Origin: Acidobacteriaceae bacterium
GTDB lineage: Bacteria > Acidobacteriota > Terriglobia > Terriglobales > Acidobacteriaceae
Reading direction: 5' to 3'
NCBI GenBank assembly: GCA_003132405.1
Contig: PKXQ01000117.1
Location: forward strand, 29,524-93,523
Length of the DNA: 64,000 nt
Below, piece by piece: positions 1-64,000 of this stretch. The first letter of the stretch is position 1. Every line of letters starts with the position of its first letter. The notes beneath the pieces are model-generated. The model saw only the letters and a list, made by a program, of their open reading frames with translations, was not told the DNA's origin and ran no database searches. Both the position numbers and the translations under genes were made by a program.

Positions 1-84
1 TGCCGGCTGTCCCGAGGGCATCTTGCCCTCGGATGTGGGGACGAGACGCCCCCACGACAGCCGCCGAGACGGCGGCGCTACAAT
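1..84. repeat. Structured palindromic extragenic element (three-way junction plus hairpin)
   Basis: Several perfect inverted repeats are nested here. GGCTGTC at 5-11 pairs with GACAGCC at 56-62. Inside it sit a 9-bp hairpin (12-20 with 24-32, 3-nt loop) and a 6-bp hairpin (35-40 with 50-55). Together these can fold as a three-way junction with almost no unpaired linker. A further 6-bp hairpin (60-65 with 71-76) overlaps the outer stem. No coding sequence is evident. The window edge may cut the element. It resembles REP-type extragenic repeats; no second copy was seen in this window. Confidence 0.6.
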
Positions 85-188
85 TACTGCACTCGCGGGA
101 AGAATCATTTGACAGCCTTGAATAAGGCTCTTATGGTGAACTATTCACTCCGCTTTGACGTATCAAGAGAAAAAATCAGGAGATCACT

Positions 189-956
189 ATGTTGAAGAAG
201 TTGTGTTTCGGACTGGTTGCGGTTGCGTTGCTGGCTCCCGCGATTTTGGCGCAGACGGTTGACGAAATTATTGCGAAAAATGTTGCAGCGCGCGGCGGGG
301 CGGACAAGCTGAAGAGCGTGCAATCGGTGAAGTCGACGGCGACGCTGGCGATGGGACCGGGGATGGAAGCGCCGGGAATGCTGATCCAGAAGCGTGGGAA
401 TCTGGCGCGGCTGGAGTTCACCATTCAGGGCTTGACCGCGATACAGGCGTATGACGGAAGCCATGCGTGGCAGGTGATGCCGTTTATGGGCAAGAAAGAT
501 CCGGAGCTGATGGCGGCCGATGAAGCTAAGGAAGTTGAAGAGATGGCGGACATCGATGGGCCGATGGTTGATTACAAGAGCAAAGGGAATCAGGTGGAGC
601 TATTGGGCAAAGAGAAGATGGAAGGCACGGACGCTTACAAGATAAAGGTCATCCTGAAGAATGGCGACGTGCAGACCGTCTACATCGATGCGGATTCGTA
701 TCTTGAGATTAAAGAAGAGACGAAGCGAACGGTGCGGGGGAGCGAGCAGGTATATGAGGCGGCGATTGGCGACTACAAGGAAGTGGGCGGGGTAATTTTT
801 CCTTTCGCGATCGAGAGCGGAGTTAAGGGCAGCCAGGAGAAGCAGAAGCTGACGATCACGAAGATTGAGCTCAATGTACCGGTGGACGATTCGATGTTCA
901 AGATGCCGGCAGCGGCGACGCCGGCTCCGCCGAAGATGGATGCGCCTAAGAATTAG
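189..956 (+). CDS. Exported LolA/LppX-like protein (outer-membrane lipoprotein-sorting family)
   Basis: 255 residues. The N-terminus is a Sec signal peptide (MLKK, then a hydrophobic stretch, with likely cleavage after AILA and before QTVDE). The mature part opens with DEIIAKNVAARGGADKLKSV, typical of acidobacterial proteins of the outer-membrane lipoprotein-sorting superfamily, whose beta-sheet half-barrels bind lipid or lipoprotein acyl chains. The beta-rich middle (YKIKVILKNGDVQTVYID, YLEIKEETKR) fits this fold. The tail after about residue 235 is rich in alanine and proline and is probably disordered. The start is supported by AGGAG six bases upstream of the ATG. The gene stands alone; the next gene is about 290 bp away. 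The family is assigned from pattern and the true ligand is unknown. Confidence 0.65.
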   Translation: MLKKLCFGLVAVALLAPAILAQTVDEIIAKNVAARGGADKLKSVQSVKSTATLAMGPGMEAPGMLIQKRGNLARLEFTIQGLTAIQAYDGSHAWQVMPFMGKKDPELMAADEAKEVEEMADIDGPMVDYKSKGNQVELLGKEKMEGTDAYKIKVILKNGDVQTVYIDADSYLEIKEETKRTVRGSEQVYEAAIGDYKEVGGVIFPFAIESGVKGSQEKQKLTITKIELNVPVDDSMFKMPAAATPAPPKMDAPKN

Positions 957-1245
957 CGTAATGGCGAAGCGAAACATCTGCACTTGCCTAGGGGCTAAAC
1001 AAATTGCTGAGATACTCACGCGACGCGCGGCAGTTGTCCTCAGCGGCTGAAGCCGTGATTGAAAGCAGGGCTTTTATCGCAGCGGTGAACCGCTGCGCCA
1101 CCCAAAAGCAAGAACAACAGCGGTGCCATTGAATAATAAGGTGCGTTTTCCGCAAACTGTAAAGCCCATGGCTGTTGGGATATGGGGGCGCGGCCGAAGC
1201 CGCTCCCTTTCAAAACAGAATCTAGACCACAACATTGAGGGAACA
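957..1245. other. Intergenic region with GC-rich hairpins
   Basis: No gene is supported here. The stretch holds short inverted repeats typical of extragenic elements, for example CAGCGG-tgaa-CCGCTG near 1081-1096 and a GCGGCTGAAGCCG motif near 1042. At 1181-1220 it holds one copy of a 40-bp repeat also found downstream of the next gene. GAGGGA at 1237-1242 is the ribosome binding site of the following gene. Confidence 0.6.
1181..1220 (+). repeat. 40-bp dispersed repeat, copy A
   Basis: This matches 4434-4473 at 32 of 40 positions without gaps (shared ends TATGGGG and CAGAA, with a GC-rich core). The two copies bracket the sortilin-like gene in the same orientation. The first 15 or so bases of the core can form a short GC stem. 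Confidence 0.6.
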
Positions 1246-4200
1246 ATGATTAAGGCAACGACGTCTGATCGTGTGCGGATTTTCTGGACGGTTATTTTTA
1301 TTCTCTCGCTGGCGACTTTCGCCGGTGCGCAGGATGTGACGCTGGATTCTGACACGCTTAGCGGACTGCCGATACGGTCTATTGGCCCGGCGGCTACGGG
1401 CGGGCGGATTGCGGATATCGCTGCGGTGCGCGTGGGGGATCGGCTTACGATTTACATAGGGTCGTCGAGCGGCGGGGTTTGGAAGTCGGTGGATAGCGGC
1501 ACGACGTTTAAGCCGATGTTTGACAAGCAGCCTTCGCTGTCGATTGGGTCATTGGCGATTGATCCTTCGAATCCGCAGACGGTTTGGGTGGGAACGGGTG
1601 AGTCGTGGGTGCGCAACAGCGTCTCGGTGGGCACGGGAATTTATCGCTCGCGCGATGGCGGCGAAAATTGGGAGGCGCTGGGACTCGCCGATTCCGAGCA
1701 CATCAGTCGCGTCATTGTTCATCCTAAGGACAGCAACACGGTGTATGCGTGTGCGCTCGGTCATTTGTGGAATGCGAATACGGAGCGTGGAGTTTTCAAG
1801 ACTACCGACGGCGGGAAGACGTGGAACAAACTTCTCTTTCGCAATGACAGCACGGGTTGTGCGGAGATGGTGATGGATCCGCAGGATTCGAATGTGCTTT
1901 ATGCGGCGATGTGGGACGTGCGGCGCGAACCGCATAATTTCCGCTCGGGCGGCCCGGGGAGCGGATTGTTTAAGAGTACGGATGCGGGCTCAACGTGGCA
2001 TGAGCTGCGAAAAGGGCTGCCGGAGGGCGATCTGGGGCGAATCGGCATTGCAGTGGCTCCGACGAATCATGCTCGCGTGTATGCGGTGGTCGAAGCGAAG
2101 AATCATACGGCGCTGTTTCGATCCGACGATGGGGGCGATAGCTGGGCGGAGGTTAATAACTCGTTTAACGTTAGCGGACGGCCGTTCTACTTTGCGCGGC
2201 TGGCGGCTGATCCGAAGAATGCGGATCGCATATATAAGCCGGGATTTTTCCTGACGGTCAGCGACGATGGCGGGAAGAGTTTTAGCGCGGCGTTTTCTAC
2301 TAGTGAAGGATTTGGCGAGGCGGTACACGGCGATCTGCATGCGTTGTGGATCAATCCCGATAATCCCGAGCAGATGTTGCTTGGCACGGACGGCGGCGTC
2401 TATCAGTCGCTCGATCGGGCCGCGCATTGGCGGTTTCTCTCGAATCTGCCGGTGGCGCAGTTCTATCACGTGAGCGCGGATATGGCCGATCCTTACAACG
2501 TTTACGGCGGGCTGCAGGATAACGGAACGTGGATGGGGCCTTCGCGCGCGGTGGATGGAATCGCGAATCGACACTGGCGGGTGATTGGCGGAGGCGATGG
2601 CTTCTGGGCGTTTTCCGATCCGTCGGATGCGGATTATGCGTATGCGGAATATCAGGGTGGAATGATTTCGCGATTTCGGAAGTCGACGGGCGAGGCGCGC
2701 GACATCAAGCCGCTGCCGCGCGCTAACGAGCCGGATTTTCGTTTCAACTGGAATGCGCCGATTCATATGAGCGAGAACCATCCGGGAACGATTTATCTGG
2801 GCGGGCAATTTTTATTTCGGTCGAAGGACCATGGAGAGTCGTGGGACCGGATTTCGCCGGACCTGACTACTAATGATCCGGCTCGGCAACACCAGGAATT
2901 GTCGGGCGGGCTGACGATTGATAATTCGGATGCCGAGAAGTTCGAGACGATTTACACGATTGCGGAGTCTCCAAAAAACGGTGATGTGATCTGGGTGGGA
3001 ACGGACGACGGCAACGTGCAGGTGACGCGTGACGGCGGCAAGCATTGGACGAATGTCGCGAAGAACGTCACTGGCCTGCCCGCGGGTACATGGGTGTCTA
3101 CGATTGAGGCGAGCCATTTCGATCCGGCTACGGCTTATGCGACGTTTGATGGGCACGCGGCGGGCGATATGAAGACCTATGTCTACCAGACAAAGGATTA
3201 TGGCAAAACTTGGACTTCGCTGTCGACGGCCGAGTTGAGCGGATACGCTCACGTGGTGCGGCAAGATCTGGTGAATGCCAATCTGCTTTTTGTGGGAACG
3301 GAGTTTGGACTTTTTATTTCGATTGACGGGGGCGCGCACTGGGCGCAATTCAAGGGCGGGTTGCCGAACGTGGCGGTGCGCGATGTTGCCATACAAGCGC
3401 GGGAGTCGGATTTACTTATCGCGACGCATGGGCGTGGGATTTATATTCTGGACGATCTAACACCGATCCGGGCGCTGACTCCGGAAATTCTGGCGAAGGA
3501 TCTGGTGATGCTGCCGTCGCGACCGTCGGTGCTGGCTTTGCCGGCCGGCGAACAGCGGTTCGATGGGGATTCGGAATTTCGCGGGCGGACTTTGCCGGAA
3601 GCGGCTGCGATCGCCTATTACCAGAGGAAGCGGCATATCTTCGGCGATTTGAAAGTGGATGTTTTCGATGCCAATGGCGAGTTACTAACATCTCTACAGG
3701 GCGAGAAGCGGAGGGGATTGAACCGGTTGCAATGGCCGGAGCGCGGCAAGCCGCCTAAGATGCCGCCCGCGGCTGGATTGGTGGAAAACGAATTTGTCTT
3801 CTATGGTCCGCAGGTGCAGGAAGGGACTTACAAGGTCACGCTAACTAAGGGAAAGGATACTTACACATCCGAAGTTAAGCTGGTGCCTGATCCGCGAACT
3901 AAGAGCACGGCGGCCGACCGCGCTTTGCAGCATAAGACGGTAACTCAGCTTTACGACATGCTGGCACAGTTGACTTACATCGTCGACGCTACCAACGAGC
4001 TGAGCGGGCAGATGAAGCAACGGGCTGGGGCAGCGTCGGACAGTAAGTTGAAGGAGCAGCTTAACGACCTGGCGCAGAAACTGGAGGAGTTCCGATCATC
4101 GCTGGTGTCGGTGAAGGAAGGCGGCATGATTACGGGAGAGAAAAAGCTGCGCGAACATCTGGGTGAGTTATATGGCGGGGTGAATGCTTATTCGGGCCGT

Positions 4201-4380
4201 CCGACGCAATCGCAGGTTGAAGAGACGACAGTGCTCGCGAAGAAATTGGACGACGCAGGAACACAGTTTAAGACGATTGTGACGGCGCAGGTTCCGGCGC
4301 TGAACGCGGCTTTGCAGGGTAAGAGCGTTGAGCCGCTCAAAGTGACCTCGCGCGAGGATTGGGACAAGAAACAGAAGTAA
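1246..4380 (+). CDS. Exported sortilin/VPS10-like Asp-box (BNR) repeat protein
   Basis: 1044 residues from the ATG at 1246, chosen because GAGGGA lies just upstream and a signal peptide (IFWTVIFILSLATFAGAQ) follows at once; a start 123 bp further upstream has no such support. About ten Asp-box motifs of the form S/T-x-D-x-G-x-x-W are spread over the first 750 residues (for example YRSRDGGENWEAL, FKTTDGGKTWNKL, QVTRDGGKHWTNV, YQTKDYGKTWTSL). They indicate one or two beta-propellers like those of sortilin and bacterial xyloglucanase or sialidase relatives. The last 200 residues are helical and charged (LYDMLAQLTYIV, LKEQLNDLAQKLEEF) after a beta-sandwich-like segment. No glycosidase catalytic residues could be fixed. 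In Acidobacteriota such proteins are abundant, exported and mostly uncharacterised. A terminator follows at 4482. Confidence 0.8.
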   Translation: MIKATTSDRVRIFWTVIFILSLATFAGAQDVTLDSDTLSGLPIRSIGPAATGGRIADIAAVRVGDRLTIYIGSSSGGVWKSVDSGTTFKPMFDKQPSLSIGSLAIDPSNPQTVWVGTGESWVRNSVSVGTGIYRSRDGGENWEALGLADSEHISRVIVHPKDSNTVYACALGHLWNANTERGVFKTTDGGKTWNKLLFRNDSTGCAEMVMDPQDSNVLYAAMWDVRREPHNFRSGGPGSGLFKSTDAGSTWHELRKGLPEGDLGRIGIAVAPTNHARVYAVVEAKNHTALFRSDDGGDSWAEVNNSFNVSGRPFYFARLAADPKNADRIYKPGFFLTVSDDGGKSFSAAFSTSEGFGEAVHGDLHALWINPDNPEQMLLGTDGGVYQSLDRAAHWRFLSNLPVAQFYHVSADMADPYNVYGGLQDNGTWMGPSRAVDGIANRHWRVIGGGDGFWAFSDPSDADYAYAEYQGGMISRFRKSTGEARDIKPLPRANEPDFRFNWNAPIHMSENHPGTIYLGGQFLFRSKDHGESWDRISPDLTTNDPARQHQELSGGLTIDNSDAEKFETIYTIAESPKNGDVIWVGTDDGNVQVTRDGGKHWTNVAKNVTGLPAGTWVSTIEASHFDPATAYATFDGHAAGDMKTYVYQTKDYGKTWTSLSTAELSGYAHVVRQDLVNANLLFVGTEFGLFISIDGGAHWAQFKGGLPNVAVRDVAIQARESDLLIATHGRGIYILDDLTPIRALTPEILAKDLVMLPSRPSVLALPAGEQRFDGDSEFRGRTLPEAAAIAYYQRKRHIFGDLKVDVFDANGELLTSLQGEKRRGLNRLQWPERGKPPKMPPAAGLVENEFVFYGPQVQEGTYKVTLTKGKDTYTSEVKLVPDPRTKSTAADRALQHKTVTQLYDMLAQLTYIVDATNELSGQMKQRAGAASDSKLKEQLNDLAQKLEEFRSSLVSVKEGGMITGEKKLREHLGELYGGVNAYSGRPTQSQVEETTVLAKKLDDAGTQFKTIVTAQVPALNAALQGKSVEPLKVTSREDWDKKQK

Positions 4381-4433
4381 GAAGATGATGCAATCGAGCT
4401 CGCGAGTGAAGCCAGCTTTTCTTTTGCGTGGGT

Positions 4434-4473
4434 TATGGGGCGGCGGCTGAGGCCGGGCCTTTTCAAATCAGAA
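4434..4473 (+). repeat. 40-bp dispersed repeat, copy B
   Basis: Second copy of the 1181-1220 element, 80% identical and the same length. It lies 53 bp after the stop codon of the sortilin-like gene and just before its terminator. Confidence 0.6.
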
Positions 4474-4481
4474 AACTGACG

Positions 4482-4513
4482 ATGGCACGATTCCGGTCGT
4501 GCCATTCTTTTTT
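4482..4513 (+). terminator. Rho-independent terminator
   Basis: A perfect 9-bp stem, ATGGCACGA (4482-4490) with TCGTGCCAT (4497-4505), has a 6-base loop TTCCGG and is followed directly by a T-rich run (4505-4513). It would end transcription from the sortilin-like gene about 100 bp after its stop codon and insulate the chemosensory cluster. Confidence 0.85.
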
Positions 4514-4594
4514 GGCGGCCAGTGTCGTGTCCCGGAGATTCGTGGCATAAAAACGGGGCGATTATTACTCACTTGGAGCGCGTTGGTAGTGCAA

Positions 4595-4633
4595 ACAAAA
4601 TACATAGGTCCTTCGCTTCGCTCAGGATGACAA
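4595..4633 (-). repeat. 39-bp dispersed extragenic repeat, copy 1
   Basis: Identical to 9893-9931 at 38 of 39 positions. On the minus strand it contains CATCCTGAGCGAAGCGAAGG, a sequence recurrent in intergenic DNA of soil bacteria. The repeat is noncoding here. Confidence 0.8.
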
Positions 4634-4765
4634 TCAGAGTTTTGATGCGGACTTGCGGGACAGGGCATTGAGCACGTCGGTCGACCGCTTCCAGCGATGT
4701 TCCCCGAACAATTGCGCTCAAACCAAGGGTAATTCCGCAGTAAGCGCGCGCATCCCGCCAATTAC

Positions 4766-4784
4766 CGACGTAATTACGACGTAA
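4766..4784. promoter_or_regulatory. 8-bp direct repeat with 11-bp period upstream of cheY
   Basis: CGACGTAA occurs at 4766-4773 and again at 4777-4784, so the copies are 11 bp apart, about one helical turn. The junction also forms a 10-bp perfect palindrome, CGTAATTACG (4769-4778). It sits 106 bp upstream of the first gene of the chemosensory cluster. It could be a binding site for an activator, but there is no direct evidence of function. Confidence 0.35.
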
Positions 4785-4890
4785 CGTTCCACTGTGTTAG
4801 AGATGACTAATAGAACAGCTTCGGGAAATGGCCCGATTTGGGCCTCCTCGTAGCGATTGCCGTGCTGGCATTGCAGTTCGAGGGGAACTC

Positions 4891-5262
4891 ATGGCCAAGA
4901 AAATTCTGGTGGTTGACGATTCCAAGACAGCTTTGATGATGGAGCGCGACATTCTAGAAAAGCGCACCAGCTATCAGTGTGTGACCGCGTGCGATGGACA
5001 AGAGGCGGTCGAAAAGGCGCAAGTGGAGCGGCCTGACCTGGTGTTGATGGATGTGGTGATGCCGCGAATGAATGGATTTGAAGCTTGCAAGATAATGCGC
5101 CAGCAAGTGGGCACGCGCGAGACTCCCATCGTTCTGGTAACAACTCGCGGCGAAGAATCTTACATTGAGGCGGGATTCCAGAGTGGATGCAACGACTATA
5201 TTACGAAGCCGGTGGACGGCGCCGAACCGGTGGCGCTGGTCGAGAGCTACCTGGGCAAGTAG
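4891..5262 (+). CDS. cheY: Single-domain response regulator, CheY type
   Basis: 123 residues, one receiver domain and nothing else. The acidic pocket is Asp9-Asp10, the phosphoacceptor is Asp54 (LVLMDVVMPRMNG), the switch residue is Thr84 (VLVTTRG) and the conserved lysine is Lys106 (YITKPVD). The start at 4891 is preferred over an ATG 63 bp upstream because AGGGGAAC precedes it and MAKKILVVDD is the normal family start. It is the first gene of a cluster with cheD, cheA, cheW, cheR and cheB, so it is the likely phosphate acceptor from this CheA. The output could be a motor or another system; no flagellar or pilus genes are visible here. Some single receivers act as phosphate sinks, which cannot be excluded. 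Confidence 0.9.
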   Translation: MAKKILVVDDSKTALMMERDILEKRTSYQCVTACDGQEAVEKAQVERPDLVLMDVVMPRMNGFEACKIMRQQVGTRETPIVLVTTRGEESYIEAGFQSGCNDYITKPVDGAEPVALVESYLGK

Positions 5263-5363
5263 GACGGTGATCGCTGGAATTTTTATTTCTGGATTGAGTG
5301 GACGTGAAGGTTATCGATGCAACTTGATCGGTGGGGCTTTGAATTGGTGCGGCCAGGATCGCG

Positions 5364-5912
5364 ATGAACGATAACAAGAGTCATGCCGCTGGAGCCAAGC
5401 TTTCTGGGGCCGACACAATGAATGAGGCTCGGTTGCGAGCGGCGCGGAAAAGGCTGGAGGAAAGCCGCGACCAGGAAGATGCGATCGAAGGGCTACGCGA
5501 GATTGCGGCCACGTTCCTGGGCTCGGAAGAAATTGGTTTGTTCCGGGTGGATCGCGACGCGGCAAGTTTTGAAGTGATTGGGTCTTTCGGGATCGATCCA
5601 GCGGCATACGATCTGCCGCAGGCGATCGGAAAACTGGGCCTTGAGCGTTTGATGCGCGGCGAGTGCCACGTTGAATTTGGAACCCGCGACCGAGTTGGCG
5701 CGGCCGACAAGGCGCAGGCGTTTATTCCGATCCGCCGGGCTAATCAAACGATGGCCATTCTGGCCGTATTACGGCTGCTGCCGCAGAAGATCGCGTTTGA
5801 CAAAGCGGACATGGAGTTATTCAAGCTTCTCTCCGACGAAGCGGCGATGCCTTTGTTTGGCGGGAGCGGGCACTCGAAGACTGAGATTGATGAGTCTGGA
5901 ATCAGAGCATGA
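5364..5912 (+). CDS. GAF-domain protein in the chemosensory cluster
   Basis: 182 residues, cytoplasmic, no signal peptide or membrane segment. After a charged helix (residues about 15-45, ARLRAARKRLEESRDQEDAI pattern) comes one GAF-like sensor domain: an opening FLGSEEIGLFRVDRD, the core FEVIGSFGIDP, and AFIPIRRANQTMAILAVLRLL at the C-terminal sheet. The end overlaps the cheD start by four bases (ATGA), so the two genes are translationally coupled. AGGAT lies five bases upstream of the start. Its place between cheY and cheD suggests an accessory input or adaptor for the chemosensory pathway; similar GAF proteins occur in alternative (non-flagellar) systems. The ligand is unknown. Confidence 0.75.
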   Translation: MNDNKSHAAGAKLSGADTMNEARLRAARKRLEESRDQEDAIEGLREIAATFLGSEEIGLFRVDRDAASFEVIGSFGIDPAAYDLPQAIGKLGLERLMRGECHVEFGTRDRVGAADKAQAFIPIRRANQTMAILAVLRLLPQKIAFDKADMELFKLLSDEAAMPLFGGSGHSKTEIDESGIRA

Positions 5913-6442
5913 GCGAGAAGTCCTCAAAATTTAATCCGGCGGTTCTGCCGGCGGAGTTCATGAAACGGTTCGAGCATAAGGAGTCAAGCGAACTCCGCCA
6001 TTTTCTTTATCCCGGGCAAATTTTCGTAACGCGCGATCCAATTACGATCTCGACCATACTCGGATCGTGCGCGGCGGTTTGCCTTTGGGACCGGCACAGG
6101 AAAGCGGGAGGAATGAATCACTATCTGTTGCCGGAGGGGCCGAACGAAGGATCGAACCGGCTGCGCTACGGCAATATCGCCAATCCAGAGTTGTTGCAAG
6201 GGGTGTTGGCACTGGGATGCGAGGTACGGTTTTTGCAGGCCAAACTTTTCGGCGGTTCGAGCGCTTTCAGCGCGGACCCATCGCAGTCAGTGGGATCACG
6301 GAATGTAGAGCTGGCGGAAGAATTTCTGCACTCGGCCGGGATTTCGATTGTGGAACGGGATATATCAGGCAAACGCGGGCGCAGATTGGCGTTTCAGATC
6401 TTTGATGGTGCGACCGCAATCAAGAATTTCGATCAGGTTTAG
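5909..6442 (+). CDS. cheD: Chemoreceptor glutamine deamidase CheD
   Basis: 177 residues. CheD hydrolyses specific receptor glutamines to glutamates and in some species is controlled by CheC. The catalytic Cys54 (ILGSCAAVCLWD) and His71 (GGMNHYLLPE) are 17 residues apart, as in the Thermotoga enzyme; Ser48/Thr49 occupy the place of the third catalytic residue. The later motif FGGSSAF and NVELAEEFL are also typical. The N-terminus is about 27 residues longer than the Thermotoga protein. The start overlaps the GAF gene by four bases, and cheA follows after 8 bp. No cheC gene is present in the window. Confidence 0.93.
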   Translation: MSEKSSKFNPAVLPAEFMKRFEHKESSELRHFLYPGQIFVTRDPITISTILGSCAAVCLWDRHRKAGGMNHYLLPEGPNEGSNRLRYGNIANPELLQGVLALGCEVRFLQAKLFGGSSAFSADPSQSVGSRNVELAEEFLHSAGISIVERDISGKRGRRLAFQIFDGATAIKNFDQV

Positions 6443-6450
6443 GAGAAACA

Positions 6451-8103
6451 GTGGATCTAGCGGACTTTGACCGGGATGCAGTCCTCGCGTCGTTCGTCGT
6501 CGAGTCGGAAGAGGGCCTCGACCTGATGGAGCAGGTGCTGGTGCAAATGGAATCGAGTCCATCGGATCCCGAGCTTCTGCACAGCATTTTCCGTGTTGCC
6601 CACACCATCAAGGGGAATGCTACTTCGCTGGGGTTCAACGATCTGGCGGGGTTTGCTCATGTGGTTGAGGATCTGCTGGATGTTTTTCGCGAGCAGCAAG
6701 CGTTGCCGACCGCGGACTTGATTTCACTTTTGCTGGAAGCTGTGGATGAACTTCGCAGCATGATTGCGGGCGCAACGGCAGGAGCGCGTGAACTTACGCC
6801 GGCACAGCAGGAGCTCAAGAAAGAAATCGCGCTCGAGGCGGAGAAGCGGTCGAAGACGGCAGTTGTGGCCGGGGAAGTTGCAGCGAGTTCGGGTGCGGCG
6901 GTGAAGGTGGACGGACTTCCGAATGCCAATCACCGCACGCTGCGCGCGGATGTCGAGAAGCTCGACCACATGCTGAATCTGACTGGCGAGATTGTGATCG
7001 CGCAGGGCCGGTTGCGGCGGATGATCGAGAAGCTCGGCACCGAGCAGGGGAGCGCGATTCTGGAGATGCACCGCGAGGCAGAGCGGCTGTATATGGATCT
7101 GCAGAGCGAGGTGATGAGTATTCGGATGGTGCCGATCGGGCCGCTGTTTCGGCAGTTTATTCGTTCGGTGAGGGACATGGCTAAGAGCCATGGGAAACTG
7201 GCCCGTCTTGAGGTGATAGGAGAAGACGTCGAGGTCGATACGACGGTGCTCGAACAGTTGAAAGATCCGCTGCTGCATCTGGTGCGCAACGCGGTCGATC
7301 ACGGCCTTGAGAAACCGGTGGTGCGCAAGAGTCAAGGCAAGAATCCGAGCGGGCTGATCCGGCTATCGGCGGCTCATAGCGGCGGAAACATTATCGTGAC
7401 GTTGCAGGATGATGGAGCAGGATTCGATCGCGCGCGCATTCTGGAGAAGGCGCGGCGGCTCGGGCTCGTCTCTGGCAAAGACGACATTCGCGATGAGGAA
7501 CTTTTTGGACTCGTATTTCATGCTGGATTCACAACAGCTGAATCGGTCACCGATCTGTCGGGGCGCGGAGTTGGGCTGGATGTGGTGCGGCGCAACATCG
7601 ACGGGCTGCGCGGGACGGTCGACATTGCGAGCACGCAGGGCAAAGGAACGACCATCACCATTCGACTGCCTTTGACGCTGGCGATCATTGAAGGATTCTC
7701 GGTGAAGGTGGGAAATGAAACTTTTGTGGTGCCGCTGGAACATGTGACGGAGTGCATGGAATTGCCCGAGGAGCAGCGCAACTCGGAGGAGACGGGAATT
7801 TTCAGCGTGCGCGGCAATGCAATCCCGTATGTACGTTTGCGGCGCATGTTCAGCCTCACGGGGGCGGCGCCGAAGCGGGAGAACATCGTAGTCGTGAAGA
7901 TGAATGAGTTTCATGCGGGGATCGCAGTGGATGAACTGCTGGGCGGAATGCAGACGGTGGTAAAGCCGCTGGGCAAGGCGTTGCGCGGGATTCCGGGGAT
8001 TGCGGGTTCAACGGTGCTGGGAGATGGGCGGGTGGGGTTGATCATCGACGTTCCAAGCCTGCTGCGCGGAGTGATGCAGGCAAGTTTGCAGGCCCAGGCT
8101 TAA
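6451..8103 (+). CDS. cheA: Chemotaxis histidine kinase CheA
   Basis: 550 residues from a GTG start with AGGAGA four bases upstream. Domain order: P1/Hpt with phosphorylated His51 (RVAHTIKGNATSLGF); a linker of about 60 residues rich in Ala and Glu in place of a P2 domain; P3 dimerisation helices from about 165 (LDHMLNLTGEIVIAQGRL); P4 ATPase with N box LVRNAVDHGLEKP, G1 DDGAGFD and G2 GRGVGLDVVRRN; and a C-terminal CheW-like P5 (VGNETFVVPLEHV). It is shorter than the 650-residue E. coli protein because P2 seems to be missing, which would make CheY docking depend on P4 or other contacts. It should form the core array with the CheW and receptor encoded next to it. Confidence 0.95.
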   Translation: MDLADFDRDAVLASFVVESEEGLDLMEQVLVQMESSPSDPELLHSIFRVAHTIKGNATSLGFNDLAGFAHVVEDLLDVFREQQALPTADLISLLLEAVDELRSMIAGATAGARELTPAQQELKKEIALEAEKRSKTAVVAGEVAASSGAAVKVDGLPNANHRTLRADVEKLDHMLNLTGEIVIAQGRLRRMIEKLGTEQGSAILEMHREAERLYMDLQSEVMSIRMVPIGPLFRQFIRSVRDMAKSHGKLARLEVIGEDVEVDTTVLEQLKDPLLHLVRNAVDHGLEKPVVRKSQGKNPSGLIRLSAAHSGGNIIVTLQDDGAGFDRARILEKARRLGLVSGKDDIRDEELFGLVFHAGFTTAESVTDLSGRGVGLDVVRRNIDGLRGTVDIASTQGKGTTITIRLPLTLAIIEGFSVKVGNETFVVPLEHVTECMELPEEQRNSEETGIFSVRGNAIPYVRLRRMFSLTGAAPKRENIVVVKMNEFHAGIAVDELLGGMQTVVKPLGKALRGIPGIAGSTVLGDGRVGLIIDVPSLLRGVMQASLQAQA

Positions 8104-8223
8104 ACGCGAAGGAGCGGGTCTTTAGCGAATGGCAAGCAAATAGTGAATAAAGCAGTTTGATAGAACGCAGTCATATTGAGCAGTGAGCGTAGAGAGGGTG
8201 AGAACGTAGAGCGGGTGAGAATC

Positions 8224-9876
8224 ATGAAAAATTGGCAGGATCAAAAAATAGGGACGCGGCTGGGGGTTGTCTTCGGTGCCATGCTGCTGGGCGTGGTTTC
8301 AGTTGGCGGATTCGGACTCACGTGGCTGGGGCGGCTGAATTCTGAGATGTCGGCCTCGCTGCAAAAGCGCTACAACACGGTGGAAGCGACGCATAAGACG
8401 ATTGAGAACTCGATCACCAACGCGCGGATCACTATACAGCTGTTCGAGACGGGGAGCGCCGACGAAGAGAAAAAGCTGAACCAGGAAAACGATGCGATCA
8501 GCCGAGAAATCAGCGCGCAGGTTGCGGATATCGAAAAGAATCTCAGCTCTTCTCAGGAGCGCGACCAGTTTGCGGTCGTAACTCAGGACCGGCAGGCCTA
8601 CATTGCGGCTCGCCAGAGAGCCAAGGGGTTGTTGGCGGATAAGAAACGCGACCAGGCGCTTGCAGCGTTGAGCGGGGAGGTGATCCCGGCGCTCGACAGG
8701 TATCGCGCTTCGTGGCAGAAGTTCATCGACATTCAGGCGACTGCCATGGCGCAGAGCATGAAGGAAAGTCAGGATGCTTATGCGTTGGGCCGCAAGATGG
8801 CATTGTTGATTCTGGTCTGTGCTTTCGTTGTGACTACGATCGTGGCGATCAGCGTGACGAAAAGTATTACTGTGCCGATTCAGCAGGCTGTCGCGCATGC
8901 GGAGCGCATCGCGAGCGGCGATTTGACTAAGGAGATTGTGGTCACCAACCGCTCGGAGACTGGCCAATTGCAGCAGGCTATGCAGGACATGAGCAGCAAA
9001 CTGTCGAGCATTATACGGGACGTTCGTGAAGGTTCGGCGGCGGTGGCGTCGGCGGCGCAGCAGGTTTCTTCTTCGTCGCAGAGCCTTTCGCAGGGGACGA
9101 GCGAGCAGGCGGCTTCGGTGGAAGAAATGAGCGCCAGCCTCGAACAGATGAATGCTTCGATTACGCAGAATGCCGACAACAGCCGGCAAGTGGAGCAGGC
9201 GGCAGCCAAGGGCGCATCGGCCGCGGAAGAAAGTGGCGACGCGGTCAAGGAGACAGTCGACGCGATGAAGCAAATCGCGGCGAAGACTTCGGTGATCGAA
9301 GAGATCGCCTACCAGACCAATCTGCTGGCGCTGAATGCTGCGATTGAAGCCGCACGCGCGGGCGATCAGGGCCGAGGCTTTGCGGTGGTGGCGGTGGAGG
9401 TGCGAAAACTGGCGGAGCGCAGCCAGTTGGCGGCGCAGGAAATCGGCGGACTGGCGGGAAAGAGCGTCAGCGTAGCCGAACGATCGGGCCAGTTGCTGTC
9501 CGACTTGGTTCCGTCGATCAAGAAGACAGCGGAGCTGGTGCAGGATGTGGCGGCGGCATCGACCGAGCAATCGGGCGGAGTAACGCAGATCAACAAGGCC
9601 ATGTCGCAGGTGGACACGGTCACGCAACGCAACGCATCGTCTGCCGAAGAACTTTCGAGCACGGCGGAAGAATTGGCGGCGCAGTCGGAGCAACTGCAGC
9701 AGTTGATGACGTACTTCCGAGTCGCGGGAGAACAGCCGGGGCAGCGCAATGGGGGCGGCAAACAACACGCCGCGGTTCCGCAAAAGCCGACAGGGAGCAG
9801 TGGATATGCGCACCTTGGGCGCTTTCAGCCGGTGAGCGGCAAAGTGGTGGAAGAGGCTAACTTCTCTGCGTTCTAG
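8224..9876 (+). CDS. Methyl-accepting chemotaxis protein with C-terminal tether
   Basis: 550 residues from ATG 8224; GGGTGAGA upstream supports this over a TTG 48 bp earlier. Topology: short cytoplasmic start ([13 protein letters not shown]), TM1 about 13-33, a periplasmic four-helix-bundle-like sensor of about 155 residues, TM2 ([18 protein letters not shown]), HAMP ([20 protein letters not shown]), then the methylated coiled coil with the conserved hairpin tip [20 protein letters not shown] and [18 protein letters not shown]. The last five residues are NFSAF, which fits the aromatic-x-x-aromatic pentapeptide used to dock CheR or CheB. The gene lies between cheA and cheW and is the obvious partner receptor. 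The ligand is unknown. Confidence 0.95.
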
Positions 9877-9892
9877 TCGCGTTGGTTGTCGG

Positions 9893-9931
9893 ACAAAATA
9901 CATAGGCCCTTCGCTTCGCTCAGGATGACAA
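9893..9931 (-). repeat. 39-bp dispersed extragenic repeat, copy 2
   Basis: Second copy of the 4595-4633 element, with one base difference and the same orientation. It begins 17 bp after the receptor stop codon. The two copies enclose cheY through the receptor gene. Confidence 0.8.
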
Positions 9932-9984
9932 CAATATTTTTGGTGGCACGATAGTTTTGGTGAGAACGATAGTCTTGATGACAA
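9932..9984 (+). repeat. Degenerate 17-18-bp tandem repeat
   Basis: Two adjacent units, 9949-9966 and 9967-9984 (each beginning CGATAGT), agree at 15 of 18 positions. A third, weaker unit just upstream matches at about 13 of 17. It lies directly downstream of the 39-bp repeat and upstream of cheW. Confidence 0.5.
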
Positions 9985-10018
9985 CGAATGCGAGGAGTAA
10001 AAACTCAGGAGTGAAATT

Positions 10019-10591
10019 ATGGGAGCGTCGAATCAAGGGAAGAACCAACTCCCTCGGAGCACCGAGCAGTACCTTACCTTTCTAACGGCGGGCGAGGAGT
10101 ATGCGATCAGCATTGTTAAGGTAAGTGAGATTGTTGAGTATGAGGCGGTCACCGTTGTGCCCAACACTCCGATCTGGATTCGCGGCGTGACCAACCTGCG
10201 GGGCAAAGTGGTGCCGGTGGTTGACCTGGCGGTGAAGTTTGGCTTGCCGGCGAGCGGCATTTCAAAATTTTCGTGCATCATCATCACCGAAATAATGTTT
10301 CAGGGCGAGATGATGACCATGGGCGTTCTGGCGGACTCGGTAAGTCAGGTGATGGATCTTTCCGCGGATGAGATCGAGCCGACTCCGCCGTTTGGCACCC
10401 GGGTGAAGACCGAATACCTGCTGGGCATGGGAGCGCTGGGCAAGAAATTTTGTCTGATTCTTGATATCGACAGAGTACTATCAGCCGACGAATTGCTGGC
10501 CATGACGGAGTCGGTTACGGATGACGCGGCGATTGGCTGCCGATCTAAGGCCGCGTCCGCGTTCGCCAGGCATGCCGAAGCGGGAGCCTAG
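10019..10591 (+). CDS. cheW: Chemotaxis coupling protein CheW
   Basis: 190 residues, one CheW beta-barrel module (about 15-155): YLTFLTAGEEYAISIVKVSEIV, then VVPNTPIWIRGVTNLRGKVVPVVDL, and TEYLLGMGALGKKFCLILDIDRVL near the end. CheW bridges receptors to the CheA P5 domain. The conserved RG in NLRGKVVPVVDL is present. A tail of about 30 residues after the module is unconserved. AGGAG is eight bases upstream of the ATG. The stop codon is two bases from the next GTG start, so cheW and cheR are likely co-translated. Confidence 0.95.
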   Translation: MGASNQGKNQLPRSTEQYLTFLTAGEEYAISIVKVSEIVEYEAVTVVPNTPIWIRGVTNLRGKVVPVVDLAVKFGLPASGISKFSCIIITEIMFQGEMMTMGVLADSVSQVMDLSADEIEPTPPFGTRVKTEYLLGMGALGKKFCLILDIDRVLSADELLAMTESVTDDAAIGCRSKAASAFARHAEAGA

Positions 10592-10593
10592 CT

Positions 10594-11529
10594 GTGCAAG
10601 CTGGAACCGCTCCAGGCAAGGATTTCGGAAAGCCTCGCCGCATTGATGCTGACCTTTCTCTCGAGCAACCGGCTAATCTTTCGGTGAGTCCGGCGCTGTT
10701 TCAAAAATTCCAGAAGCTGATTTATGCGGAAACCGGCATTTGGCTGGGCAGCGCGAAGACTGCGCTGTTGTGCGGACGGCTGTTTCGACGGCTGCGGGCG
10801 CTGCAGATGGATTCACTGGAGAGTTATTACGAGTGCGTTTCGGCACCGGAAGCTGATGACGAGCGCGCACGCATGATCGACGCCATCACAACCAACGAAA
10901 CTCGATTTTTTCGCGAGCCGAGGCAGTTCGATTTTCTGGTGCAAAAAGTGATTCCGCGCTGGCAACGGGAAGCGGAAAGCGGAGTGCGCCCACGACGATT
11001 GCGAATATGGAGCGCAGGCTGTTCGTCGGGGGAGGAGCCTTACACGATTGCCATGCTGCTTGCGCGGCACCTTCCGGCGGAAGCGGGCTGGGACGTGCGG
11101 ATTCTGGCGACAGACATTTCGAATCGCGTGCTGAACAAAGCGATCAAGGGTGTTTATCCCATCAATCGATTGTCCGAGTTGCCGGCGGATTTGCTGCACA
11201 CTTTTATGCTGCGCGGCGTGGCGGAGCGGCAAGGCGAGATGAAAGTAAAAGTCGAGATCCAGCAGATGATCACATTCCAGAGGTTGAATCTGGATCGCGA
11301 GGCCGATTTGGTGGAAGGTCCGTTCGATGCGATTTTTTGCCGCAATGTTCTGATCTATTTTGATACGGCTTCGAAACACAGGGTGATCACGAACCTCTAC
11401 GGCCGGCTTATGCCCTCTGGCCTGCTCTTCGTGGGGCACGCCGAGAATTTGAGCAGCATGTCGTTGCAGCTGCGTTGCATCGATCCCAGCATCTACGCCA
11501 AAACAGAGCATAAGGACAACTCGTTCTGA
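10594..11529 (+). CDS. cheR: Chemoreceptor glutamate methyltransferase CheR
   Basis: 311 residues from GTG, with GGGAG seven bases upstream inside the end of cheW. CheR methylates receptor glutamates using S-adenosylmethionine. An N-terminal helical domain (to about 105, containing ETGIWLGSAKTALLCGRLFRRL) precedes the SAM-binding domain with NETRFFREPRQFDFL, motif I IWSAGCSSGEEPYTIAML, the LATDIS acidic loop and FDAIFCRNVLIYFD. No TPR tail is fused. The pentapeptide-like C-terminus of the receptor in this cluster would give it a docking point. An N-terminal extension of about 30 residues is unusual and may be disordered. Confidence 0.95.
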   Translation: MQAGTAPGKDFGKPRRIDADLSLEQPANLSVSPALFQKFQKLIYAETGIWLGSAKTALLCGRLFRRLRALQMDSLESYYECVSAPEADDERARMIDAITTNETRFFREPRQFDFLVQKVIPRWQREAESGVRPRRLRIWSAGCSSGEEPYTIAMLLARHLPAEAGWDVRILATDISNRVLNKAIKGVYPINRLSELPADLLHTFMLRGVAERQGEMKVKVEIQQMITFQRLNLDREADLVEGPFDAIFCRNVLIYFDTASKHRVITNLYGRLMPSGLLFVGHAENLSSMSLQLRCIDPSIYAKTEHKDNSF

Positions 11530-11587
11530 CATCGAAAATTAAGAGATTATTTCTCTGACCTGATGAATCTCAAGGAAGGTTGAGAGC

Positions 11588-12667
11588 GTGCCCGGTAGTA
11601 AGGAAAATGGCTTGCAGGTGCTGGTGGTGGACGACTCGGCGATGGTGCGCCAGGTCATGCAATCCATTCTCGGCATGGATCGGAGGATCAGCGTGAAGGC
11701 TGCGGCCGATCCGCTGATTGCCTGGGCGAAGATGCAAAAGGAACGTCCCGATGTGGTCATTTCAGATCTGGAAATGCCGCGCATGGACGGCCTCACATTC
11801 ATACGAAAAATAATGCAAGAGATGCCCACGCCGGTCGTGGTGTGCTCGGGCCTCGCTGCTCGCGGGACAGAGCTTGCTTTGCGCGCGCTTGAAGAGGGAG
11901 CGGTTGAGGTCATCACGAAGCCCAAGGTGGGCGTACGGGATTTTCTGCACGAGTCGGCGGTCACGTTGCTGGATGCGGTATGGAGCGCTTCGCAGGCGCA
12001 GCTGCGGCCTCGTCCGATGGCCGCCATTCCTCGTCTAACGGCCGATGCTATCTTGCCGCGCCAACGCCAATCGTGCGCCGCAGCCGCGCCTCAAGGAGTG
12101 ATTGCGGTGGGCGCTTCCACTGGCGGGACCGAGGCGTTGCGCGTTTTTCTGGCCGCCTTGCCCCTGGATTGCCCGCCGGTAGCGATTGTGCAGCATATGC
12201 CCGAGGTCTTCACGCGGGCCTTCGCTGACCGCTTGAACAAGGAATGCGGAATTGAAGTTGCGGAGGCTAGCAATGGCGATCGCCTGCGGAACGGCCGGGC
12301 GCTGATTGCACCGGGCAACCGGCATATGCTCGTCAAACGGCATGGCGAAGAGCTGGTCGTTGAGATTGTCGATGGACCGCTGGTGTCGCGGCACCGCCCC
12401 AGTGTGGATGTGCTTTTTCGTTCGGTTGCTCTGTCGGTTGGGCCGAAGGCAGTTGGCGTCATCATGACCGGTATGGGGGACGATGGGGCGCAGGGCCTCT
12501 GCGAGATGAAGGACGCTGGTGCGGTTACGGTTGCGCAGGACGAAGCGAGCTGCGTTGTTTTTGGGATGCCGAAAGAGGCAATCGCGCGCGGGGCAGTCAG
12601 TGTGATTGTGCCGTTGGAGCAGCTCGCCAGCGCGGCGATGAATCTGCTAGCAAAGTATGCCGGATGA
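11588..12667 (+). CDS. cheB: Receptor methylesterase / response regulator CheB
   Basis: 359 residues from GTG with AAGGAAGG upstream. The N-terminal receiver has Asp15-Asp16 and phosphoacceptor Asp60 ([13 protein letters not shown]). A linker of about 45 residues leads to the methylesterase domain with the catalytic triad Ser177 ([11 protein letters not shown]), His203 (VQHMP) and Asp299 ([11 protein letters not shown]). Phosphorylation by CheA releases the esterase, which removes methyl groups and can deamidate glutamines, acting against CheR. Length and order are normal for the family. It is the last gene of the cluster; no terminator could be identified in the 113 bp after it. Confidence 0.96.
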
Positions 12668-12780
12668 ATAGGACGACTGCTGAGTGGAGCGAGACCTCAG
12701 GCGCAGCCAAATTCAAAATGTACGGAAGATGAAGCGGATTACCGAGAAGCCTACAGTCTCGATCTCACGCGGCACCCTGC

Positions 12781-12957
12781 CTATTGGCGCCACCCCAGAT
12801 GCTCCTCGCGTCCTTCGAAAATCTCGCTAAGCATCTGATGGAAGCGCTGTTTCAGGGTAAGCGGCTTTTTCGTCTCAGCAGCTTCAGTTTTTACTTCAAC
12901 AGTCGCGGTTGTCGCATCCGCCTTGGGATCGCGGGCAGTAACAGCACCAGTAGCCAT
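12781..12957 (-). CDS. Conserved-looking 58-residue protein of unknown function
   Basis: A complete small frame on the minus strand begins at ATG 12955-12957 and ends at TAG 12781-12783. GAGAGG lies seven bases before the start. The product begins MATGAVTARDPKADATTATV, has a lysine/glutamate-rich middle (EVKTEAAETKKPLTLKQRF), and ends in a likely amphipathic helix and aromatic tail (HQMLSEIFEGREEHLGWRQ). There is no signal peptide, membrane segment or cysteine. Composition (disordered start, helical charged end) is unlike random antisense reading. I recall similar short KKPLTLKQRF-type proteins in Acidobacteriota, but cannot confirm that here. Function unknown. Confidence 0.7.
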   Translation of the reverse strand: MATGAVTARDPKADATTATVEVKTEAAETKKPLTLKQRFHQMLSEIFEGREEHLGWRQ

Positions 12958-13137
12958 AGCATCGCCTCTCTCTAAGAAATAAGTTCACAACGATGTTGCG
13001 GACTGCACAACTTCGCGCCGATGGTGTACGGAGGGGAGCGGCGAGAGTGCCAAACTGAACTCTTATCCTAAAATGGTTTCAGTTTGCAGAGGAGATCACC
13101 AAGGGCATAGCCCCTCAGGTGCGATGGGCAGGTCAAG

Positions 13138-14916
13138 TCAATTTCCCGACAAGACGGACTCTAGATGTTCCGGGGTGATCGAGGTCTGAAGGCGTTGGCG
13201 GATCGGTTCGGTGATTTGAATTTGCTCTATCAACTGCGGAATTTCGCGAATGCGCTGGGGCGAATCGAGGGGATATCCGGCGGAGAATTTTGCGAACTGC
13301 TTGCCATAGTCGTACCAGGATCTGTCGAACCAATGGCATAAGAAACAAGGTACGCCATTGATGGTGCTCTCGACGGCCACGCTGGATTCGACGGTCAGGC
13401 TGCACCAGGCACGCGAAAAAAGATCTGGAGTCATCGGCCCTTCACGCACTTCAACCAGGCGGCGCTGGTCGGGCGAAAGCACACGGGCTATGAGCGCCCG
13501 CCTAGTTTTCAGACTCTCGAAAGGATGCAGCTTGACGATGACTTTGCGATTCGCGCGAGCGGCCAGCGAGCACAATTCGGGAAGCAGTTCCCGATAGAAA
13601 GTTGTAGTCCGGCTTGAGGATAGTTCGAAGGGCTCGGAATAAAAAACAATCCAGTCTCGCTGGTTCGGATTCGATGAGGGCAAGGGACTGACGGAGTGCG
13701 CTGGACTGCCGACGACGATTTTCTCGGCGGGAAGGCCGCGGCTGACGCAATAATCGCGGGCCATTTCGCCTCGCAGGAGAAAGCAGTCGGAAACGCCGCG
13801 ACGAATTCCAAAGCTCATGTTGAGGGCGCCGTGATCGCAGAAAACGGTGCGGAGTTTTCTGGATCTGGCGAGCAAGGTGGGCAGGCGGGTGTAGGGATTG
13901 TATTCGTCAGCGGAAAGAACGGCTGTTATGGGCTCCCGCGCAAACACCGCGCGCCAGGCGTCGCGAACGCGCAGCCCGCTGTTCAGGAAATCCGCGAATC
14001 CGTCGAAAACGTGCAGTCGATTGGCGAGGCGAAGGACGGCGTTTTGCTCGAATAAATCGTGCTGCACCTCCTGCCATCGCGCTTGCAGGCGGGCACGTTC
14101 GGCGTCGGTCGCGGGCACAGGCGGCGGGGCGTAGGAAGCGAGCGAGCGGGCTTCGACGTTATCCGGGACGTTATCCGGAAGGAGAGGGAGACGGCCGCTG
14201 GGGCGCGTGACTACGAGAAGAAAACGGCGGTGCGGAAGCATCCGCGCGTAGGCGACCTGCGCGCGAGTCACGTTGCCATAAGAGGATGGGAGAAGGATTG
14301 CCGGAGTTGACGTTATTTTTGGCGAGGGCGTGAAATGACGTCGAAGCTGGTAGCCGGCATCCCACTTATCGAATGCTATTTCGGCGAGTTGCGAAGGGCG
14401 TAACGCTGATGCGGCTTTCCAATAGCGGCGGAATAGCGCGCGCAAGCTCGTATCGCGGTTTGCTGTATCGTGGCCCGGCTGGAAGATTTTAATCTTCGCG
14501 GCGTTCGTTTCGATGACGTTTGTTTCCCTGAGCAAGATCTCCAGCGCCGAGACGGTGAAATGCGGACGGGTTGCGAAAATTTCGGCGTGCTGCGGAATCT
14601 GCTCCGCTAATACCGAGACCAGCAGAAGTTGCTCGATTTGCGGATAAGGGTGGACGGAATAAGCATCCCACCAGTCTATTGATTCCGAATCCAGTAATTG
14701 ATCGAGGCCGAGGGCTAGGAGGTCGCGAATGCGGCAACGATGCTGCTCATGATCGAGCAGACCACTCATGCTGACGATGCGGAATCCCAGCTTTTCGCTT
14801 TGTCGCGCATAGACGGCGCGTCCGGACCAACCCAGATCGACCGCCAAATTCCACTGCGTCGCGGCCCATGGTCCTGCCTCAACAGAATCCTCGGGATGCA
14901 CCAGCAGAATCTTCAT
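13138..14916 (-). CDS. Capsule-polysaccharide / GT-B-like protein of unknown substrate
   Basis: 592 residues, soluble, no signal peptide. The C-terminal half has the look of GT-B enzymes of the capsule polysaccharide synthesis type (CDP-glycerol transferase and KpsS/LipB-like): TVFCDHGALNMSFG, a long RDWIVFYSEPFELSS strand, RKVIVKLHPFESLKTRRALI and SLTVESSVAVESTINGVPCF, where the HPFE and the Ser/Glu-rich motif form the nucleotide-sugar pocket in relatives. The N-terminal half (MKILLVHPEDSVEAGPWAAT) may be the acceptor domain. The gene stands between the small-protein gene and the divergently transcribed EF-P paralogue, with no other surface polysaccharide genes nearby. No clear ribosome binding site precedes the ATG. 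Activity is uncertain. Confidence 0.55.
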   Translation of the reverse strand: MKILLVHPEDSVEAGPWAATQWNLAVDLGWSGRAVYARQSEKLGFRIVSMSGLLDHEQHRCRIRDLLALGLDQLLDSESIDWWDAYSVHPYPQIEQLLLVSVLAEQIPQHAEIFATRPHFTVSALEILLRETNVIETNAAKIKIFQPGHDTANRDTSLRALFRRYWKAASALRPSQLAEIAFDKWDAGYQLRRHFTPSPKITSTPAILLPSSYGNVTRAQVAYARMLPHRRFLLVVTRPSGRLPLLPDNVPDNVEARSLASYAPPPVPATDAERARLQARWQEVQHDLFEQNAVLRLANRLHVFDGFADFLNSGLRVRDAWRAVFAREPITAVLSADEYNPYTRLPTLLARSRKLRTVFCDHGALNMSFGIRRGVSDCFLLRGEMARDYCVSRGLPAEKIVVGSPAHSVSPLPSSNPNQRDWIVFYSEPFELSSSRTTTFYRELLPELCSLAARANRKVIVKLHPFESLKTRRALIARVLSPDQRRLVEVREGPMTPDLFSRAWCSLTVESSVAVESTINGVPCFLCHWFDRSWYDYGKQFAKFSAGYPLDSPQRIREIPQLIEQIQITEPIRQRLQTSITPEHLESVLSGN

Positions 14917-15010
14917 GGATCGATTTGACTTGCGGAAGCCTCAGAACTCGCGCCCATCGCAGACTAGCATGACCTGCGGAATAGCCTATGATAAAACCGA
15001 TTCCTCGTAT

Positions 15011-15037
15011 CGCTCGCCTGATAACGCTCGCCTGATA
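15011..15037 (+). repeat. 13-bp direct repeat upstream of the EF-P paralogue
   Basis: CGCTCGCCTGATA occurs at 15011-15023 and, identically, at 15025-15037, separated by one base. The second copy ends 14 bp before the start codon, overlapping the likely 5' leader. It may be a slip duplication or affect translation; nothing else supports a role. Confidence 0.55.
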
Positions 15038-15051
15038 TTCTAGGGACAATT

Positions 15052-15627
15052 ATGGCCGCACTGATCGATGCTATCGACGTAAAGCGCAAAACGTTTTTCG
15101 AGTTCGAGAACACTCCGTTTCTGTGCCTTGAAGCCGAGGTTTCCACACCAACTGCCCGAGGCGCTCAGACGCTGGTCCGCTTGAAGATGCGCAATCTGCT
15201 CACGCATGCGGTGTTTGACAAGACATTCAAGGCGAGTGACCGGTTCAAAGAGCCTGATCTGCAAATGGTCGAGGCGTCCTACCTCTATAGCGACGGAGGT
15301 GGTTTCTATTTTCTTGATCAGGAGAGCTTCGAGACGCTGACCCTGTCGCGCGAGATGATCGGGGACGCTCCTGACTTTATGGTGGAGGGATCGATCGTTC
15401 AGTTGCATAAGTACAACGGCAATCCGATCGGGTTGGAGCTGCCGCCTCATGTGGAACTGAATGTCACTTACACCGAACCCGGCGTCCGCGGCGACACGTC
15501 AAGCGGGAGTGTAACCAAACCGGCGAAGTTGGAGACCGGGATCGAAATCCGCGTTCCTCTCTTTATTAAGGAGGGCGAAACCGTAAAGGTGTCGACGGAG
15601 ACGCGGGAGTTCGCGGGACGGGCGTGA
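15052..15627 (+). CDS. yeiP: Elongation factor P-like protein, YeiP/EfpL subfamily
   Basis: 191 residues, the same length as E. coli YeiP (EfpL). EF-P proteins bind stalled ribosomes between the P and E sites and speed peptide bond formation at polyproline. The tip of domain I reads STPTARGAQTLVRLKMRN, closely matching the SPTARGA loop of YeiP and not the PGKG loop of EF-P, so the tip residue is arginine and no lysine modification is expected. Further family matches are YLYSDGGGFYFLDQESFETL, PIGLELPPHVELNVTYTEPG, RGDTSSGSVTKPAKLETG and the C-terminal IKEGETVKVSTETREFAGRA. AGGGA lies five bases before the ATG. It is monocistronic and divergent from the GT-B-like gene. Confidence 0.9.
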   Translation: MAALIDAIDVKRKTFFEFENTPFLCLEAEVSTPTARGAQTLVRLKMRNLLTHAVFDKTFKASDRFKEPDLQMVEASYLYSDGGGFYFLDQESFETLTLSREMIGDAPDFMVEGSIVQLHKYNGNPIGLELPPHVELNVTYTEPGVRGDTSSGSVTKPAKLETGIEIRVPLFIKEGETVKVSTETREFAGRA

Positions 15628-15661
15628 AGATAGGCTCGTCCGTTCCACACGCGTAGCCAGT

Positions 15662-17131
15662 TCAGCCACGCTGAAGCGGCGCAGATTGCAGCGTCATCAC
15701 GGAATTGGCAGGTAAGTTCACATCCGCTACTTTGTCGGCCAATTGAAGCTGGCATTTCCGCTCGATGCCAGGATTGGTTACGACGATTACGAGCGAACCA
15801 TCGGGATTCTGAAACGCGCAGTGGTAAAGGCCTTCCGCCTCGCTCTGCGAATCGATGCGTCGGGCACTCCTTTTGACAAACCGGGAAAAATGTCCGAGAG
15901 CCCAGAACATGCCGCTGTAGGTAATCTTCTTCGTAGTTGAGTCGATGAGCATGGCTCCGCCGACTCCCGAAGCGCCGGTGCCAACGTAAGGGCGGCCGTG
16001 TTCGTTAGTCGCTAGGTTCCAGACCGTGATCGACCGGCAACAATTCCGCAGGATCGACGTAAAGGCCTTCCCCCAGTTGGCCCATTCTCGCTGATAGCCG
16101 GGGGCCGTGTAATCGGGGCCGCCTTCGGCCCAATACATTTCCACGTCGGGGAAGGCGTTCTGCACGCGATTGATCCATTCCGGTTTGCCTTCATAGCCAT
16201 GCCATGCGACCGCATTCGTGAATTTGCGCAGATCCGGCGTTTCCAGTTCGCCCATCGCGCGTCCCCAGAGATTGTAGTTGTGATCGATAATCCAAATTTT
16301 TGTTGCGACGCCGCTGCGTTCGAAGAGTGGCCCAAGATGCAGAATCACGAAATCGGCCTCGTAGTCCTGCGGCCAGGCGCAGGCGGGCATGGTTCCTTCC
16401 TCATCGGTATCGACTTCATTTTGGACGGTGACAGCCTGGATGGGCACGCCGGCGGATTCGTAGGCGCGCAGAAATTTCAAGAAGTAGTCGGCATAGGATG
16501 GCATGTAAGTGTGGCGCATGCAGCCGCCCAACATCGATCCGTTCGACTTCATCCAGCCGGGAGGGCTCCAGGGAGAGGCAAAAAGAAATAGATCGGGATT
16601 GACGCCACGCGCCTGACGAAGCATCGGCAAAATGTATTCGCGATCGCGCTCGATTGAAAATCGATTTAAGTCAGGATCGACATCGCCATCATCGTAGCTG
16701 TAGATCGCGGCGGCGGAGTCTGCCGAGCCGATGCAGGTGCGGCAGACATTAAGGGACATTTCTGAGGGATCAAACAATGTATGAAATAACTCGGATCGCG
16801 CGGCCGGCGAAAGCTGGTTGAACATGTAGCAGGAAGCACCGGAGAACGCGCCACCGAAGCCAAGGATTTCCTGATACTTTTTTTCAGGAGCGAGGAGGAT
16901 AGAATCGCGGTTCGGCGCAGTGCGCGCTTCGGTCCATTCCAACGGCGGCGCCGCGGAAACTCTGCGCTGCTCATCGGTCACCCACACCTTGAGGTTGCCG
17001 GTTGGAGAGTAATTGCTCGACGTGTCCGTCGCCGTCTCCGTCGCGATTTCGCGCGGAGCGGTTGCAGCGCCTATGAATGACGCTTTTTCAGTTGGAATTC
17101 TTAAGAAGTCACGCCTGGTTGTGTTGGCCAC
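15662..17131 (-). CDS. Glycoside hydrolase family 30 protein (copy A)
   Basis: 489 residues from a GTG start with AGGAG five bases upstream. GH30 enzymes are retaining beta-glycosidases (glucosylceramidase, beta-glucosidase, xylanase, beta-fucosidase). The acid/base is Glu239 (TVQNEVD) and the nucleophile Glu336 (EMYWAEGGPDY); SPWSPPGWMK and the ILGFGGAFSGASCY opening are family hallmarks. A C-terminal beta-sandwich ends in LPANSVMTLQ. The N-terminus has an RRDFL motif, but the following stretch carries charged residues (TEK, PRE) instead of a hydrophobic core, so Tat export looks impaired. It is a tandem paralogue of the next gene upstream, 27 bp away, and the last gene of the TPR-GH38-GH30-GH30 operon. 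Confidence 0.92.
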   Translation of the reverse strand: MANTTRRDFLRIPTEKASFIGAATAPREIATETATDTSSNYSPTGNLKVWVTDEQRRVSAAPPLEWTEARTAPNRDSILLAPEKKYQEILGFGGAFSGASCYMFNQLSPAARSELFHTLFDPSEMSLNVCRTCIGSADSAAAIYSYDDGDVDPDLNRFSIERDREYILPMLRQARGVNPDLFLFASPWSPPGWMKSNGSMLGGCMRHTYMPSYADYFLKFLRAYESAGVPIQAVTVQNEVDTDEEGTMPACAWPQDYEADFVILHLGPLFERSGVATKIWIIDHNYNLWGRAMGELETPDLRKFTNAVAWHGYEGKPEWINRVQNAFPDVEMYWAEGGPDYTAPGYQREWANWGKAFTSILRNCCRSITVWNLATNEHGRPYVGTGASGVGGAMLIDSTTKKITYSGMFWALGHFSRFVKRSARRIDSQSEAEGLYHCAFQNPDGSLVIVVTNPGIERKCQLQLADKVADVNLPANSVMTLQSAPLQRG

Positions 17132-17158
17132 TTTGGCTCCTATTTCTTTGCTGCGGTT

Positions 17159-18607
17159 TTATGCGTTCGAATGTGTAAGCGTCATCACGGAATCTGACGG
17201 CAGCGTGACGCTTGCGACTTTGCCCTTCAGTTGAACTTCGCAGGTGCGTTGATGGCCGGGATTCGTGATCACGACGACGAGAGATTGATCGGGGTTCTCA
17301 AACGCGCAGTAAGAAAGATCTTTTGCCGAACTTTGCGAATCGATTCGCACTGCGCCACGCTTGATGAATCGCGAAAAATGCCCAAGGGCCCAGTACTCTC
17401 CGCTGTGGTAAAACGCTTTTGACTTCGAGTCGATGGTCAGCAGGCCGCCCAACGAGTAGGGGCCGACATTGGGATGGCCACGTTCGTCGGTGGCAAAGCA
17501 CCAAGCGGTGATCGCCCGGCAACCATTTTGCAAAATGGCGGTAAAATTTTGAGCCCACGACCCCCACTTAAAATAATCCGGATCGTTGTAGTCGGGGGTA
17601 CCTTCTGTCCAATACATTTCGATTTCTGGAAACACGGCTTGCACACGCTGCATCCACTCCGGCTTGCCGGTATAGCCGTGCCACGCGATGGCATTCGTAT
17701 ATTTGTGCACGCCTGGCGTTTCTAGCTCAGCGATGGCGCGTCCCCACAGGTTGTAGTTGTGATCGATAATCCAAATTTCTGTTTGAACGCCGCTGCGCTC
17801 AAACTGCGGACCTAAATGAAGACCAACAAAATCGGCTTCATAGTCTTGCGGCCAGAAACATTGCGGCATCAGCCCTTGCTGGTCGGCATCGACTTCGTTC
17901 TGCACTGTGACCGCCTGCACCGGCACGCCCTCGGCGGCGTATGCCTGCAAAAACTTCACAAAATAGTTGGCGTAAGAAGGCATGTAAGTGTGGCGCATGC
18001 AGCCGCCGAGCATCGAGCCGTTGTCTTTCATCCATCCCGGCGGACTCCACGGCGACGAAAATAAAAACAGATCCGGGTTCACTTGTCTTGCCTGGCGAAG
18101 AATCGGCAGAATGTAGGCACGGTCGTGCTCGATCGAAAAACGCTTCAGGTCTGGATCAGGCTCACCATCATCAAAGCTATAGACCGAGGTGGAATGATCG
18201 GAAGAACCGATGCAGGTTCGGCAGACGTTGAGAGCCATTTGCGAGGGGTGAAACAAGGTATGAAATAACGCTTCGCGAGCCGCAGCCGAAAGTTGATTGA
18301 ACAGATAGCAGGATCCGTCGGTGAGGGCTGCGCCGAATCCGAGGATGGGCTGAAATTTATTTTCCGGCTTGATGAGGATCGAATCCTGCGCAACTTCGTT
18401 GATTGGATTGTTCCATGCGATGGATGGAGCGGCCGCTAGACGGCGATCTTCGTCGGTCACCCACATCTTCAATTCACCTGTTGGCGAGGCCGACATGGTG
18501 GATGCGCTCAGCAAAGCCAAACCCGGGGAAGAAGCGGAGTGTGCAATTGCAGCGGCCCCTACTCCAGCTGCTTTCAGGAAATCACGTCGTGTGGAACGCT
18601 TTCGCAT
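17159..18607 (-). CDS. Glycoside hydrolase family 30 protein (copy B)
   Basis: 482 residues, AGGAG nine bases before the ATG. A full Tat signal is present (RKRSTRRDFLKAAGVGAAAI, then a hydrophobic stretch), so the enzyme is exported folded. Acid/base Glu238 (TVQNEVD) and nucleophile Glu335 (EMYWTEGTPDY) match GH30, as do ILGFGAALTDGSCYLFNQL and SPWSPPGWMKDNGSMLGG. It closely parallels copy A along its whole length, including the rare GGCMRHTYMPSY segment, so the pair arose by tandem duplication. The substrate is probably a beta-linked side residue of the glycan attacked by the neighbouring GH38 and GH2 enzymes, but the exact sugar is not readable. Confidence 0.93.
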   Translation of the reverse strand: MRKRSTRRDFLKAAGVGAAAIAHSASSPGLALLSASTMSASPTGELKMWVTDEDRRLAAAPSIAWNNPINEVAQDSILIKPENKFQPILGFGAALTDGSCYLFNQLSAAAREALFHTLFHPSQMALNVCRTCIGSSDHSTSVYSFDDGEPDPDLKRFSIEHDRAYILPILRQARQVNPDLFLFSSPWSPPGWMKDNGSMLGGCMRHTYMPSYANYFVKFLQAYAAEGVPVQAVTVQNEVDADQQGLMPQCFWPQDYEADFVGLHLGPQFERSGVQTEIWIIDHNYNLWGRAIAELETPGVHKYTNAIAWHGYTGKPEWMQRVQAVFPEIEMYWTEGTPDYNDPDYFKWGSWAQNFTAILQNGCRAITAWCFATDERGHPNVGPYSLGGLLTIDSKSKAFYHSGEYWALGHFSRFIKRGAVRIDSQSSAKDLSYCAFENPDQSLVVVITNPGHQRTCEVQLKGKVASVTLPSDSVMTLTHSNA

Positions 18608-18657
18608 TTTGTGTTTCTCCTGGATGAAACCGGCACCACCTGTCGGATCGGTGCGAC

Positions 18658-21324
18658 CTAACGAATCGGTAGCATTATCGTGTCAATGTCGAACGGTTGC
18701 ATGTGGAGGATCTTCTGCTCTCCGGCTGGCAGATCGTCCTCCAACAGATTGACTTGTTTGAAATTGCGTTGTTGTCCCATAAACAGTACGGGACTTTCGG
18801 TAGGCATACCCATAATTTCGAAGGTTCGGATGATGATGGATTCTCCGGCATCGGCCCTCTTCATCGCGGTGAGCACAACGTTGTCTGCGTTGATCGAAAA
18901 GAAAGATTTTTCTGGCGGCAAGGGTTTCTCGGAAAGTTTGTTTGCCGAGGTCACGGGAATCAATGGTGTGCTGAACGCCATTCCGGCGCGCCACGATTTG
19001 CTGGTTGACCAATTACCTTTCCCGGAAGTAAGAGAGAACCGGAACACGTAAGTTCCCGCCGGCGGCCGTGCGTCCAAGACTGGCTGACCGTTCTTAGTGA
19101 CTGTTACCGGACTAAAGCGAGTGCCGCGTAACATGTCGGCTCTTATCTCTGTATTACTAACTTCAATCAAGTTATGATCCGCACTTACCGTAAGGCCCCA
19201 GTCATTGTTACCAGCAAATATCCAGTCTTGAATCTGCCGCCACCCTTTCCATATATCGGGCGCCACCTCGTCATCGCCGTGCGGGCCGGCCTTTGTCATC
19301 ATGTCCGCAGCAGAGGCCGTCCCGTATGGGATTCCATTTGTTATTTCCGCGCCCTGTCGCATGATCGGAAAGACCTGTTCAATATTCATGGATCGCCCTG
19401 GCTCCCAAACAATGGTGTTATCTAAGTCGATTTTCTTTATGCCGCGATATAAGGTGAGTCGCTGACTAATGGGAGCGCCACCGACATTACCGTTGATCCG
19501 TAAAACGGCTCGGACCGGGCTGTTTTCCTCAAGTTCAACTGAATCGATCACATTAATTATGGTTCGACCACTTGGCAGAATAATATTCTGGTCATCGCCG
19601 CCGCGCTCTTCCGACGCGGCTATCTCAATTCCTTTGCTTACTATCTGGTTTAGATCTTTGTCGAAAACCTCAATCCTTCCGGTGGCTCTATCTACAGAGA
19701 CACGGTAATATTCGTTGTCCAGTACATCTGAACCGATAGCATCGTTGGCTTGTTTTACATTGTTATCAGTTTTTAACTTCACTTCGCATGCGTTCGAGTA
19801 ACTGCCGGGATTGTTAGCAGGAACAAGGTAATACGTCTTATAGCCAACAGAGGGCACTCCGCGCGCGATGAAGGACAAATCCAACGAACGTGAACTTCCC
19901 TCCGCATACTGTTCCACTTGAAACGGAACAGGGGTTCCGCTCGCGTCGACTAACCGCATTCCTTTTTCGTAATCTTCATTGTCATTAGTCGCTACTTTGC
20001 CGAACAGGGTGACGTGGGCTTCGACTAAGTCATCTCTTGTCCAACTTAGGGGATTGAATACTACGATGGGCGTACTGCGCGAGAAGGGCTGTTGTACGCG
20101 CTCGGCGATGTTGCGCAACGAGTCGCGGAGGATTTGGCCTGCGCCCAACGAGGCCTCCTGAGCGTATCCCAACTTGCGTTCGTCTCCAATTTGTCCGCCC
20201 TGGCCGTCGTTGTTGTGATCGAGCGACTTGAGATTATCTTTCCACAATGCTTCGAAAGTTTTGTCAGGATAAGGTGCATATCCCAGTGCGTAATTGATGG
20301 CAGCAAATTTTTCCGCAGTCACCAGCGTGTCGGCGGCGGAGATAGCGGGTGGCCACAGCGGCACCAGCGAGGTCGTCAAATTGGCCCATGACGAGGGGAT
20401 TTCACCTGCTAAATTGGGGATGCGCGGACTCGCAGAAGCTGCACGAAAAAATTCTTCGGCGGTAGATAAATGAAAATGCAATGGAGAAAGCTTCTCATTC
20501 AGTACGCTGATATTTTCGATCAGCTTCTCGGAGGGCGCAAAAAGGTCGGTGCCCCAGCCCAGATACACGGGCCCGTTGGTCGTCGCCTGTACATTCTTGA
20601 TTTCAAGCGAAAGTGTCGCCAGGCGATCTTTGTCCAGATCGAGGTGTAAACCCGAACCGATGCCCCACCCATAACCATTGATTGTGTTCCATACGAGAAC
20701 GGACGAACCGTCTGGAGCTTTCCAATGAAAAAGCGACAAATCCCGGGGCCCCATGCGGGTCATGACCATGAAGGGGATCGCAGCCTTGCTTAGGATTTGC
20801 GGATACTGGCGCGTGAATCCGGGGATATCGGCGAGATGCGCAACCATCGGATCGACTCCGAAAACATCGTGGGCATAGCGTTTTCCATAAATCACATTGC
20901 GTGCGAGTGCTTCGCCACGGGTTTGATTCTGATAAATGGCGGCCCACAGTGGCGCAATCTCGATGCGACCTTCCTTCACTAACTGTTTGAGATCTTCGAG
21001 TTCTTTCGTACCACGATGGCTATCAACAAAATTCGCGACGAAGACCTCGGTTTCGAGCAGATAGCGATATTGCGGGTAACGCTTGGCGAGTTCGATCGCT
21101 CGGCTGATGACGAAGTTTCCGCGACTCAGGCATTCTTCCTGGGTGCAGGCCCAGTAGAGGTCGAGGTGGGAAAAAGGTACCACGTAAATTTCATTTGCAT
21201 CCGGATGCTGCTGCTGAGCCTTGGCTATCGCCGGCCAGAACGCCGCGAGCAAGACCAGGAGACTGAAGAGTTTCGCGCGCATCGCTCCACTCCCATTAGC
21301 GGTTGATCGTTTCCATCTCGGCAT
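18658..21324 (-). CDS. Divergent exported GH38-type alpha-mannosidase-like protein
   Basis: About 888 residues. The ATG at 21324 has AAGAAGAG upstream; a second ATG at 21282 (MRAKLFSLLVLL) has a better GGGAG site and starts directly at the signal peptide, so either may be used. The GH38 catalytic domain begins with VVPFSHLDLYWACTQEE (zinc-binding H-x-D) and contains LADIPGFTRQYPQILSKAAI, where the Asp takes the place of the usual nucleophile. The usual DSFGHS wording is replaced, so this is a divergent branch. A central helical region and a C-terminal super-sandwich (VFNPLSWTRDDLVEAHV, LDNEYYRVSVDRATGRIEV) follow the family plan. It is in an operon with the TPR gene upstream and two GH30 genes downstream. 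Confidence 0.82.
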   Translation of the reverse strand: MPRWKRSTANGSGAMRAKLFSLLVLLAAFWPAIAKAQQQHPDANEIYVVPFSHLDLYWACTQEECLSRGNFVISRAIELAKRYPQYRYLLETEVFVANFVDSHRGTKELEDLKQLVKEGRIEIAPLWAAIYQNQTRGEALARNVIYGKRYAHDVFGVDPMVAHLADIPGFTRQYPQILSKAAIPFMVMTRMGPRDLSLFHWKAPDGSSVLVWNTINGYGWGIGSGLHLDLDKDRLATLSLEIKNVQATTNGPVYLGWGTDLFAPSEKLIENISVLNEKLSPLHFHLSTAEEFFRAASASPRIPNLAGEIPSSWANLTTSLVPLWPPAISAADTLVTAEKFAAINYALGYAPYPDKTFEALWKDNLKSLDHNNDGQGGQIGDERKLGYAQEASLGAGQILRDSLRNIAERVQQPFSRSTPIVVFNPLSWTRDDLVEAHVTLFGKVATNDNEDYEKGMRLVDASGTPVPFQVEQYAEGSSRSLDLSFIARGVPSVGYKTYYLVPANNPGSYSNACEVKLKTDNNVKQANDAIGSDVLDNEYYRVSVDRATGRIEVFDKDLNQIVSKGIEIAASEERGGDDQNIILPSGRTIINVIDSVELEENSPVRAVLRINGNVGGAPISQRLTLYRGIKKIDLDNTIVWEPGRSMNIEQVFPIMRQGAEITNGIPYGTASAADMMTKAGPHGDDEVAPDIWKGWRQIQDWIFAGNNDWGLTVSADHNLIEVSNTEIRADMLRGTRFSPVTVTKNGQPVLDARPPAGTYVFRFSLTSGKGNWSTSKSWRAGMAFSTPLIPVTSANKLSEKPLPPEKSFFSINADNVVLTAMKRADAGESIIIRTFEIMGMPTESPVLFMGQQRNFKQVNLLEDDLPAGEQKILHMQPFDIDTIMLPIR

Positions 21325-21388
21325 TTGCAACTCTTCTTTCCTCGATTCGTGAAAGCGCGAAGTCATAAAAAAGTAAAGAGCACGACTC

Positions 21389-23275
21389 TTATTTCGGATG
21401 CGCAGTTTGGGGATCGACAGCCGTTTTTGAATGACCAAGCATTTCCTGAGCGAACTTATCGGTGATGGCTTGATGTTGATCCGGTTCCGCGTTGTTCCTC
21501 TCGGTAAATTTGGCTTGCTCGGCGGCCGCTTGCTTCAGCCCGAGCCCTCGGTAGACGCGGCTGAGGCGATAGTGATCTTCGGCGGAGTTGGGGCGCAGCT
21601 TCACGCAGATTTCAAGCCAGTGGCGTGCCTCAGTCGATTGCTCCGTCCACTGGAGCGCCTCGCCCAGAGAGCAATTCGTCACCGGATCGTTAGGCACCAG
21701 TTTGGCTGCGCGGCGCAGACGCGCGACTATTCCTGGGGCAGCCGAACGGTCGCCCGCGAGATAGGCTTTTCGAAAAAGTAAAGCGCTGCACCAGATGACC
21801 GCATTGGATTGTTGGGCGTCGGAATCGGCACGGGCACAGATTGTATCCACGGCGGCCTGACTGGGTCCCGCCGAATTTTCCATCTGGGTTGCGCCGAGGT
21901 AGCCAAGTGGTCGCCCCGATCCGTTATCGAGTTTGTCGGCGCGCAGGAAAGCGGAGACGCTATCGTCGTATTTTTCCAGGAAGTAATCGGCCATTCCTAG
22001 TCCGACATAAATTCGAGCGGAGTTAGGGAAGAGTTCGGTGGCTTGTTGGAATACGGAAGCGGCGGGCGCGTAGGAATCGAACTTCAGGAGTTCCGCACCC
22101 AGCGACAGGCGATATCGTTCCTCTGAAGGAGCGAGGGCGATTGCCTTCTCATGGCTCTGAATCGCGGCTGATCGATCGCCCTTCTGCTCATTTACATCTC
22201 CGATGAGGTCCTCGACTTCGGCAGAATCGTTTTGAGCGCGGAGCGTAGCCAGCGTGGCAAGAGCCGAGTCTAATTGCCGGGCGTCGAATTCTTCGACGGC
22301 GAGATTGTAAAGCAGGATATCATCTGCTCCGCCGGTAATTTTCAACGCCGCTTGAAATTCTTCCGCGGCTGCCGCGGGCTGGCCGGCGGAGGCGAGCAGT
22401 TCGGCAGATCGGACGGTAAGATCGAGCTTTTGATTCTCAGGCAAATTCAATGCCTGAAGACTTTGAAGCGTCGGCATGAAATCCGCATGGCTGGCTAACT
22501 TCGCCCGCAACAAAATAAGCCCGCTATCGACGGTTGGGTGCCGTTTATACAAAGGAGTAACGTCTCGGATGCAAGTTTTCCACGCTCCAGCTTCTGCCTC
22601 CGCAATTGAGGCAACCAGTTGTAGTTCTTCATTGTCCGGCATCACTTGCCATGCTTCCTCCATGGCTTGAGCGGCAGCACGAGAGTCGCCTAGGCCAGAG
22701 TGAATCGAGGCTTGAAGCCGAAAATAGCGGACGCGGGCATCTTTTTCTGTGGGCGGCGGAACTGTTCGCAAGTTGGATTCCGCCTCGGCGTATTTGCGCT
22801 CTCTGGCCAGAACCAGCGATAGCTGGGCACGAGCTTCGGTGAGTTTGGGATGGCGACGCACGGCTTCGCCAAGCACCTGTTCTGCAGAAGCTAAAGAGCC
22901 GGCATTCAGGTAAAAGGTACCCAAGGCAATTTCCGCGGATGGCGAACCGGGATGGAGGCTAAGCGCTTCGTGGAATTCTGCTTCTGCCTTGTCGCGTTGG
23001 CCGTTTCTGGCATAAATATCCGCTAATGCCAGCCTCGCCTGCAGATCGGATGGATGGGCCGCCAGCGTCGACTGCAACAACTCGACTGCCTGTTCGGTAT
23101 GCCCGGAGTGCGCCAGTTGATTTGCTCGGGCCGTCGCCGAGACCTCTTTATCTTGGGCGGCAATTGCTGGAGGCGCGTTAAGCGCCATTCCGACGAGCGC
23201 GATTACCGCAGCGAAAATAAGCTGAAATAGGACGGAAAACGCGGGCTTTGGCGGATTGGGGAAGACCCAACTCAT
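21389..23275 (-). CDS. Exported tetratricopeptide-repeat protein
   Basis: 628 residues. A signal peptide or anchor (FSVLFQLIFAAVIALVGMAL, likely cut after AIAA) is followed by about a dozen TPR units, for example ARANQLAHSGHTEQAVELLQ, LADIYARNGQRDKAEAEF, LGTFYLNAGSLASAEQVL and LSRVYRGLGLKQAAAEQA. The domain should form a superhelical scaffold in the periplasm for protein contacts. It is the first gene of the leftward TPR-GH38-GH30-GH30 operon, downstream of the palindromic operator at 23382-23394. Similar TPR proteins accompany glycan-degradation genes in Acidobacteriota; a partner cannot be named from sequence alone. Confidence 0.85.
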   Translation of the reverse strand: MSWVFPNPPKPAFSVLFQLIFAAVIALVGMALNAPPAIAAQDKEVSATARANQLAHSGHTEQAVELLQSTLAAHPSDLQARLALADIYARNGQRDKAEAEFHEALSLHPGSPSAEIALGTFYLNAGSLASAEQVLGEAVRRHPKLTEARAQLSLVLARERKYAEAESNLRTVPPPTEKDARVRYFRLQASIHSGLGDSRAAAQAMEEAWQVMPDNEELQLVASIAEAEAGAWKTCIRDVTPLYKRHPTVDSGLILLRAKLASHADFMPTLQSLQALNLPENQKLDLTVRSAELLASAGQPAAAAEEFQAALKITGGADDILLYNLAVEEFDARQLDSALATLATLRAQNDSAEVEDLIGDVNEQKGDRSAAIQSHEKAIALAPSEERYRLSLGAELLKFDSYAPAASVFQQATELFPNSARIYVGLGMADYFLEKYDDSVSAFLRADKLDNGSGRPLGYLGATQMENSAGPSQAAVDTICARADSDAQQSNAVIWCSALLFRKAYLAGDRSAAPGIVARLRRAAKLVPNDPVTNCSLGEALQWTEQSTEARHWLEICVKLRPNSAEDHYRLSRVYRGLGLKQAAAEQAKFTERNNAEPDQHQAITDKFAQEMLGHSKTAVDPQTAHPK

Positions 23276-23369
23276 CTCGAGAATCTCAACCCAAACAAAA
23301 CTGATTTTATCGCTACATTCGCGGTTTTCGTAGGTGCTTGCAGGCCGCGAACGCAGGATCGTACCACAT

Positions 23370-23398
23370 TGTATACGTTATCCCGTAATACGGACTAA
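23370..23398 (-). promoter_or_regulatory. Candidate promoter of the TPR-GH38-GH30-GH30 operon
   Basis: On the minus strand TTAGTC (23398-23393) and TATACA (23375-23370, continuing AAT) are separated by exactly 17 bases. The palindromic operator at 23382-23394 fills the spacer and the end of the -35 element, a position suited to repression. The -35 match to consensus is weak. Confidence 0.4.
23382..23394 (+). promoter_or_regulatory. Palindromic operator, site 1
   Basis: CCCGTAATACGGA: an 11-bp perfect palindrome (CCGTA-A-TACGG) with one mismatch in the outer pair relative to sites 2 and 3. Flanks also agree in the same orientation (AT before, CT or CA and purine-A after). It lies between the leftward TPR operon (106 bp to start) and the rightward GH2-GH38 operon (138 bp to start). 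Probable target of the IclR-family regulator encoded at 35645-36484. Confidence 0.65.
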
Positions 23399-23532
23399 GT
23401 TCCGCTTTGTTTTATATTGACGCTGACGGGAAGAGTTTTGTAGGATGAGCGGGCTTCTGACTGCGACGTTTTGATGGTTCGGTTGAGCTTGGGTTTTCTC
23501 GGCCTTTAGCGAGACAAGGGGACAAAACAACC

Positions 23533-26499
23533 ATGAGCAAGGCGAGAATCTCACGGCGGGATTGTTTAGCGCTACTGGGCGGAGGCGCGACGGCGGTTTT
23601 GACGCCAGGCGTTTCCGAAGCAGCACAAATTGCGCCCAAAGCTGCGGCGTCCGATTCCAATCGCCAGAGCGGTACGGTAGCGGTGCAGAGCCTGCTCGAA
23701 GAGATAAAAGAGCTAAGCGCTCAGCGGGTTTTTGCGCCTACGCCGGTCCAGCCGAGACCAGAGTACATCACCGGGGCCCAGTATGTTGCGAGCGGCGTGC
23801 AGATGGATTTTCACGACGGCTGGGAATTGCAGGCTGCCGATGAAGCGCTACCTCCGGGCCAATACGCATCTGATCGTCCATGGGTTAAAACTCAGATGCC
23901 ACGGCCGGTGCAATATGCGCTGATGGAGGCCGGCGAAGTCCCAAACCTCTGGTACGGCGAAAACTTCAAAAAATTGCAGTGGATTCAGCAACGCGATTGG
24001 TATCTGCGGCGTCGCTTCGTGATTCCGGAGATGTGGCGCGATTCGGTGATCCGGCTGAGATTCGACGGAATGGATTATCTCGGCATGGTCTGGCTGGACG
24101 GGGAATTCCTGGGAGGACATGAAGGTTCGTTCGGTGGTCCAACATTTGATATCAGTACGAGAATCGTTCCTGGCAAAGAGCATGAGTTGCTGGTGCGATT
24201 GGTGCACGAACCGCACGATCAATTGCCGAACTATGACAATTCCAGTGAGAACCGGAATCCGAGAGTGGTGAAGCCGGACGCGCAGGATGCGGAAAGCTAT
24301 CAGTGGGGAAATCGATATCGGACTTTTGGCCTTTATCAACCGATTCGAATCGTGGCCACTGGCGAAGCGTATATCGAAGCGCCGTTCGTGCGAACCGATG
24401 CGATCGGCGCGGAATCGGCGACGTTATGGGCGCAGGCAATGTTAAGCAACACGGGGACTACTACTTTTGACGGCGTGATCGATGCGCAGATTGTCGACGT
24501 TGCGAGCGATCAGGTGGTATGGCAAGCGAAGTCACGCCAGAAGGTGCCCGCGGGCAATTCGTTTTGGGAGCGGGAAATCGAACTGGGCCATCCGAAATTG
24601 TGGTGGCCGAACGGTATGGGCAAGCAGCCTCTCTACCGGCTGGAATTGAAACTCACAAAAAACGACACGCAGCTGGATTTTATTAGCAGCCGATTTGGCG
24701 TTCGAACGCTGCAGTTGAAGCGTAATCCGTCGTATGCTGACGCGCCTCGAGCAGTTCCTGCCGACAAGACGCTTGAGGATGAAGCCTACATGTATTTGTG
24801 GGTTGCTAATGGGCGCCCGTTTTATGCCAAGGGCGCTTGCTGGATGACGAGCGACGACGTGCTGCAACTTTCGCCGGAGCGCGAGGAATGGATGATCCGG
24901 GCGGCGAAGCTCAGCGGGCACAACCTTCTTCGGTTGAACGGCGGCACCTCGATTATTGAGACGGAACAGTTTTATAACCTCTGCGACGAGCACGGATTGA
25001 TCGTGTGGCAGGAGGTCCCGCTCAATTGGGCGGACACGCCTGGGACGACGACGTTGGCTGTGTGGCGGGAACAGTTAACGCAAAGTGTTCTGCGCATACG
25101 GCAACATCCATCGATCGGGATCTACTGCGGAGGCAATGAATACGATCCTTTTCAAGATACGATCGAGCCGTTTCTCGGGCTGGTGCGAGAGGTCTTCGCG
25201 GGGTACGATGGCAGCCGGCCGTTTCGCATGAATTCGCCGTGCGGCGGTGATTATCACGCCTACGAGCCGCAAGATATTTATACGGCTGACGAAAACTGGT
25301 ATCACAAACTTTTCGATCGAGGACACTATTTCATTTCTGAGTGGTCGTTCAGCAGTTTTGCAAATCTTTCTTTGCTAAAGCGGATGATTCCGGCGGCTGA
25401 ACTGGAGATGAAACCGGTTGGCTACGATGTGGAGAAGTTCAAGCGGCGACACACCACGATTCGAGATCGCAGCGCTGAGCTCAATTACACGTTCGTTAAG
25501 AGTTGGCAACGAGCGTCTTGGTATGACGATTTCGCTAAGCTGGATCTGGAGCAATTGATCGAGTGCAGCCAAATGGCGTACGAACATAATATTGGCTGCG
25601 TGCTCGAGCAGTGGCGCGCGCAGTTTCCTTATACCGGCGGCGAAACACTTTGGACCTACAATTCGCTGGGGCCGATTGCGAATAGCTGGCACCTGATTGA
25701 TTGGTGCGGACAGCCGCAGATTCCGTTCTACGCGACGCTGCGCGCAAATGAGCCGATTCACGTGATGGCGGACACAGGATTCTTTTCGTGGGGGCCGGGA
25801 GATACATTCCACGCGTCGGTATTTGCTTTGAATGACCGCGAGCAGGGGCTCAAGGGAGGTCGTTTCCGTGCGCGTATTTATGATCAGGCGATGCGCGTCG
25901 CGCATGAGGATGAGTGGGTGAGCGACGTTCCGCCTAATGGCTACGCGAGTGAGAGCCACGAGGTGCGTTGGCCGATACCGGCTAACACGCGGGAAGGATA
26001 CTTATTTCTTGAACTGACTCTGAGCGATGGCGGAGGTTCAAGACTTTCTCGTCGCGCGTATTGGTTGCGCATTGTGCCAATGCTGGCGGATCCGGAAGCT
26101 AGAAAACGCTGGCAAGCCGCGCCCGTGGCCGAACCGCTGACGCAGACCGGACCTTGGTTGAGACCGCAGATTGAGGCGTCGGCTACTGCGCTGCAGGCCG
26201 CGGCAAAGGTTGACCATCTCTCGCAAAAGGAAATTGAGGTCAGTGTCACCATCGAGAATCAGGGGAAAATTCCTGCTTATCCAGTGCGCTTGCATCTGTT
26301 GCCTGATTTCTATTCAGTGCTTTGGAGCGACAACTATTTTTGGCTGGCCGCCGGGGAGAAAGCTACGATTCGAGGCACAGTGCGCGTGGATATGAAAGGC
26401 CTAGATCCGATCACGAAGCCGCCGGTCGCGAGCCGCGGAGATCTGCGGATTCGGGTATCGGCATGGAATGCTCCCGCCACAGAATTGCATCTGGGATAA
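23533..26499 (+). CDS. Exported GH2-family beta-mannosidase-like glycosidase
   Basis: 988 residues. The Tat signal is RISRRDCLALLGGGATAVL. The GH2 layout is clear: a sugar-binding jelly roll (WYLRRRFVIPEMWRDSVIRLRFDGMDY, MVWLDGEFLGGHEGSF), an immunoglobulin-like domain ending in LWWPNGMGKQPLYRLELKL, and a TIM barrel with acid/base Glu536 (CGGNEYDP) and nucleophile Glu603 (FISEWSFSSF). The GMGKQPLY motif before the barrel is usual in beta-mannosidases and exo-glucosaminidases. C-terminal beta domains end near LRIRVSAWNAP. It is followed by the GH38 gene after 75 bp, and the palindromic operator lies 138 bp upstream. The pair GH2 plus GH38 suggests release of beta- and alpha-mannose, but other beta-sugars are possible. 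Confidence 0.85.
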   Translation: MSKARISRRDCLALLGGGATAVLTPGVSEAAQIAPKAAASDSNRQSGTVAVQSLLEEIKELSAQRVFAPTPVQPRPEYITGAQYVASGVQMDFHDGWELQAADEALPPGQYASDRPWVKTQMPRPVQYALMEAGEVPNLWYGENFKKLQWIQQRDWYLRRRFVIPEMWRDSVIRLRFDGMDYLGMVWLDGEFLGGHEGSFGGPTFDISTRIVPGKEHELLVRLVHEPHDQLPNYDNSSENRNPRVVKPDAQDAESYQWGNRYRTFGLYQPIRIVATGEAYIEAPFVRTDAIGAESATLWAQAMLSNTGTTTFDGVIDAQIVDVASDQVVWQAKSRQKVPAGNSFWEREIELGHPKLWWPNGMGKQPLYRLELKLTKNDTQLDFISSRFGVRTLQLKRNPSYADAPRAVPADKTLEDEAYMYLWVANGRPFYAKGACWMTSDDVLQLSPEREEWMIRAAKLSGHNLLRLNGGTSIIETEQFYNLCDEHGLIVWQEVPLNWADTPGTTTLAVWREQLTQSVLRIRQHPSIGIYCGGNEYDPFQDTIEPFLGLVREVFAGYDGSRPFRMNSPCGGDYHAYEPQDIYTADENWYHKLFDRGHYFISEWSFSSFANLSLLKRMIPAAELEMKPVGYDVEKFKRRHTTIRDRSAELNYTFVKSWQRASWYDDFAKLDLEQLIECSQMAYEHNIGCVLEQWRAQFPYTGGETLWTYNSLGPIANSWHLIDWCGQPQIPFYATLRANEPIHVMADTGFFSWGPGDTFHASVFALNDREQGLKGGRFRARIYDQAMRVAHEDEWVSDVPPNGYASESHEVRWPIPANTREGYLFLELTLSDGGGSRLSRRAYWLRIVPMLADPEARKRWQAAPVAEPLTQTGPWLRPQIEASATALQAAAKVDHLSQKEIEVSVTIENQGKIPAYPVRLHLLPDFYSVLWSDNYFWLAAGEKATIRGTVRVDMKGLDPITKPPVASRGDLRIRVSAWNAPATELHLG

Positions 26500-26574
26500 T
26501 CGATTGTCGCGAGCATAGGCTAGCGCGAGCATAGGCCGCGTCGCCTGGCGATTTCGCTACTTACTGGAGCTTAC

Positions 26575-29500
26575 ATGAAAATAGGATGTCTCTGTTTCGC
26601 CGCGTTTCTGGCGATCGCGATGTCGTGTTCTGCACAGGAAATTACCGGGGCGTGGCAAACTTCTGTTCAAGAGCATGGGAAACCAGTGCGTTATGTTATC
26701 CATATCTCGCGCGCGAATGGCGCACTGGCGGCCACTTTTGACGTTCCTGAGCGTTTTGATTTCGCCGATTCCGTCGACTCGATCATTTTTGATAGTTCGA
26801 TTCTGAAATTTCGCGCCGGCCAGGCGTCCTATGAAGGCAAGCTTTCGCCCGACGGGCAATCGGTTCAAGGGACTTGGTCGGTAGGCACGGAAAAGCAAAG
26901 TGTCACATGGCAGCGCGCCGGTTCGGGCCCTGGTAGCCGCATTGAAGCTGTCGCGATCAAGCTGCAATCGCTCATGCACCTTCCCGAGGAAGAATGGAAA
27001 ATTCACTCGGGCGATATTGCGAATGGTGAAGCAGTCGATCTCGACGACAGTTCGTGGAAGATCGTGGGGCCGAATAGCACGGGGCCGCACGAGGCGCTTT
27101 GGTACCGGCGATGGATTGAAATTCCGAAAACTTTGAATGGCTACGATCTCACGGGAGCCAGAGTGTGGTTCAACTTTCAGGACGATGCGAATGGTCCGGC
27201 TACGCAGATCGTTTATTTCAATGGGAGGCGTGTGGCGATGGGCGACGATCTTGAGCCCATCATTCTTTTTGATCCTGCGAAACCGGGCGACAAGATTCTG
27301 GTTGCGGTAAAGCTTCTGCAAACGGTGGACGAAAAACATTTCACGGGCGCCGACCTGCGAATCGCATTTGCAAAAACGCGTCCAGATCCAGCCTACCTTT
27401 TTCAAGAGATGGGAAGTGTTTCAATTCTGGCGCCCAATGCGGGTGCGTCTGCTTCGAAGATGCACGCCGCTCTCGCCAGTTGCGCGGACGCAGTTGATCT
27501 GGATGCCTTGGCACGCGCCGATCAGGCGGCGTTTGACGCGTCGCTCAGGAAAGCACGAGCGCTGCTCGAACCGGTCAACGCAGATTTACAGCAAACCTCG
27601 GTCCGATTGACTGGCAATTCACACATCGACGCCGCCTGGCTTTGGCCATGGACGGAAACGGTGGATGTGGTGAGAAGGACATTCGGGACCGCGCTCCAGT
27701 TGATGGATGAATATCCGCAATACACCTACACGCAGTCGGCCGCCGCCTATAACGAATGGATATTTGAAAAATATCCATCCATCCACGAGCAAATTGTCAA
27801 TCGCGTGAAGCAGGGGCGATGGGAGATGGTGGGTGGAATGTGGGTAGAGCCCGACTTGAATATGCCAGATGGAGAATCGCTGGTGCGACAGCTTCTCCTT
27901 GGCAAAAGGTTCTTCAAGGAAAAGTTTGGCACCGATGTGCGCATCGGATGGAACCCCGATTCGTTTGGATACAACTGGCAGTTGCCGCAAATCTACAAGA
28001 AATCTGGGGTTGATTATTTTGTCACACAGAAGCTGACATGGAATGATGCCAACCAATTGCCAATGAAATTATTTTGGTGGCAATCACCGGATGGCAGCCG
28101 CGTCCTCACGTATTTTCCGCACGATTATGTCAACGATGTTGAGCCGTTAAGAATTGCCTCTGATGTAGCGGCGCTTCAAACGGCCGCTCCCGGCGTGCCT
28201 GAGATGATGCATCTCTTCGGAATTGGCGATCATGGAGGGGGTCCGACGCGTGTGATGCTAGAGGACGGCGTGCATCTGTCGAGCCCGACCGTAATTTTTC
28301 CGAAGACCAGCTTCGGCGTTGCGCAAGGATTTTTCTCTGATGTCGAAGGCAAAGCCGATACTGCGCACATGCCGCTATGGAATTACAAAACGCTAGCCGC
28401 GGGAAACATGCAACTGCCGGCGCCGCCAGCAGGCAAGTTCAGCCTGCCGGTTTGGAATGACGAATTGTATTTGGAATATCATCGCGGCGTTTTCACTACG
28501 CAGGCGAATCACAAGCGGAACATGCGCGAGAGCGAAGAACAATTGCTGAATGCCGAGAAATATTCGTCACTGGCGTGGCTTTCCGGATTGCAGTATCCGC
28601 AGATTGAATTAAATGAAGCATGGAAAAAAGTGCTGTTCAATCAATTTCACGATCTCGCCGCAGGTTCAGGGATTGCGGATATATATAAGGATGCGCAGCG
28701 GGATTACGATTTTGTGCGACTGCAAGCTGAGCATGTGACGAATACAGCTCTTGGCAAGGTTGCAAGCCAGATCGACACTAGAGGGCGCGGAGTGCCGGTG
28801 CTGGTGGTGAATCCTCTCGCGTGGGAGAGAACAGATCTAGTTTCGATTCATGTAGAAATGCCGGAGGCCGAGAAAGGCGAACTGTCAGTTCTCAGTGCTA
28901 AAGGCGAGGCGCTACCGTTTCAAGTGCTTTCGCATGATTCAACTTTACATACCTATCAACTGTTGACCGAAGTCAAGAAAGTGCCGTCGCTCGGATACGA
29001 GGTGCTTCATGTTGTTCCCGGCGCGGGCCGCACGGAGACCGATATAAAGGTCCACGGTCTCACGCTGGAAAATGAAGCGCTGCGGGTAACCGTCGATTCG
29101 AAGACTGGTTGCATTACGAGCCTTTACGACAAAGTTTCCAAGTTTGAGTCAATCGCAGCTAACGCTTGCGGAAACGAATTGATTGCTTTCAAGGACACTC
29201 CCAAAGATTTTGACGCCTGGAATATCGACGCTGATTTCGAGCAACAATTCACCAGACTCGATATGGTGGATTCGGTCGATGTCACCGAAACGGGCCCACT
29301 GCGCGCCACTATCCGCGTGACTCGCAGTTGGCAAAAGTCTAAGTTCGTTCAAAATATTTCTATCTACGCCGGCCTCAATCGAGTCGACGTTGGCAATGAA
29401 ATCGACTGGCACGAGACGCACATTTTATTGAAGGCTGCGTTCCCCGTAGCGGCCTCAGGGAATGAAGCTACATACGAGATTCCGTATGGCACGATCGAGC

Positions 29501-30111
29501 GTCCGACCACGCGCAACAATCGTTTTGAGGCGGCGAAGTTTGAAGTGCCCGCGCTGCGCTGGGCCGACCTCGGCGACGCGAATCATGGTTTCAGCTTGAT
29601 CAATGAATCTAAATATGGGTATGACGCCAAGGGGAACGTATTGCGAATTTCTTTGCTTCGCTCGCCCACATGGCCTGATCCTGACGCCGATCGCGGCCAC
29701 CATAGCTTCAGTTACTCGCTCTACGCTCACAGCGGAGACTGGAAACAGGGGCTGAGCGTGCGCCGCGGATATGAATTCAACTACAAGCTCGCGGCGATTC
29801 CGGTCGAGTCTCACGAAGGAATTCTTCCTCCGGCTCACTCGTTCGTGGAGATTAAACAGGACAACGTCATCCTGACGGCGATGAAGAAGACGGAAGATGG
29901 GAACTCATTATTGTTTCGCTTTTATGAGTGGGCGGGCAAAAGCGGCGAGGTGCAGATCTCCGTTCCACCAGGTGCTACGGAAGCCAGACTCACAAATCTG
30001 ATGGAGCAGTCAGAGGTTGGGACGCTGCCAATTCTGGGCACGAATGAGATCACCGTGCCGGTTCACGCTTACGCGATCGTTTCGGTGCGGGTGAATTACC
30101 CAGTCAAGTAA
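26575..30111 (+). CDS. Exported GH38 alpha-mannosidase with N-terminal extension
   Basis: 1178 residues. A signal peptide (MKIGCLCFAAFLAIAMSCSA) is followed by an unusual N-terminal module of about 100 residues (ITGAWQTSVQEHGKPVRYVI, LSPDGQSVQGTWSVG) and a jelly-roll-like part. The GH38 domain starts near residue 345: zinc site NSHIDAAWLWPW (about 350) and nucleophile Asp near 461 in GWNPDSFGYNWQLPQI, then FVTQKLTWNDANQLP. Central helices and C-terminal beta domains follow (VNPLAWERTDLVSIHV, ENEALRVTVDSKTGCITSLYD). It is a canonical class II alpha-mannosidase, unlike the divergent GH38 on the other strand. Second gene of the rightward operon; it converges on the FG-GAP gene five bases later. 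Confidence 0.93.
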   Translation: MKIGCLCFAAFLAIAMSCSAQEITGAWQTSVQEHGKPVRYVIHISRANGALAATFDVPERFDFADSVDSIIFDSSILKFRAGQASYEGKLSPDGQSVQGTWSVGTEKQSVTWQRAGSGPGSRIEAVAIKLQSLMHLPEEEWKIHSGDIANGEAVDLDDSSWKIVGPNSTGPHEALWYRRWIEIPKTLNGYDLTGARVWFNFQDDANGPATQIVYFNGRRVAMGDDLEPIILFDPAKPGDKILVAVKLLQTVDEKHFTGADLRIAFAKTRPDPAYLFQEMGSVSILAPNAGASASKMHAALASCADAVDLDALARADQAAFDASLRKARALLEPVNADLQQTSVRLTGNSHIDAAWLWPWTETVDVVRRTFGTALQLMDEYPQYTYTQSAAAYNEWIFEKYPSIHEQIVNRVKQGRWEMVGGMWVEPDLNMPDGESLVRQLLLGKRFFKEKFGTDVRIGWNPDSFGYNWQLPQIYKKSGVDYFVTQKLTWNDANQLPMKLFWWQSPDGSRVLTYFPHDYVNDVEPLRIASDVAALQTAAPGVPEMMHLFGIGDHGGGPTRVMLEDGVHLSSPTVIFPKTSFGVAQGFFSDVEGKADTAHMPLWNYKTLAAGNMQLPAPPAGKFSLPVWNDELYLEYHRGVFTTQANHKRNMRESEEQLLNAEKYSSLAWLSGLQYPQIELNEAWKKVLFNQFHDLAAGSGIADIYKDAQRDYDFVRLQAEHVTNTALGKVASQIDTRGRGVPVLVVNPLAWERTDLVSIHVEMPEAEKGELSVLSAKGEALPFQVLSHDSTLHTYQLLTEVKKVPSLGYEVLHVVPGAGRTETDIKVHGLTLENEALRVTVDSKTGCITSLYDKVSKFESIAANACGNELIAFKDTPKDFDAWNIDADFEQQFTRLDMVDSVDVTETGPLRATIRVTRSWQKSKFVQNISIYAGLNRVDVGNEIDWHETHILLKAAFPVAASGNEATYEIPYGTIERPTTRNNRFEAAKFEVPALRWADLGDANHGFSLINESKYGYDAKGNVLRISLLRSPTWPDPDADRGHHSFSYSLYAHSGDWKQGLSVRRGYEFNYKLAAIPVESHEGILPPAHSFVEIKQDNVILTAMKKTEDGNSLLFRFYEWAGKSGEVQISVPPGATEARLTNLMEQSEVGTLPILGTNEITVPVHAYAIVSVRVNYPVK

Positions 30112-30116
30112 GAAGT

Positions 30117-31835
30117 TTACTGTCGTGGCTCCTCGATGGTCATCGCGCGGTCGACCTCTGCGTTGTGAATTTCTTGTCTGATGCCGCTCGGCCAGTGAAT
30201 CTGTATCTCTTTGATGCGCCGGTTCGCACCTAATCCGAAGTGCACTCGGCTATCGCTCGAAGACGCGTAGCCGACGGCCGTTGTCACGTGATTCCACTGG
30301 CGGTTGCCATCCTCGGTGGTGATGCGTATCTGCGCGCCAATTGCCATGCGATTACTCTTTGTGCCAACCAGATTCAGCAGAATCCAGTGATGATTATTAT
30401 CGGAAATGTTGCGAAATAATTTCGCGGAGCCGCCTAGCACGGAGACCACCATGTCTACGCGGCCGTCATTGTTGAAATCTCCGAAGGCCACGCCACGATG
30501 CGGAGCTTCGAGTTGAAAGTCTGGCCCCGCCGCAGTACTTACATCTTCAAATTTTCCGTTGTGGAGATTTCGGAAGATTGAATTTGGTTCCGGATAACGG
30601 CGGTTGGGGAAGGGGATATTAATATTGTCCACTACATTCGAGCGGGCGACAAACAAATCTTTCCAGCCGTCGTTATCGAGGTCGTAAATGCCATTGCCCC
30701 AGCCCGACATATTTCCCGTTGCCAGAGCCAAGCCGCTGGAGGCGGTCATATCGTAGAAATTTCCAGCGCCCCGGTTTATGTATAGCGGGAAAGTCTCGTG
30801 TTCGATTGCGGTGTGCCAGAGGTCGGGGCGGCCGTCGTTATTCACATCGCGAAAATCCAACCCCATGCCGGAGAGCGCCGTGCCGTGTGCGCCATAAGCC
30901 ACGCCTGCCTCGACGCCGATCTCTTCGAATTTCTTTCCGCCGATATTGTGGAAGAGGAAATTGCGAGTGGTGTCATTGGCAACGAAAATGTCGAGGAAGC
31001 CGTCGCCGTCATAATCGGCGAAAGCGACGCTCATTCCCTTCCCCATGTGCTCGGCGATTCCGGTCGCTTCGGAAACATCGGTGAAGGTTCCGTCGCCGTT
31101 ATTGCGATAGAGCGTGTTGTGCAGCGGCGCGTAGAACTTGGGATGGCAGTAACCACGCACATCGCTGTTGAGCGCGCAGACGGGATCTTTATTAACTTCC
31201 CACTTGCAGTAATTCACAACGAAGAGATCGAGGAGGCCATCATTGTTATAGTCAAACCAGCCGGCGCTGACCGACCACATTTTTTTACCGTCGAGGAATG
31301 CCCCGCCCAGTCCGGCTTTTGCGGTGACGTCGGTGAAGGTGCCGTCGCCGTTGTTGTGGAATAACTGATTGCCGGTGACGTTGGCGACGAACAGATCGGG
31401 CCATCCATCGTTATCGTAGTCGCCGACTGCCACGCCCATGCCGTAGCCCGTTCCGGCAACTCCTGCCTTCTCGGTTACGTCGGTGAAGGTGCCATCGTGA
31501 TTGTTGTGAAAGAGGCGATTCCAATATTGAGGCGAGTCTTTTTGCAGCGACGGGATCGCGGCGCCATTGACGAGGTAGATGTCGAGGTAGCCGTCGTGGT
31601 CATAGTCGAAGAGGGCGACTCCGGCAACTAGCGTCTCGATCTGGTTTTTATTGGTAGTGGGACAGTTGGCGGTTATGAAATGCAGGCCGCTCTTCGCCGC
31701 GATTTCTTCGAATCGAATTGGGCTGGCTGCGGTGGCTGTGGAGGCTTGTTCTGCGCTGGCGCGCAACAAATTCTGCGGCCACATGCACAGGAGTCCCGCG
31801 CCCGCAGCTTTGCCGAGGAACTTTCTTCTATCCAT
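30117..31835 (-). CDS. FG-GAP repeat / ASPIC-UnbV (CRTAC1-type) exported protein
   Basis: 572 residues. The N-terminus looks like a Tat signal (MDRRKFLGKAAGAGLLCMW). At least seven FG-GAP blades carry calcium-binding loops of the DxDxDG type (DYDHDGYLDIYLVNG, DYDNDGWPDLFVANV, DYDGDGFLDIFVAND, DLDNDGWKDLFVAR, DFNNDGRVDMVVSV), predicting a seven-bladed integrin-like propeller. The C-terminal ASPIC/UnbV domain spans about 485-560 (IGAQIRITTEDGNRQWNHV, HFGLGANRRIKEIQIHWPSG). Such proteins are common near TonB receptors and TPR proteins in Acidobacteriota; function is not established, with carbohydrate or protein binding most likely. The stop codon is 5 bp from the convergent GH38 gene. Confidence 0.9.
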   Translation of the reverse strand: MDRRKFLGKAAGAGLLCMWPQNLLRASAEQASTATAASPIRFEEIAAKSGLHFITANCPTTNKNQIETLVAGVALFDYDHDGYLDIYLVNGAAIPSLQKDSPQYWNRLFHNNHDGTFTDVTEKAGVAGTGYGMGVAVGDYDNDGWPDLFVANVTGNQLFHNNGDGTFTDVTAKAGLGGAFLDGKKMWSVSAGWFDYNNDGLLDLFVVNYCKWEVNKDPVCALNSDVRGYCHPKFYAPLHNTLYRNNGDGTFTDVSEATGIAEHMGKGMSVAFADYDGDGFLDIFVANDTTRNFLFHNIGGKKFEEIGVEAGVAYGAHGTALSGMGLDFRDVNNDGRPDLWHTAIEHETFPLYINRGAGNFYDMTASSGLALATGNMSGWGNGIYDLDNDGWKDLFVARSNVVDNINIPFPNRRYPEPNSIFRNLHNGKFEDVSTAAGPDFQLEAPHRGVAFGDFNNDGRVDMVVSVLGGSAKLFRNISDNNHHWILLNLVGTKSNRMAIGAQIRITTEDGNRQWNHVTTAVGYASSSDSRVHFGLGANRRIKEIQIHWPSGIRQEIHNAEVDRAMTIEEPRQ

Positions 31836-31919
31836 AAAGAGGCAAGCTTAAACCATCTGTGCTTGGGCGGGTAGGAAGGACGCCTTCAGAGTTCTCGATT
31901 GTTGACCGAAGAAAGCTTG

Positions 31920-31949
31920 AACCACAAAGGACACAAAGGTACACGAAGG
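31920..31949 (+). repeat. Short triplicated repeat (ACAAAGG-type)
   Basis: Three adjacent units of about 10 bases, ACCACAAAGG, ACACAAAGG and TACACGAAGG, lie in the 184-bp space between the FG-GAP gene and the TonB receptor gene. I recall this unit type in noncoding DNA of many soil bacteria. No coding role is seen. Confidence 0.6.
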
Positions 31950-32019
31950 TTTGCTCAGGCGTTTTCTTGAAGGTAGCGGAGCGGGAGACCTGCGCTGAGC
32001 AAGCCCCCGCCCCCTCACT

Positions 32020-35000
32020 TTAGAAGGTGTAGCGCAGCGCGAATTGAATTTCGCGCTGGTTGTCGCCCAGCGTACTGGTGACTGCTGCGCCCTCGTGCGC
32101 GCCTCCCTGGTCGGGATTGTTGTTTGACCGAGAAAACTGTGGATGGTTGAAGACGTTAAACATCTCCGCGCGGAATTGAAGATTTTGCCGCTCGGTGATT
32201 TTGAAATTCTTGAACGCCGAGAAATCAAAGTTCACCTGATGCGGCCCCACAAGATCGCCATCCCCAGCCGTGCCAAAGTCGTGGGCGGAGAGTTGACCGG
32301 GCGCCAAGGGCGGCTGGACAAAGGCAGCCGGGTTGTACCAGCAGAGGAGCGTTCGGTGGCCCGGATTGTCGCACCCATCGAGCGTTTGCTGTGGAATATT
32401 GAAGGAGAAATCGGTTGGATCATGGATTTTATCGGGAAGCGCGGATGTACCGGTATTGGTGTCATCGGATGACCAAAAAGCGGTGTAGTGCTCCCCGCTC
32501 CGTATGGTGGTAATTCCCGCAACCTGCCAGCCGCCAGCAACGGAATTCTCAAACGCATTCATACCTGCGCCATAGGGCTTGCCGCGGCCGAATGGCAATT
32601 CATAGGTGTAGCTGACAGTAAGACGGTGACGAAAATCAGGATCGACATTCCCTCTTTGAGCGTTGGGGAAATCGGCAATCTGCGTCTGCCCTGTGTGAGC
32701 GCCCTGGAAGCTGCCGATGTCGTGCGACCACGTGTAGGAGGCGAGCAGAGTTAGTCCCTTGGAGAATCGCTTTTCCAACTTTGTCTCTAAGCCGTGAAAG
32801 CCGACGCTAAAGTTTGGATAATCGATGGGGTTGATCACCGAAAGGTAAGGCAAAACGTTGTAATAGGGACGTCCGTAGTTCCCTGACAATAGAGGATCAA
32901 CCATGGGGTTGCTGCTGAAGTTGTTGTCGAGCGGCTGGAGCGGCTGGTCCAGGTTGCTGTCTTCATTGTTCCAGATGCCGGTCGCATGCGTCCCCACGTA
33001 CGAAACATGGAGGACAATATCGCGCGTCAATTCGCGCTGGACAGACAGGTTCCACTCGATAACTCGGGGAGGCTTGCGCTCCGAGCCGGTGGTTTTGACC
33101 TGACCAGACGGGGAAGCGGGCTTGCTGGTGGGAAGCTGAGAGGGAAAGCCCGAATCGATCAGCAAGGCAGTCGTGTTGGGAATCGTAGTGGCCGGCTCAG
33201 GCACCTGGTAATACTGAAGGCTTGGCGGATTCTCGCCGATATCGTTGAACTGATTGCCTTCCGGGGCATAGAAAATTCCGAAGGCACTGCTCACCACAGT
33301 CTTGAGATCCGAGAAAGGCATCCAGGCAAAGCCAATGCGGGGGCCAAAGTCTTTCTCGTCGTAGCCTACCCCGGCATTCGGTTTTGATCCCGGCCCGAAG
33401 TTGAGGTCGACGACGTTCGTTGCCAGATTAAAATTGCCGACCTGTCCGCCCACGGGAGACATCAGGTCATACCGCAAACCGAGATTCAAAGTTAGCCTTG
33501 GTGTAACTCGGAAGTCGTCCTGGACGAACCCACCAAACTCAAAAAATCGGGTGTGATCTTTGTAGGCTAGACCGTCCTGCTCTCGGTAGTCGGGCACACC
33601 GAGCAAGAGATCCGGCAAACCATACTGGGGTGAGGTTCCCGTGGTTGCCACGGTGAACTGACCATTGAAATTGAATTGTCCGAACGCAGCTTCCGATTGG
33701 TAGAAGTTGCGCTGATATTTCCGGTAATCAACTCCCAGCTTGATCGTGTGCTTTCCTCGCACCCAGCTCACCGAGTCCGCGATTTGATAAGTGTTGTCGG
33801 CCGAGAGTTCGGGAATCCAGTAGGAGTTGCCCAGGTCTGAGTAGGTGTTAACACCGATATTAGCCAGACCCGAAGTCTCTTCGTTGCCGCGATTGGCATT
33901 TGGAATACCGACCTGGTCTGAAATGTTTTGGCCGAAGTCATCTGGCGTGGAATTCACCGCGTAGCGAAGAAAAGAAAAGCGCAGATCATTGAGCACGTTG
34001 GTGCCGAAGGTGTGGCTCCAACCAACGGCATGGTTTTGTTCGCGCATATTATAGTTGCCGCCGCAGCATCCCTCGGCCAAACCCGGCAATGGTGGCGGAT
34101 TGTACTGGGGATGATCTTCAACCGAAGCGTGGCCAAAAAGCTGATCGTGGTCGGTGAGCCTGTGGTCTATGCGGATATCGCCCTGGTTGCCGTCGGTGAT
34201 GGCTACCGGGAAATAAACGAAGTTCTGGCAGGGGAACGGTGTCGGGCAGGTAACGTTGGGGAGCGGGTAAAGGTTGACGATGTTTTGTCCAATCGTATCA
34301 ATGCGGTTCGCTGGGATTACCGTAGGGTTGGACGGGTTCATCAGTTGACGTGTGCCCAGTGTGCAAGTTGGTGGTCCGACAACACAAGTTGTGAGCGGGT
34401 CATAAATCTGAAGTCCGATGTCGGTGAAGTCTCCTCCGCGTTCCGCCACAGTGGGAACGGTGCCTTTGTCGATGCCCGCCTCATGCAGGCGCGATCCCTG
34501 GAAGTCGGCGAAGAAGAAGGTGCGGTTCCTGATGATCGGGCCGCCAATGAGGGCGCCGAACTGATTGCGGTGCAACGGCGCCTTCGGGCCATTGCTATCC
34601 GGATTGAAATAATTCCTCGCATCGAGAGCGTCGTTGCGCATGTATTCATAGAGCCCGCCATGGAACTGATTGGTTCCTGACTTGAGCGCCGCATTCACCG
34701 CTGCGCCGCCGCGGCCGAACTCCGCTTTCATGGCGCTTTCTTCTACGCGGAATTCGCCAATCGCGTCGGGAGCCGGATTTACGGCAATGGTGCCATCGCC
34801 GATGCCATTGTTGTCTACTCCATCAAGGAGGAAGTTATTGTCGAAGGCCCACAAGCCATTGACGGCTAGCTGAATGCCGGGACGATTGTCGTCGGTCGAA
34901 CCGCTCAGTCCGATGCCCGAAGCCGATCCTGGAGTAGTTCCCGGCCCCAGCCAGGCGAGTTGGGTAAACATTCGGCCGTTCAGTGGCAGATCGACGATTC

Positions 35001-35433
35001 TTTCCTGGGTTTCGACGGTTCCAAGTGACGACGTTTCCGTGGCCAAAAGCGGGCTCGCGGCAGTCACTTCGGTTGTCTGACTTTCTGAACCTACCTTGAG
35101 CTGCAAGTCGACTTGCGCTACCTGGTTGACGTTGAGTTGTATGCCGGTTTGCAGCGTCTTTTGAAAACCCTTGGAAGTGGCTTCAACCGAGTAAGTGCCA
35201 ATCTGAAGAATGCGAGCGTTGTAAATTCCGGCGCTATCGGTGGTGAGATTCACGACCTGGTTGGTGCCGAGGTTGGTGACGGTTACGGTGGCGCCTTGTA
35301 CAGCGGCGCCTGAGGGGTCGGTGACGGTGCCGGAAATGGTTCCGCGATCGATCTGCGCCTCAAGGGTGGCGGCGGTGAGAAATAGAGCTAATAAACAAAC
35401 CACAACGCGGATAGTTTTGCTATGTGCGGTCAC
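32020..35433 (-). CDS. Oar-like TonB-dependent receptor with carboxypeptidase-regulatory domain
   Basis: 1137 residues from GTG 35433, chosen because GGAGG lies five bases upstream and the signal peptide (TIRVVVCLLALFLTAATLEAQ) follows; a longer frame exists but has no such support. After cleavage comes a CarboxypepD_reg-like beta domain (RGTISGTVTDPSGAAVQGAT), then a plug-like region (VDLPLNGRMFTQLAWLGPGT, FLLDGVDNNGIGDG, AEFGRGGAAVNAALKSGTNQ) and a large C-terminal barrel ending in the aromatic LRYTF. This is the usual form of oligosaccharide or peptide importers of the Oar type in Acidobacteriota. An operator palindrome lies 138 bp before the start, with the IclR gene upstream in the same direction, so it is probably the outer-membrane gate for the glycan degraded by the nearby hydrolases. 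Confidence 0.93.
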   Translation of the reverse strand: MTAHSKTIRVVVCLLALFLTAATLEAQIDRGTISGTVTDPSGAAVQGATVTVTNLGTNQVVNLTTDSAGIYNARILQIGTYSVEATSKGFQKTLQTGIQLNVNQVAQVDLQLKVGSESQTTEVTAASPLLATETSSLGTVETQERIVDLPLNGRMFTQLAWLGPGTTPGSASGIGLSGSTDDNRPGIQLAVNGLWAFDNNFLLDGVDNNGIGDGTIAVNPAPDAIGEFRVEESAMKAEFGRGGAAVNAALKSGTNQFHGGLYEYMRNDALDARNYFNPDSNGPKAPLHRNQFGALIGGPIIRNRTFFFADFQGSRLHEAGIDKGTVPTVAERGGDFTDIGLQIYDPLTTCVVGPPTCTLGTRQLMNPSNPTVIPANRIDTIGQNIVNLYPLPNVTCPTPFPCQNFVYFPVAITDGNQGDIRIDHRLTDHDQLFGHASVEDHPQYNPPPLPGLAEGCCGGNYNMREQNHAVGWSHTFGTNVLNDLRFSFLRYAVNSTPDDFGQNISDQVGIPNANRGNEETSGLANIGVNTYSDLGNSYWIPELSADNTYQIADSVSWVRGKHTIKLGVDYRKYQRNFYQSEAAFGQFNFNGQFTVATTGTSPQYGLPDLLLGVPDYREQDGLAYKDHTRFFEFGGFVQDDFRVTPRLTLNLGLRYDLMSPVGGQVGNFNLATNVVDLNFGPGSKPNAGVGYDEKDFGPRIGFAWMPFSDLKTVVSSAFGIFYAPEGNQFNDIGENPPSLQYYQVPEPATTIPNTTALLIDSGFPSQLPTSKPASPSGQVKTTGSERKPPRVIEWNLSVQRELTRDIVLHVSYVGTHATGIWNNEDSNLDQPLQPLDNNFSSNPMVDPLLSGNYGRPYYNVLPYLSVINPIDYPNFSVGFHGLETKLEKRFSKGLTLLASYTWSHDIGSFQGAHTGQTQIADFPNAQRGNVDPDFRHRLTVSYTYELPFGRGKPYGAGMNAFENSVAGGWQVAGITTIRSGEHYTAFWSSDDTNTGTSALPDKIHDPTDFSFNIPQQTLDGCDNPGHRTLLCWYNPAAFVQPPLAPGQLSAHDFGTAGDGDLVGPHQVNFDFSAFKNFKITERQNLQFRAEMFNVFNHPQFSRSNNNPDQGGAHEGAAVTSTLGDNQREIQFALRYTF

Positions 35434-35571
35434 AGTTTCCTCCACGAGCCGACGATTTCCCGAGATTCTTAAATTTTTCTCAAAGCGCTTAGATGTACGG
35501 AACAAAACGGGCCAATGGTACAAAATCCTTCCACCAGCGTCAACAACAAAATGCAAAAATTTGGAATTCAG

Positions 35572-35584
35572 TCCGTATTACGGA
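35572..35584 (-). promoter_or_regulatory. Palindromic operator, site 2
   Basis: TCCGTATTACGGA is a perfect 13-bp palindrome with a single central base. Read on the minus strand it is preceded by TTGCAAT and followed by CTGA, matching site 3 (TTGCTAT and CAGA). It lies 138 bp upstream of the TonB receptor start and 60 bp after the IclR stop. An odd, A/T-centred palindrome is the kind bound by IclR-family dimers. Confidence 0.7.
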
Positions 35585-35644
35585 ATTGCAACCACGGAAG
35601 CGAGCCGTGAATTCAAAAAAATGTAGACGAAATATGAATTCGCG

Positions 35645-36484
35645 TTATTGCGGGTGGGAAGCAGAACCATCGGTTGCCAGCGTACTCGGCGACAACATCT
35701 GCGAGAGAGTTAGCGCTGAGCTGCGGATCTCTTCCTGAATCTGGGGGAGTTTCGGCTCCATGCGGGCGGCCGGGCCGGAAATGCTGAGGCTGGCAACCAC
35801 GCGGCCCACGTGGTCGAAGATGGGAGCGGCGACGCAAACCACTCCGGTGAGATTTTCTTCCATGTCGAGCGCTACAGACCTCTCGCGTACCGATGCCAGA
35901 TGTTCGAGAAGATGCTTCTTCTGCGTAATTGTCTTAGGCGTCCGGCGAATCATTGGGTGGCGCCCGATGATGGACTCGACTTCGCTCTCGGGAAGAAACG
36001 CAAGCATGACCTTTCCCAAGGCGGTGCTGTGAACAGGATTCCGCTGTCCGGGAATGGCGGCCGCGCGCAGCACGCTGGGGCTTTGCAGCACTTCAATGTA
36101 GGCGACCTGGCCCTCATCAAGGACGCCTAAGTTGATGGTTTCGCCGAAACGGAGCAGCAGATTCTGCATGACGCTTTTGGCGGCCCGCTGCAGGCGGCGG
36201 AAATGGATGGCGGGGCCAGTCAATTCAAAAAACTTGGGGGCCAATTGGTAATGCGACTTGACGTCGTCCTTCTCGACGTAGCCGAGTTTTTCCAGCGAAT
36301 ACAAGATGCGATGGACAGTGGTTCTGGCAAAGGGGACCGCGCTGGCCACTTCGACAAACGCCACGGACTTTTGCTTGCCGCCGGCCTCTACGAAGTATTC
36401 GAGGATGGCGAAAATCTTGCCCATCACCTCGATGTAATTCTTGTCGGCTTGCACACGCTGCGGCTTGTTCGATTTTTTTGCCAC
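35645..36484 (-). CDS. IclR-family transcriptional regulator
   Basis: 279 residues from GTG 36484; AGGAAG six bases upstream fits better than the ATG 15 bp earlier. The N-terminal winged helix-turn-helix is seen in IFAILEYFVEAG, FVEVASAVPFARTTVHRILY and SLEKLGYVEKDDVKSHYQLA. The C-terminal effector domain (about 95-265) has LGVLDEGQVAYIEVLQSP, HSTALGKVMLAFLPESEVE and FDHVGRVVASLSISGPAAR, the usual small-molecule pocket. IclR proteins repress or activate catabolic operons in response to sugar acids or aromatic acids. It lies between a sugar porter and the TonB receptor, and palindromes at 35572 and 38167 flank this block. It is the only transcription factor recognised in the window, so it is the best candidate to bind them. 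Confidence 0.93.
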   Translation of the reverse strand: MAKKSNKPQRVQADKNYIEVMGKIFAILEYFVEAGGKQKSVAFVEVASAVPFARTTVHRILYSLEKLGYVEKDDVKSHYQLAPKFFELTGPAIHFRRLQRAAKSVMQNLLLRFGETINLGVLDEGQVAYIEVLQSPSVLRAAAIPGQRNPVHSTALGKVMLAFLPESEVESIIGRHPMIRRTPKTITQKKHLLEHLASVRERSVALDMEENLTGVVCVAAPIFDHVGRVVASLSISGPAARMEPKLPQIQEEIRSSALTLSQMLSPSTLATDGSASHPQ

Positions 36485-36627
36485 GTCAAGCTTCCTCATT
36501 AGCCCGGTACTGATTGTAGCCAACGTTCGATTGCTTGTGGGTCTAGTTCTCAAACGCCGAATCAGGATAACTGACCTCACTGGGCGGGGCTTGATATCCA
36601 CGCTCATAGCCAGCCGGGAAACGAACC

Positions 36628-38022
36628 TTACTGCGTTCCCATAGGGTTCCACGAATTTTCGATCTGTTCGAGAGTGCGACCCCGAGTTTCCGGCACCATG
36701 CGCAGCGAGAACACGAATGCGACTACGCAGAGGCCGGCAAATAAAAGGAAGCATCCCCTCATTCCGAGATGCTCGACTATGGTTAGAAAGGTAGCGGTGA
36801 CGAGAAAGTCGCCGGCCCAGATGGTCATGGTTGCGAGCGACATGGCTTGAGCGCGAACCGTCGTGGGATAAATCTCGGAGATGAGAAGCCAGAAGATGGG
36901 GCCGAGGCCAATATCAAAGGCGGCGAGATAAACGAGAACATCGGTCACCACCAGCCATTTCTTGGGGTGCGGATCGCCGAGAATAAAAGCGAGGTGAAGT
37001 AGTGCCACGCACATTCCACAGAGGCTTACCAGAAGCAGCGGCCTACGGCCGACTTTGTCGACCAGAAACATGGAGATGATTGTAAAAGCCAGGCCGACCG
37101 ATCCAATGAGGAAAGTGGCGAGGATTGCGTTGCCTGCGCTGCCGAAGCCCACCATCTGGAAAATGGTTGGAGCGTAGTAGACGATTGTGTTGACGCCGGT
37201 TATTTGCTGGAAGATCGCCAATCCTATGCCGGCGATAAGGGGTTTGCGAAAACGGCGCACGAGCAGATCGCGAAACTTTAGCTGATCGGTCTCGGTTACG
37301 TGTCGGAGTTCTTCCAAATCTCGCGCTGCCTTCTCCGGAGTCTCAATGCGCGCGAGAACTCTGGAGGCAGCGGCGAAGTCGCCATGGGCCGCGAGCCAGC
37401 GGGGAGTTTCGGGCAGAAACACCAGCCCAATGAGAAGAATCAGCGAGGGCACCACCGCACTCATGAACATCAATCGCCAGTTACCGGAGCCGGCTAAGCG
37501 GTAGTCGACATAATATGCGACGACCACGCCGGTCGAAATGGCCATCTGGTTAAGGGTTACGAGCGCTCCTCGAATATTCTCGGGCGCGAGTTCGGCGATA
37601 TAGAGGGGCACCAGCATAGAGCTTATGCCTACCGCAGCTCCGACAAACAGACGAGATAACACAAAGACAACGGTGCCGGTTGCGAGGCCAGTCGTAATCG
37701 CAAAAATTCCATAGACCACCGCGGTTATGAGTAGGGTCGGCTTGCGCCCGAATCGATCTCCGAGATATCCGCCAAAGGCGGTCCCGGCGAGAGCGCCTGC
37801 AAGAACAACGCTAACGGCGATCTCGGTTTGAAACGAGGTTAGATGAAACTGATTGCGTACAAACAGGATCGCTCCCGAGATAACGGCAGTGTCGTATCCG
37901 AAGAGGAATCCGCCGATCGCGACCGTGATGGAGGTAATCACTATGAAGCTTCGCCGAGAGGCGTGTGACCGACCCTCTATCGCGGAAGTAGACTTCCCGA
38001 CCGGCTCCGTAGCTCGTATCAT
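36628..38022 (-). CDS. Sugar-porter family MFS transporter (upstream of iclR-type gene)
   Basis: 464 residues from ATG 38022; a longer frame to 38154 exists but overlaps the operator region and lacks family similarity. Twelve hydrophobic segments are expected. Sugar-porter signatures: FGYDTAVISGA in TM1, GGYLGDRFGRKPTLL after TM2, LPETPRWLAAHGD at the central loop, FQQITGVNTIVYYAPTIF in TM7, DKVGRRPLL, and the C-terminal VPETRGRTLEQIE. These proteins import monosaccharides or sugar acids by proton symport or facilitation. It diverges from the aldolase operon, with palindromic site 3 between them (144 bp to this start), and precedes the IclR gene by 143 bp. No ribosome binding site is obvious. 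Confidence 0.93.
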   Translation of the reverse strand: MIRATEPVGKSTSAIEGRSHASRRSFIVITSITVAIGGFLFGYDTAVISGAILFVRNQFHLTSFQTEIAVSVVLAGALAGTAFGGYLGDRFGRKPTLLITAVVYGIFAITTGLATGTVVFVLSRLFVGAAVGISSMLVPLYIAELAPENIRGALVTLNQMAISTGVVVAYYVDYRLAGSGNWRLMFMSAVVPSLILLIGLVFLPETPRWLAAHGDFAAASRVLARIETPEKAARDLEELRHVTETDQLKFRDLLVRRFRKPLIAGIGLAIFQQITGVNTIVYYAPTIFQMVGFGSAGNAILATFLIGSVGLAFTIISMFLVDKVGRRPLLLVSLCGMCVALLHLAFILGDPHPKKWLVVTDVLVYLAAFDIGLGPIFWLLISEIYPTTVRAQAMSLATMTIWAGDFLVTATFLTIVEHLGMRGCFLLFAGLCVVAFVFSLRMVPETRGRTLEQIENSWNPMGTQ

Positions 38023-38166
38023 GCGGAGCAGTATAGTCGCCGAGCATGCGGTGTCAACAGCAATCGCATTTCTTGGTGGCGGTATTAAGTCCGTCAGGCG
38101 GGATATATAGATTAAGACTGTCGATTTTATTAATAACAAGCAAGAATGGAGCAACAGTTTTGCTAT

Positions 38167-38179
38167 TCCGTATTACGGA
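38167..38179 (+). promoter_or_regulatory. Palindromic operator, site 3
   Basis: TCCGTATTACGGA, identical to site 2, in the divergent region between the sugar porter (144 bp) and the aldolase operon (107 bp). TTGCTAT before and CAGA after match the minus-strand flanks of site 2. TTGCTA at 38160-38165 could be a -35 element for the rightward operon, but no good -10 was identified at the right distance. Confidence 0.7.
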
Positions 38180-38286
38180 CAGATGTTTAATATTGACTTA
38201 TTTCGCGCATCGCCGTTATTATCCCGCGATGCGATGATGGGGCGCCAGTTAGATTCCGCCGAACTGAAACGAAAGCGAGGGCTACC

Positions 38287-39087
38287 GTGAAGAAGAGCAG
38301 GACGCTGGAGAAATTGCGCGCGGGAGATTTTGTAAGGGTTGTGAACATTAACCGCGTACCCGAGCCATGGCTCACAGAAGTGGCGGGCAATCTGGGCTTC
38401 GATGTGATCTGGTTCGACATGGAACATCGTGCTCACGGTTACGAAGTCATCGATCGATTGTCGCTGGCCTGCCGTTTGACTGGCGCGGACCTGATGGTCC
38501 GAATCCGCAAGACGGGATACACGAGCGCCCAACGTCCTTTGGAATTCGGTGCAAATGGAATTATGCTTCCACACTGCCGCAGCGTCGAAGAAGCGCGCCA
38601 GTGGGCCTCATGGACGCGATTCCCTCCGGAGGGAACGAGAGGTTTCGACAACGCGGGAGCGGATGGGGGCTACGCTCTCACGAACGCTGTCGAATTCCTG
38701 AATGAACGGAATAAAGAAACTTTTCTCATGGTCCAAATCGAAGACCGCGAAGCGGTCGATTGTGTAGAGGGAATTGCCGCAGTCGAAGGCGTAGATTTGA
38801 TGTTCGTCGGTCCCGGAGATTTGACGATCAGCTATGGTATTCCCATGCAGCGCGATCATCCGCTCATACAACGCGCCTTGGACAGAGTGGCGAATGCCGC
38901 TGCCAAGGCGGGGAAATGGTGGGGGACGGTGACGGAAACTCCAGAGGTAGCGCAACTGGAGCTCGATCGAGGCGCGCGCATGGTGACCTGCGCGGACGAC
39001 CATTTCCTGCTCGCCCACGGAATGCGGGACGCATATCGACTGTTTGAAAACATTAAAGTTCGAGAACAATCTTCTTCCGCGAGGTAA
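38287..39087 (+). CDS. HpcH/HpaI-family aldolase (2-keto-3-deoxy sugar acid type)
   Basis: 266 residues from GTG with GAGGG upstream. HpcH/HpaI enzymes are class II aldolases that split 2-keto-3-deoxy acids into pyruvate and an aldehyde. The barrel motifs are present: FDVIWFDMEHRAHGYEVID with the catalytic His, RIRKTGYTSAQRPLEFGANG, IMLPHCRSVEEAR, the metal ligand Glu in VQIEDREAVDCVEGIAAVEG, and Asp in MFVGPGDLTISYGIP. The C-terminal ARMVTCADDHFLLAHG replaces the usual GSD-type ending. Upstream is the operator palindrome, and downstream at 10 bp begins the hydrolase gene. With the dehydratase and dehydrogenase of this operon it fits the last step of a non-phosphorylative sugar-acid pathway. 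Confidence 0.9.
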   Translation: MKKSRTLEKLRAGDFVRVVNINRVPEPWLTEVAGNLGFDVIWFDMEHRAHGYEVIDRLSLACRLTGADLMVRIRKTGYTSAQRPLEFGANGIMLPHCRSVEEARQWASWTRFPPEGTRGFDNAGADGGYALTNAVEFLNERNKETFLMVQIEDREAVDCVEGIAAVEGVDLMFVGPGDLTISYGIPMQRDHPLIQRALDRVANAAAKAGKWWGTVTETPEVAQLELDRGARMVTCADDHFLLAHGMRDAYRLFENIKVREQSSSAR

Positions 39088-39097
39088 CTGAAGGAGC

Positions 39098-40069
39098 ATG
39101 CAGATCTATTCCGGGGCCGACGTGATCGAGTGTGAGATTAACGGGCGTCCGTTATATCTGCCGCTGCTCAGGGAAGATGGAGAGTCGCTTTTATTGGATT
39201 GCGGAACTCGCCACCACGCTGCGAAGGACGTGCCCGCGTATTTGAGCCGGACAGGCGTTGAAAGCAACGATCTGACGTGGCTGATCATGACGCATCCCGA
39301 CGGCGATCATTGCGGGGGCTCAGCCGAAATCAAACGGCAATATCCGGCGACGCGGCTTGCCTGTGGCGAGGCGGACAAAGAGATGATCGAATCTCCCGAT
39401 TATTTGTTCACCTTCCGTTATGATGCCTACCGGAAAAATCATGGGATTTATTTTGATCCCAAAACCGCCCAGGCAATAAAAGATTGCTCGACCGCGTCGC
39501 AAGCGGTGACGTTCGGCTTTGTCGGCGGCGAGATGATGCGGCTTGGCAGTAGCCGGATTTTGGAAATCTGGCACCTGCCCGGCCATAGCCATGGACATCT
39601 GGGAGTCTATGACCGCAAGCACCGAACACTTTTCTACGGCGATGCGATTCAAGGAGCGGGCTATAGATCCGTCCACGGAAAGTGGTCGTTATGTCCGACG
39701 TATCTTTACGTGGATGCTTATCTGCAGACGATTCGGATTATCGAGAACTCGGAGGCGAAGATGATTATTGGCTGTCACTGGCCGGTGTTGCGAGGCAAGG
39801 AGGCGATTCGACAGTTTTGCGCGGAGTCGCGAAATTTTGTGACGCATGCCGAACACCTAGTTAGTGATTATTTGCGGGACCATTCTTCCGGAGTGACGTT
39901 GCGCGAATTGTGCGATAAACTTTCCGCGCAACTGGGAGAATGGCCACAAGAGGTATGCCTGGAATTGGCGAACGCAATCTCGGGTCATGTGAATCGCGGC
40001 GTGGAAACCGGCCGGTTCGAAGTGGATCGCTCCGCCAGCCCGTATGTCTATAGGACTGTGCGACGGTGA
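39098..40069 (+). CDS. Metallo-beta-lactamase-fold hydrolase, putative sugar lactonase
   Basis: 323 residues, cytoplasmic. The metal-binding motif is His66-x-Asp68-x-Asp70-His71 (MTHPDGDHCGG), in which the usual second histidine is aspartate. Later ligands are in HLPGHSHGHLGVY, FYGDAIQG and GCHWPV. A C-terminal extension of about 70 residues (VTLRELCDKLSAQLGEW) forms a helical module as in glyoxalase-like MBL proteins. In this operon, after a dehydrogenase makes a lactone, a lactonase would be needed; MBL-fold lactonases are known, so that role is an inference from position. AAGGAG is only one base from the ATG, an oddly short spacing. Confidence 0.72.
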   Translation: MQIYSGADVIECEINGRPLYLPLLREDGESLLLDCGTRHHAAKDVPAYLSRTGVESNDLTWLIMTHPDGDHCGGSAEIKRQYPATRLACGEADKEMIESPDYLFTFRYDAYRKNHGIYFDPKTAQAIKDCSTASQAVTFGFVGGEMMRLGSSRILEIWHLPGHSHGHLGVYDRKHRTLFYGDAIQGAGYRSVHGKWSLCPTYLYVDAYLQTIRIIENSEAKMIIGCHWPVLRGKEAIRQFCAESRNFVTHAEHLVSDYLRDHSSGVTLRELCDKLSAQLGEWPQEVCLELANAISGHVNRGVETGRFEVDRSASPYVYRTVRR

Positions 40070-40106
40070 GTAAGATTGCTCGCCGCAGAGAAGCGTCAAG
40101 ATCAGT

Positions 40107-40121
40107 CAGGAGAGAGCAATC
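40107..40121 (+). promoter_or_regulatory. Shine-Dalgarno sequence in front of an ATC codon
   Basis: AGGAG at 40108-40112 is followed six bases later by ATC (40119-40121), in frame with the SDR gene. No ATG, GTG or TTG occurs in this frame between the stop codon at 40071 and GTG 40161. The position of the site suggests initiation at ATC. Confidence 0.4.
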
Positions 40122-40160
40122 GCAGGCGATCTAAAATTCGACGGCAATGAAAGGCGTGCA

Positions 40161-40898
40161 GTGGTTACGGGCGCGGCCAATGGATTAGGTCTCGCGATCG
40201 CACGTCGTCTCTGTGCCGGCGGAGCTCGGGTCTTGTTAGTGGACAGCGATAAGACCGTGCTGTCGCGGGTCGGCGAAAAAGATCTGCCGGGAGCAAGAAC
40301 CTTCGCGGTGGTGAAAGATCTATCCGAGCCCGATGCGGCTTCGTTTGTGTTCGATGAAGTAAGTAAGACTCTGGGGTTGGCCGACATCCTGATTAACAAC
40401 GCGGCTTGGAGCTTTCACAAGCCTATGTTGGAAGTTACAGTTGCAGAATTCGACCGCCTGGTGGGCGTGAATCAGCGTGCGCCTTTTTTCCTGGCGCAGC
40501 AGTTCCTGCGGCACATCTCTCAGGCTGCCGTGCGGCCGCGTGACCCAGTGATCATCAACATTGCGTCGGTGAATGCGTTGGTGGGAAATCCTGGGCTTGC
40601 GCCCTACGCCGGCACCAAAGGCGCGCTGGTAGCCATGACTCGTGCGATGGCGGTGGAGATGCAGGAATTCAAGGTTCGGGTAAATTCGATAAGCCCGGCG
40701 GCGGTCGAGACGTTTGTGACCAAGAATCTGATTGCCTCCGGCGTCATCGTTCCGTCGAAGCTGCTGGAGAATTATCTGGTCAAGAGATTTGCGAGTTGCG
40801 AAGAGATCGCTGAATTGATCGCTTACTTGTGCAGTGAAGCGGCAACTTTTGTTAATGGCGCCAACTGGGTGATCGATGGCGGTTACGTCGCGCAATAA
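40161..40898 (+). CDS. Short-chain dehydrogenase/reductase, probable sugar dehydrogenase
   Basis: 245 residues if started at GTG 40161. Classical SDR features: VTGAANGLGLAIARRL (nucleotide-binding TGxxxGxG), LINNAAW, active-site Ser in IINIASVNAL and the Tyr-x-x-x-Lys pair in YAGTKGALVAMTRAMA, then VNSISPAAVET and the C-terminal FVNGANWVIDGGYVAQ. With the GTG start the first strand is nearly absent. The frame upstream reads like a normal SDR beginning (IAGDLKFDGNERRAV) from an ATC at 40119 that has a well-placed AGGAG, so the true protein is probably 14 residues longer. The likely role is oxidation of an aldose to the lactone, the first step of the pathway formed with its neighbours. Confidence 0.88.
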   Translation: MVTGAANGLGLAIARRLCAGGARVLLVDSDKTVLSRVGEKDLPGARTFAVVKDLSEPDAASFVFDEVSKTLGLADILINNAAWSFHKPMLEVTVAEFDRLVGVNQRAPFFLAQQFLRHISQAAVRPRDPVIINIASVNALVGNPGLAPYAGTKGALVAMTRAMAVEMQEFKVRVNSISPAAVETFVTKNLIASGVIVPSKLLENYLVKRFASCEEIAELIAYLCSEAATFVNGANWVIDGGYVAQ

Positions 40899-41012
40899 TT
40901 TCAGGTGCACGTTTCTGCCATTGCAACGACCAGCCGGCATGGGTTGCCGAGCCGAGGCGATAGTCATGACAAATGCCCTTCGAGGCCGGTGCGGAAGGAA
41001 GAGTTGAGTCGA

Positions 41013-42161
41013 ATGAAAGTCACAAAAGTTGAGGCGTTTCTCGTCGGCGCGGCCTGGCGAAATTTCACATTCGTCAAAATTCAAACCGACTCGGGGCTCG
41101 TGGGCTGGGGTGAAGGCACTTTGGGATGGAAGGAAAGCGCCGTGCGCGAACTGATTCTTGATTTCGGCAGGCGGTATGTCGTCGGGCAAAATCCGTTCGA
41201 CATAGAGGATCTTTGGTTTCGGCTTTATCAGATCGAACACAATACTGGCCCGGTGATGTTTTCGGCGATGGCGGGGATTGAGATGGCTTTGTGGGACATC
41301 GTTGGCAAAGCCTGCAGCCAGCCTGTGTTTAACCTGGTCGGCGGAAAAGTCAGAAGCAAGGTGAAAGCCTACGCCAATGGCTGGTACAGCGATATCGCTG
41401 ACCTGAAGCATTTAGCCGACAGAGCTAGCGATGTTGTGGGACGCGGCTACAAGGCGCTCAAGTTTGATCCCTTTGGCGAAGGCGGTCGAGAAATTTCGCG
41501 AAGCGATTTGGGCCAGGCTTGCCGAACTGTGGAGACCGTTCGAAAAACAATCGGGGAAGACGTGGATATATTGCTCGAGTTCCACGGCCGTTTCAGTCCA
41601 ATCATGGCGCTGGAGGCGATTCGCGCGATGGTTCCCTATAACCCGGGGTGGTGCGAAGAACCGATTCCCGCGCACAATAATGAATCGATGGCGCAGGTGG
41701 TTGCCACTTCTCCGCTGCGCGTGGCCACGGGCGAGCACATCTATAGCCGGTTTGGATTCCTTGATCTTTTGCAGCGCAAAGCTGCCCACGTAATTCAGCC
41801 TGACATTACGTATTCCGGTGGTTTCCTCGAGACAAAAAAGATTGCGGCAATTGCGGAGGCTCACTACGTCAGCGTGGCACCGCACAACTGCGATGGACCT
41901 TTGAAGACGATAGCCAGCATTCACCTCGCCGCCAACATACCAAATTTTTTGATTCTGGAGACGTTTCAGGATTACGACATTCCCTGGCGCGAAGAATTAA
42001 CATCAGGAACTCCGGCCGTCAAAGACGGTTACTATCACGTGCCAACTGGGCCGGGCTGGGGAGTCGAAGTCAACGAGGACGTGATTCGCGCTCATCCCGA
42101 AGATCCCGATGCCAAGTTGAATATGTTCTCCGCCGACTGGGAGCACCGCATGTGTCGATAG
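41013..42161 (+). CDS. Enolase-superfamily sugar acid dehydratase (galactonate dehydratase-like)
   Basis: 382 residues from ATG 41013 (MKVTKVEAFLVG, the normal family start); a frame 108 bp longer lacks homology. Mandelate racemase/muconate lactonising group: the N-terminal cap has VKIQTDSGLVGWGEGTLGW; the barrel has KALKFDPFG, metal ligands in LLEFHGRFS, CEEPIPAHN and VATGEHIYS, the Asp of IQPDITYSGG and the His of SVAPHNCDGP, which together form the acid-base dyad of sugar acid dehydratases such as DgoD. The product would be a 2-keto-3-deoxy aldonate for the aldolase at the head of the operon. Which aldonate is used is not readable. It ends 39 bp before the GH2 gene. Confidence 0.9.
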   Translation: MKVTKVEAFLVGAAWRNFTFVKIQTDSGLVGWGEGTLGWKESAVRELILDFGRRYVVGQNPFDIEDLWFRLYQIEHNTGPVMFSAMAGIEMALWDIVGKACSQPVFNLVGGKVRSKVKAYANGWYSDIADLKHLADRASDVVGRGYKALKFDPFGEGGREISRSDLGQACRTVETVRKTIGEDVDILLEFHGRFSPIMALEAIRAMVPYNPGWCEEPIPAHNNESMAQVVATSPLRVATGEHIYSRFGFLDLLQRKAAHVIQPDITYSGGFLETKKIAAIAEAHYVSVAPHNCDGPLKTIASIHLAANIPNFLILETFQDYDIPWREELTSGTPAVKDGYYHVPTGPGWGVEVNEDVIRAHPEDPDAKLNMFSADWEHRMCR

Positions 42162-42200
42162 TGCGAATCGCGGGGACTTCGCAGCCGTCGGAAAGCACAC

Positions 42201-45200
42201 ATGGAGCTGATCAACATGCGGCCAAGCCGACTTCCGCGCGCGGTTCTCGTTCTGATTGTTCTTGCAATTTCTGTTGACGCGCAAGAGAAACCCAACGGAA
42301 ATCTCGCCCCCACTGCGCGGGTAACTGCGTCGAGTTCGTCCGAGGGCACCAAGCCTGAGAATCTCAACGACGGCGACATTGCGCACAATCGGTGGGCCGC
42401 CAAAGATGGAACCAATCCAGCGGACACATGGGTCGAACTAAACTGGCCGACAGCCGTGCAGTTTGAGGAGGTCGTCGTTCGCCAGGAAGGCGATCAAAAG
42501 CTCTCCTACCTAAATATCGAGGCTCGCGACAATAGCGGCCAATGGCGCCTGATTCAATCCGTCGGCGATTCACCGCATTTGCTTCCACGCCTCATTCTGG
42601 CGCAGTTTGGATCGCAGAATACAAGCGGGCTTCGCCTCTCCGGATTCGCCGGCAGTGTTAGCCTGAACGAAATTGAGGTCTACAACCGGACCGATCCACC
42701 GGTGATCGAAGTCGCTTCCGATCTTCTCAACCACATTTTTGGCGTTGTCACCGATGGCTTCGGCACGCTGCCCTTTGCCAATGTCGCCGTGGAGCTTCAA
42801 GGCACAATGGGAGGCAAGGCCTGGCGCGCCTCCACACAAACCGACGAGAAGGGAATGTTCCAGGTGGAAATGCCGGTTGGCCTGGTAGGCGATGTAACGG
42901 CGAGCGCGCAACTTGCGAACGGCGCATCAGCGAAGCGCACCGTGGAAGCCGGCGATTTGGCGGCCGGACTGAGCATCACCGACGAGACAACGCCCTCAAT
43001 GAATCTCAGCGGAACATGGCGATTCAGGCCAGATCCCGAGCCTGAATTTTTCCAGGCGAACTTCTCCGACGCGGATTGGAAAAGCATCACAGTTCCCTCC
43101 CACTGGATCATGGAAGGTTTCGAGAGCGACAAAGGAACCGGTGGCTATCGCCGGCATCTGCAAATTCCAGCCAGCTTTCGCGGCCGTCGCATTAAGCTGC
43201 TTTTCGATGGCGTGTATAGCGGAGCGGAGGTTTGGCTCAACGGCCAACGAGTCGGCTCGCATGAAGGGGGATTCTCTCCCTTTGAACTCGACGTCACTAA
43301 CGCCGCTCACCCAGGCGGCGATAATCTGCTGGCTGTTTTGGTGCGGGAGAACACTCTCTCTTCCCATCTCGATGACATGAGTTCCTATGCGAACTTCCCG
43401 CTTGCGGGAATCTTCCGTCCGGTGCGGCTTTTGAGCTTGCCTGAAGTTCATGTGCGACGTTTTCACGTGCAAACAGTGTTTGACTCAAATTATCGAGACT
43501 GTACGTTGACTTTGGATTTCACCGTCGAGAACGAATCTAATCAGGAGATCAGCGGCGTTCCTCTATTGTTTTCTTTGAAGGATCCTGCGGGCCATTCCGT
43601 CGCTCTTGCGAACGATCGTCTCGACATCAGGCTTGCGCCCTGGTCGCGAATGGAGCAGCGCGTGGAATTTCATGTGACCAGCCCCCAGCATTGGGAGGCG
43701 GAGCATCCATTGCTCTATACGCTGAGCGCGAAGCTGGTGGGTTCCGGGTCGAACGGTGAGGTGGTTTCACGGCGCGCCGGTTTTCGTCAGGTAGAAATTC
43801 GCGGCACTGAATTTCTGATTAATGGCACTCCAGTAAAACTACGCGGAGTCGGTTATTACGAAGCGGCTCCATTAAGCGGTCGCACGATCACGCCCGATCT
43901 CGCTCGTCGCGATCTGCTTCTAATGAAAGAGGCGAATCTCGACGCTTTCCGCACCGAAGTCATGCTGCCCTCTGAATATGTCTATGACGACGCTGACGAG
44001 TTGGGCTTTTACGTCGAAGCAGAGAGTCCGTTTTGCTGGGTCGATGAGAGTTCCGATCTCCGCTATTTGCCGACCTTCGTGCAACGGACCGCTGAAATAT
44101 TGGATCGGGACCGCTCTCATCCGAGCGTGATCATTTGGTCGGTGGGAAATGAAAGCACGTGGGGGCCGGATTTTGAGGCAGCGCACCAGTTCGTGAAAAA
44201 ATACGATCCTACGCGTCCGACGAGCGCCGGGCAAAGCGCGACGCTAGAACTGGACACGATGCACAATCCGATCACGCTCGCCCGCATGAAAGAGCGTGAA
44301 GACGAAAAAGTGCCGATTATTTGGGATGAGAGCTTTTGCATCTTCCAGGGCGACCTCTGGGGCGACATACGTGAAATGTGGCTCGATCCCGGCGATCGCG
44401 ATTATTACATCGATCCGTTGATCGCGGTTTGGGACGCCGTGCAGACCAGCAAAAATGTCCAGGGCAGCATGATCTGGGCCTGGGTAGATGACATATTTCT
44501 AGTTCCCGGCCGCGACTCTGAATACGGCCGCGGCGGAATTGGAAATCCCGAACATGCCCTCGACGGCATTTATCACATGCCTGGACGCGGCATTGTCGGC
44601 GACGCTCCCTGGGGAATCGTGGACGGATGGCGCCGCAAGAAGCCAGAATTCTGGCACGTCAAAATGCTGATGTCGCCCGTGCATCTCCAGGAGCGTGATT
44701 ACCCCGCATGGAAGCAGGGTGACGCCGCAACTATCACCATAGACAACCGCTACGAATTTACCAATACCTCGGAACTGAGTGTGGAATGGTCAGTGGGCGC
44801 GCAGCACGGAACGCTTCATCCTGACATAGCCCCTCACACCACCGGCAAGATTTCGATTCCCGTCGGATCGTCGACCAAACTTGGCGATGCCTTATCGGTA
44901 AGCTTCCTCGATAGACAAGGACAGCCGGTGATTTCCGCGCGTATGCAACTGGGAGTTGCTCCCGCCGTGAGCTCGGTCGCCGCTGCTAAGCCTGCGCCAC
45001 TCCGCTATCTGCACGAGGTATTTTGGCTGGGCGGACCGCTCGAACGATTTCTTGGCAGCACCGTTGAGGGCGATCATTTCGAGATCGCCTTCGATGGCGC
45101 GAATGGCCGCATTCGGCGGGCGCTTATTGATCGTCATTCGGTTTTGTATGGAACGCCGAAGCTTCATGTGCTACCGATCGAGTCCACGCTCAACGAATTT

Positions 45201-45926
45201 CCCATCTTTGAGAGCTGGCGGCTCACGCAACCAATCGAAGTTCGCCCTGCGGGCGATGACTACGAAGTGATTGAAACCGGCGCCTACCGCGACTTTGCTG
45301 GCGAATTGCGATTTCGCGTCACTCCTCAGGGTGGCATACGTGTCAGTTATGACTTCACCTTTACTGGGGCCGACACGCGGGCGCGGGAGGTCGGCTTGCG
45401 GTTCGGCGTCCCACTCTGGTGCGACAAATTACAGTGGCGCCGCCGCGGCGAATGGACGGTTTATCCCGACGATCATATTGGGCGCAATGATGGATTTGCC
45501 ATGGCGCACTCTTTGGGATTGCAATCTGTTGCTCCTACTCAAACTTTCGCGCTGGACGACACTCCCCTGGGGACGAATGATTTCCGCAGCAGCAAGCGCA
45601 ATTTTGTTTTCGCCTCACTTACCGACAAAGAAGGTTATGGTGTAGGCATTGAGGCGATTGGCTCCCAGCATCTGCGCGCGTCGGTCGATGCTGACGTAAT
45701 CGAAGTGAATGTAAATGACTGGTTCGGGGGCACCGGCGCAGCAGCCTGGGGAGAATGGTGGCAAAACTATGGACAAGGACGGGATCTCCGTTCCGATGAC
45801 CCAAACCAAGGTGTCGCGCGCAACCAAGTGAGTGGAAGCATGCAACTTTATCTGCTAAGTCCGCAGAACCGTGCTGCATGGCGGCAAAGGATGCAGGCCA
45901 TCTCAACATTGTCAGATGCGAAGTAA
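42201..45926 (+). CDS. Large exported GH2 glycosidase with discoidin-like domain
   Basis: 1241 residues, signal peptide (LPRAVLVLIVLAISVDAQ). Residues about 33-170 form an F5/8 type C (discoidin-like) carbohydrate-binding domain (NLAPTARVTASSSSEGTKPE, LNDGDIAHNRWAAKDG, GLRLSGFAGSVSLNEIEVYN), followed by a carboxypeptidase-regulatory-like module. GH2 proper starts near 275 (MNLSGTWRFRPDPEP, VPSHWIMEGFE, VWLNGQRVGSHEGGFSPF). The barrel has acid/base Glu651 (WSVGNESTWG) and nucleophile Glu710 (IIWDESFC). The C-terminal 350 residues resemble the beta-galactosidase small-chain domain (GTYRDFAGELRFRVTPQGGI pattern, VGIEAIGSQHLRASVD). A beta-galactosidase-type activity is likely. It follows the dehydratase gene by 39 bp. 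Confidence 0.88.
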   Translation: MELINMRPSRLPRAVLVLIVLAISVDAQEKPNGNLAPTARVTASSSSEGTKPENLNDGDIAHNRWAAKDGTNPADTWVELNWPTAVQFEEVVVRQEGDQKLSYLNIEARDNSGQWRLIQSVGDSPHLLPRLILAQFGSQNTSGLRLSGFAGSVSLNEIEVYNRTDPPVIEVASDLLNHIFGVVTDGFGTLPFANVAVELQGTMGGKAWRASTQTDEKGMFQVEMPVGLVGDVTASAQLANGASAKRTVEAGDLAAGLSITDETTPSMNLSGTWRFRPDPEPEFFQANFSDADWKSITVPSHWIMEGFESDKGTGGYRRHLQIPASFRGRRIKLLFDGVYSGAEVWLNGQRVGSHEGGFSPFELDVTNAAHPGGDNLLAVLVRENTLSSHLDDMSSYANFPLAGIFRPVRLLSLPEVHVRRFHVQTVFDSNYRDCTLTLDFTVENESNQEISGVPLLFSLKDPAGHSVALANDRLDIRLAPWSRMEQRVEFHVTSPQHWEAEHPLLYTLSAKLVGSGSNGEVVSRRAGFRQVEIRGTEFLINGTPVKLRGVGYYEAAPLSGRTITPDLARRDLLLMKEANLDAFRTEVMLPSEYVYDDADELGFYVEAESPFCWVDESSDLRYLPTFVQRTAEILDRDRSHPSVIIWSVGNESTWGPDFEAAHQFVKKYDPTRPTSAGQSATLELDTMHNPITLARMKEREDEKVPIIWDESFCIFQGDLWGDIREMWLDPGDRDYYIDPLIAVWDAVQTSKNVQGSMIWAWVDDIFLVPGRDSEYGRGGIGNPEHALDGIYHMPGRGIVGDAPWGIVDGWRRKKPEFWHVKMLMSPVHLQERDYPAWKQGDAATITIDNRYEFTNTSELSVEWSVGAQHGTLHPDIAPHTTGKISIPVGSSTKLGDALSVSFLDRQGQPVISARMQLGVAPAVSSVAAAKPAPLRYLHEVFWLGGPLERFLGSTVEGDHFEIAFDGANGRIRRALIDRHSVLYGTPKLHVLPIESTLNEFPIFESWRLTQPIEVRPAGDDYEVIETGAYRDFAGELRFRVTPQGGIRVSYDFTFTGADTRAREVGLRFGVPLWCDKLQWRRRGEWTVYPDDHIGRNDGFAMAHSLGLQSVAPTQTFALDDTPLGTNDFRSSKRNFVFASLTDKEGYGVGIEAIGSQHLRASVDADVIEVNVNDWFGGTGAAAWGEWWQNYGQGRDLRSDDPNQGVARNQVSGSMQLYLLSPQNRAAWRQRMQAISTLSDAK

Positions 45927-45957
45927 AGAAGTTATCGGTGTGGCTGTAGTAATGCAG

Positions 45958-48315
45958 TCAACGCGCTGAACTGGGCGGCTCAAGCCTCAGTTCGAGCATG
46001 GTTACACTGAAAGGTACAAACGAAAAAGAGAACTCGCGCCCCTGCAGACTGATTGCTTGAGAAGATGTGGTGATTCGCTTCGGGTCATTTTGAGAGTTCA
46101 TCGCCTCTGAATCGCGAGCGTCTTCTCTATCTTTTAAAACTGTGATTTCTCCTCCCGAGATTGACGACGAAAAATCATCCAGATGAAATTGCACTTTCTC
46201 TTCCTCTGCTGTGGAATTCACCGCAAAAACGCGCAGTACTTTTCCATCAGAGCTCAGAGTAGCGCTCAGGTCGGGATCTTCGAGCTCCCAGGAAATCTTT
46301 GTGGAACGCGAGATTTCTAACGGATATGTGCCAGCTGCCCGCTGATAGAGCTGCTGTGAATAATAAGTTGGAGAGAGATAGAGCCAGCCCGGACCGGGTT
46401 GAATCACTCCCGAGCCAAAGCTATCGGACAAGTTAGACCGCGCGGCTATCTCGACTAAGTCAGAATAACGATGCAGTAAGTTCTGATAACGCGAGGCGCT
46501 GAGCGCGTTGCCGAGAGTTAGTAACATGCCCCGGGTCAAGCCCATCTCTCCGGCAGTTGTATTCCACTCGGTAATAGCAGCGCGAATGTCCTTTCCTGCC
46601 GCGTGCTGGGCGACCTGATCTTTCAGAAAGTCGAGGCTCGCTTTCTCTGTGGGCAGATCCGCCACTTCGTAATGATGAGGGCAGAGATAATCGAGCGAGC
46701 CAGCGGCGTTGGTCAGGGTTTCGGTAGAGGGAAATGCCGAGAGAATCTTGATTCCCGGGTCCACCTTGCGCATGGCTTCAGCAAAAGTGCGGACGGACTC
46801 GTCGTAGTCCGAGCCCCGCACTTCGTTTCCTATCTGCCAGTACTTGACGCCGTAGGGCTCGGGATGGCCATTCTGCGCTCTGATTTTTCCCCAATGCGTT
46901 TGCGCGCTGCCGTTCAGATACTCGACTTCATCGGCGGCGTCTTGCGGCTTCTTGCCGCTCCAACGGACACAGATCAGCGGCTCCGCGCCCACATAACGCG
47001 AGAGCTGAACAAATTCTTCTACCCCGACAAAATTCGGTTCGAGTCCACCCCATGGCCCAGTGACGTAAGGAACGCGGGTGTCCCATGGGCCAATTGATTT
47101 CTCCCACTCGTAGACTTCGATCATGCTTCCGCCGAAGCGAATGATGCCGGGATTCATGGCCTTGAGAGCAGCGACTACGTCTGGCTTCCACAGGCCGAGC
47201 ACAGCTTCTTCGCCTATCAGGTAAATGCGATCGAGGTTCAACGTTGCCGGGCCTTCAAATTCGATAGTCAGCGTTGCATTGGCAATCGTGCGATGTGCGC
47301 GCAATAGGACTTCGGCAGTTTGCCAAGTGTCTTCTACGTGGTTGATGAGCACCGGGCCCGCGATCAGGCCACCTGCGCCGCGCAGAGACGCCCATACGCG
47401 CGGGTGACCTGCGCCTTTTATGTGCAAGTGCAAACGGTAGCCTACACCTTGCTTCAAATAGAAGCCGTCTTGCGATATTCCAGCGCGCGCCCGTGCCACG
47501 GGCAATTCGATCTTCTCGGACACTTTGCCGTTGTAGGGATCCGATGTATCCAGATAAAAGGTTGCATCGTGAACCGCGCCGTCGGGGTACCAGGGGCGGT
47601 TCGGCCAATCGATGCCGCGTTTATACGCAGGCTCGCATGGAGTTTCTTCCTCGAAACTGTCACTCTCAACCTGCTGAGCGAGCATAGAGGGAATCATGTG
47701 GCAGAGCGGTTCGATGAATTGCCCTCCCTGCTTCAAGTCAATCGGCCGCTGGCTGAGTTTCGAGTTCTTGATATAGACATCGTTCGCCTGAGATAGTGTC
47801 AACGGTTCGAGGCGAACGTCATCGAACCAAAGCTTTCCCGAATAATCCGACAGAAGAGCGATGCGAATGCGGCCCGGTGAAGGCACGCGGAAATTAATTT
47901 CCTCCCGTTGCCACGAGAATGTCCCTGCCGGCGACGACGCTTTGCCCTGATTGCCCGCCGGCGTTTCCACTTCTAAGGCGCCGCGTTGATCGTTGTCGAG
48001 CTTCGAATCAACGGCCGCGCCTTTGATCCAGACACTGGCTTTCCAGATTGAGCCGGCCGGAAGAAACAACTCCTGGCTGACCTTGACGTCAGACGGTTGC
48101 TTAGTGTCGATTCGCAGAGAGCGGCTTCCCTCGTTGACTTGAGCGTCGTCTACTTGAATTACGACGCCCTTCGCATCCGGGCTGCTTGAGACTTCCCATC
48201 CCGATACTTGTCCCGCATGACTAGCGGTCGCTTCAAAGCCAGGATTTTGCAAATGAGGAACACTTTGCGCGTTGAGGGCGCCCGCCGCGACTAGCAAGAA
48301 TAACCACCGAAACAT
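45958..48315 (-). CDS. Exported GH51-like alpha-L-arabinofuranosidase
   Basis: 785 residues; AGGAGG is four bases before the ATG, and a signal peptide follows (MFRWLFLLVAAGALNAQ). Residues about 25-170 look like a carbohydrate-binding jelly roll (LQNPGFEATASHAGQVSGWE, LWFDDVRLEPL). The barrel carries the clan A pair Glu498 (KYWQIGNEVRGSDYD) as acid/base and Glu583 (AAITEWNTTAGEMG) as nucleophile; the IIRFGGSMIEVYEWEKSIGP segment also fits GH51. A beta-sandwich closes the protein (KVLRVFAVNSTAEEEKVQF). The expected reaction is release of terminal alpha-L-arabinofuranose. It converges on the GH2 gene and diverges from the GH27 gene. Confidence 0.85.
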   Translation of the reverse strand: MFRWLFLLVAAGALNAQSVPHLQNPGFEATASHAGQVSGWEVSSSPDAKGVVIQVDDAQVNEGSRSLRIDTKQPSDVKVSQELFLPAGSIWKASVWIKGAAVDSKLDNDQRGALEVETPAGNQGKASSPAGTFSWQREEINFRVPSPGRIRIALLSDYSGKLWFDDVRLEPLTLSQANDVYIKNSKLSQRPIDLKQGGQFIEPLCHMIPSMLAQQVESDSFEEETPCEPAYKRGIDWPNRPWYPDGAVHDATFYLDTSDPYNGKVSEKIELPVARARAGISQDGFYLKQGVGYRLHLHIKGAGHPRVWASLRGAGGLIAGPVLINHVEDTWQTAEVLLRAHRTIANATLTIEFEGPATLNLDRIYLIGEEAVLGLWKPDVVAALKAMNPGIIRFGGSMIEVYEWEKSIGPWDTRVPYVTGPWGGLEPNFVGVEEFVQLSRYVGAEPLICVRWSGKKPQDAADEVEYLNGSAQTHWGKIRAQNGHPEPYGVKYWQIGNEVRGSDYDESVRTFAEAMRKVDPGIKILSAFPSTETLTNAAGSLDYLCPHHYEVADLPTEKASLDFLKDQVAQHAAGKDIRAAITEWNTTAGEMGLTRGMLLTLGNALSASRYQNLLHRYSDLVEIAARSNLSDSFGSGVIQPGPGWLYLSPTYYSQQLYQRAAGTYPLEISRSTKISWELEDPDLSATLSSDGKVLRVFAVNSTAEEEKVQFHLDDFSSSISGGEITVLKDREDARDSEAMNSQNDPKRITTSSQAISLQGREFSFSFVPFSVTMLELRLEPPSSAR

Positions 48316-48514
48316 CTGTCCTCCTGAGAAGACGCGAGCGAAAAATTACGATCGCAGCGGCCCAGATTGTACACTGACGTGCACAGCGGCCAAAGAAACG
48401 CGACGAGAAATGTTAGCGCGGCGAAGTTGACTAGAGTGCAGCGATGGCGTAGCGTGCCACAAATGCGATTATGCGTTATTAATTTTTCGGGTGCATTATC
48501 TTGAGATCACTAGC

Positions 48515-49714
48515 ATGAGACAACGAATCTGGATTTTCGCAGTTCTTGCTGTGTCCCTGACCGCGACGGTATTTGCGGAGAAACCGCCAGTCTCGGCTGG
48601 GTTGGCGCTTACTCCGCCGATGGGATTTAACACTTGGAATAAATTTGGATGCGACGTGAGCGACGAACTGGTTCGGGGCATGGCCGATGCGATGGTGAAA
48701 TCGGGCATGAAGGATGCGGGTTATCAGTACATTGTGATCGACGATTGCTGGCAGGTGGCGCGCGATGCGAATGGAAATATTATTGCCGATCCGCAACGCT
48801 TTCCTTCAGGGATCAAGGCGCTGGCGGATTATGTTCATTCGCTGGGGCTGAAGTTTGGAATTTATTCCGATGCCGGCTCGAAAACCTGCGCGGGGCGCCC
48901 GGGTGGACGCGGTCACGAGTTTCAAGACGCACTGCAATACGCTGCGTGGGGAGTTGATTACCTGAAGTATGACTGGTGCAATACCACAACGCAGGATGCG
49001 CAAGCGTCGTATGGATTGATTCGCGACGCGCTTGATGCCAGCGGCCGTCCGATTGTGCTGAGCATCTGTGAATGGGGGAAGGCGAAGCCGTGGTTATGGG
49101 GCAAGGATGTAGGCGGGAATCTGTGGCGCACCACTGACGACATTAATGACACGTGGGAGTCGCACGAGAAATGGCCCGACGGAAGCTGTTGCAGGCGCGG
49201 AGTGGTGGACATACTCGATCTGCAAGTTGGATTGGAATCTTTTGCCGGGCCGGGACACTGGAATGATCCCGACATGCTGGAAGTGGGGAACGGGGGGATG
49301 AGTACGATCGAATATCGTTCGCATTTTAGCTTGTGGGCAATTCTGGCGGCGCCCTTGATGGCGGGCAACGATCTGCGCAGCATGACGCCCGAGATCCGCG
49401 ACCTCCTTATTAATAAGGAGGTGATTGGCGTAAATCAGGATGCGCTCGGACGCGAGGGACGGCGTGTATGGAAAGACGGTGATCGCGAGGTGTGGTCCAA
49501 AGAGCAACAGGATGGGAGCCGCGCGGTGGCGCTCCTGAATCGCGGCGGCTCGGAGCAGCAGATCCCTTTGAAGTGGGAACAAATTGGTTATCCGGCTCAC
49601 GTGCCCGCAACAGTGCGCGACCTTTGGGCGCACAAAGAATTGGGAAAGTTCACTGGAGATTTTTCAGCGATGGTGCCTCCGCACGGAGTGGTGATGGTGA
49701 TCGTGCGACCGTAG
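48515..49714 (+). CDS. Exported GH27 alpha-galactosidase
   Basis: 399 residues from ATG 48515, where a signal peptide begins (MRQRIWIFAVLAVSLTATVFA); a GTG 24 bp upstream is less likely. The mature protein opens with the GH27 signature LALTPPMGFNTWNKFGCDVS. The nucleophile is Asp153 (DYLKYDWCN) and the acid/base Asp209 (RTTDDINDTWES). Other hallmarks are YIVIDDCWQ, LKFGIYSDAGSKTCAG, GHWNDPDMLEVGNGG and AILAAPLMAGNDLR. A short beta-sandwich ends the protein. The enzyme removes terminal alpha-galactose, as from galactomannan or galactosylated arabinans. The stop codon is next to the start of the broken glycosidase gene, so the two were likely one operon. Confidence 0.95.
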   Translation: MRQRIWIFAVLAVSLTATVFAEKPPVSAGLALTPPMGFNTWNKFGCDVSDELVRGMADAMVKSGMKDAGYQYIVIDDCWQVARDANGNIIADPQRFPSGIKALADYVHSLGLKFGIYSDAGSKTCAGRPGGRGHEFQDALQYAAWGVDYLKYDWCNTTTQDAQASYGLIRDALDASGRPIVLSICEWGKAKPWLWGKDVGGNLWRTTDDINDTWESHEKWPDGSCCRRGVVDILDLQVGLESFAGPGHWNDPDMLEVGNGGMSTIEYRSHFSLWAILAAPLMAGNDLRSMTPEIRDLLINKEVIGVNQDALGREGRRVWKDGDREVWSKEQQDGSRAVALLNRGGSEQQIPLKWEQIGYPAHVPATVRDLWAHKELGKFTGDFSAMVPPHGVVMVIVRP

Positions 49715-49715
49715 G

Positions 49716-51949
49716 ATGCGAGGGAATTTTGACTGGCCATTTCGCATGAGCTTTACTCTCCGCAAGATTAATCTTGGGCTTTTCGCAATCGCCGTCTTCG
49801 TGGTGCTTAGCGCGGGTGCCGCCGGGCAGACTGCGGCCTCATCTCACGTCGTTTCCTACAGCGAAACCGCAGGCCAGATAACACTTGCCAATGATCACAT
49901 CGAATTGGTTTTTGATCGAGCGCATCACACCATCTTGCGTTTGGCAGCGGATCACACTGGAAAGCGCAAGTTCGGTTTCAATCTTCTTGCCTTGGACGGC
50001 ATTCGCTGCGATGACGGGGACGAGACAGGCGCTGGCTCAACGCGTGTCGAAATGCTTGAGCAGAGGCCGCAGCGGATCACGCTTCGCCTGACGTGGGTGC
50101 AGGGAGATTCAGGAAACGGGGATACGGCCGCATTAACGCTCTCGCTCGGCGCCGCCGATCGTGGTGTGCATGTGGAGATGACTTGGCCGGCGTCTGCTTG
50201 GAGTATGGTCGAACCGCGCGTGCGAATGGCGTTTCGGCAATGGATGCTGTTGGGAATTTTTGATCGCGGCGTCGTGCAGTATGTTGCTGGGCAGCACAAG
50301 GCTTTTATGTCGCGCGATCCGTTGCGGCTCTTCTATACGATGGACCGCGCTTACGGATCGGTGGCCGTCGTGCCGGATGACGAGAGTGGCATTGCGGAAA
50401 GCGTGCTTCTCTCTGGCGACGGCACCTTTGCGGCCGGTATTGAGTTGCGGCCGCAGGTGTCGCAGGAAACGGCCGATGCCTGGATTCCATTATCACCATC
50501 GTCGCGAGCGGTGCCGTTGAAATCACTAATCCCGTCGGTTGAGCAATCGCAGAAGCGAACCGTCGCTTTTGAAATCTACGCCAACGATTTATCTTTTCCT
50601 GCACACCATGCTGAGAACATGATCGGGGGCGGCGAGCGGGCAGCGAGCGACTCGGCAGCATATTTCGCCGCAGTTTATGGAAGCGCTGCCGGGGTGCTGG
50701 GGTCTTACGCTGAGCGTGGCAGCGCATATCCTACGCTCGCCACTCCCGATCGCCCCTATGGCGATGCTTTTAATTTTTTCGATTATGACGAGTGGCCGAC
50801 GGTTGTTACGCTCAGCTACTCCGGCGATCCGCTGTTGCAGGCTGAGGCCGGCAAAATACTGGAGCGGAGCGAGAGCGCTATGCGCGCCGACGGACAGATG
50901 CCGCATCACTTCGAAAATGGCGCGCCCACCTATATTTCCATCGCAAAATCAAACCAGACCGGGCCCAATATTTTCTGGGTGCTGGCTGCTTCGGAATACG
51001 CGGCTGGCACCGGCGACGAGGCTTGGTTGCGGGCTCATTATGCGCATTTGCGCCAGGCTACAGATTGGGTCCTGGCCAAATACGATCCCGCGCACAAACT
51101 CCTGCGCGCGGATGGGCCACTGTTCATCGATGTGTTTCGCCGCAGCGGCTACACCCTCGATACCAATGTTATGGCGCTCTATCTTCTCGATCGAATGGCG
51201 GACGTTGCCGAGTTTTGCGGCGACGCGGAGAGCGCCGAGCGCTATCGCTCCATGAGGAGCAACTTGTCTGCCGGTATTCGCGATCAGCTGTACGTGCCCC
51301 GCATGCCGGGATGCGTTTGTGCTCCCGCATCCAACCGATGAAGCAGTTTGCCGGCGTTGTTAGCGTCGGGCAAACCGAAGGCAAGTGCCGCAAAGTTGCC
51401 ATTGTAGTCCACTTTATCACAGAGTGCTGCCATCCTGATTTCTCTGCGTTATGAAATGATCTTCGCCATTCCATCTGGTGGCTGGACATGGCCACGCGCG
51501 TGCGCAACGGCGATCGGAACACGTTTGCGGCACTCTTAGATAACGTTGAATCAGACTTGCTGCGCGATGTTTGGATGCCAGAAAGATACGATGCTGCCGG
51601 ACTGCCCGCGCATAACAGTTACTATCATGAATATCCGGAGATCATATCGATGGTGCTGCGCGAGATGCGCTACGGCATGCACATCGGCATGATGGAGGTG
51701 ACGATCCATGCTTTCGATTCCGCCAACTACGATCTTCGGATTGGTAAGCTACGCGTAACTTTTTCGCCGGATGTGGTCGCGATAGAAGTTCCGGGAACCA
51801 CTATGCGAACGTTCAATGTGGGCGGTCTTCGGCCGCGCACGGGCTATAAGATCTCTACCGGCGAAAGTCTAAAGACCGACGCTGAGGGTATGCTGCGGTT
51901 CCGCGCGCACGCGGGCGAACTGATTAATATTCAGCGCAGTTCGAACTAG
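49716..51949 (+). pseudogene. Broken (alpha/alpha)6-type glycosidase gene with internal inversion
   Basis: The first 541 codons (49716-51341) encode a signal peptide (INLGLFAIAVFVVLSAGAAG), a beta domain and the start of a helical barrel (FFDYDEWPTVVTLSYSGDPL, TGPNIFWVLAASEYAAG). The frame then runs into noncoding sequence and stops at 51339. Barrel and beta-sandwich coding resumes in another frame around 51455 (NDLRHSIWWLDMATRVRNGD) and goes on to 51949 (ERYDAAGLPAHNSYYHEYPE). The missing piece, 51287-51456, reads as family-like protein only on the minus strand (HFITQRNQDGST, DKVDYNGNFAALAFGLPDAN). Reversing that piece restores the frame for 15 codons; two more one-base shifts remain. It may be a decayed gene or an assembly error. 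Substrate unknown. Confidence 0.75.
51282..51461 (+). other. 170-bp microinversion bounded by GATCA/TGATC
   Basis: GATCA at 51282-51286 and TGATC at 51457-51461 form a 5-bp inverted repeat. The 170 bases between them carry the coding sense of the surrounding gene on the opposite strand. If they are turned round, the upstream frame continues IRDHFITQRNQDGST without a stop. The short repeats are what is expected for a replication template switch. Confidence 0.7.
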
Positions 51950-51973
51950 TCTGCGACGTTGATTGTGTGCCGA

Positions 51974-53113
51974 TTATTTCGCAGCATTCCCTGGCCCACC
52001 CACCGAATAAAGTCGAGGAATTCTTCGTTCGAGGGACGGCAGAGCGGGAAACGGCGCGTGCGGCTCAGTCTGGTACCAGTAGGCGACCGAGAAATAATTG
52101 TCGGATCGATGGTTGGCGTGGCCGTGCTCAATCGTCGCCCGCAATGACTGCGTAAACGTGATCGGCGAATCAAGATGAAAGCGATACACCGAAGAACGGC
52201 TTCCGGCATACTCCTCACCCTTCACTGGCGCGCCATATAGGCCATAGGAAAATGCGTGATTGCCGAAATCCCATGCGCCTAGAAAATAATCTTCCGAGCC
52301 GGTTCCATTGATGGATGGCTGGTTCTCGCCATCCACGAAGAACATGTCGTCTCCCTCGCCCCACCAGCCATCCTGATTTTGCAGAACGGACATGGTCACT
52401 CCCACAAAGTGTCCTCTGCCCTTCGCCTCCATCCACACGTAGTTGCCGTCACCATCCAGGTTTTTCTTAGCCTCGATTTGCGAGTCGTTGTTGTTCTGCC
52501 ATTGATTGGTCCAACCTTTGGCGGGCGCGGCTTGCCTGTACTGCGCATGGAAGTAGAGCGTGTCTGCGGGTAAAGGCTTGGAGTATCCGCGGTAGTCGAT
52601 GTTGAAGTAGAACGAATCGACCCGCTGCTTCCCTTCGTTGGTCACTGTGATTCGCGCATGCTTCTGGAAGGGCATGGGGAAAAAACAATTCAACGCTTTG
52701 TCGGAGCCAACCGACAAGGGGAGAGACTCATAGAGAAAATAATCGCCGAGACCAAGGCCGAAAAAATCTCCAATGGGAGTTTCCACACTGGGCGCGGCCT
52801 CGCCGTCCCAATACATGCGCAGAACTAGCGCTTTTAAATGATGCGGATCGTCGCTCGCAATCGTGACCCAGATGTGGCTGACTAGGCCCGGTCCCGCATC
52901 ATCCAGCAGAGCCAGAGTTTCGCCAGCGGCAATGGGTCGCGCATCGGCATTGCCTCCACTCCGGTCGTAGCTTGACGCTCGCTTTTGGATGTAGTCCCTG
53001 GCTTGGGACAGACTGGATAGCCAACTGGTGGAATCCTGCCCGTGAGCTGCGCAGGGCGGGAGCATGATAATGACCAGCGCGGAAAAGACGGCGAAGAAAC
53101 GTAGTCGTGTCAT
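51974..53113 (-). CDS. DUF2961 / GH172-like exported protein
   Basis: 379 residues, signal peptide (LRFFAVFSALVIIMLPPCAAHG). The DUF2961 family, now partly classed as GH172 with difructose-anhydride and D-arabinofuranosidase activities, is recognised by GPGLVSHIWVTIASDDPHHL, LRMYWDGEAAPSVETPIGDFFG, MPFQKHARITVTNEG, EGDDMFFVDGENQPSINGTG and SEDYFLGAWDFG. The Glu and Asp residues of these last two motifs are the likely catalytic and metal-binding residues. The fold is a pair of jelly rolls and members often form trimers or hexamers. It lies next to the second sugar porter (11 bp) and probably shares its transcript. The substrate is likely a furanosyl sugar, by family analogy only. Confidence 0.87.
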   Translation of the reverse strand: MTRLRFFAVFSALVIIMLPPCAAHGQDSTSWLSSLSQARDYIQKRASSYDRSGGNADARPIAAGETLALLDDAGPGLVSHIWVTIASDDPHHLKALVLRMYWDGEAAPSVETPIGDFFGLGLGDYFLYESLPLSVGSDKALNCFFPMPFQKHARITVTNEGKQRVDSFYFNIDYRGYSKPLPADTLYFHAQYRQAAPAKGWTNQWQNNNDSQIEAKKNLDGDGNYVWMEAKGRGHFVGVTMSVLQNQDGWWGEGDDMFFVDGENQPSINGTGSEDYFLGAWDFGNHAFSYGLYGAPVKGEEYAGSRSSVYRFHLDSPITFTQSLRATIEHGHANHRSDNYFSVAYWYQTEPHAPFPALPSLERRIPRLYSVGGPGNAAK

Positions 53114-53124
53114 GTGGCCTAACT

Positions 53125-54474
53125 CTATTCGATCCCAAGTTGCTTCTGTATCTGCTCCAGCGGAACGCCCTTCGTCTCTGGCACGAACATTTTCACCCAG
53201 ATTAATTGCAGCACCATCATGCCGGCGAAGAATGAGAAGACGTAGCCGGGAGGAAAAGCTGAAACCATTTTAGGGAAAAAAGTTGTGAGCAATGCGGCAA
53301 AGATCCAATGGGTGAAACTGCCCAGGGACTGGCCTTCCGCGCGATGACGGTTGGGAAATATTTCGGAGATAAAGACCCAAATGACTGCGCCTTGGCCGAT
53401 TGCGTGGGCCGCGATGAAGGCAAAGATGCAGACCGGGACGATCGTGTAATGCTCGGTGAAGAACGCCCATGCAACCAGACCGAGTGAGGCGATGTAGCCG
53501 AATGAGCCTATATAAAGGAGGGTGCGCCGGCCCAGCCGGTCAATGAGCCACAAGCCTACAAACGTAAATACAAGGTTAGTGACGCCGATGCCGATTGACT
53601 GCAGCAGCGCGGCTTTTGCGCCTAAGCCGGTGAGTTCGAAGATGCGCGGGGCGAAATAGAGGATGGCGTTGATGCCGGAGAGCTGGTTGAAAAACGCGAT
53701 GAGAATGGCGAGAAGGATCGGCTTGCGAAGACGAGCGGTCCAGAAACGGCCGGAGGAGGCTTTCTCCGAAGACGCAGCGGCGATTTCGTTGGCTTCGGCC
53801 TCAATCTCAGCATTTGAGGCTTCGGGTTCAATCCGTCGCAAGACTTTGAGGCCGGCCTCGCGATCGCCCTTTTTCGCCAGCAGCCAACGCGGACTCTCGG
53901 GAATACCGAAACACAACAGCGCGTAGAGAAGTGACGGAAAGGCGGCCACGCCCAGCATCCAGCGCCAGGCATTTTCGCCCACGCCGGCGAGCAACGCATT
54001 GGAGACGAAAGCGACCAGGATGCCGAAAACAATGTTGAATTGAAACATGCCGGCAAGTCTTCCACGATGCTTTGGAGGAGCGATCTCTGAGATGTAGAGC
54101 GGAGCCGCGACGGTGGAGATGCCAATGCCGAGGCCGCCGATGACGCGCGCGATGATAAACAAGGAGACGTTCGTCGCCAGCGCCGATCCTACAGCGCCTA
54201 CGAAATAAAGAACGCCGATCCAAAGCAGCGTGGCCTTGCGACCGAATCGGTCTACGGGCCAGCCGCCTATGAGTGATCCGACGACGGTGCCGTAGAGTGC
54301 GGAGGCCATGGCGATGCCGTGCAGGCTGGGACTCAGCCCCCAGAGCGATTGAATTGTTTTTTCGGCGCCGGAAATAACGACGGTGTCAAAACCGAAGAGA
54401 AACCCGGCGAGCGCAGAGGTGAGCGACCAGAAGAAGAGGCGACCGTTCATGGTGGATGGAGTCGAAGAGCGCAT
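53125..54474 (-). CDS. Sugar-porter family MFS transporter (second copy)
   Basis: 449 residues. Sugar-porter signatures: ALAGFLFGFDTVVISGAEKT in TM1, GGWPVDRFGRKATLL, PLYISEIAPPKHRGRLAGMF, GIPESPRWLLAKKGD, FFNQLSGINAILYFAPRIF in TM7, WLIDRLGRRTLL and the C-terminal VPETKGVPLEQIQ. It is clearly a different branch from the porter near the IclR gene. A second ATG 24 bp inside (MNGRLFFWSL) could also be the start; neither has a clear ribosome binding site. It is upstream of the DUF2961 gene and downstream of the alpha/beta hydrolase gene in the same direction, so it may import the sugar set free by this group. Confidence 0.92.
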   Translation of the reverse strand: MRSSTPSTMNGRLFFWSLTSALAGFLFGFDTVVISGAEKTIQSLWGLSPSLHGIAMASALYGTVVGSLIGGWPVDRFGRKATLLWIGVLYFVGAVGSALATNVSLFIIARVIGGLGIGISTVAAPLYISEIAPPKHRGRLAGMFQFNIVFGILVAFVSNALLAGVGENAWRWMLGVAAFPSLLYALLCFGIPESPRWLLAKKGDREAGLKVLRRIEPEASNAEIEAEANEIAAASSEKASSGRFWTARLRKPILLAILIAFFNQLSGINAILYFAPRIFELTGLGAKAALLQSIGIGVTNLVFTFVGLWLIDRLGRRTLLYIGSFGYIASLGLVAWAFFTEHYTIVPVCIFAFIAAHAIGQGAVIWVFISEIFPNRHRAEGQSLGSFTHWIFAALLTTFFPKMVSAFPPGYVFSFFAGMMVLQLIWVKMFVPETKGVPLEQIQKQLGIE

Positions 54475-54543
54475 CCAACGATAGACGGAATGATGACGGG
54501 ACGCAAATTTTTCGGAATCGCCTGGCTTATTGTGCGGCAGATG

Positions 54544-55584
54544 TCATTTTCGGGTCGGGCCGTCCGGCACGGGTAGAGACTGGAGTTCGTGCTGAATCCA
54601 CTCCAGGTTTTTGCCGTCCTGGAAAGCTGCTTTGAACTCTTCCATATTTTTGTAGAGCATAACATTTGTGCCGGTGGGAACTGCGGCGCGCAGTTTTTCT
54701 CTGGCGGCTGCGGGAGTGATGGTGTCGAAGAGTTCGTCATCAAGCCGGATTTTCTTGGCTTGAACTTTCGGCAGCCAATCGACTGGATCGAGAGTGGATA
54801 TTTTTTTTTGGAACTCTGACTTTCCATACTCAGGCCGTTCGGCCTCCGGCACGAATGGAGAAGTCGAGAGCCAAGTTGGCCAATCGCCCCACGGATCCAT
54901 GGCCTCAAGCACTTTGATACGCGGATCGACGGCTGAAGTCAGGATCGCGATGCTTGCTCCTGACCCTTGCGCGAACATCCCTACACGGTTCATATCCAGA
55001 TCTCCGCGGGCATCCAGATAATTCAGCACCATCTGAACGTCGTGCGCAGAAGTTGCGAGGCATTCTTGCAGTTCGCTGAGAAACCATTGCTTCATGGGAC
55101 GGTCGTGGTAGCGGTGACCGGTGAGCGCGGAAACGAAGCCGACGGCGGCTACGCCGTTCTTAGTCACAAGTTGTTCGAAATCATCATTCTTGAAAATATC
55201 CGTGTCCGTGGGATACCCATAGAGGTACAAGATCACAGGTGGCTTTTTTATTCCCTTGGGCTTCATTACGTAAAGATCGATTGGATCGCCCATCCGCCAC
55301 TGCACTCTTAATAGTTCCATTGTGTAGCGAGGGTAGTCGTTGAAGAATTCTAGCGGCATGGCGGGCATAAGATTGCTGCCGGTCAGCGCGGGCGTAGTCC
55401 AGTCCTCATGCACACCCTTGAAGTGGGAGTCGGTCGGATCGGCCAAAGGCGGAGTTGCCGGCGCGAGTTGGGCAGCGCTAGTTTGCGCCAAAAATAGCAG
55501 CGTGCTTCCGAGAGTAAGTAATCTTATGAATTTGAATGGCAAAAAATTGGCACCGTACTTTCCCCAAACCCGCAATGAGCTCAT
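54544..55584 (-). CDS. Exported alpha/beta hydrolase of the dienelactone/acyl esterase type
   Basis: 346 residues from ATG 55584; the longer frame back to 55812 would overlap the preceding gene. Signal peptide: FKFIRLLTLGSTLLFLAQTSAAQ. The core has VILYLYGYPTDTDIFKNDDF (oxyanion strand), the nucleophile elbow VGMFAQGSGASIAILTSAVD with Ser flanked by glycines, and IKVLEAMDPWGDWPTW. The elbow has Gln at the position usually Gly or Ala, which is unusual. The acidic and His residues could not be placed with certainty; the last 60 residues (MLYKNMEEFKAAFQDGKNLE) contain no clear catalytic His. It may be a sugar or hydroxycinnamoyl ester hydrolase working beside the glycosidases, or inactive. Confidence 0.6.
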   Translation of the reverse strand: MSSLRVWGKYGANFLPFKFIRLLTLGSTLLFLAQTSAAQLAPATPPLADPTDSHFKGVHEDWTTPALTGSNLMPAMPLEFFNDYPRYTMELLRVQWRMGDPIDLYVMKPKGIKKPPVILYLYGYPTDTDIFKNDDFEQLVTKNGVAAVGFVSALTGHRYHDRPMKQWFLSELQECLATSAHDVQMVLNYLDARGDLDMNRVGMFAQGSGASIAILTSAVDPRIKVLEAMDPWGDWPTWLSTSPFVPEAERPEYGKSEFQKKISTLDPVDWLPKVQAKKIRLDDELFDTITPAAAREKLRAAVPTGTNVMLYKNMEEFKAAFQDGKNLEWIQHELQSLPVPDGPTRK

Positions 55585-55651
55585 AAAGAGAGGGCGAGCC
55601 GATAACACGACCCGCCCTCCGTATTCTTGTTCAAGACAACCAGCCATCCAG

Positions 55652-57472
55652 TTACGGTCGAACCTGAAGACCCTGGTTACCCTGAACTTGCTGCGTAGTT
55701 TTGGAGCACGTCGTCGTGGTGGCACATGGCAGGATAGTGCCGCCGGCGTCGCCGCCCTTTTCTGCTGTCCCGCTGTTAACTGGAGCTGCGCCGATAAGGG
55801 TGCCGGCTCCATCGTACTGTTGATAATGCGAGCGCACCAGTTCCAAGCCCGGATCGGTTTGGGTGACCCCGACCGTCTTTACCGCCGGCACGTAGTCCGG
55901 AACGGCATCGACAACCGCTACCTGTGCGCCTTTCACGAGTGCTTTTGCATTCGTTAATCCACCCGCGTACGCGATCACGCGAATGACCGAATACGCGTTG
56001 TAGGTGCCATTGCGGACGTTCGGGAATGAGAGGCCGCCGGCCCAGATATCTTTTTCGGGGCAGGGGAATGCTCCGCTGCAAGAGGCAGGGAGGTTGGCCG
56101 CTCCGGGCAGCACACCAGCCCCGGCGGGTTGACCGGGATCGTATCCGGCGCCGGTTGAGTTCTGCGGTCCGTAGCTCGCGAAAATCGGATCGACATCGTT
56201 CAACGTGGCGTAACCGTAAGCGGTGTTATTGGCCACAGAACTGAAGTTGCCGTAACTGAAGAAGGTGTAGCCGATGCCATCCGTGCCGAGCTTGGCGCCA
56301 GAGTTCTGGACCCACTTTGTGATTTCACCAGCGCCGACGCCTCGATACCGCGCGCCGAGACCGTTCAAGCACGTTCCAGACTGCCCATCGAGTGGGTTGT
56401 TAGCGCCGACGTTGGCTTCCTGGCTAACGCCAAGAATATCACCAGAGCCCGTACCCGTGTAGACCGAGGGTTTACGGAATACGGTGTTTTCCGTGGCAGT
56501 CATCGTACCCGAGAGGGGCTCACGGAGGAAGATACCAATGTTACCAGCAGCCAGACCGAAGGCACTCGCGTCGCAGTTGGTGCCGGAGAATGCCTGCTGC
56601 AGTTGTTGCGGGCTGACATTCGTTAGGTTCGTGAGCTCGCCCTTGTCGCGCTCGAAGAAGAACACCACCGCATCAGCGCCCAACGGCACCACCGTATAGG
56701 TTGGAATCTTCGTACCACTGATAGGATCGTTACCCGTGATGTTGTACGCCAGAACGTTGGCTACGGACGTGCTGCCAGGGTATGCACTCTTGATCTGGTT
56801 TCCCACGTAGGCCGATGCCGCGCTACCCGCAGCCGGACAAATGCCCGCGGCCCAATTTGAGTTGTATCCGAGTCCGTCCAGCCCGTCGCTGGCGGCGCCG
56901 CCATAGGATCCTGCGCCGAGCAAGGAGTTCACGCGGCAGGATTCGAAAGCCGCGTCTTCCGGTCGGACGTCTGTAGCAACGGCATTAACTAGAGTTCCGC
57001 TTGTGAAGACGGAAATAACAGATGAAGGCAAAGCCGTGTCCGAGCCCCAGATAGAGGCAGCGATTTGCGTCGAACCGCTGCCCGAGAGACTGGACAACGT
57101 AGCGCTTACACTGCACTGGGGTTGAGCAAAGAAGCAGCGGTTCCCGACGATGGTGTCGACCTTATCGTCAGACCACACCTTGGCTACGTTGCCGCCGACA
57201 ACGCTCCAGACGACCCAGAGAGTGCCGGGGTCAACGTTGACGGGTGTCACGCGCGAGTCAGTGAGGTTTACGACGTTGGAAGCACTCGTCCAATGGAAGC
57301 ACGTAACACCACCAGTCTGACAATAGTTATAGGTACCGACCCCCAGGCTCTGCCACGCTCCGGAGGAGCCTGCCATCGTTAGTTCGACCGTCTGTGCAGC
57401 TTGTGCCAGAGGCACAATGCCCACGACCGCTGTCAACAACAGACACGCGAAAATCGATTTCATACGCGACAT
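55652..57472 (-). CDS. Exported periplasmic-binding-fold protein (PstS-like domain)
   Basis: 606 residues from ATG 57472; GAGGG lies nine bases upstream and a signal peptide follows (MKSIFACLLLTAVVGIVPLAQA). The protein opens with VELTMAGSSGAWQSLGVGTY, like the AGSS-anion-binding start of PstS-type proteins, and later has VVPLGADAVVFFFERDKGEL, LTNVSPQQLQQAFSGTNCDA and IGIFLREPLSGTMTATE, which follow the second lobe of phosphate-binding proteins. It is nearly twice the usual length, with Gly/Ser/Asn-rich inserts and several cysteines. No ABC transporter genes are adjacent, so it may be an adhesin-like or exported variant and not a transporter subunit. Divergent from the Oar-like receptor. Confidence 0.6.
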   Translation of the reverse strand: MSRMKSIFACLLLTAVVGIVPLAQAAQTVELTMAGSSGAWQSLGVGTYNYCQTGGVTCFHWTSASNVVNLTDSRVTPVNVDPGTLWVVWSVVGGNVAKVWSDDKVDTIVGNRCFFAQPQCSVSATLSSLSGSGSTQIAASIWGSDTALPSSVISVFTSGTLVNAVATDVRPEDAAFESCRVNSLLGAGSYGGAASDGLDGLGYNSNWAAGICPAAGSAASAYVGNQIKSAYPGSTSVANVLAYNITGNDPISGTKIPTYTVVPLGADAVVFFFERDKGELTNLTNVSPQQLQQAFSGTNCDASAFGLAAGNIGIFLREPLSGTMTATENTVFRKPSVYTGTGSGDILGVSQEANVGANNPLDGQSGTCLNGLGARYRGVGAGEITKWVQNSGAKLGTDGIGYTFFSYGNFSSVANNTAYGYATLNDVDPIFASYGPQNSTGAGYDPGQPAGAGVLPGAANLPASCSGAFPCPEKDIWAGGLSFPNVRNGTYNAYSVIRVIAYAGGLTNAKALVKGAQVAVVDAVPDYVPAVKTVGVTQTDPGLELVRSHYQQYDGAGTLIGAAPVNSGTAEKGGDAGGTILPCATTTTCSKTTQQVQGNQGLQVRP

Positions 57473-57971
57473 AGTATTGATCCCTCTCTCAAAATGGTTT
57501 TGAAACTGTTTCGTCGCACGTGAGGCACAGCGCCACACGCAGGCAGAAAAACGCTAACCAACCAGCGATCACTTTTTGTCCGCAACAAGTTTGAGCGAAT
57601 GGGCTGAGCGGGTGGCCAAAGTGCTGATCAACTCGCGCAGCAAAGCTTGAATTGCAGCCCGAGTCTATCTGCTGCGCTGCCGAGCGATGTTAAGGTTGTA
57701 TGACAAATTAGTGAAAATTCCGTAACGAAACCGCGCGGAAGATATTTTGATTCAGCACTTTTGCCGCAAATACGATGCGGCTAAAGTGAAATACTTTTCC
57801 GCTGCTGCTCATCCTTAATGGGAGCAACACGGGCAGCGTTATGAAACGTCTTTGGGAGAAAAGTCATCTGGCGGAATTCACATTCTGTTAACTTTTGCGT
57901 TCTGACCGGTCATATACAATCCCGCTTTGCCATTTCATCCTTAATTACCTATTTCTCCCGGAGCGATTAGT
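57473..57971. other. 499-bp divergent intergenic region
   Basis: No gene is supported. The stretch separates the binding-protein gene (leftward) from the large receptor (rightward) and must hold both promoters. A possible -10, TATACAAT at 57913-57920, lies 51 bp before the receptor start, with TTTTGC 16 bases further upstream of TACAAT as a weak -35. GGAG seven bases before GTG 57972 is the receptor ribosome binding site. The sequence is richer in A and T than the genes beside it. No palindrome matching the IclR-type operator was found. Confidence 0.45.
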
Positions 57972-60900
57972 GTGCCGTGCGTTGCGTCATGTTTTTTTGC
58001 CCGTGTCGCCAGCGTGATAATGCTGATGTTTCTCGGGCTGCCGCTAATCGTTGCTCAGGAACAACAAAATGCGGCGATCGATAAGGCCAGCCTGAGCGGG
58101 ACGGTGACCGCAAAAGCCGGGGCGGTGGTGCGGGATGCAAAAGCAGTGCTGACGAGCGCTACGGGCGCGAGGCTCGCGCTTGCGGTCAATGACAAGGGCG
58201 TTTATTCCGTCACCGGACTTTATCCCGGGACTTACACGGTGACGATATCGGCGGATACGTTTGCCGACGTCGTCTTCGAAAACATCACGCTGACGCCGGG
58301 TCGAAAGATGACGCTGGACGCCATTCTGGAACCGGCGAGCGCCAAGCGCGTGGTCGACGCCGAAGGAGCCGGCCAAGCGGAAGTCGCTGCGCTTCTGGCT
58401 CAAACAACTCGCAAAATTGTCGGCGACAAAGGCGCGATCAGCGGAGCGGCGACCGACCAGACCGGCGCCGTCGTGACTGATGCGAAAGCCATCCTGACCA
58501 GCACCACCGGGGCGAAACTGGAAACGCCGGTCAACGAAAAGGGAGTCTATTCATTTACCGGACTCGAACCCGGTACATACAAGCTGGTAGTAACAGCGCC
58601 GAACTTCGCGGAGATGCCGTTTGACAACATTACGCTAACTGCGGGCCTTGAGTTGACGCTGGACGCGGCCCTTGTGCCGGCCAAGGCGAAGGCTGAAGAA
58701 GTCAACGTCGAGTCGGGTGGGCTGGGAAAAGTAGAGACGGAGAGTGCCACCGTTTCGGGAACGATTACGCAGAAAGAAGTTGTGTCGATCGGACTCAACG
58801 GCCGTAATTTCACGCAACTGATCGCGCTCGCGCCCGGCGTCAGTAATCAGACGGGGCAGGACGAAGCCAAGGTCGGAGTAGTAGGCAGTGTCAAATACAG
58901 CGTGAATGGAGGCCGCGTCGAGTACAACACGTTTGAAGTTGACGGCAGCGACGTGCTTAACACCGGCCTGAACGGAGCGTCGAGCACGCTCATGGTATAT
59001 CCCAGCCTCGATGCGATTCAGGAAGTGAAGGTGCTGACTTCTAACTATGGCGCGCAGTTTGGGCGCACGGCATCGGGCACGGTGCAGGTAACCACGAAAT
59101 CGGGAAACGCACGGGTCCACGGCAATCTCTACGATTTCGTGCGAAATGAGGCGTTTAATTCGCGCAATTTCTTCGACGTTGTTTACACATCGCCGCCACC
59201 TCCTGGGGATCTCACTGGCGGGCAGACATTTGGAACTAAGGCACCACTTTACCGGCGCCAGGACTTCGGGGGTACGATCGGCGGTCCGCTTTTCATTCCC
59301 GGTGTTTTTAACAAGCAAAAGGATAAAACTTTTTTCTTTTACTCTGAGGAATTTCGATTGGAGAAAACTCCCACGGAGTACAACGAGGCGGTGCCGGGAT
59401 TGAAAGAGCGCGGCCTCATCCTGCAATCGGGAGGAATTAGGGAAAACCTGCAGACGAATCCAGGGACGGGAGCTGTTTACCAGGACTTCGATTTTAGCGA
59501 CGTGTGCCCCTTGAACTCGGGAACGTTTGTGCGCGCGCAGTTTCCGGATTGTCCGTCGGTGTCGCCGGGCGGAAGTCCTGGAACTCTGGTTCCACTGCCA
59601 CATCTGCAAGGAGTTCTTGGCACGGTCAGCGTGGACAAAAACGCGCTGGCAATCTTGAACGCGAATCTAATACCGCTGCCAGATGCGTCCGTTGGTTGTA
59701 ACTTCAGCCTCGTCAATTTCAATCCTGCCAGTCCCGACCCCACAGACCCTAATCGCTGTTACAACGCCGCAATATCTCCTTCTACTTACTGGCGAGAAGA
59801 ATTATTTCGCATCGATCAAGTCTTGACTGACAGATTCAAGGTCTCATTTCGCTACATTCACGACGCCTGGGATACGACCGTGCTCGCCCCGCAGTGGAGC
59901 TACCTGAGAATGACCAAACCCGCCGCGAGCGTATTCCCGACCATCCAGAACCGCTTCTTTGGGCCGGGCACAAGTCTGGTAGCGCGATTCACCCACACAA
60001 TCTCGCCGACGCTATTAAACGACACTGTTGTTAGTTACTCCAATTCTGACATTACCTTGACTGATCAGAACGGCCCTGGCGGCGCCCAGTTTCAGCGCAA
60101 TCGTTCGATTGATCAGCCGCTGGTCACCGATCCGTCGGCTCCGGGACAATGTAATCCCGCGCTCAGCGTCGATCCGGTGACGAGTTTTCCGCAATGCGCT
60201 ATCGGTTACATCTTCAATAACGGTTTTGGCGGCAAGATGCCGGGAGTGGAGATTTTGGGCACGAATGCGGCCTATGGAGGCGAAGGCTTTGCGGCCGATC
60301 CCGCCTATATGCCCTGGGGACATACTAATCCCACTTACTCCGTCCGCGACGATATCGGGAAATCCGTTGGCAGGCACACATTCCAGTTTGGAGCGCAATA
60401 TATTTATTCCCAGCGCAACCAGACCAACAATGCTATTGGTGCGGCCTCCGGTGACTTACAAGGACTTTTGACTTTCAGTAATTCGACGCACAGCACAGGC
60501 AATGCCTTCGCTGATTTTTTGATTGAATCGGACTCGAATGCGCACAGTATTCCCGAAGGTTTCATTCAGAGCTTTACGCAGGATTCGGCGCAGCATCGTT
60601 ACTACCAACGTTTTCAGATTGGCGAACCTTACTTTCAGGACGATTGGAAAGTAACTCGCCGACTTACTCTTAATCTCGGTCTGCGAATCAGCCTGTTTGG
60701 CACTTACAGCGAGAAGAATCACAATGCCTGGAACTGGGAGGCGTCTCGATTTAACAGGTCGCGATTTGCGGTAGACCCAATTTACGGAGAGCTTCTGGAC
60801 AAGACTGCCGGATCGATTCCGGTAACGTTTAATCCCGTCACCTTTCAATTGGATCCTGGCGTCGTAACAGACCTTGGCCTGGTGCAGTGTGGATTGAACG

Positions 60901-62546
60901 GAACGCCGGCAAGCTGCATGCAAGGCCATCTGTTCAACCCTGCGCCGCGCATCGGTTTTGCGTGGGACCCCGTGGGCGATGGTAAGACGTCGATACGCGG
61001 CGGCTACGGCATTTTTTTCGAGCATGGCACTGGCAACGAGTCTAATACTGGCTCGCTGGAGGCGAGCGCTCCAGTTGTTCTTAGCATGACGCAGCAGCTT
61101 CCAGTCAGCTATCCGTGCATTGGCAACGTCGGATATGGACCGGCGTTTGATCCAGCAAACAGCGCCTGCGCAAGCTTAGTGGGCGGTACACCGCCCTCGG
61201 CTGCGTCTGTTTTTCCACTCGACGTTACGTCGATTCCAACTAAGGCGATTTGGCCCTACGCACAGCAATGGAGTTTTGGCGTGCAGCGCGAGTTACCTCA
61301 CGCCAATGTGATTAATGTTGCATATGTTGGAAGCCGCGGGACGCACTTGACCGTCGAACGTCAAGTGAACCAGTTGATGCCGTTGCCCCTGAACCAAAAT
61401 CCGTTCGGTCCTAATGAACCACTGACCATTAGCGATTGCACAATTCTCCCGAACGGGCAATCTGGCGCCCCTGGTGACGCCCCTGGAGATGGCATTCATC
61501 CATTCTTACTGATGAATGGAACGCAAGTGACACCACAAAACCCCGCTTACATGTATTTGCAGGCGGCGTGCACTAATCCAAATCTTCCCAACGTTAATTC
61601 TTTGCCCGGGCGGCCTTACTCGGGCCTCGGAAGAGTTCTTTCTTTGCAGAATGTGGCCGATTCGAGTTATCACGCGCTGCAATCGACCGTGGTGCACAAC
61701 AGTGGGCCACTTACTCTTCAATTCGCGTATTCTTATAGCCACTCACTTGACGATGCGTCCGATCGAAGCGATCCGATTCTGGTTAATTCTTACGATCTGC
61801 GCGAGAACAAGGCGAGTTCCAGTTTTGACGAACGCCATTTGGCGACCCTCAGTTATATTTATCAACTTCCGCTGAAAGATTTTCCTCGTCGCTTCAGCGA
61901 TTGGGCCAATGAGGAGCCAAAGGATGACAGCGCGCCAAACTCAACCTGCTGTTCCTCTTTGGTGAATCAACTGGCCGATGGCTGGGAGCTTTCGGGCCTA
62001 ACTCTTTTTCAGTCGGGTGTGCCGTTTACCGTGATCAACAGTGCGGGCAATACCGGCATTTCCCTGACCGATAACGCCGGAGTTTCGAGTGGACTTGGCA
62101 TCGCGGCTTCCTATCCTGACGTGCTCAAGGGACAACAGACGCCTCTTAGCAATTCGCAGAGTTTTGGACCGCTCATCGGCAATCCTTCTCAGTTCGTGGC
62201 TCCGCGCGGTCTCACATTCGGGGATGCGGGCAGGAATTTTCTGAATAATCCGCATCGGTTGAACTTTGACTTGGCGCTGCTCAAACATTTCACAATACGC
62301 GAGTCCGGCCAACTTGAATTCCGCGCTGAGGCCTTCAACATCTTCAATCACACTGAGTTCCGAATTTACGATCCCGACAATCCGGGCAGCACCGGCAATA
62401 ACGTTGTTAGTTGTTATGCCGGGCCCGTTTATTCCGCTGGATTCAAAGGCAGCGGAGCCGATTGCGTAACTGGGGCTTCGTTTCTGCACCCACTCGATGC
62501 GCATCGGCCTCGCACGATACAGTTTGCTCTCAAGTTAGGCTTTTAG
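57972..62546 (+). CDS. Very large Oar-like TonB-dependent receptor with duplicated N-terminal domain
   Basis: 1524 residues from GTG with GGAG seven bases upstream. Signal peptide: VASVIMLMFLGLPLIVAQEQ. Two carboxypeptidase-regulatory-like beta domains follow in tandem, about 40-125 (ASLSGTVTAKAGAVVRDAKA) and about 154-240 (GAISGAATDQTGAVVTDAKA); they are internal duplicates sharing KGVYSxTGLxPGTY and DNITLT-type endings. Then come a plug-like part (SIGLNGRNFTQLIALAPGVS, GQFGRTASGTVQVTTKSGNA-like) and a barrel ending in QFALKLGF. Typical Oar receptors have one such domain, so this one is longer by about 110 residues. It is followed by a lipoprotein gene. The ligand is unknown; no glycosidase is adjacent. 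Confidence 0.93.
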   Translation: MPCVASCFFARVASVIMLMFLGLPLIVAQEQQNAAIDKASLSGTVTAKAGAVVRDAKAVLTSATGARLALAVNDKGVYSVTGLYPGTYTVTISADTFADVVFENITLTPGRKMTLDAILEPASAKRVVDAEGAGQAEVAALLAQTTRKIVGDKGAISGAATDQTGAVVTDAKAILTSTTGAKLETPVNEKGVYSFTGLEPGTYKLVVTAPNFAEMPFDNITLTAGLELTLDAALVPAKAKAEEVNVESGGLGKVETESATVSGTITQKEVVSIGLNGRNFTQLIALAPGVSNQTGQDEAKVGVVGSVKYSVNGGRVEYNTFEVDGSDVLNTGLNGASSTLMVYPSLDAIQEVKVLTSNYGAQFGRTASGTVQVTTKSGNARVHGNLYDFVRNEAFNSRNFFDVVYTSPPPPGDLTGGQTFGTKAPLYRRQDFGGTIGGPLFIPGVFNKQKDKTFFFYSEEFRLEKTPTEYNEAVPGLKERGLILQSGGIRENLQTNPGTGAVYQDFDFSDVCPLNSGTFVRAQFPDCPSVSPGGSPGTLVPLPHLQGVLGTVSVDKNALAILNANLIPLPDASVGCNFSLVNFNPASPDPTDPNRCYNAAISPSTYWREELFRIDQVLTDRFKVSFRYIHDAWDTTVLAPQWSYLRMTKPAASVFPTIQNRFFGPGTSLVARFTHTISPTLLNDTVVSYSNSDITLTDQNGPGGAQFQRNRSIDQPLVTDPSAPGQCNPALSVDPVTSFPQCAIGYIFNNGFGGKMPGVEILGTNAAYGGEGFAADPAYMPWGHTNPTYSVRDDIGKSVGRHTFQFGAQYIYSQRNQTNNAIGAASGDLQGLLTFSNSTHSTGNAFADFLIESDSNAHSIPEGFIQSFTQDSAQHRYYQRFQIGEPYFQDDWKVTRRLTLNLGLRISLFGTYSEKNHNAWNWEASRFNRSRFAVDPIYGELLDKTAGSIPVTFNPVTFQLDPGVVTDLGLVQCGLNGTPASCMQGHLFNPAPRIGFAWDPVGDGKTSIRGGYGIFFEHGTGNESNTGSLEASAPVVLSMTQQLPVSYPCIGNVGYGPAFDPANSACASLVGGTPPSAASVFPLDVTSIPTKAIWPYAQQWSFGVQRELPHANVINVAYVGSRGTHLTVERQVNQLMPLPLNQNPFGPNEPLTISDCTILPNGQSGAPGDAPGDGIHPFLLMNGTQVTPQNPAYMYLQAACTNPNLPNVNSLPGRPYSGLGRVLSLQNVADSSYHALQSTVVHNSGPLTLQFAYSYSHSLDDASDRSDPILVNSYDLRENKASSSFDERHLATLSYIYQLPLKDFPRRFSDWANEEPKDDSAPNSTCCSSLVNQLADGWELSGLTLFQSGVPFTVINSAGNTGISLTDNAGVSSGLGIAASYPDVLKGQQTPLSNSQSFGPLIGNPSQFVAPRGLTFGDAGRNFLNNPHRLNFDLALLKHFTIRESGQLEFRAEAFNIFNHTEFRIYDPDNPGSTGNNVVSCYAGPVYSAGFKGSGADCVTGASFLHPLDAHRPRTIQFALKLGF

Positions 62547-62635
62547 GATATGCAACTATCATGTTCGCAATAAGTACACAGTCGACCCAATGCTATGCGA
62601 ACTTACTTTTATCGCGCTGCTCTCACCGCGCGCGC

Positions 62636-64000
62636 GTGAAGAATCTGTTTTTAACATTGATGAGCGCGACGTTGTTAGTTACTACGATGTTTCTGTTGGC
62701 GTGTGGAAGCAGTAACAACCTCGGTAATGAGCAGAACAGTAACCAGACACTTGTCGGCAACTGGCAGTTCACAATGGCGCCTCCGCCCGACGGATCATTT
62801 GTGGGTGGGCTGCAGGGCGGGTTTCTGCTGCAGGCCAATAACGCAATCACCGGATCGGCAGCTTACGCCGTTTTGTTGCCGTTACTTCCCTACCCCTGCA
62901 ACAGCGGATCAAGTCAAGTTAGTGGAACGAAGAGCGGCCAGGGCGTATCGCTCACGGCTGTTGCCGGCTCGCAAACTTTTACGCTCAACGGAACACTGAG
63001 TTTCGATGGCTCGACGATAGCGGGCCTGTACGCGTCAACTGCGGGTACTGCCGGCGACGGCTCGCCGTGCGGAACCGCCCAATCGGGGCTGCAATGGAGC
63101 GCGGTCCTGGTGCCGCCGATTACCGGGCCCATCCAAGGAAACTTTCATAGCACGGGAGGTTTCGCGGGTTTAGCCGAACGAGATTTTGTGGTTTCTGGCG
63201 GGCTCTTCCAGGCGGCAAATACCGGAGCGAGCAGCGCGGCCGTTACCGGCAATTTGACCTTTCTGAATACGGCAACAAATCTCAGCGACTATCCTTGCTT
63301 TACGTCCGCATTAGTTACTGGTCAGGTTAGCGGCAACATTATCAACCTTCAAATAGTCGGCGCGGACGGGTCGATCGTGGGAGAGATCGGAGAGTTACTG
63401 GGCTCGAACGGAGTTACAGGAGTCAATCCGGTTATTGTCACGTCGGCGACAGGAGGAGCGCTTCTTAACGGAGACGCACCTTCTTACATAGTGGCAACCA
63501 CCTCATGCCCTCAGAGTTCCGGCAGCATACTAACCGTCGCTGATGCTGGAGACTATGGAAACATCTGTCTGGCGGTCGGTAGCATAAGCGCTTGCCAACA
63601 ACCAATCACGCTGACTCCGTCTGCTCTAACTTTTTCTCCACAAGTGCTGGGCACGCCGCCCGTTGTGCAGACGATCACATTGGCTGACGCTTCGAGCACA
63701 TTACTGGGCGGTCTCACACTTACATTAACTAACAATAGCGGGGAAGCTAACTTTTCTGAGACGGACACTTGTGGCGTCAACGGCAACCCTTCCATGGGGC
63801 AGCCTTTCGATCTGATATCAGGACAACCTTGTATTGTCACGATCACTTTCGCTCCGCTGGAGACCTGCGCGGCCGGGACTCCGCCCTCGCAGTGCCCGTC
63901 TCCGCTTACGGCGACGCTAATCGTTACCAGCCCCAGCAATGACATGATCATTACTGTACCAATCACCGGGACGGGAGTTAGCGGAGACGCGGGAGTGGCT
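62636..64000 (+). CDS. Surface lipoprotein with repeated beta domains (3' end outside window)
   Basis: At least 455 residues, open to the window end. Start taken at GTG 62636, which gives a compact lipoprotein signal with the lipobox FLLAC at Cys23; an in-frame ATG at 62561 would place the cysteine at 48. Two similar beta modules of about 100 residues follow (VGGLQGGFLLQANNAITGSA with YPCNSGSSQVSG; VVSGGLFQAANTGASSAAVT with YPCFTSALVTGQVSG), each with one Cys in the same place. From about residue 320 comes an ASH-like (choice-of-anchor D) immunoglobulin domain: ITLTPSALTFSPQVLGTPPV, NNSGEANFSETDTCGV and IVTITFAPLETC. It probably serves as a cell-surface binding protein, perhaps linked to the receptor 89 bp upstream. 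Confidence 0.75.
   Translation, partial: MKNLFLTLMSATLLVTTMFLLACGSSNNLGNEQNSNQTLVGNWQFTMAPPPDGSFVGGLQGGFLLQANNAITGSAAYAVLLPLLPYPCNSGSSQVSGTKSGQGVSLTAVAGSQTFTLNGTLSFDGSTIAGLYASTAGTAGDGSPCGTAQSGLQWSAVLVPPITGPIQGNFHSTGGFAGLAERDFVVSGGLFQAANTGASSAAVTGNLTFLNTATNLSDYPCFTSALVTGQVSGNIINLQIVGADGSIVGEIGELLGSNGVTGVNPVIVTSATGGALLNGDAPSYIVATTSCPQSSGSILTVADAGDYGNICLAVGSISACQQPITLTPSALTFSPQVLGTPPVVQTITLADASSTLLGGLTLTLTNNSGEANFSETDTCGVNGNPSMGQPFDLISGQPCIVTITFAPLETCAAGTPPSQCPSPLTATLIVTSPSNDMIITVPITGTGVSGDAGVA

What the first reader, a model, noticed from the sequence alone, without database searches (positions are those of the whole stretch)
23382..38179. One palindrome, TCCGTA-N-TACGGA, marks a probable IclR-controlled glycan regulon
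The 13-bp palindrome is exact at 35572 and 38167 and one base off at 23382. Flanks agree outside the palindrome (AT before; CA or CT then G/A-A after when sites 1 and 3 are read on + and site 2 on -; TTGC(A/T)A precedes sites 2 and 3). The sites front two divergent glycosidase operons, the TonB receptor, and the divergent porter/aldolase operons. The only nearby regulator is IclR-type and lies between two of the sites. E. coli IclR also binds an odd A/T-centred palindrome. I know of no description of this box.
Basis: partly seen in the sequence, partly recalled or inferred. Interest (0 to 1): 0.8.

Follow-up and report, generated by a model that had tools for sequence, protein, structure and literature searches.

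The report
IclR-type operators of a glycan-sugar-acid regulon
A DNA palindrome repeated in this bacterial genome is very likely the binding site of a neighbouring regulator that controls genes for breaking down and taking up a sugar polymer; the same site recurs at the same genes in related bacteria, so it is a real gene switch of an ordinary kind.

Summary
In detail: TCCGTA-N-TACGGA is exact at 35572 and 38167 and one base off at 23382, all intergenic. Genome-wide counts are not enriched, but conservation is strong. Eight orthologues of the window's IclR protein (58-73% identical, other families of the class) were found. In 110,549 bp around them this palindrome ranks first of 4096 half-sites (4 exact, 11 with at most one mismatch). 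Around 32 non-orthologous IclR hits (435,509 bp) there are 0 exact and 1 near site. Exact sites on other contigs of orthologue-bearing genomes front TonB receptors, the aldolase and a GH2 operon. The box is not a new type: it fits the published IclR group 1 core (PMC8222616). Most likely an IclR-family activator responding to a 2-keto-3-deoxy sugar acid; sign and effector are inferred, not shown.

The parts
23382..23394 (.). operator 1, CCCGTAATACGGA, between the TPR-GH38-GH30-GH30 genes (-) and the GH2-GH38 genes (+)
   Evidence: profile score 25.3, third best in the window (the profile was built with this site among its 14)
35572..35584 (.). operator 2, TCCGTATTACGGA, between the iclR stop and the TonB receptor gene
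   Evidence: in L135 and L138 the site downstream of iclR fronts a GH2 gene instead
38167..38179 (.). operator 3, TCCGTATTACGGA, between MFS-iclR (-) and the aldolase genes (+)
   Evidence: the same region carries two copies in L135 and in L138
38090..38102 (.). degenerate palindrome TCCGTCAGGCGGG (profile score 10.0), possibly a remnant operator, possibly chance
23417..23446 (+). predicted promoter of GH2 (TTGACG-18-TAGGAT), site centre at -65
   Evidence: TTGACG-17-TAGGAT at -61 before the GH2 genes of L135 and L138
35515..35543 (-). predicted promoter of the TonB receptor (TTGACG-17-TACCAT), site centre at -70
38193..38222 (+). predicted promoter of the aldolase genes (TTGACT-18-TATTAT), site centre at -56
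   Evidence: counterparts at -60 (L135) and -63 (L138)
38030..38057 (-). predicted promoter of MFS-iclR (TTGACA-16-TATACT); in L135 and L138 the same hexamers carry an operator at -58/-59, missing or decayed here
35645..36754 (-). IclR-family regulator (likely start 36499)
   Evidence: Pfam HTH_IclR and IclR_C; orthologues
36628..38154 (-). MFS sugar porter (likely start about 38022), overlapping and probably in operon with iclR
   Evidence: TIGR00879 above cut-off
38287..39087 (+). HpcH/HpaI-type aldolase, probably for a 2-keto-3-deoxy sugar acid
39098..40069 (+). metallo-beta-lactamase-fold hydrolase, probable aldonolactonase
   Evidence: role inferred from context
40161..40898 (+). SDR dehydrogenase, probable sugar dehydrogenase
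   Evidence: role inferred from context
40905..42161 (+). enolase-superfamily aldonate dehydratase, nearest the galactonate/gluconate type; within 5 kb of iclR in 6 of 8 orthologous loci
42201..45926 (+). GH2 glycosidase (beta-galactosidase-like)
32020..35556 (-). TonB-dependent Oar-like receptor (true start probably 35448 or 35433)
   Evidence: OMP_b-brl_4 and TonB_dep_Rec_b-barrel
23533..26499 (+). GH2 glycosidase (beta-mannosidase-like)
   Evidence: 68% identical orthologue with an operator in L135
26575..30111 (+). GH38 alpha-mannosidase
15662..23275 (-). GH30, GH30, GH38 and TPR genes, divergent from operator 1; membership in the regulon uncertain (GH30 genes follow the dehydratase in L135 and L138)
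   Evidence: for 15662-17131, 18658-21438 and 21389-23275; 17159-18607 was not scanned, named GH30 from its similarity to the same relatives

Best explanation
The palindrome (consensus ATTCCGTAWTACGGAAT) is the operator of the IclR-family protein encoded at 35645-36499. Supported by comparative genomics: the operator travels with this IclR orthologue group and marks the same target genes (aldolase, MFS-iclR, GH2, TonB receptors). Inferred, about 0.6: a dimer bound about 60 nt upstream of the start of transcription activates its promoters, as a class I activator would. Inferred, about 0.5: the inducer is a 2-keto-3-deoxy sugar acid made by the nearby dehydratase, so that polymer degradation, outer-membrane uptake, sugar import and the dehydrogenase-lactonase-dehydratase-aldolase route rise together when the intermediate appears. 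The confidence given is for the operator and its regulator.
For: Loci around 8 orthologues, window excluded: rank 1 of 4096 half-sites, 4 exact and 11 with at most 1 mismatch, in 6 of 8 loci; the two loci without (G511, G510) belong to genomes with exact sites on other contigs, at a GH2 operon, the aldolase and a TonB gene. Controls: 32 loci around other IclR hits, 0 exact and 1 near; 8 loci with MBL relatives and no orthologous iclR in the locus (3 of them from genomes that carry it elsewhere, the own genome included), none with a site of at most 1 mismatch. Recognition helix FARTT[V/T]HR in 9 of 9 orthologues and in 0 of 13 other IclR proteins aligned. In six genomes 5 of 5 exact sites are intergenic and 4 of 5 front aldolase, TonB or GH2 genes. 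Promoter geometry 9 of 9 against 93 of 4000; then 4 of 16 intergenic sites in six other genomes. Core fits group 1. IclR-type YjhI (activator) and XynR (repressor) answer to 2-keto-3-deoxy-D-xylonate (PMC13279387, abstract and passages). Dehydratase within 5 kb of iclR in 6 of 8 orthologous loci.
Against: No binding, expression or ligand data. Counts at up to one mismatch do not exceed the reversed-pattern control in 7 of 9 genomes. With up to two mismatches the half-site falls to rank 26 of 4096 over the whole orthologous loci, though it stays first in their intergenic part. The 5 near sites in L136, L137, L140 and L142 have no promoter match at -54 to -72, and 2 of 26 in-gene sites have one. 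Promoters are consensus matches only; the offset window was chosen after seeing the first nine sites, which are about four promoters in related genomes. Some IclR-family proteins are repressors. One exact site (G461:C108) fronts genes of no evident relation.
Confidence: 0.85

Rival explanations
1. Same operator and same IclR protein, but the protein is a repressor released by the inducer, like XynR or KdgR; from its upstream position it blocks the alpha subunit or loops between sites.
For: The IclR family includes repressors and dual regulators (PMC8222616 section 4); the divergent regions of L135 and L138 have two sites 209 and 204 bp apart that could loop.
Against: At 9 of 9 syntenic sites the operator is upstream of, not overlapping, the predicted -35 of the gene it serves; the window has only one good site in its divergent region.
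Confidence: 0.35
2. The palindrome is bound by a different, unlinked regulator and the IclR gene is a bystander.
For: No direct binding evidence; regulators need not be adjacent to their targets.
Against: Sites follow the orthologous iclR and are nearly absent around other IclR hits; the motif is of IclR type; family scans of the window cluster showed no second regulator (one GH30 gene not scanned). The orthologous loci were looked over by eye only.
Confidence: 0.06
3. Chance coincidence of a short palindrome.
For: The raw count in the genome equals the reversed-pattern control.
Against: Rank 1 of 4096 in loci not used to find the motif; intergenic placement; same target genes.
Confidence: 0.01
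4. An RNA hairpin or termination element rather than a protein site.
For: Inverted repeat; site 2 lies soon after the iclR stop codon.
Against: At most 5 pairs around a 3-nt loop (read from the sequence) and no terminator-like hit in the three regions; it sits upstream of predicted promoters.
Confidence: 0.01

Closest known systems
IclR-family group 1 motifs, WTT-11-AAW subgroup (Suvorova and Gelfand 2021, PMC8222616)
   Same: Core TYCRYW3RYGRA matched at every position by sites 2 and 3; 14-site consensus ATTCCGTAWTACGGAAT
   Different: The paper's main text does not mention Acidobacteria and its taxonomic table lists none; no 18-22 nt tandem pair here; site centres 114 and 145 nt from the aldolase and GH2 start codons, farther than the usual 20-80
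YjhI and XynR of E. coli (PMC13279387, abstract and passages)
   Same: Predicted IclR-type regulators of aldonate dehydratase operons; YjhI activates; effector a 2-keto-3-deoxy acid
   Different: They control xylonate operons on cryptic prophage elements; the paper says their binding sequence is not characterised; no glycosidases or TonB receptors are mentioned in what I read
KdgR of gamma-proteobacteria
   Same: IclR family; pectin and oligogalacturonate use (PMC8222616 Table 1)
   Different: Operator RWWGAAACGNCGTTTCAKKA (PMC8222616 Table 1); the window protein scores 168 bits against a cut-off of 275 for KdgR
Haloarchaeal IclR-like sugar activators XacR, GacR, RhcR, MscR (PMC11519228, passages)
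   Same: IclR-like proteins reported as activators of sugar or sugar-alcohol catabolism
   Different: Archaeal; the terms binding site and palindrom do not occur in that paper's main text

Membership tests
IclR-family transcription factor | HTH_IclR and IclR_C domains | tested here: met
   PF09339 33.7 bits (cut-off 22), PF01614 155.1 (cut-off 24)
IclR group 1 operator | core TYCRYW3RYGRA | tested here: met
   sites 2 and 3 match at every position; site 1 has C for the first T
IclR group 1 operator, WTT-11-AAW subgroup | W-T-T and A-A-W outer positions | tested here: inconclusive
   14-site symmetrised profile: -6 T 0.78, -7 T 0.53, -8 A or T 0.75
IclR-family operators | tandem second site 18-22 nt away (common, not obligatory) | tested here: not met
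   no second scoring site that near the three
[quoted passage not shown]
   114 nt (aldolase) and 145 nt (GH2), from the ORF starts; TonB start uncertain; range
KdgR equivalog | NF011671 score at or above 275 | tested here: not met
   168 bits
BhcR equivalog | NF045644 score at or above 350 | tested here: not met
   181.3 bits
galactonate dehydratase equivalog (nearby enzyme) | NF010624 score at or above 311 | tested here: not met
   282.9 bits
class I activator | operator about 60 nt upstream of the transcription start | tested here: inconclusive
   9 of 9 syntenic sites on predicted promoters, 4 of 16 intergenic sites in six other genomes; starts not mapped
class I activator | expression falls without the regulator | not testable with these tools
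   needs a mutant or reporter

The most novel reading that the evidence does not exclude
In this Acidobacteriota class an IclR-family activator, bound at a fixed position near -60, runs a whole TonB-dependent glycan-utilisation regulon, including TonB and GH2 operons far from its own gene, and takes its cue from a downstream 2-keto-3-deoxy sugar acid rather than from the glycan itself.
Probability: 0.4. Interest if true: 0.5.

Novelty: new member of a known kind. Interest (0 to 1): 0.4.

Why it matters
My one search combining IclR, Acidobacteri, regulon and binding site listed 2 papers, neither on the subject judged by title and opening of abstract, so defined regulons of this kind in the phylum seem scarce in the held library. 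This case gives an operator, its likely regulator, candidate targets in nine genomes and a testable sign, and it ties glycosidases and TonB receptors to one sugar-acid pathway, which narrows the search for their substrate.

Tried and rejected
Genome-wide count as evidence: rejected, no enrichment over the reversed pattern in the own genome (the looser pattern gave 408 against 621) or in the six genomes.

Extra sites in the window with a profile of 14 sites: the fourth best score is 13.5, inside the aldolase gene, against 25.3 or more for the three.

Orthologues in the same genus: none above 36% identity among the matches in 23 congeners, several of them incomplete, so the footprint had to come from other families.

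Terminator or attenuator: no terminator-like hit.

Effector-pocket comparison with E. coli IclR through the literature: no paper found; the residues I had in mind were from memory and are not used. A recalled position of the MhpR operator could not be confirmed from the listings and is not used.

Structure prediction was not run: it would not settle ligand or DNA preference.

Not examined or left out: contexts of 2 of 11 sites of G450 (C49, C65); 3 of the 21 one-mismatch sites (C70, C93:32764, C150) had no context looked at. All ten two-mismatch sites were left out of the profile. Genes in relatives were called by a simple ORF picker and named by eye from their first 60-75 residues, except those matched by tblastn to window proteins.
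Full report
What was checked. The genome (5.72 Mb, 158 contigs) holds one other exact copy, inside a holB-like gene; with up to one mismatch there are 9 sites against 10 for the reversed pattern. Frequency alone therefore says nothing. Placement says more: 3 of 3 window sites are intergenic, against 1 clear and 1 ambiguous of 6 elsewhere.

What the genes are. Pfam and NCBIfam scans give an IclR-family regulator, an MFS sugar porter, an HpcH/HpaI aldolase, an MBL-fold hydrolase, an SDR dehydrogenase, an enolase-superfamily dehydratase nearest the galactonate/gluconate type, GH2, GH38 and GH30 glycosidases and a TonB-dependent Oar-like receptor. Read together, from family knowledge, this is outer-membrane uptake and cleavage of a glycan, import of a sugar, and a non-phosphorylative oxidation, lactone opening, dehydration and aldol cleavage. 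The substrate is not known: the dehydratase and the aldolase reach none of the NCBIfam cut-offs listed for them.

Phylogenetic footprint. Among the matches in 23 congeners none exceeds 36% identity. A scan of a collection of 84,980 species found two orthologues, at 73% and 64%. The two syntenic loci, L135 (=L094) and L138 (=L095), carry dehydratase-SDR-MBL-aldolase divergent from MFS-iclR, followed by a GH2 gene, and each has three palindromes: two between aldolase and MFS, one between iclR and GH2. Three of these six fall inside mechanically extended ORFs; for the two at the MFS gene the similarity to the MFS protein begins about 180 nt downstream of the site. In the window the GH2 gene starts 12 kb from iclR, and a palindrome lies with it (operator 1): the site follows the gene, not the place. 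GH2 of the window and of L135 are 68% identical; the L138 counterpart is a short piece, 40% over 180 residues.

Statistics. In the eight orthologous loci (110,549 bp, window excluded) I counted all 4096 6-base half-sites with one spacer base. TCCGTA ranks first: 4 exact (next best 1) and 11 with at most one mismatch (next best 6); the 180 permutations of the half-site, itself included, average 0.28. In intergenic sequence (ORFs of 120 codons or more masked) it is first again, 9 against 2. With two mismatches allowed it is rank 26 over the whole sequence and first in the intergenic part. The 11 lie in 6 of 8 loci. In 32 loci around non-orthologous IclR hits (435,509 bp) there are 0 exact, 1 with one and 8 with two mismatches. 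In 8 loci fetched for relatives of the MBL protein, without the orthologous iclR in the locus (one has a different IclR gene; three come from genomes that carry the orthologue elsewhere), there is none at one mismatch or fewer.

Sites elsewhere. In the genomes of L094 and L095 the palindrome has 8 and 11 sites with at most one mismatch against 3 and 3 for the control. Of the 13 outside the cluster 11 were looked at: 10 are inside ORFs and 1 is at a gene end. In the six other genomes with an orthologue I classified all 42 sites. The 5 exact ones are intergenic by ORFs of 120 codons or more (two lie in ORFs of 107 and 117 codons). They front an oxidoreductase-DUF-GH2 operon (G511, a 61% GH2 orthologue, on a contig other than that of iclR), the aldolase (G511), TonB receptors (G451, G510) and, in one case, genes of no evident relation (G461). 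Of the 37 one-mismatch sites 11 are intergenic, among them sites before dehydratase, iclR, aldolase and TonB genes; the other 26 are inside genes. The reversed control is higher than the real count in each of these six genomes.

Known motif type. Suvorova and Gelfand 2021 (PMC8222616; abstract, sections 4, 13, 14, 16 and passages seen) define IclR group 1 operators as GKTYCRYW3-4RYGRAMC. TCCGTAWTACGGA fits its core; the profile from 14 sites, ATTCCGTAWTACGGAAT, is nearest the WTT-11-AAW subgroup. The paper's main text does not mention Acidobacteria. The exact strings occur in no held paper.

Regulator. The recognition-helix stretch FARTT[V/T]HR[I/V]LYSL is shared by the nine orthologues and by none of the 13 other IclR proteins aligned. 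With the footprint this is a correlation between helix and operator, not proof of contact.

Geometry. A simple sigma-70 scan gives, at all nine sites of the three syntenic loci, a promoter whose start lies 56-70 nt from the palindrome's centre, on the strand of the gene it would serve. Random intergenic positions show a promoter at 54-72 nt in 93 of 4000 cases. The nine are not independent: they are about four promoters in related genomes, and the offset range was set after seeing them. As a later test, 4 of 16 intergenic sites in the other six genomes fit (2 of 26 in-gene sites do too); the 5 near sites in L136, L137, L140 and L142 do not. Hexamers are conserved as well: TTGACA-16-TATACT before MFS in all three, though in the window its operator is missing or decayed (38090 may be a remnant). 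Upstream, non-overlapping placement is what class I activators show, from general knowledge, so I favour activation, at about 0.6.

Effector. XynR (repressor) and YjhI (activator) of E. coli, predicted to be IclR-type, answer to 2-keto-3-deoxy-D-xylonate, the product of dehydratases of their operons (PMC13279387, abstract and passages). Here the dehydratase lies within 5 kb of iclR in 6 of 8 orthologous loci, while the aldolase type varies (HpcH/HpaI, or a DapA-like protein, by eye). A 2-keto-3-deoxy acid is therefore the best guess, at about 0.5.

Verdict. Real, well supported as an IclR operator set, ordinary in kind, new in membership.

Noticed in passing
window 38022-38110; L135:12004; L138:6937: The MFS-iclR promoter hexamers are conserved, but the proximal operator present at -58/-59 in two relatives is missing or decayed in the window, so autoregulation may have been lost.
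   Followed up: partly
window 35645-36499: No iclR orthologue was found in 23 congeners while several exist in other families of the class, which suggests horizontal transfer, loss or a binning artefact; G+C of the cluster differs little from other contigs (0.550 against 0.563).
   Followed up: partly
G511 contigs C2 (L195), C81 (L139), C167 (L224): Regulon-type genes (GH2 operon, iclR-dehydratase, aldolases) lie on three contigs, two of them with an exact operator.
   Followed up: yes
G000:C91:54296-54308 (L053): One intergenic one-mismatch palindrome, TCCGTAAGACGGA, before an ABC-transporter-like gene next to a 4-alpha-glucanotransferase-like gene (by eye); possible extra target or chance.
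   Followed up: no
window 30117-31835: ASPIC/UnbV FG-GAP protein gene between the GH38 gene and the TonB receptor gene.
   Followed up: no
window 23350-23394, minus strand: TACAAT beside operator 1 on the strand of the TPR-GH38-GH30 genes could be a -10 whose -35 region overlaps the operator (read by eye).
   Followed up: no
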